Shown: positions 1 through 21,318 of the stretch, one piece after another | How positions within the stretch are numbered: the stretch's first letter is position 1 | How the letters are laid out: the number at the start of each line of letters is the position of its first letter | NCBI GenBank assembly: GCA_028565635.1 | Contig: JAOXYB010102827.1 | Span: 1-21,318, forward strand | Direction: 5' to 3' | Origin: Phoronis ovalis | Taxonomy: Eukaryota; Phoronida; Phoronidae | DNA length: 21,318 bases | Notes under the pieces: generated by a model | Database searches by the model: none | The model's input: the letters and a program-made list of their open reading frames with translations, nothing else | What the model was told of the DNA's origin: nothing | Position numbers and translations under genes: made by a program

Positions 1-1089
1 TATACATACATACTGATCAGTTGATAGGCTTGTAGCCCTACTCGAACTGAGATTGTTGTGATACGATGTATTATTGTACATTTCAGCTGAGCATGTTGAA
101 GCCACCAGATTTGCTATATTTCTGGGTAATGGCATTATTGTTTATTGTTTTATTTTGCTATACAGGGTACCACGAAGTAAACGGAATCCCTACGTACATT
201 TTATGAAACTGCTTAAATTTTCAATTCCCTATTTTTCATAGAAGCTGAAATTACTAGGTTGATGTTTTGAATCAATCAAATATTTGACCGGTTAGACCAA
301 TTTATGTTTAAACATCGTTGAAAGGGAAAACCAAAAATGCAAAATGGAAAAGAAAGCTTCGCCATTTTCGATATTTTCTTAGTATTTAGCGAAGAAATCT
401 TTACTATAACGCAATTGTGTTTCATATTTGAAAATAATACTTGTTAATAGTTGTTACAACACTAAATATGCCTTCTTTTGTAAATGTGTAAAACTTAATT
501 TACTTCCTATAGAAGAAATTTGGACCAAGATATCATGCTGTACCGAAAATATAAAATGCAATTCTGGTTTTTCAGTATATGTTAAGAATATAAGTGGAAT
601 ACAAGTAAAACATTTAAAAAGAAAGTATTTTGCTTACTTTGTGACACCCTGCAGATCTGGAAATCCATTCATTAATTATTGTAGATACAGTTTGTCGTGT
701 CTTTGCAAGGAACAACACCTATCAATGCTAGTAATCGAATAATGATAACTGTGAATCCTTTAAGTTTAGAAAAAAAACATGATACCATAACGTGTGAACG
801 TAAATACTACATGATTTGAAATGTTTAAGATGGTAAACAGTTAATGTATACAAGAAAGTTAAACTGTATATAATGTAAAATAATTTAAGTTAAGTTGAAC
901 ATGACAGTATAACGCATGATCGTGACTACTACACGCTTTGAAATTGTTGATGCATCAACTGTCTTTATCAAATTTAACAATTATTTTATGTGAGAAAATT
1001 AAGCTGTATTGCAGAACAAATATCTCAACGAAATTAGCACAAAGCCATAGTCTGCAGCATGCATTTTTACCTTTTTATCGCACATGTAG
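1..1089. other. Upstream intronic or intergenic sequence, no supported exon
   Basis: This is AT-rich sequence before the first recognised exon. Reading frames here are short and match no domain I know. An open frame at 428-742 contains several cysteines but lacks the EGF or CCP spacing and has no convincing splice pair. A 39-nt open segment at 87-125 has a good acceptor (tacatttcag) and a possible donor (gtaatg), both in phase 1, but it is too short to assign. No promoter element is recognisable. The signal peptide that the downstream membrane protein should have was not found here, so the gene probably starts before the window. Confidence 0.5.
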
Positions 1090-1209
1090 GACTTGCAGTA
1101 TGTAGGGGGCAGCAGCCTTGCAAACATGGCGGTACGTGTGTCGATACAGGCGATTTACAGAATGTATGCCTATGCAGGGAAAATTACTACGGTGCTCAAT
1201 GTCATCTTG
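1090..1209 (+). CDS. Exon 1 of model: EGF-like domain
   Basis: The frame starting with Cys at 1101 gives six cysteines with spacing C-x5-C-x5-C-x9-C-x1-C-x8-C. It includes CKHGGTC and, near the end, YYGAQC, the classic EGF signature. The donor is ctt g|gtaggt, leaving phase 1. Two in-frame acceptors compete: tgtag|ga (start 1090) and cttgcag|ta (start 1099), which differ by three residues before the first Cys. I chose the first because it is the first AG after a T-rich tract (tttttacctttttatcg). The domain lacks an obvious calcium-binding consensus. It is the most N-terminal domain visible and joins in frame to the first CCP exon. It could belong to a longer EGF series upstream. Confidence 0.85.
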
Positions 1210-4200
1210 GTAGGTATATACAATCAACTCTCTGACGTGTGCTTAAAAAATCACTGGAACGCTGAGATAATTATGAGTGCCGAATATAATATCTATGAAT
1301 TTCAGGATATTACTTAAAAATCTGATTGTAACACAAGTTTGAATAGTGGCTTTACAATTGAGAAATTGCTGGCATTGAAATGCTGGGGATAGAGCTAGAC
1401 CTATGAACAGTTCTGAATACGCTACTATGTTTCATAAGACCTTGTGGTCACTTGACGAATTGGTGCTTCACTTGGGGTTATATCTAATTATGCATTGCCC
1501 ACTTATTTTTAGAAACAGCATACTTGAAATCTTAGACTTGAAACTTGCCCCTAGCTCGATGTCACCTTATGGTAAGGATGTTGTCAACTGAACCAATATA
1601 CAAGGCTGTAGTCGGTAGTTACTAAAATAATGAGCCATGTACGCTAAACGCACTATTATTATAAATTATGGGAGTTCTTTCTACGTTATACGTATGGAAA
1701 ACGTATTTTAGGTAGCTGCACCGTATCCACACCGCAGAATGCAGTAAGTGATGTTACGACTGGAACAAGAGCAGCGGTTGATGTAATGGTGACGCACGAA
1801 TGCATACCGAATTACATATTCCCCGATAGGTCAACAAACAAGACGACGACATGCATTGACATGAATACTTGGGATAAAGAGGTGCCTGACTGTAAAGGTA
1901 TCAGGGAAATATTGATATTTCAGCAAAAAACACCATAACGTTAGTTTAGTTTGACTTTTGAAACAAAAACAAACATGATCAATGCGAATGGAATAAGGGA
2001 TCATCTCAAACGTTATCACAAAGGCCACAGACGTCAAACGTGTAGTGGCTCGTATAGGGGGCAGGAGGGGGTAAAATATGTTCTTGTTTAGTCCGAAATG
2101 AAAAAAATATTCCTAGTATATACGATATTTAAAATCATTCCTTTGTAAATATAGATTAAAGTTTTAGGTTCTAGTTATTCTATACCTCTCCATGAACATT
2201 CATACAAGCTTGCAAAATGTACAGGACAGTGAAATATCTACATCAAACGGCTAAACCATGCCACGGGTACCAGCTAGTTTTAACTTTACAGCATATACGA
2301 CAGTCGTAAAGCGGGACGACCTTTTTATGTCACAGCAGTGCAGACAATACATCATTGCTAAGCAGTTAACGCTTTTTGGTACTATGGCGCCGGAAAGCAG
2401 AGCTATTTACAAACGTCAGCCTTTAAACAGGTACCAGACGTTTGTAAATAGCTGTGTATCGAAGCATACCAGTTTATCGGTGGAGGTAAATATTTTATAT
2501 TATAAAACAAATTAATCGATGATTTCGCCCTTGAAATTGGTTGTTAGTTTTTACCCGGGCGTGACGTCCAGTCTGTGTTTAACGTGCAGAAATCAGAATA
2601 ACTCACACTGGAAGTATATATGTTGCTATCGGTGACTCTAATTGATTCAGAAAATGATATTAGGAGAGCATCTGCTATGGAAATGTCTATTTCTGATAAC
2701 ACTATTCAAGTTCAGTCGGTGTTGTAATAAAATGTTAAACTAGATAAGGTACAATCCATTCCTTACTATGGCCGGGACTAAGGCAGATAAGGCTATTGTT
2801 CTCAGTGTATGTAAAAATACGTTCGCTTGGATAGTGCACAAATCTCACTAAACGCCCTACATTTGACCAGGGGGTGGGAGGTAATTCCTGTATAAAACAC
2901 TATTCGTCTGTGGCCATTGTGATAACTTTCAAGATGATCCCTAAGGCTGTCTAGTATTTAACTAAGTAAGGCTGGGATAGACAGACACTTACGACACACA
3001 CGCACGCGCAGTTATTAATACCGTTTGAACTTGCAGTCACAATATAAACTATTTACCTTTATTTTATTTTTAAATATTCTTCTACCAGGAGCTCCAGTTA
3101 ATCACTCTATCTTTGCTAGCTGTGTAGTAAACATTTCACAAACATACTACAAGCAAGTTTGCTTATAGTGCCACAAGAATGAACTGCTTAATACTATATA
3201 TTCATTTGTGATGTGCCGGTGACGAATTAGATGTTACAATTGAATATTCCCATTCAACAATATACCGGCCTATTTATATTAGGGGCAAGATGCTGTATCT
3301 CTTGTAATTGCCTATTGTCAACCATCATACGCTGGAACGGTACTACTGCCGTTTTATCCATATTATACATTACTAGACGGTCGTTGTCAAAATAAATGCG
3401 CCTCATATGACAACGGCAGTATTATTCTTGTGCACACGTGATATGGTTTCAAGTATTTTCCCTGTACATTTGTCTTTACATACGCTGTGCTTCATATGTA
3501 TAAAGCATGAATCCTTTTAAAATCAAAATTAGCATTTTTCTCTCACATAAATTAATCTAAACTACTTAGTTTCCAGCTGGATACAATAATCTTTCATCTG
3601 GTCAATCATTAAACGTTTCAGCTTCTTGCTTAGTGACATCACCTGATAATACAGTGGGTGATTTGCCAGACGGAACTCGAGTGACAGCTGGCACAAGTGT
3701 GCAATTTGACTGCTTGCCTGCCCACCAATTCCCCAATCGTGAAACAAGACTTTTCTTTGCATGTTTGGATTTGAACAATTGGGACAAACAGGAACAATGT
3801 ATAGGTAAAGTTTACATTATTGAATATGTTTACGTTAAATCGGAAACATTTTCTTTCTTACTATATATAGATACAAAAACATAGTTTATAAACAAACACG
3901 GACTGGGACCCTGGGATATATTTTTTTTTTAAATAATATTTTTAAATTTCGTGTTATTGTTTTTTTCAAATACCATCATTTCCTTAATAATTGAAAAAGA
4001 GCCCCCTGTTCTTAGAGATCGTATTTTTTAAATACGATTGTTTTTATTATAACTATAAACTTTTTACATTAAAGAGTTTTACAAAGGCAGGTGTTGACTT
4101 TCTTCTTTAGAGGTATTTGAGTCTTCAGAGTCTTGTTCAATACAATGCAGACGTAATACATCCGTTAGAGCTGCGTACCCTCTCAACTATAACGTCTGGG

Positions 4201-7200
4201 CGTAACCATAGTCAACTTCTGTTTGTTGTCTCGAATAGCAGAAGAACGATATTCCCTTTATTTCTATATACAGTGTCACGAAAGCCTTGACACCAATCAA
4301 ATTGCACCTTATAGTGATAGATGTAGCAGTGGACTAAGTGAGTAGGGGGTCAATCACGCACACACACATGCTGTGCCGCCAGAGTATATCTGTACTCCTC
4401 TAAGCAAAAAACAAGATCCCCGACGATACCTATTCAGAAGGAGTCCTAATGAGAGAATAGGCGTGGTAGGCGACGATGGATCACGCAGAGAGAAAGGCTT
4501 ATATCGGTTGGCAAACTATTAACGGCGTAATTATTTCGCTCTTGTTAAATTGAAGGAATATACCAAAAATTGACCATGGTTAAGCCCAGACGTTAGCTGA
4601 TAAGGTATGGTTAACTACCGGATGGATTTATTCAGACTGAATACAATGGTGGTTGCTCTTTACAATTATCATAGCTTTTACGAACAGACTCCATCCTTCA
4701 GGGGGCAGGTGCTACTATTTCATTCATGATAGGATGCAACAAACTGCTAAAGTTTGTTCCTCTGATGATATACGTATAGTATCACGGTAACTCGTCATCA
4801 GTCCAAGATATATAATATGTCCGTTTTGATATTAAAATAGTTCTTAAGTCTTCTGAATGCTGGGTTGCCATCGTCCGAAGAATTTTTTTGTTCAGAAGTG
4901 TCTCTTCATAATATGCATCATTTTTAACCCAGTTTTGATCGTAAACTTCATCATGTCTAAAATTGTCGGGTTCCATGGCTTATTTAAACAGATTACATCC
5001 TAAGGTAGGTCATACGTTTCCATTAATCATATATCACAGCAAACCGCTAAACCTATTGCCTTTAATGATCTTGTTCCCATAAATCATTTTAGCATTATCG
5101 GTCCAACACAACATGTCAGAGCAACAGGATATGGCATTTAGATAATGTTTAGCGTTGAGTCTTGACATCCAATAAATGTACTTTAGTATTTTTCCGTGTT
5201 AACATTTTAGTAATATCTTTACTATGTACGTACATTTATAGCAAACCGCGGCCGGCGGTGTTTGGTTAGGGGGCTTCATTTGGGCTTCGGGGAGACCTGG
5301 GATCTTTCCCTGTGCTCGGGATGGGATCAATCTTTAGGGGGGGGGCAATTATTAAAAAATAAGGGTAATTAAAAATAATGAAAATTAAAACAAAATAATT
5401 TCCCACTACCCCATGGTCCCAGTCCCCGTTTGTCTTTATATCTATTACTATAATATACAGAAGTTATACCACGTTATGAAACAAAGTCATCTGCAGCACA
5501 TCAAAACGCTTGCAGTTCTTCATATTGTTTAATTTTATTAATTCCACGAAATGTCATTTATATTTAAAAGTAATAGCTAAAAATTAAAGTAGCATTATAA
5601 ATGCCTGGGATTGACAAATGTATCATAGACATGTCAAAACCGCAACACATATTTTAGATAAAGGTCAAGATAAATACATAAATGCAACACTTACATGTTC
5701 CGTGACAAAGCTTCTGTTTTGTCATAAGACCTTATTAAGGACTAGCGAAGGTCTTCTAACTGATAGAGTAATATTCATCTATGTACTAAATTAAGATGTA
5801 ATTCAGTTCTATGAATCGGGATGTCATATAATAGACATTCATTATGATACTTTCTATAACTCTTTAAAATTACTTAAGCTTAGGCGATTGCTTATTACTT
5901 GAGATTTCATTGAAACCATTGTCCATTAACAGCCGTGGCTTATTCAAGTTCTTGTTTCGCATTTTACGCACGTACGTATGTTTCAGCTACTTGCACAGTA
6001 ACTACTCCCAGTCACTCAATAGGAAACGTAGCGAACAGAGCAATAGTGCAGAAACAGAGAACAGTGACATTTCAATGTAAACCAGGCTACCGATACCCTG
6101 ATATGTCATCAGAGAAGTCAACAACCTGTATCGATGTTAATACATGGAACAACGAGGTGCTAGTTTGCATAGGTAAATTAACAACAACAACAACAAATGT
6201 GTTTCAAGGTGAATTAACATCAACAAACATGTCAATAAAAAGTATTTGGAAATGATTGGGTAATAGTAACAAAAGTTTAACAGGGTGACGTGAAATGCTT
6301 GTCTCTATTCTTTGACGATTTATTTACCTTACCAAAGGTTATCTTCAGGCAGCAAAGATGATCTTTCTTTATGGCTGCAGTTTCTTCAAGATTTCAATGC
6401 AAAAGTATTTGGAAAATGACTTGGATCCTTAGCTTCCGTCATCTATTTCAATTTTCACACATATGATCCAGGTTCTTTGTATTAGGTTTTGGTGCTTTGG
6501 TTCTTGGAACTCGTCATGCTTTCGAGAAAATAGTGCACTTCTAGAACTACATCCAGTTGCGCTTGCTATGAAATTATGGGGACATGTGGTTGCTAATAAT
6601 CTATTGTGTTTTACTCTGAAAATGAAGCCGTGCTTCGCATTCTTAATACTAGCACTACTCGACTTTTACATATCAAGTTCCCGTGTGTTGTTTGGTTTTG
6701 TTGATAGTAATAATTGACACAGGGTGCTAATGTTGCATATCAATTGGAAATAGACCATGATGTACTTCATGGAATTAATAGTTTTGCAGTTTAAGCGAAT
6801 TTTATTTACTCCTTTTACGTGCATATCAACTGTTACATACACGCTTGAATACAATGCTGTCAGCCAAAGTTATTTATATTCGGCAAATGTCTACATATAC
6901 ATACTTTAATTAGCATTTGAAGGACATTATGATGGTACTATTGCCACTACTTACATGTGTATGTAAGGGTGGATTCCGAAAAATAGGCCATATTCTGACG
7001 TAGTGGTCACTTTCTTATTCCAAAGCTATCGTTTTTCGAAATTAAACAAAAAAACACACACGATGATTTTGTTATACAGCAATTTTGTTATTATCGAGTG
7101 AAGAAATTACAAATGTACTAGTGTATAATAAATTAGATGGCTACAAATTAGAGAAAATCAATGTAGGCTCACGGAATATACCATTACAGTTGCTTCGTAG

Positions 7201-10200
7201 TTATGGGGTTAAAATTCAAAAAATGGTGTGCCACAAGAACTATTTGTATCTTTTTCACTTGAAAATCACAAACTAATATTATCGTTCCAATGTTCTGTGA
7301 AAATGTTCGTCATTTTATAATTGTTAATTTTGAACAAAAGAATGAAAACTAATTCTAATACTTTCTATATCTTCTTAAAATGATTCATAGAGAGAGGCGA
7401 TTGAAGTTTCTTGATACCATTGATGCTACTGAAGTCTTAGTCTATTTTCATTTTTGTGATGTTTTAGCTACTTGTACAGTATCTACTCCAAGCCAGTCTA
7501 CAGGCAGCATACCAGACACTACTAGAGTGCTAAAGCAAACAATGGTGACGTTTCAATGTTCACCAGACTACGCCTTTTCCGACATGTCGTTAGAGAAAAC
7601 AGCCACATGTATTGATGTTCACACTTGGGATATTGAGGTGCCAGATTGCATAGGTATATTAACAACGTGTTATTTGTTTGGTATCTCAGAATGTTGTACT
7701 TTAGTAACAGATGAACAACTACAACAGAAATTTATATAAATGTACAGTTTACCCTTGACGAGATCAAAAATCCAAGATTTATCGTTGTAATGTTGCAGTA
7801 GTACAGGCTCTACTCGCCAATCTGTGTCGCGCTCATTCGTAAATTTACACATAACTCTAGAAGGTGTTCTAAACTGTTAGAACGCTCTGGAATACTTGAA
7901 ATGCGTGTTTCTGTGTTGTCATTATTTTACTTGGATCATTACGTTTGGTAACTTATAAACAAACAAATTAGCAAAACAATTTCTTTTCAGTAAAACTGAT
8001 TTCCATGGAAATGGATGTTTACTTTATTGTTGTTTTTTTTAAAATTTATTATACATTCAATAGATACATTCTACGATATAGTGAAAAGATTACACATGAA
8101 CACTCATTCCGATCCCTTTTATACATTTTTAAAATAATCTATAGAGAGGAACAATTGACTTTTATTTTCATTGAAGCTACTGAAGGCGTAATCTACTCTC
8201 ATTTTTGTTTTATTTTACCTACTCTTATAAACGTACGCCATGTTTTAGCTACTTGTACAGTAACTGCTCCTAAGCAGTCAACAGGCAGCATGCCGGACGG
8301 TGCAGTGCTTAAACAAACAACTGTGACGTTTCAATGTTCGCCAGGCTACGCCTATTTCGATATGACCTTTCAGAAGTCAGCCACATGTATCGACATTTAC
8401 ACCTGGGACAATGAGGTGCCAGATTGCATAGGTATATTAAAAGCATGTAAAGTGTTTGTATTTCAGAATGGTGTACTTTAGTTTCTAAGTGAATCATGTA
8501 TTTCCGGCATCGTAAACCCGCATAGTTAGCGGGAACAGTTAGCGCGCTTAGCTTATCCTTCTTCTGAGCAGTAGTTAACTAGATATTTAGCGTCCATAGT
8601 TAGCGCTTATTGTGCTTCTGACCAATCGTTAACTTTAACAATTAAGCAAATGTAATACTTATTGAACGAATACAACATACATTTATATGAATGTATATTT
8701 TATCCTTGACATGGTCAAAAATGCATAGTTTATTATTGTAATCTTGTAGTCTAAAGTAGTGGATGTTCTCCTCGCTCCTGTTGAACATGCACATTCGTAA
8801 ATTAACACATATATCTGCAGAAACTGTGCTAAACCGATAGAACAGTCTGAAATAATTGCATTGCTTCTTTTTGGGTTGTTATCATTTTACTTGGACTTAG
8901 ATCATTACTTTTGGTAACTCGTGAAGAGAAACAAAATATCAGAACAATTTCTTTTCAATCAAAACGATATCCATGGCAAAGGATCCTAATTTTAATAGAT
9001 AAAGTCTACGGTAGTACAAATGATACACTAGCTTACAGTGCACACTTTGGCAGGAAGAGGCGTACAAATGCACACCCACTCTGATACTTCAATACTTTCA
9101 TTTTAAAATGATTTATGGACAGGGATGATTGAAGTTTCTTGAGATTTCATTGAACCTACTGAAGTCGTAGTCTATTCCCATTGTTGTGTTGTTCCATCTA
9201 CTCGTCATGTTTTAGCTACATGTACAGGAACTGCACCTAGACAGTCAACAGGCAACATAACAGACAATATGTTTGTGCTAAAACAAACAACGGTGGCTTA
9301 TCACTGTTCGCCAGGATACGCCTACCCCGACATGTCGTCAGCGAAGTCAACAACATGTATCGACGTTTACACCTGGGACAATGAGGTGCCAGATTGCACA
9401 GGTATATTAATAACAACATATTATGTGTTTGGTATTTCAAAATATTGCACTTTAGTTGTGTCCAAATGAACTACTACAACAGAAGTTTATATGACTGTAT
9501 GCTTTACCATAGACATGATCAAAAATGCGTGGTTATCACTTTAATCTTGATGTAGTGTTTGTTCTTCTCGTTACTCCGTGACATGATCATTCGTAAATTT
9601 ACACATATCTCTGCAGAAAGTGTTCTAAACTATTAGAACGCTCTAAACACTTGAATAGCTTGTTTATGGGTTGTCATTATTTTACTTGGATTTAGATCAT
9701 TACGTTTGGTAACTTGTAAAGAGAAAAAATATCAACACCATTTCTTTTCAGTAAAAACGATTTACATGGCTACGGAACATAATTTTAACTTTCTTTATTC
9801 GATTGTTTTATATAAAGGATAAAACCTGCAATATTGAAAAATATACAATCGGTTTCGGTGCAAAATTTGGCTAGAAGAGTGTTACAAATGAATGCACATT
9901 CTGATACCGTCTATATGATTAAAATGATTTATAGTGATAGATGGTTGAATGTCTTGAGATTTCATTGATGCTACTGAAGGTGCAGTCTATTCTTATGTGT
10001 TTCTCTACGGTTATAAACGTACGCCATGTTTCAGCTACATGTACAGTAACTGCTCCTAGTCAGTCTACAGGCAGCATGCCGGACGGTACTACAGTGCTAA
10101 AGCAAACAACGGTGACGTTTCAATGCTCGCCAGGCTACGCCTATTTCGACATGTCATTTGAGAAGTCAGCCACATGTATCGATGTTTATACCTGGAATAT

Positions 10201-13200
10201 TGAGGTGACAGACTGTATAGGTATATTAACAATTACATATTATATGTTTGGTATTTCAGAATGTTGTGCTGTAGTTTTCAAATAGACCGCTGCAACATAT
10301 GACATGATCATTAATGCATGGTTTATCACAGGCTAAATAAATCTATCAGTTAGTGTTTCGTACTTTCTCAATTAAAGTCTGTGCTTAACCATAGTCAACT
10401 TTTGTTTATTATCTCGAAAAGCAAAAGAACGGTAAACCCTTTATTTCTATATAAAGCGTTACGAAAGTCTTGACACCAATCAAGTTACATCTTTCAATAA
10501 TAGGCATAACAGAGGACTAAGTGGATAGGGGGTCCATCACACACATTCTATTCTGCCAGAATGTATCTATGGTCGGCTAAGTAAATGTAAGCTCTCCGGC
10601 GATACCTAGTCAGAAGGAGTCATAATGAGATACTAGACGTGGTAGGCGACGATGGATCACACAGAGCGAAGGCTTACCTCGGTTGGCAAAAGATTAATGA
10701 CGTAATTATTTCGATTTTGTTAAATTGAAGGAATATAACAAAAATTGACGCTCAGATGTTAATTGGGGAGGTATGGCGCACTAACATATGGATTTATTGA
10801 GACTTGCTATTGTGTGATTGACCTATTATCGCGTTAAATCCGCCCGTACCCATACATAACTTCTCGTTAACAAATTACGAGCAATGTATCAATGATTCGA
10901 TTTTCAATCGCTGAAAATCGTACAGAAGTTTCTCTCCAGCCTGCTACCGACCCGAACTGGGCTAGGGTCATGGGAAGCCGATTATCAAACGGCCCGGCCC
11001 GGTCCGATTTGTTTTTGGATAGAACATTGTCCATATAACAAGACTTGGGCTATTAGTAGTATTCATATCTGAACATCCAGCTTCTTAAGCGGTGAACTGA
11101 ACACGGTTTTCCATAATTATACACTTTATATTTCAGCAACTTGCACTTTAGCAGTTCCAAAACATTCACGACACATTGTAGTCGGAAAGTCAAATGGAAC
11201 AAACGTTCTACGTTCTACTCTTGTAACCTTCCAATGTACAAGAGGTTACTTATTTTCTGATAAAGCGGTGGAGAAGTTGGCAAGGTGTGACGATTTAAAT
11301 TATTGGAATATTTTAATACCAACACATTGCACAGGTAGGAATGAAATTCTACGAACTGCTATTGGAATGCTATGGTGTAGCAGGAGACGTCATTATACTG
11401 TGATATAATGTCTACATACTTACTTTTACCGCTTTTAATGCAGTTTAATTGTCCGCATTTTTATACTTTTTATTTTGCACACATAGCATAAATCCTGCTG
11501 CAAACTTCTGCCTTAGTCAAGTATGTTTTCAAATAGAAAACCAACCGTTAATTAAAATACACTGTGGTACTGTCGGTGGTTTATAACCTTATGCTCTAAT
11601 TTTCATAAGCGTTATAATTGTGTGTTATTGAAATTTAATTGTCAAGACACTTTCACCTACACGTATATTTGTTACTAGAAAAAATCTATTTTTGCAAAAA
11701 TAGTTTTAAAATATTCTTAAGATTTTGTCACTTACGCCTTGTGTCCTTGTGCTAATCTTACCGTATTTTGTTCTAACCTTTGGTTAGCTTGTCTGAGCTG
11801 GTGTTTATGCTGCTGAACTGTATCTCGAGACTTTTAACTACTTTGAATTCTTAGCATTGTCTTTGTGTTACTCGTAGGACCTGAACTATATTATGTTTGA
11901 CATTTCAGCCACTTGCACAGTAACGACGCCTCCGAATTCTTTGGGCAGTTCTGCAGATGGAACTTCTGCCTTTATAGCTACGCAGGAAAACTTCAAATGT
12001 CAACCAGGCTACGAGTTTCCTGATAGGTCGAGAGACAAAAATGTTTCTTGTATTGATTTGAATTCCTGGAATATTGAGATACCGAGCTGTCGAGGTACTA
12101 ATTCAAGTATACAACTAGATATAGAACTGTTGTGGCTATCCCAGCTGTTAAATCTAATGTTAGTATAATAATGAACTTACCTATTGTTTTGTAAAAAAGG
12201 AAAGCCTGTTGTTTGAATATTGTCGAAATGCACTGTTTTTATTGCTTGAAAGTTAGTAACGTTAGCAATTTATTCTATGAGCAATTTATTTTACATGAGC
12301 ATTGGAATACCTTTGGGGAAGATCTCGAAAATTCACAAGCCAATTCCATATGAATAGTGTTCGCATAAATGTTACCATTCGCAATCCCCTTTAAACATAT
12401 GGATGTTTGTTTGCGTAATAATTAATTTGTAAACGCATACTGAGATCCGCGGGCGAATGAAGAGGCAGGGAATAGTAATGTAACTAGCAAGCTCGTACTA
12501 TAGTACATCGTTCACTCTATAAAATACGTCTTGTCGGTTCTACTAATAGAAGAACAATATGATAGTGAAACAAACATGAAATGAAAGTCCTGCCTGAGAC
12601 TCATTTATGGTAATAATGTATTATACAAAGCGATGCTGTACTTTCACTTCCATTCCTTTGCTCTTGGTGACGCGGATATGAAATACACCATCTAATAATT
12701 TTGATTTTTTTTGTTATCGTTCCCCAGCTATAGTAATATTTTTCAAACACTTTTGCGATTTGTACCGATAACTAAACGTAAGAGACTAAACTATCAATGT
12801 TTTTATTGAATCGGTTTGCGAACTTTCAGATCTTCTCTTATATATATTGGTTGGTTGCATTAAGCCTATTATGCCGTAAAGGCCACGGGACAAGTTTTAA
12901 TTTTTAGATATAGAAGGTATACCATAATTCAATTTATCTTTTTAAATACATGACAAAGAAATGCTGGCATTCCCATTAATAGATAACGTTTACACCTCAT
13001 ATTGTAGATACAATGTATACCACTCAAACACAGGCGCAATTATCTGCCGGTATACGTGATTATCAGATTCCTCATATACAACCCTTTAATAATAGTATGT
13101 TCCCAGGCTGCAGACATAAGTTGCTACTCACAAACCGGTTTTATTGGAAACGAGGCAGCATAAAGAAACTAAAGTATATCCCTAGTATCATCCTGCAAAT

Positions 13201-16200
13201 TATATACGTTTTTAGTGGGAACAAATGGTCGAATATTTTTATCAGCGTGAATCATATAATAGAGTCTTCTCACAGCTATTCCATCAGTTGATTTACCCTC
13301 TACTTCCTGTTTATACAGGTGCAAACTGCCATTCAAATACATTACAAATAAAGGTTTATCTGACTAAAATATCAGGAAAGAAATTTTTAGAAAAAGAAAC
13401 TTTTGAGTACATGCATTATACTTTATTATATATCATTTCAACAGGAAAAAATTATAAACCTAACAATTATTTTTAATTTTGACAAGTTTGTTATAATTCC
13501 TATTGAATGTATGCTTGGTTTGCACATATAGTTTTAAGGGGGAGACTGGAACAGCCATGCATGAGAAGAGTCTATACTATCGGGATACAGATTTCATAAA
13601 TTGTGCCGCTTTTTAGGAAAGATAATGTTTCGCAATCAACATCACAATTCACCATTAGTGACAATAAGCATTCGAAATCTCTCGAGTAGAATTAAATTAC
13701 ATTGCTGTTTTCTATATGACCTTTGATTACCCTTTATACAATTGTCTAATAATGGAGATAATTATGAAGAAGTAGGTGATTATTTATGATGCGCGATATC
13801 GAATTGAAACACGCGCCCATTATATTTGACGCAATGTGAGTTGATTTGGTTCCTTACGGCTGAAACCAACTGAGGTCAAACTATGTGCAAAACTCGGCAT
13901 GTTATATCTGGAATTTTCACATTCAATAAGACTGATACTTGAAATCATGACAGGCGCTTTTTATCACTCTCGCTGAAAATTATTTTAATATATTTTCCAC
14001 TGAAGTAGTAAAATAGCATGAGATATTCAGGGTGACACAGGGGAGTAGGAGATATTGTAGTACACACAATGACATCATGGCTAAGATCTGCCGTGTGGCT
14101 AATTGTTGCTCATATTCCGAATGACGGTACGTAGAGTTAAATCTTAACATTGTAAATGTTTTTTATTGAAGAAATGACCTGTCCGAAACCGGAACTTACA
14201 AACACAATCACAACGGGTAACTATGAGCATAATGATACAATTCCCATCGTCGGCGAGGTGATATTTCATTGTGAGACAGATTACGGTTTTGAAGATGGAT
14301 CTCCTTCGAAAACAAATCTCTGTATCTCAAGTAACGATGGTGCTAAATGGAACACTCCCTTTGCAGAATGCATAGGTGAGTTTGTATTGATATTTTAGCA
14401 ATTACCGGTAACATATTTAAACACGTTTCTGTACTATTATCATATATATGGACACATTTAAATAGTAATAGATATAATAACATTTTAATATCCAAGCAGC
14501 TTTAAACTCCTGGCCCGGCTTCAAGCCCAGGTGTGCCTTACGACACTGATGGTGTGTAGATTTATAGATGGTTTATATGCAATAAACAGTTCTTTCCAAA
14601 ACCTTTGCTTCAAAGATGTAGATTCGGTCAAATTCGGACTATACTAACAATGCTGCTGGCAATCAACCAAGTTTTAAAATTATACAACATTTTTGTAGTA
14701 ATTCATAGCAAGCATTTGCCATTATTAAGCCAGGCTCGTGTGACCGTGCATTTGTTAAGAGGTTTAACCGGTTCGAAGATGGAATGTAGAGTTATGATTT
14801 CACTGTTAGAAAGTTTATAATAAATTAATATGTTTCAGACTTCGGATTATATGTCACAGAACATCTAGTAGTATTTTAAAATAAAATAAAAATGAGATTT
14901 AGGTGACTACCCTTTCTACTCTCAGTACATTGAACCTGCCAACAATATACATATATACATATACACGTGCGTGTGCGTGTATGTCCAGGATTGTGATCTA
15001 TATAACTACCGTCGTGTGATACCTTACTTAGATTAAACGTATTAGTTCAGCCACTTGCGAAATAGCAACGCCTGCGCTTGCAGTGAGCAGTTCTCCCAAT
15101 GGAACCCGTATTCTTGTATCTACTCAAGAAACCTTCAAGTGCCAACCAGGCTACGCATTTCCTAACATGACGATAGAGGAGCATATTTTCTGCATTGGTT
15201 TGAATTCCTGGGATGCTGATGTACCGAGCTGTGAACGTACTAATTTAAGAATGCTAGCAGATAGTGTACTGGTGTAGTAATCCTAGCTGTTTAAACCCAT
15301 TGACTGGACAACATGTATATGTTAGATGGCAGATATAGTACTGGTGCAGTAATCCTAACTGTTTAAACCCCTGTTTGTGAACTTACTAAGGGCGTGGTCC
15401 AGTTGTACATACATGTAGTTTTAAGATCTTGTTAGATCTTTCTAGATCTTGAGATCAGATTCAAACCAGATCCTCGTGATTTTCAAAGTTCAGAGTATTT
15501 TTTTGGTAAAAGTTATGTATGTATATGCCTGTTTGTTCATTTCAACTGCTATAACTAGAATTGTGATATATATATATATATAACATTTAATGTCGTGTCA
15601 GACTTTAGGTTTCCAAGATCCGCTCTTCATGTGTCATTGGCAGAACATATCGCTTTGAATACGTCAAATTTGACATTTCAGCCACTTGCGGAGTAGCAGC
15701 GCCCGCGCATTCACTGGGTAATTCTGCTGATGGAACGCGTGTTTTCATATCTACACAAGAAACATTCAAATGCTTACCAGGCTACGAATTTCCTAACAGG
15801 ACGAGAGAGAAACGCGTTTTCTGCATTGGTTTGAACTCATGGGATGCTGATGTACCGAGCTGTGAAGGTGTTAATTTAGGAACGCTAACAGATATAGCAC
15901 TGGTGTAGTAACCCTAGCTGTTTAAACCAATTGATTGGACAAAATTTTAATATTAATTTACCTTAATCATTATACAACAATTAAACCCGTGGACAAGTTG
16001 AACCCCAGTTTATATAGTTACGCCTACTTGTCTGCTGTTTCGATATATATGTATATATGTAGCATGATACGGTGTGAATGCTATATGTTGTTCATTCAAA
16101 CTTATTTCATTGAAGAAATGGCCTGCACGAGGCCAGAACTAATGCACGTAATCGTTACGGATATCTACGAGTCTGAGCAGACAGTTCCCATCTCCGGTGA

Positions 16201-17885
16201 CGTGACCTTGCAATGTGATACAGAATACCATTTTCAAGATGAATCTCCTTCGAAAACTTCTGTCTGTGTCTCAAGTAGCTATGGTGTTACATGGAACCCC
16301 GCCTTTCCAGAATGCGTAGGTGAGTTTGAGCTTAATACCTATGCAGTTACTATTAACATATATATTGACAATATATTGAACATTCGTCTACACTGATGTT
16401 ACATTTTTTTAAATAGCAACAAATGTTGATGAAAGTAATTTAGAGCCAATAACACGGTTCGTAATTGTTTACTGCGTTCTCATAGAACACTAAAGTTGGC
16501 TATGTGTTGTTTTATCGGATTAGAATACCTTTGTCCTGTAATCACTCAAAATCCAATGTTCAGTTACTGCGTAATATCACATCGGGAATAATTTTTAATT
16601 TTTGCCGTTTGATGTGATTCCATTTCTTACTACTATAATTGACATCAGGGCAAAATTTGCAAATATCTACTTTAACTCTGTTTTGATGTTTTTCATTATA
16701 GCTTATACAGCTGTACGGACTACACCATATGTACCTGCTACTAGAGTGAGTATAAAATCACTCCTGAAAAACTATGAAACCCGGGTCACGCTCTAAATAG
16801 ACCAATATAGAAGACTTCGCCTGAAAGTTTCCCATCATTATAGTCTAGGAAAGTGATAGACCTTTCACATTTTTAGTCCATGTAGTCCAAAAAGCTGAGA
16901 TTATTTTTAGCTCACACCTCGTTCGAGAAGCAACACGCTATTTTTACTAGCCTACGAATACAGGAAAGGATGCATTTGTTTTAATTTTTTGTCCTGGTTA
17001 GAGGTAGATTTTGCCTTTTTAGTATGAGAATGGGTTGCGTTTGGTCTAATATGGAAGTGACCCAGGGGTTTTCTTTGCTCACATAACGGCAGTATTTCGA
17101 GAAAGTATATTACGTATTGCAGTAATATAACGTATTACACGATTGACATATTGCGTTATCTGGCTGAGCAAGTATTGTAGCTCATGACATTGTTTCAGTT
17201 CTATTATGATAACATATAGACAAACCTGTTACATTGGGAAAGGGAACGGGAAGTTTCAAGCCAAGGACGTTTTCATCAATTTGAAAATCACTACTTTATT
17301 TACTCACTATGTATTTGCTAATATTATGAACGCAATTGATTTCTCTACCATACATTTTGAAAGTCAAAAAACACAACCGACATTTGAATAGTTCTGCTTT
17401 ATCTTGAAAGGAACTTCCGGCTGAGTTTTTAAATCGAACGACGATTTCTTTTTTTTGCAGATATCTACGTTAGCACAGAGGAATGAGGCGGATGATCCTG
17501 AGAATAGCATTTCTCAATATACTGGCGTAATTGTAGGTGAGTCTTTGATTTATTTCGCAATGTTATGCTGCCCAAATTATATATATTCTTACTATTGAAA
17601 TTGGAACTTAATAATAATTCATGGTTCATCTTAACTTTAGCGGCTGGCTTTGTAGCAGTGGCTGTCGCGTGTGTATGTCTGGCTTTGAAGCTGAAGGGAA
17701 GTGCGGGAAGAAGAGGTAATTCAGAATTGGAAAATAGCAGCGATATACCTGAGCATTCTGAGATTGACTCCATAAAATCCACAGTCGATAATAAGTCCAT
17801 AAAAACGATAGACGATAATCACTCCGAAACAACCATAGACGACAATTACTCTGTGACTGGTACCTCATCTGGAAATAGCTCATAG
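1090..17885 (+). CDS. Multi-exon gene for an EGF plus 13x CCP/sushi transmembrane receptor-like protein (5' incomplete)
   Basis: This is the overall gene model, a join of 17 exons that are listed separately. The product is one EGF-like domain, then thirteen CCP/sushi-like modules, a juxtamembrane stalk of about 35 residues, one transmembrane helix and a 65-residue cytoplasmic tail. Each module exon is flanked by AG and GT and is in phase 1 on both sides. The stalk exons switch to phase 0 and back to 1, and the summed frame closes exactly (2945 nt plus one upstream base gives 981 codons and a stop). CCP modules mediate protein-protein binding in complement regulators, selectins, clotting factors and many invertebrate recognition proteins; a binding or immune-recognition role here is inference from architecture. 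Glycosylation sequons are frequent in the modules. I do not recognise a named orthologue. Exon skipping or a split into two transcripts cannot be excluded without RNA data. Confidence 0.8.
1210..1711 (+). other. Intron between the EGF exon and first CCP exon
   Basis: This intron of about 500 bp starts gtaggt and ends tattttag. The open frame at 1403-1591 has no recognised domain. I see no repeat or regulatory motif in it. Confidence 0.6.
1712..1897 (+). CDS. Exon 2: CCP/sushi module 1
   Basis: The acceptor is acgtatttta g|gt agc tgc and the donor is tgt aaa g|gtatca, both phase 1. The 62-residue module has cysteines at positions 3, 31, 48 and 61, Tyr 35 and Trp 54, with the tail CIDMNTWDKEVPDC. 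This is the four-cysteine sushi pattern (expected C1-C3 and C2-C4 bridges). An N-glycosylation sequon, NKT, lies at 43-45. It begins G-S-C where most sister modules begin A-T-C. The minus-strand frame covering this exon is a shadow. Confidence 0.88.
1898..3621 (+). other. Intron after CCP module 1
   Basis: This 1.7-kb intron starts gtatca and ends cgtttcag. It contains an open stretch at 2258-2515 with an acceptor at 2291 and a strong donor (gag|gtaaat) at 2485. Its phases (1 in, 0 out) do not fit between the flanking phase-1 exons, so I did not place it in the gene model. A CA/CG-rich run lies near 2994-3010, and a short inverted match (actactgccgtt against aacggcagta) at about 3343-3422. 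No other coding signal is visible. Confidence 0.55.
3622..3804 (+). CDS. Exon 3: CCP/sushi module 2
   Basis: The acceptor is aaacgtttcag|ct tct tgc and the donor is tgt ata g|gtaaag, phase 1-1. The 61-residue module has cysteines at 3, 31, 48 and 60 and Trp 54, and contains PDGTR, which recurs in several sisters. Two changes mark it as divergent: the conserved aromatic after C2 is His (35), and the W-to-C4 loop is one residue shorter and loses the usual VPDC ending (QEQC). Overlapping minus-strand frames at 3562-3787 are shadows. Confidence 0.87.
3889..5433. mobile_element. Segment bounded by ~100-bp imperfect inverted repeats (possible non-autonomous element)
   Basis: The left arm, about 3889-4008, begins acaaacacggactgggaccc followed by a T/A-rich run, ttaataattg and a C-rich run. 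The reverse complement of the right arm, about 5337-5433, begins acaaacggggactgggacca and follows the same course: a T/A-rich run, ttaataattg, then a poly-C block (the G9 run at 5337-5345 on the plus strand). The interior holds no transposase frame that I recognise. Either this is a non-autonomous DNA element, or two copies of one short repeat landed in opposite orientation. A short atagata-like match lies outside both arms, but I cannot call it a target-site duplication. Confidence 0.45.
4155..4639 (+). repeat. Interspersed repeat, copy 1
   Basis: This stretch aligns along almost its whole length with 10333-10805 in the same orientation. Shared blocks include ccatagtcaactt, ccctttatttctatata, cttgacaccaatcaa, ggcgacgatggatcac, cggttggcaaa, ttgttaaattgaaggaata and atggatttatt. 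The copies differ by many substitutions and small indels, so they are old. I see no coding capacity and no clear tRNA-type promoter. The family is unknown to me. Confidence 0.75.
5987..6172 (+). CDS. Exon 4: CCP/sushi module 3
   Basis: The acceptor is cgtatgtttcag|ct act tgc and the donor is tgc ata g|gtaaat, phase 1-1. The 62-residue module has cysteines 3, 31, 48 and 61 and Trp 54, with TVTFQCKPGYRYPD and CIDVNTWNNEV. It is the first of five closely related modules with homologous introns. The usual VPDC is LVC at the end. An AAC-repeat (aacaacaacaac) begins just after the donor. The open frame continues upstream of the acceptor into intron, so the ATG at 5935 is probably not a start. Confidence 0.92.
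6173..7467 (+). other. Intron after CCP module 3
   Basis: This 1.3-kb intron starts gtaaat and ends gatgttttag. The open frames at 6463-6717 and 7085-7276 match no domain I know and lack a phase-1 splice pair. The last 100 bp or so share blocks with the introns before later modules (tactttctata, ttaaaatgatt, ttgatgctactgaag), marking the edge of the duplicated unit. Confidence 0.6.
7468..7653 (+). CDS. Exon 5: CCP/sushi module 4
   Basis: The acceptor is gatgttttag|ct act tgt and the donor is tgc ata g|gtatat, phase 1-1. The 62-residue module has cysteines at 3, 31, 48 and 61 and Trp 54, with TPSQSTGS, MVTFQCSPDYAF and WDIEVPDC. The Gly of the usual PGY after C2 is replaced by Asp (PDY). It is highly similar to the next three modules, and the intron on each side is homologous to theirs. 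Confidence 0.93.
7654..8248 (+). other. Intron after CCP module 4 (duplicated block)
   Basis: This intron of about 595 bp starts gtatattaaca. It aligns with the introns after modules 5 and 6 in shared order: aatgttgtacttta, acaacagaaatttatat, cttgacgagatcaaaaat, attcgtaaatttacacata, gttctaaactgttagaac, ttattttacttgga and ggtaactt. The frame continuing upstream from the next exon (8005-8248) is an open intron stretch, since the intron ends with a clear acceptor. Confidence 0.75.
8249..8431 (+). CDS. Exon 6: CCP/sushi module 5
   Basis: The acceptor is catgttttag|ct act tgt and the donor is tgc ata g|gtatat, phase 1-1. The 61-residue module has cysteines 3, 30, 47 and 60 and Trp 53. It has lost one codon relative to its closest sister at 10035 (PDG-AVLK against PDGTTVLK), a clean 3-nt deletion. 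It shares the upstream intron string aaacgtacgccatgtt only with the exon at 10035, suggesting those two have a recent common ancestor. The minus-strand frame over it is a shadow. Confidence 0.93.
8432..9215 (+). other. Intron after CCP module 5 (duplicated block with small insertion)
   Basis: This 784-bp intron starts gtatattaaa and ends catgttttag. It is homologous to the introns after modules 4 and 6, apart from an extra segment at about 8495-8667 that is absent from both. The rest shares ccttgacatggtcaaaaatg, attcgtaaattaacacata, atctgcagaaa and ttttacttgga with them. Confidence 0.75.
8495..8667. mobile_element. ~175-bp insertion in the intron, possible small mobile element
   Basis: The sister introns read straight through this position. 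Here a block is inserted between two gaat tetramers (8491-8494 and 8668-8671), which could be a short target-site duplication. The insert contains two diverged copies of a unit of about 45-60 bp: agttagcgc ... cttctgagcagtagttaact near 8535-8580, and agttagcgc ... cttctgaccaatcgttaact near 8595-8634. No terminal inverted repeat is clear, so an unrelated insertion is also possible. Confidence 0.5.
9216..9401 (+). CDS. Exon 7: CCP/sushi module 6
   Basis: The acceptor is catgttttag|ct aca tgt and the donor is tgc aca g|gtatat, phase 1-1. The 62-residue module has cysteines at 3, 31, 48 and 61 and Trp 54. The second strand reads VAYHCSPGYAYPD, where sisters have VTFQC. It contains an N-glycosylation sequon, NIT, and lacks the PDGT motif (TDNM instead). 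The ATG at 9269 is internal, not a start. The minus-strand frame is a shadow. Confidence 0.93.
9402..10034 (+). other. Intron after CCP module 6 (duplicated block)
   Basis: This 633-bp intron starts gtatattaataac and ends catgtttcag. It is homologous along its length to the introns after modules 4 and 5 (attcgtaaatttacacatatctctgcag, gttctaaactattagaac, ttattttacttgga). It contains no exon of its own. Confidence 0.75.
10035..10220 (+). CDS. Exon 8: CCP/sushi module 7
   Basis: The acceptor is catgtttcag|ct aca tgt and the donor is tgt ata g|gtatat, phase 1-1. The 62-residue module has cysteines 3, 31, 48 and 61 and Trp 54, with SMPDGTTVLKQTTV and TFQCSPGYAYFD. It is nearly identical over long runs to the exon at 8249. 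The Pro before the last Cys is Thr (VTDC). It is the last member of the duplicated exon-intron block series, because its downstream intron loses the shared sequence where a repeat begins. Confidence 0.93.
10221..11136 (+). other. Intron after CCP module 7, carrying repeat copy 2
   Basis: This 916-bp intron starts gtatattaac and ends atatttcag. The first 110 bp align with the sister introns (gtttggtatttcagaatgttg, gacatgatcattaatgcatggttatcac), and then homology stops at the interspersed repeat (about 10333). A short GC-rich patch (cggcccggcccggtccg) lies near 10999-11015. No exon is visible. Confidence 0.7.
10333..10805 (+). repeat. Interspersed repeat, copy 2
   Basis: This is a same-orientation copy of 4155-4639, diverged by substitutions and small indels. 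It interrupts the intron homology shared by the duplicated modules, so it probably entered after, or at the end of, the tandem duplication series. It has no coding frame that I recognise. Confidence 0.75.
11137..11334 (+). CDS. Exon 9: CCP/sushi module 8 (divergent, longer)
   Basis: The acceptor is tatatttcag|ca act tgc and the donor is tgc aca g|gtagga, phase 1-1. The 66-residue module has cysteines 3, 34, 51 and 65 and Trp 57. The loop between C1 and C2 is three residues longer than in its sisters, and the W-to-C4 loop is one residue longer (NYWNILIPTHC). VTFQC and GYLFSD keep the core pattern. A sequon, NGT, is present. It has no internal ATG, so it is found only by domain pattern and splice sites. 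The usual TCID at C3 is RCDD. Confidence 0.87.
11335..11908 (+). other. Intron after CCP module 8
   Basis: This 574-bp AT-rich intron starts gtagga and ends gacatttcag. I see no repeat, exon or regulatory signal in it. Confidence 0.6.
11909..12094 (+). CDS. Exon 10: CCP/sushi module 9
   Basis: The acceptor is gacatttcag|cc act tgc and the donor is tgt cga g|gtacta, phase 1-1. The 62-residue module has cysteines 3, 31, 48 and 61 and Trp 54. NSLGSSADGT, FKCQPGYEFPD and LNSWN place it with the modules at 15051 and 15682 as a sub-branch of the ATC class. It has an NVS sequon just before C3. The ATG at 11893 lies upstream of a good acceptor and is unlikely to be used. The intron starts of these three exons also resemble each other. 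Confidence 0.92.
12095..14171 (+). other. Large intron after CCP module 9
   Basis: This intron of about 2.1 kb starts gtacta and ends tttattgaag. Two overlapping open frames at 13013-13291 and 13225-13476 have no recognised domain, and I find no phase-1 splice pair that would add them to the gene. They may be relics of an inserted element. The rest is AT-rich with no repeat I could define. No CCP-like four-cysteine frame was found here. Confidence 0.55.
14172..14375 (+). CDS. Exon 11: CCP/sushi module 10 (second subclass)
   Basis: The acceptor is ttttattgaag|aa atg acc tgt and the donor is tgc ata g|gtgagt, phase 1-1. The 68-residue module has cysteines 4, 34, 51 and 67 and Trp 60. It opens with EMTCPKPEL, and SPSKTNLC leads to C3. 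The C3-to-W loop is longer than in the ATC class and carries the Gly before Trp (SSNDGAKW) typical of textbook sushi domains. It pairs with the module at 16116. A sequon, NDT, is present. The in-frame ATG just after the acceptor is coding, not a start. Confidence 0.92.
14376..15050 (+). other. Intron after CCP module 10
   Basis: This 675-bp intron starts gtgagt and ends attagttcag. It contains a TA/CA/TG microsatellite-like run near 14946-14984. The open frame at 14605-14820 resembles no domain. Confidence 0.6.
15051..15236 (+). CDS. Exon 12: CCP/sushi module 11
   Basis: The acceptor is attagttcag|cc act tgc. The donor is probably tgt gaa c|gtacta, where the usual last exon base g is c. The 62-residue module has cysteines 3, 31, 48 and 61 and Trp 54, with STQETFKCQPGYAFPN and CIGLNSWDADVPSC. 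Sequons NGT and NMT are present. It is closest to the module at 15682. The C at the exon end weakens the donor and would turn the junction codon into Pro instead of Ala when joined to the next cc-starting exon, so this exon may be spliced less efficiently. Confidence 0.88.
15237..15681 (+). other. Intron after CCP module 11, with a local duplication
   Basis: This 445-bp intron starts gtacta and ends gacatttcag. It contains the 42-bp direct duplication at 15257-15370 and an AT dinucleotide run at about 15565-15582. The intron end (caaatttgacatttcag) resembles the one before 11909. Confidence 0.65.
15257..15370 (+). repeat. 42-bp direct duplication in the intron
   Basis: Units at 15257-15298 and 15329-15370 (offset 72 bp) match at about 38 of 42 positions. 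Both run from gcagata to ctgtttaaaccc. The intron after the next exon carries a third, related copy near 15888-15928 (agatatagcactggtg ... gctgtttaaacc), and the intron after exon 11909 has a distant one, so this intron start is an ancestral part of the module block. Confidence 0.75.
15682..15867 (+). CDS. Exon 13: CCP/sushi module 12
   Basis: The acceptor is gacatttcag|cc act tgc and the donor is tgt gaa g|gtgtta, phase 1-1. The 62-residue module has cysteines 3, 31, 48 and 61 and Trp 54, with HSLGNSADGTRVF, ETFKCLPGYEFPN and LNSWDADVPSC. A sequon, NRT, is present. It lacks an ATG near its start and was identified by its pattern. The start resembles the exon at 11909 and the end resembles the one at 15051. 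Confidence 0.92.
16116..16319 (+). CDS. Exon 14: CCP/sushi module 13 (second subclass, membrane-proximal)
   Basis: The acceptor is atttcattgaag|aa atg gcc tgc and the donor is tgc gta g|gtgagt, phase 1-1. The 68-residue module has cysteines 4, 34, 51 and 67 and Trp 60, with EMACTRPEL, SPSKTSVC and AFPEC. It is the partner of the module at 14172, with the same length and cysteine positions. It is the last CCP module before the stalk. The long frame running upstream to 15935 is intron. The preceding intron (15868-16115) is only 248 bp. Confidence 0.92.
16320..16701 (+). other. Intron between the last CCP exon and the stalk
   Basis: This 382-bp intron starts gtgagt and ends tttttcattatag. It is AT-rich and nothing else is visible in it. 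Confidence 0.6.
16702..16745 (+). CDS. Exon 15: short juxtamembrane stalk exon
   Basis: This 44-nt exon has acceptor tttcattatag|ct tat aca and donor act aga|gtgagt (full consensus). It enters in phase 1 and leaves in phase 0. It encodes a Thr/Pro-containing stretch (AYTAVRTTPYVPATR), suitable as an extended, possibly O-glycosylated stalk. The phase change matches the next exon, which is open only in phase 0. The assignment rests on splice-site quality and frame closure, not on homology. Confidence 0.7.
16746..17460 (+). other. Intron within the stalk
   Basis: This 715-bp intron starts gtgagt and ends with a strong pyrimidine tract and acceptor (ttcttttttttgcag). The open frame at 17206-17391 matches nothing recognised. 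No repeat could be defined apart from loosely repeated attacgtatt-like strings near 17109-17138. Confidence 0.6.
17461..17536 (+). CDS. Exon 16: acidic stalk and start of the transmembrane helix
   Basis: This 76-nt exon has acceptor ttttttgcag|ata tct acg and donor att gta g|gtgagt. Only phase 0 is open; the other frames hit stops. It encodes an acidic stretch (RNEADDPENS) ending in YTGVIV, the beginning of the membrane helix. It leaves in phase 1 and joins the last exon with an Ala at the junction. Confidence 0.82.
17641..17885 (+). CDS. Exon 17: transmembrane helix, cytoplasmic tail and stop
   Basis: The acceptor is cttaactttag|cg gct ggc after a 104-bp intron (17537-17640), and the frame ends at tag 17883-17885. 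Joined to the previous exon it gives a helix of about 20 residues, GVIVAAGFVAVAVACVCLAL, followed by the positive stop-transfer KLKGSAGRR, so the N-terminus should be outside. The 65-residue tail is rich in Ser, Thr, Asp and Asn. It has three short related units: STVDNKS, KTIDDNHS and TTIDDNYS. I see no canonical ITIM or ITAM; acidic Ser/Thr sites of casein-kinase-2 type are possible. Minus-strand frames over this exon are shadows, partly driven by the CA repeat. Confidence 0.88.
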
Positions 17886-17922
17886 ACACACACACACACA
17901 CGCACCTACACACACACACACA
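17884..17922 (+). repeat. CA microsatellite
   Basis: This is a run of ca/ac dinucleotides broken by gcacctac, starting at the stop codon. It is probably length-polymorphic and lies in the 3' UTR. Confidence 0.9.
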
Positions 17923-18135
17923 ATTTTTTAAATTTAAAATCTTGAAGTTTAAAATGCTTTGTTTAATATTAAGATTTCATTCTTAACATTACATTTATTT
18001 AGCATGTTAAAGTAAAATGGAATATGCAGACTAGAGATGAAAACATGATTTGTTTATCTTTTAATGTAAATAATTTTGACATTGGTATGTAAGAAGGAAG
18101 TTACCTGGCCTATCGTTGGAGTGACCTAGATGGTC

Positions 18136-18141
18136 ATTAAA
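18136..18141 (+). terminator. Candidate poly(A) signal ATTAAA
   Basis: This is the common variant hexamer, about 250 bp after the stop. It is the first good candidate, but it lies in AT-rich sequence where such hexamers arise by chance. Confidence 0.3.
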
Positions 18142-18163
18142 GAATATGGCACGAAGAAAGATG

Positions 18164-18292
18164 TTCATTATGGTGGCCATGAGCTACTGTCGTGTTGTCG
18201 ACTAGCTTGTATTTCGTACTGAATTGTCGAGTTGTCGAATTGTTTTTTACATGTCGACAACACGACAGTATCTCAGGGCCACCATAGTTCAT
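18164..18292. mobile_element. Hairpin inverted-repeat element (MITE-like)
   Basis: Arms at 18164-18202 and 18253-18292 are reverse complements. The inner 32 bp (tggtggcc ... gtgttgtcgac) match at 30 of 32 positions, around a 50-bp loop that itself repeats ttgtcga. This is the structure of a short foldback element. No coding sequence is present. If transcribed in the 3' UTR, it would form a strong RNA hairpin. Confidence 0.75.
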
Positions 18293-18298
18293 AATAAA
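18293..18298 (+). terminator. Candidate poly(A) signal AATAAA
   Basis: This is a canonical hexamer directly after the right arm of the hairpin element. If used, the element supplies or borders the 3' end of the message. It could be chance in AT-rich DNA. Confidence 0.35.
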
Positions 18299-18572
18299 GC
18301 AAACTGCAAACACGGTCTTAACGTATTAGTTACATGGTATTGGATTGGAATCTTTAGTGTTGCGGATAAGAAAAATCGTGCACTTTGGGTTAAAAACATG
18401 AAAATCGGTACACATGTGTAATGAACAGTATATCCACCTCCACATGTCCCCTGGTCGTGATAGCTTACAGTAACAAAACTTAACTAGACATAGTAATTAG
18501 TAGGAAAAATACCTAATGAGATCAAAGCATTTAACTAGTTTTACGTTAAGTTATCAAATAAGTTGAAATCAT
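18299..18572. other. Noncoding sequence after the gene
   Basis: This is AT-rich sequence with no domain, repeat or RNA gene that I can support. The open frame crossing 18224-18421 starts inside the hairpin element and is not a credible gene. Confidence 0.5.
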
Positions 18573-19290
18573 ATACTAAGAGAGATAAATTGCTGGGTAA
18601 AACGAACTTTATAAAATGGAATCAAGAATGAGTTGACTAGTTCTGCTGCAATTGCAATGAAAATTGTCTTGACAAATTGTTTGAAATCATACTACGAACG
18701 CTACTAAATTGTGATATGTAGCACAATGCTTCGCTGGTGCAAACGTTTACTTGAGACACATATATGTACACAGTGCAACAAAACAAATCGTGCTTCAGGA
18801 ACAACATTCCTACAAAATCGAAGATGAAGTTATTTGAGAATTTGCAATTTCATTATAAGAAATTGATAATTGATGAGTTAATTAGCTATAACATAAAACA
18901 GTTTTATTAGTCAGTTAAAGCTAAAACAGATTTCCACCAATCATATCTTGGAATCTGGTTCAAAATCACACATCTTGCAACAAATTCCTTTAAAATACTG
19001 AAGACATCGTACTAAGAGTGCTAAATTACTGCGTAAAACACATCTGCATCTGCTGGCGCAAAATGTTAAATGTTTACTCGAGACACAGACGTTTACAAAA
19101 GGAAGTTACTAAAATCATTTCAAAATAGTTCTGCTGTATCTGCAATGAGAGTCATGATCATTTTTGTGGATTGTAATGATGGTACAAAGCGTACTAAGAG
19201 AGCTAAATTGCGGTGTGTAACGTAAATTCCATTTGTCGGCACAAAAAAGCAATTGCCGGCGGACATGTTTACTCAACATACAGAATGTAA
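18573..19290 (+). repeat. Four diverged copies of a short interspersed unit
   Basis: Related units begin near 18573, 18691, 19009 and 19191. The shared course is gtactaagagagctaaattg, then gtaaaac, then a ctggcgcaaa block, then tgtttactcgagacacag. A second shared block, ttctgctg..tctgcaatga, occurs near 18641 and 19130. Spacing is irregular (118, 318, 182 bp), so this is a decayed tandem array or nested duplication. No coding frame is present. Confidence 0.6.
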
Positions 19291-19392
19291 CTGTTTAACA
19301 GATAATCGATGGTGAAATTGGTTCTTTACGTATATTTTTTAATTGTTGGGGTGCTTAGAATAAATAATGATGTACACCATAACATTATACAC

Positions 19393-20780
19393 CGTCATCA
19401 AAACATTTTTGTCGAGGAAAAAAATGAGGAATTAATGTAAAATAAACAATTATAAACAGGATTTATGCATATAAATAGTATTTATTTCTTGTTTATTCAT
19501 ACTAATACACAATGATACACACGGATAGCCTGCTGTTTAATAGACAGCCATTGTGATAATAGTTGTAATTTTGAAACTGGAGATCTGATGATATTACAGT
19601 ATCTTCTATTTTTATGTAATCAATAAGATATCGAAAATAATTATAAAAAGTTTCATGAAATTTAACTGTGAGTTCAAAACATTTTTCATCGCGGCAAGAA
19701 TGTGAGTTATTATTGTAAAAAGCGGAATATTTTATATCTTTAAATATATAAATGTACTATTCAAAACTGAATAAATGTTTATTTAACACCTGACTTTGTT
19801 TCTCGGATAGTACCTAAATGTTAGCTGTGTCATGATTGGTTAGCACTCAGTCCTCTATGTACATACATTGTGGACACTGTATTCTGATCGGATGATTACT
19901 TGAAACATCAGCAACTCATATTGCTTACACATTATTGGTTATCTGTTGCGTGGTCACTTGTTAGCTACTTATTGTCTACTCTAAGATGCCTAATCGTACC
20001 ATAATTGTGTTAAGAATGTATATAAGTGTTTATCCGATAATTGGTTCTTTGTATCGGATAGTACACCTGTTTCTTGAAATTGCCTTGGTTTTGTTTTTAG
20101 TAAAAGTAATGAAAACATTTTTGTCGCAGCTAAAGAAATTAATGTAATAAAAACATCTCAAATATATGAAACTAAAATTAAAACCAGTATTTACGTATAT
20201 AACTATTAGTCTAGTAGTTTCTTATTTATTAACACTTGTATACACAACTAGCTTGCTTTCTATCTTCATAGTATTTGCACAATAACTTTCTTCAACAAAT
20301 TCAGGAAATGTTCAAAACATGTTTGTCGCGACAAGAATATGAGAAATTAATATAGAAAAGCGGAACATTTAGCATCTTTAATATAAAAGTTTACAATTCA
20401 AAATTCTGAATACATGTTTAATTAATATTTCCTCGCGATTTTGTTTCTCTGATAGTATGTAAGTATTAGCACCGTCCTGATTGGTTTACGCTGTCCTCGA
20501 TGTACATACATCGGGGCAATTTTTTGTTAGCTGGATGATTGCTTACTTGGTACGTCACAACTAATATTGCTCACAAATGATTGGGTACCTATCGCGATAG
20601 GTGTATTCACCTCTTATGCTCGATTATTGTCTGGCATAAAGTTTATCCGATAATTGATGTCGGATAAGGTGTTGCTTAATTACCTTTTTCTTGTAGCAAT
20701 GTTTCAAGTAAATAATATTGAGCACAACAGGAAAAGTCGTCAAAACGTGCCTGACCTGGCAAATATTTGAGAAATTAAAA
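19393..20780 (+). repeat. Diverged tandem duplication, ~630-710 bp period
   Basis: A first unit (from about 19393) and a second (from about 20106) share long ordered blocks. These are caaaacatttttgtcg, aagaatgtgagttatta/aagaatatgagaaatta, aaaagcggaa, tttgtttctcggatagta, a tgattggtt block, tgtacatacat, ggatgatt..ttact, attgctcaca and tttatccgataattg. A third, partial unit starts near 20735. The short string caaaacatttttgtcgcgg..aa recurs five times (about 19397, 19672, 20110, 20309, 20740), so each unit has internal substructure. It looks like a satellite or decayed element, with no protein. Confidence 0.7.
20587..20602. repeat. Perfect 16-bp palindrome
   Basis: The sequence acctatcgcgataggt equals its own reverse complement. 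It lies inside the second unit of the tandem duplication and is not preserved in the first, so it is probably chance or part of the repeat. Confidence 0.6.
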
Positions 20781-21318
20781 AAAAACGTATTTACAAGTAA
20801 AAGATGTATTAATGTGATAATTTTTTTTTTGTTAATTAAAGAAATATACAATTAGATAAGATTGTGAAACAGGCATAAGTCCATATTCAGTCAGTAATTT
20901 AAAATTTATTGCCAAAAAGCTATCCACTTTTGAGAGAAAATGGTGGGGAAATAAAAAATGTTGCTACTTTCCACAGTTTCAAGTACGTTTTCCTAGTGCA
21001 AAGAGCTGCTATAGCAATAAATGGTTGTTTTTCACATACATTATATTCTTCGTTCAAATACAAATTTGGTAAGCTATCAAGTAGCTATATTTGTTATGAG
21101 GAACTTAAAAATATACACTTTTTTCTCTAATATTTTGGGCGTTATTCCCCACGATTGAAAAAATTACAGCCATGAGACACAAACATACGAAAATATTCCT
21201 CAATCAGGCTATACAACTTCAATCTAAGAACTCTTCTCATCTATCATACAGAGGGCGCTGTTGCGACACCGTTCTGTAACAGGTTGACTAACTGCAGATT
21301 CACAGGAGGTTTATTATT
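20781..21318. other. Terminal noncoding sequence
   Basis: This is AT-rich, with poly-A and poly-T runs (20777-20785, 20819-20830). An open frame at 20909-21130 encodes 73 residues without a recognised domain or splice context. I see no gene, RNA or repeat that I can support. Confidence 0.45.

What the first reader, a model, noticed from the sequence alone, without database searches (positions are those of the whole stretch)
1090..17885. Unnamed EGF plus 13-CCP single-pass receptor built from one-domain, phase-1 exons
Seen: 14 consecutive domain exons, all phase 1-1, then a stalk, a membrane helix and a Ser/Thr/Asp tail, with the frame closing exactly. Known: CCP repeats bind proteins in complement control, selectins and invertebrate recognition molecules, and symmetric exons allow shuffling and skipping. 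Inferred: a surface recognition receptor, possibly immune, whose binding face could vary by exon choice. I do not recognise an orthologue with this architecture and tail.
Basis: partly seen in the sequence, partly recalled or inferred. Interest (0 to 1): 0.75.

Follow-up and report, generated by a model that had tools for sequence, protein, structure and literature searches.

The report
EGF–CCP surface receptor, head cut off
This stretch of an animal genome (probably a mollusc or a close relative) encodes most of a membrane protein with one EGF domain and thirteen complement-type domains; the gene seems to begin upstream of the window with an extra, unnamed head domain, so it is a lineage-specific relative of known EGF/CCP receptors rather than a new kind of molecule.

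Summary
The exon chain is real. One EGF exon, 13 CCP exons, a stalk exon and a membrane/tail exon join in one frame; 40 shuffles gave one phase-1 CCP-like exon in total. Three corrections. (1) The gene very probably does not start at 1090. A 39-bp phase-1 exon at 87-125 is the last piece of an N-terminal domain ("head") whose other exons lie beyond the contig start. Sister contig C3223 has head, EGF, CCP1-2-3-8-9 and a CCP10/13-type exon in the same order and frame. C1042 has the same head and EGF followed by eight TSP1 domains instead of CCPs. So the molecule is head-EGF-CCP13-TM, and head+EGF sits on two different stalks. (2) The "TIDDN" tail is a 27-bp in-frame minisatellite, not a recognised signalling motif. 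(3) CCP number differs between paralogues, but selection is purifying (dN/dS 0.54), and nothing shows exon choice within one gene. Mitochondrial gene order and one Lymnaea match to the head suggest a mollusc or close relative. Nearest known kinds: selectins and bivalve "type-A P-selectins". Most likely a cell-surface adhesion/recognition receptor; an immune role is untested.

The parts
87..125 (+). Last exon (39 bp, phase 1-1) of the N-terminal 'head' domain, reads (x)EHVEATRFAIFL(G); earlier head exons lie beyond the contig start
   Evidence: Corresponding exon and splice sites in C3223 (9 of 12 codons give the same residue); joins in frame to EGF; similar end strand (ADVLAIF) in C2495 and in Lymnaea P0001
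879..1089 (.). 211-bp block just upstream of the EGF exon, 200 of 211 identical to C3223, more alike than the EGF exon (86 of 111); holds an in-frame ATG at 1059 (MHFYLFIAHVGLAVC...). Possible internal promoter/alternative first exon, or a conversion tract
   Evidence: only these 2 matches in the assembly
1090..1209 (+). EGF-like domain exon, phase 1-1 (acceptor 1090; 1099 also possible)
   Evidence: Pfam EGF 24.9 bits given alone, 16.5 in the joined protein; C3223 EGF 72% and C1042 EGF 36-39% identical; acceptor 1090 lines up by eye with the start of C1042's EGF exon
1712..1897 (+). CCP1 exon, phase 1-1
   Evidence: 89% identical to C3223 CCP1
3622..3804 (+). CCP2 exon, phase 1-1
5987..6172 (+). 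CCP3 exon, phase 1-1
7468..7653 (+). CCP4 exon, phase 1-1 (no positional counterpart in C3223)
8249..8431 (+). CCP5 exon, phase 1-1 (no positional counterpart in C3223)
9216..9401 (+). CCP6 exon, phase 1-1 (no positional counterpart in C3223)
10035..10220 (+). CCP7 exon, phase 1-1 (no positional counterpart in C3223)
   Evidence: model of this domain pLDDT 72.9
11137..11334 (+). CCP8 exon, phase 1-1
11909..12094 (+). CCP9 exon, phase 1-1
14172..14375 (+). CCP10 exon, phase 1-1 (longer type, pair with CCP13)
   Evidence: a CCP10/13-type exon in C3223 runs into the contig end
15051..15236 (+). CCP11 exon, phase 1-1
   Evidence: duplicate of CCP12, 83% DNA
15682..15867 (+). CCP12 exon, phase 1-1
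16116..16319 (+). CCP13 exon, phase 1-1
17474..17536 (+). Stalk exon, phase 1-1, ending inside the membrane helix (QRNEADDPENSISQYTGVIV). A second acceptor at 17461 (TTTTTTTTGCAG) shifts the frame to ...ECVDIYVSTEE-stop, a possible soluble form
17641..17885 (+). Last exon: rest of the membrane helix, basic stop-transfer, Ser/Thr/Asp tail, stop
   Evidence: single match in the assembly
17767..17851 (+). 27-bp minisatellite, 3.1 copies, encodes the repeated tail unit (SIKT-IDDN)

Best explanation
It is a type I single-pass cell-surface glycoprotein with the order head domain, EGF, 13 CCPs, short stalk, membrane helix, short Ser/Thr/Asp tail, of which the window lacks at least three head exons and the true start. 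How it most likely works (inferred): the head+EGF tip does the ligand binding and the CCP array acts as a semi-rigid stalk and secondary protein-binding surface, as the lectin+EGF tip and CCP stalk do in selectins (recalled); the tail has no signalling motif that I recognise and probably serves anchoring or turnover. Shown: exon anatomy, frame, paralogue with the same order, head+EGF also found before a TSP1 stalk, purifying selection. Inferred: one transcript, surface location, division of labour between tip and stalk. Not shown: ligand, tissue, immune role, alternative splicing.
For: 17 exons from 87 to 17885 join in one open frame ending at a stop. C3223 carries head A-A2-B-C, EGF, CCP1, 2, 3, 8, 9 and part of a CCP10/13-type exon on one strand; its ten exons from head A to CCP9 join without a stop. 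C1042 carries head A-A2-B, EGF and 8 TSP1 domains on one strand (7 of the 8 also), with head exons in the same phases 0/2/1, and its EGF reading frame has no upstream in-frame ATG, so it would have to be spliced from upstream. dN/dS over 359 codons is 0.54, bootstrap 0.39-0.75. Sushi E 4.6e-33 for the joined protein; best solved relative of the EGF-CCP13 part by sequence is complement receptor 1, E 2.5e-53. Hydropathy peak 2.92 followed by KLKGSAGRR.
Against: No transcript data. The membrane/tail exons have no second copy in the assembly, and C3223 ends before them, so their link to the array rests on phase, frame and distance. The stronger-looking acceptor at 17461 would give a soluble form. 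A conserved in-frame ATG at 1059 with a weakly hydrophobic start (peak 0.86) leaves open a head-less form. After exon C an open stretch (GYHEVN..., stop at 204-206) could be a terminal exon of a separate head-only gene. A pattern search for exon C in C1042 between head B and EGF found none. Three head-bearing contigs with 7 kb or more fetched downstream (C2495, C2832, C1383) show no EGF, CCP or TSP1 there, so the head is not always joined to EGF. EGF falls below its cut-off in the joined protein. The fold search of a CCP model gave no significant match (best E 1.4), although 27 of 32 rows are entries titled for factor H or its relatives, C1s, MASP or factor XIII. Head exon A's borders in C3223 are uncertain (weak donor at 292).
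Confidence: 0.7

Rival explanations
1. Two neighbouring genes: a head-only secreted protein ending at 206, and a separate EGF-CCP13-TM receptor starting at its own ATG at 1059 inside the 211-bp conserved block.
For: Block 879-1089 is 95% identical between paralogues while the adjoining EGF exon is 77%, as for a promoter plus first exon; ATG and hydrophobic start conserved in both; splice-like acceptor at 166 followed by an open stretch and stop; exon C not found in C1042; some head-bearing contigs have no EGF downstream.
Against: C1042 has head and EGF on one strand with no in-frame ATG for the EGF exon. The start would be a signal peptide of only about 13 residues with weak hydropathy (0.86). 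The stretch after 166 differs by one base between the two copies, so its end is not conserved. Exon C is phase 1-1 and fits the EGF phase exactly.
Confidence: 0.2
2. A mainly soluble head-EGF-CCP13 protein (opsonin-like), made by using the stronger-looking acceptor at 17461, with the membrane form minor or absent.
For: 17461 has a long T-tract and CAG; 17474 is a TAG 13 bases further on. 16319 to 17461 gives ...ECVDIYVSTEE-stop.
Against: The frame downstream stays open through a well-formed membrane helix, basic stop-transfer and tail to a stop, hard to keep if unused. An in-frame membrane form from 16315 to 17461 also exists.
Confidence: 0.15
3. A decaying or pseudogenised copy of a receptor whose working copy lies elsewhere.
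For: Divergent CCPs, loose constraint (dN/dS 0.54) and CCP10/CCP13 at 1.23.
Against: No stop or frameshift in 17 exons and AG/GT at the splice sites shown; dN/dS upper bootstrap limit 0.75.
Confidence: 0.05

Closest known systems
Vertebrate selectins (P-selectin: C-type lectin, EGF, CCPs, TM, short tail; recalled)
   Same: One EGF directly before a CCP array, single membrane pass, short tail.
   Different: Head is not a recognised C-type lectin: no Pfam family matched it; 13 CCPs; tail unrelated.
Bivalve 'type-A P-selectin' genes (PMC9484242; start of abstract and passages seen): CCP proteins that also carry CLECT or EGF
   Same: EGF plus CCPs; the paper reports 90 P-selectin genes in nine bivalve genomes, the majority CCP-only 'type-B'.
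   Different: The passages seen do not mention a further head domain, and the word transmembrane does not occur in the main text; sequences were not compared here.
Complement receptor 1 / DAF / factor H
   Same: Best sequence matches among solved structures: CR1 E 2.5e-53, DAF, factor H; CR1 is also a TM protein with a long, internally duplicated CCP array (recalled).
   Different: No EGF and no head in those (recalled); no test of complement binding here.
Tunicate vCRL1 (sushi-domain protein) and Botryllus fester (one CCP exon, alternative splicing) (PMC9265791, PMC3549757; passages seen)
   Same: CCP-bearing, variable invertebrate proteins; fester shows that exon skipping can diversify such a gene.
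   Different: The assembly is not evidently tunicate (negative but weak; mitochondrial order mollusc-like); no splicing data here. [quoted passage not shown]

Membership tests
CCP/Sushi repeat protein | Four Cys and a Trp in the CCP spacing, about 60 residues | tested here: met
   13 of 13 share C,C,C,W,C; Sushi 113.8 bits on the joined protein; the nine single-exon queries were all below cut-off
Selectin family | N-terminal C-type lectin domain | tested here: not met
   Head of C3223 (the window's own is cut off) has no Pfam match at E<=5 and no solved relative at E<=10
Selectin family | Single EGF followed directly by CCP array, then TM | tested here: met
   (exon order and frame; no transcript)
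Bivalve type-A P-selectin (as defined in PMC9484242) | CCP domains plus an EGF or CLECT domain | tested here: met
   Domain content met; no sequence comparison with those genes was made
Complement receptor/regulator (RCA) | Binds C3b/C4b or regulates convertase | not testable with these tools
   Only CCP-level sequence likeness
Receptor diversified by exon choice (fester-like) | Multiple splice forms from one gene | not testable with these tools
   Only symmetrical exons and a copy-number difference between paralogues seen
Receptor under diversifying selection | dN/dS above 1 | tested here: not met
   0.54 overall (0.39-0.75) against C3223; of 14 duplicate pairs in the window only CCP10/CCP13 exceeds 1 (1.23)

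The most novel reading that the evidence does not exclude
A family of surface or secreted recognition molecules in this lineage in which one head+EGF cassette is fused to interchangeable stalks (CCP array with membrane anchor here, TSP1 array in C1042), with CCP number changing between copies, and with an internal start or a tandem acceptor giving head-less or soluble forms from the same gene.
Probability: 0.25. Interest if true: 0.55.

Novelty: new variant of a known kind. Interest (0 to 1): 0.35.

Why it matters
If the head+EGF cassette is confirmed by cDNA, it defines a small family with a head domain that no Pfam model matched and that sits on two different stalk types, a clear case of phase-1 exon shuffling. 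Annotation from the EGF and CCPs alone would probably file such a gene as 'P-selectin-like' and miss the part most likely to bind the ligand (inference).

Tried and rejected
Mitochondrial contig C1114: COX1 named by Pfam; the other genes I named by eye from their translations: COX3-ATP6-ND3-ND2-COX1-COX2 on one strand, ND5-ND4-ND4L-CYTB-ND6-ND1 on the other, read with code 5 (chosen by eye). This resembles the two-strand arrangement that PMC11488289 and PMC2728741 describe for molluscs, phoronids and entoprocts (passages), except that ATP6 lies between COX3 and ND3. The species was not identified.

The ORF 410-742 with its Cys-rich end looked like a last exon, but the paralogue has gaps there that break the frame. 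A C-type lectin exon upstream was sought among reading frames of C3223: five frames given to Pfam, no match. Homologues of the 972-residue joined protein: 6933 candidates, none at E<=0.001; this database seems poor in animal proteins, so that is no evidence of uniqueness. Head searches each gave the same 1 protein, a Lymnaea stagnalis partial. Its fold without an alignment was useless (pLDDT 33.3). CCP fold search: 32 rows, none at E<=0.001. Seven further contigs with CCP matches (C3766, C1339, C1064, C1273, C3912, C3812, C2650; stretches of 8.4-10 kb) had CCPs but no head and no EGF. Allele versus paralogue for C3223: dS 0.29 favours paralogue, not proven. No RNA family in the window. Nine paper searches listed no paper that I recognised as describing a head-EGF-CCP protein; the head has no name to search by.

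Full report
What is in the window. The window is contig C4712 (1-21318) of a 77.4 Mb, 4805-contig assembly. Forty dinucleotide shuffles gave one phase-1 hit in total. The joined protein scores 113.8 bits for Sushi, and its EGF-CCP13 part matches complement receptor 1, DAF and factor H among solved structures. The EGF reading frame passes the Pfam cut-off when given alone but not inside the joined protein (16.5 bits against 21.5). Stalk and last exon carry the membrane helix, split by the last intron, then KLKGSAGRR and the Ser/Thr/Asp tail. Taken singly the CCP exons are weak by Pfam: of nine queries covering eight exons four gave no match at E<=0.1 and none reached the Sushi cut-off. They are divergent members.

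Contig C3223 carries a paralogue on its minus strand. The exons it shares with the window keep order, phase and frame: EGF, CCP1, CCP2, CCP3, CCP8, CCP9, then part of a CCP10/13-type exon at the contig end. Upstream of its EGF are four more exons that together form a domain of about 210 residues; the ten exons from the first of these to CCP9 join without a stop, though the borders of the first are uncertain. The last of the four, 39 bp, has its counterpart at window 87-125, and it joins in frame to the EGF exon at acceptor 1090. The rest of the head is cut off by the contig start.

The head and EGF belong together. Contig C1042 has head exons A, A2 and B with the same phases, then an EGF exon, then eight TSP1 domains, all on one strand (Pfam TSP_1 E 7.2e-10 and 1.5e-09 for the two given). 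The first hits that led there came from direct protein searches (head E 5.5e-7; EGF E 8.4e-4); the E-values are circular because those sequences are in the models. C1042's EGF frame has no upstream in-frame ATG. A pattern search for the small exon C in C1042 found none, so one link is missing there. On this evidence one head+EGF pair sits before a CCP stalk in two contigs and before a TSP1 stalk in one. Head pieces were also found on C2832, C3160, C2495, C1383 and C1388. Of these five, C2495, C2832 and C1383 show no EGF, CCP or TSP1 in the roughly 7-10 kb fetched downstream, while C3160 and C1388 run off the contig end within about 1 kb. The head is therefore not always part of such a protein. 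It matches no Pfam family and one database protein, a partial Lymnaea stagnalis sequence (E 2.5e-24). Conversely, seven other contigs with CCP arrays showed neither head nor EGF in the stretches fetched.

Evolution of the array. CCP exons pair by position between the two copies (S1-W1 and S2-W2 at 100%, S8-W8 at 99%, S9-W9 at 72%, S3-W3 at 47% support). By protein identity S9 is slightly nearer CCP12 (0.74) than CCP9 (0.70), and the tree puts CCP10/13 beside CCP5 at 32%, an unlikely placement, so the tree is rough. CCP4-7 have no positional counterpart in C3223. Within the window, CCP4-5 and CCP6-7 with their introns are a duplicated two-exon block (7341-8484 against 9067-10277, 74%), and CCP9/11/12 and CCP10/13 are further duplicates. 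dS among CCP4-7 (0.38-0.52) exceeds dS of CCP3 between copies (0.17), so CCP4-7 more likely predate the split and were lost in C3223 than gained here; this is tentative. dN/dS between copies is 0.54 (0.39-0.75; single exons 0.23-0.86), so there is constraint but no sign of gene-wide diversifying selection. dS of 0.29 speaks for paralogues rather than alleles.

Odd features. Block 879-1089, just upstream of the EGF exon, is 200 of 211 identical between the copies, against 86 of 111 for the EGF exon from 1099, 299 of 378 aligned columns for the next intron and 446 of 537 for 126-705; no third copy was found in the assembly. A conversion tract, a regulatory element or an internal first exon (ATG 1059) would each fit. 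The last intron offers two acceptors 13 bases apart, and the stronger-looking one gives a soluble protein with the normal CCP13 donor. The tail repeat is a 27-bp minisatellite, which explains the 'TIDDN' pattern without a signalling role.

Which animal. Mitochondrial contig C1114 (15,713 bases) carries its genes in two blocks on opposite strands, as described for molluscs, phoronids and entoprocts (gene names by eye except COX1; passages of PMC11488289 and PMC2728741). The Lymnaea match fits a mollusc or close relative.

Function and standing. By anatomy it works most like a selectin: a ligand-binding tip on an EGF and a CCP stalk. It fails the defining selectin feature, a C-type lectin head (tested on C3223's head), so it is not filed as a selectin. 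Bivalve 'type-A P-selectins' (PMC9484242, passages) are CCP proteins with EGF or CLECT and are the nearest published kind that I found by domain content. A surface adhesion or recognition role is the best guess, at about 0.5; an immune role is possible but has no evidence here. Ordinary in kind, somewhat unusual in its head and in the two stalks.

Noticed in passing
879-1089: Non-coding block more conserved between paralogues (200 of 211) than the adjoining EGF exon (86 of 111); two matches in the assembly.
   Followed up: partly
L041-L042 (contig C1042, minus strand): Sister architecture: same head and EGF followed by eight TSP1 domains; contig C2799 has a further related TSP1 array (10 matches) without head or EGF found on the contig.
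   Followed up: partly
4160-4638 and 10345-10804: Interspersed repeat, two direct copies 78% alike in introns, with further pieces in C3223; may be a mobile element remnant.
   Followed up: no
19672-19950 and 20310-20596: Direct repeat, 75% alike, downstream of the gene.
   Followed up: no
17461: Acceptor 13 bases upstream of the stalk acceptor; its use with the CCP13 donor would give a soluble protein.
   Followed up: partly
L031-L032 (contig C1114): Apparently complete mitochondrial genome, 15,713 bases, with ATP6 placed between COX3 and ND3 (genes other than COX1 named by eye).
   Followed up: partly
G000 as a whole: Other CCP arrays (C2220, C3764, C1933 and others) with stronger Sushi scores than the window's exons; 150 of 343 candidates scored.
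   Followed up: no
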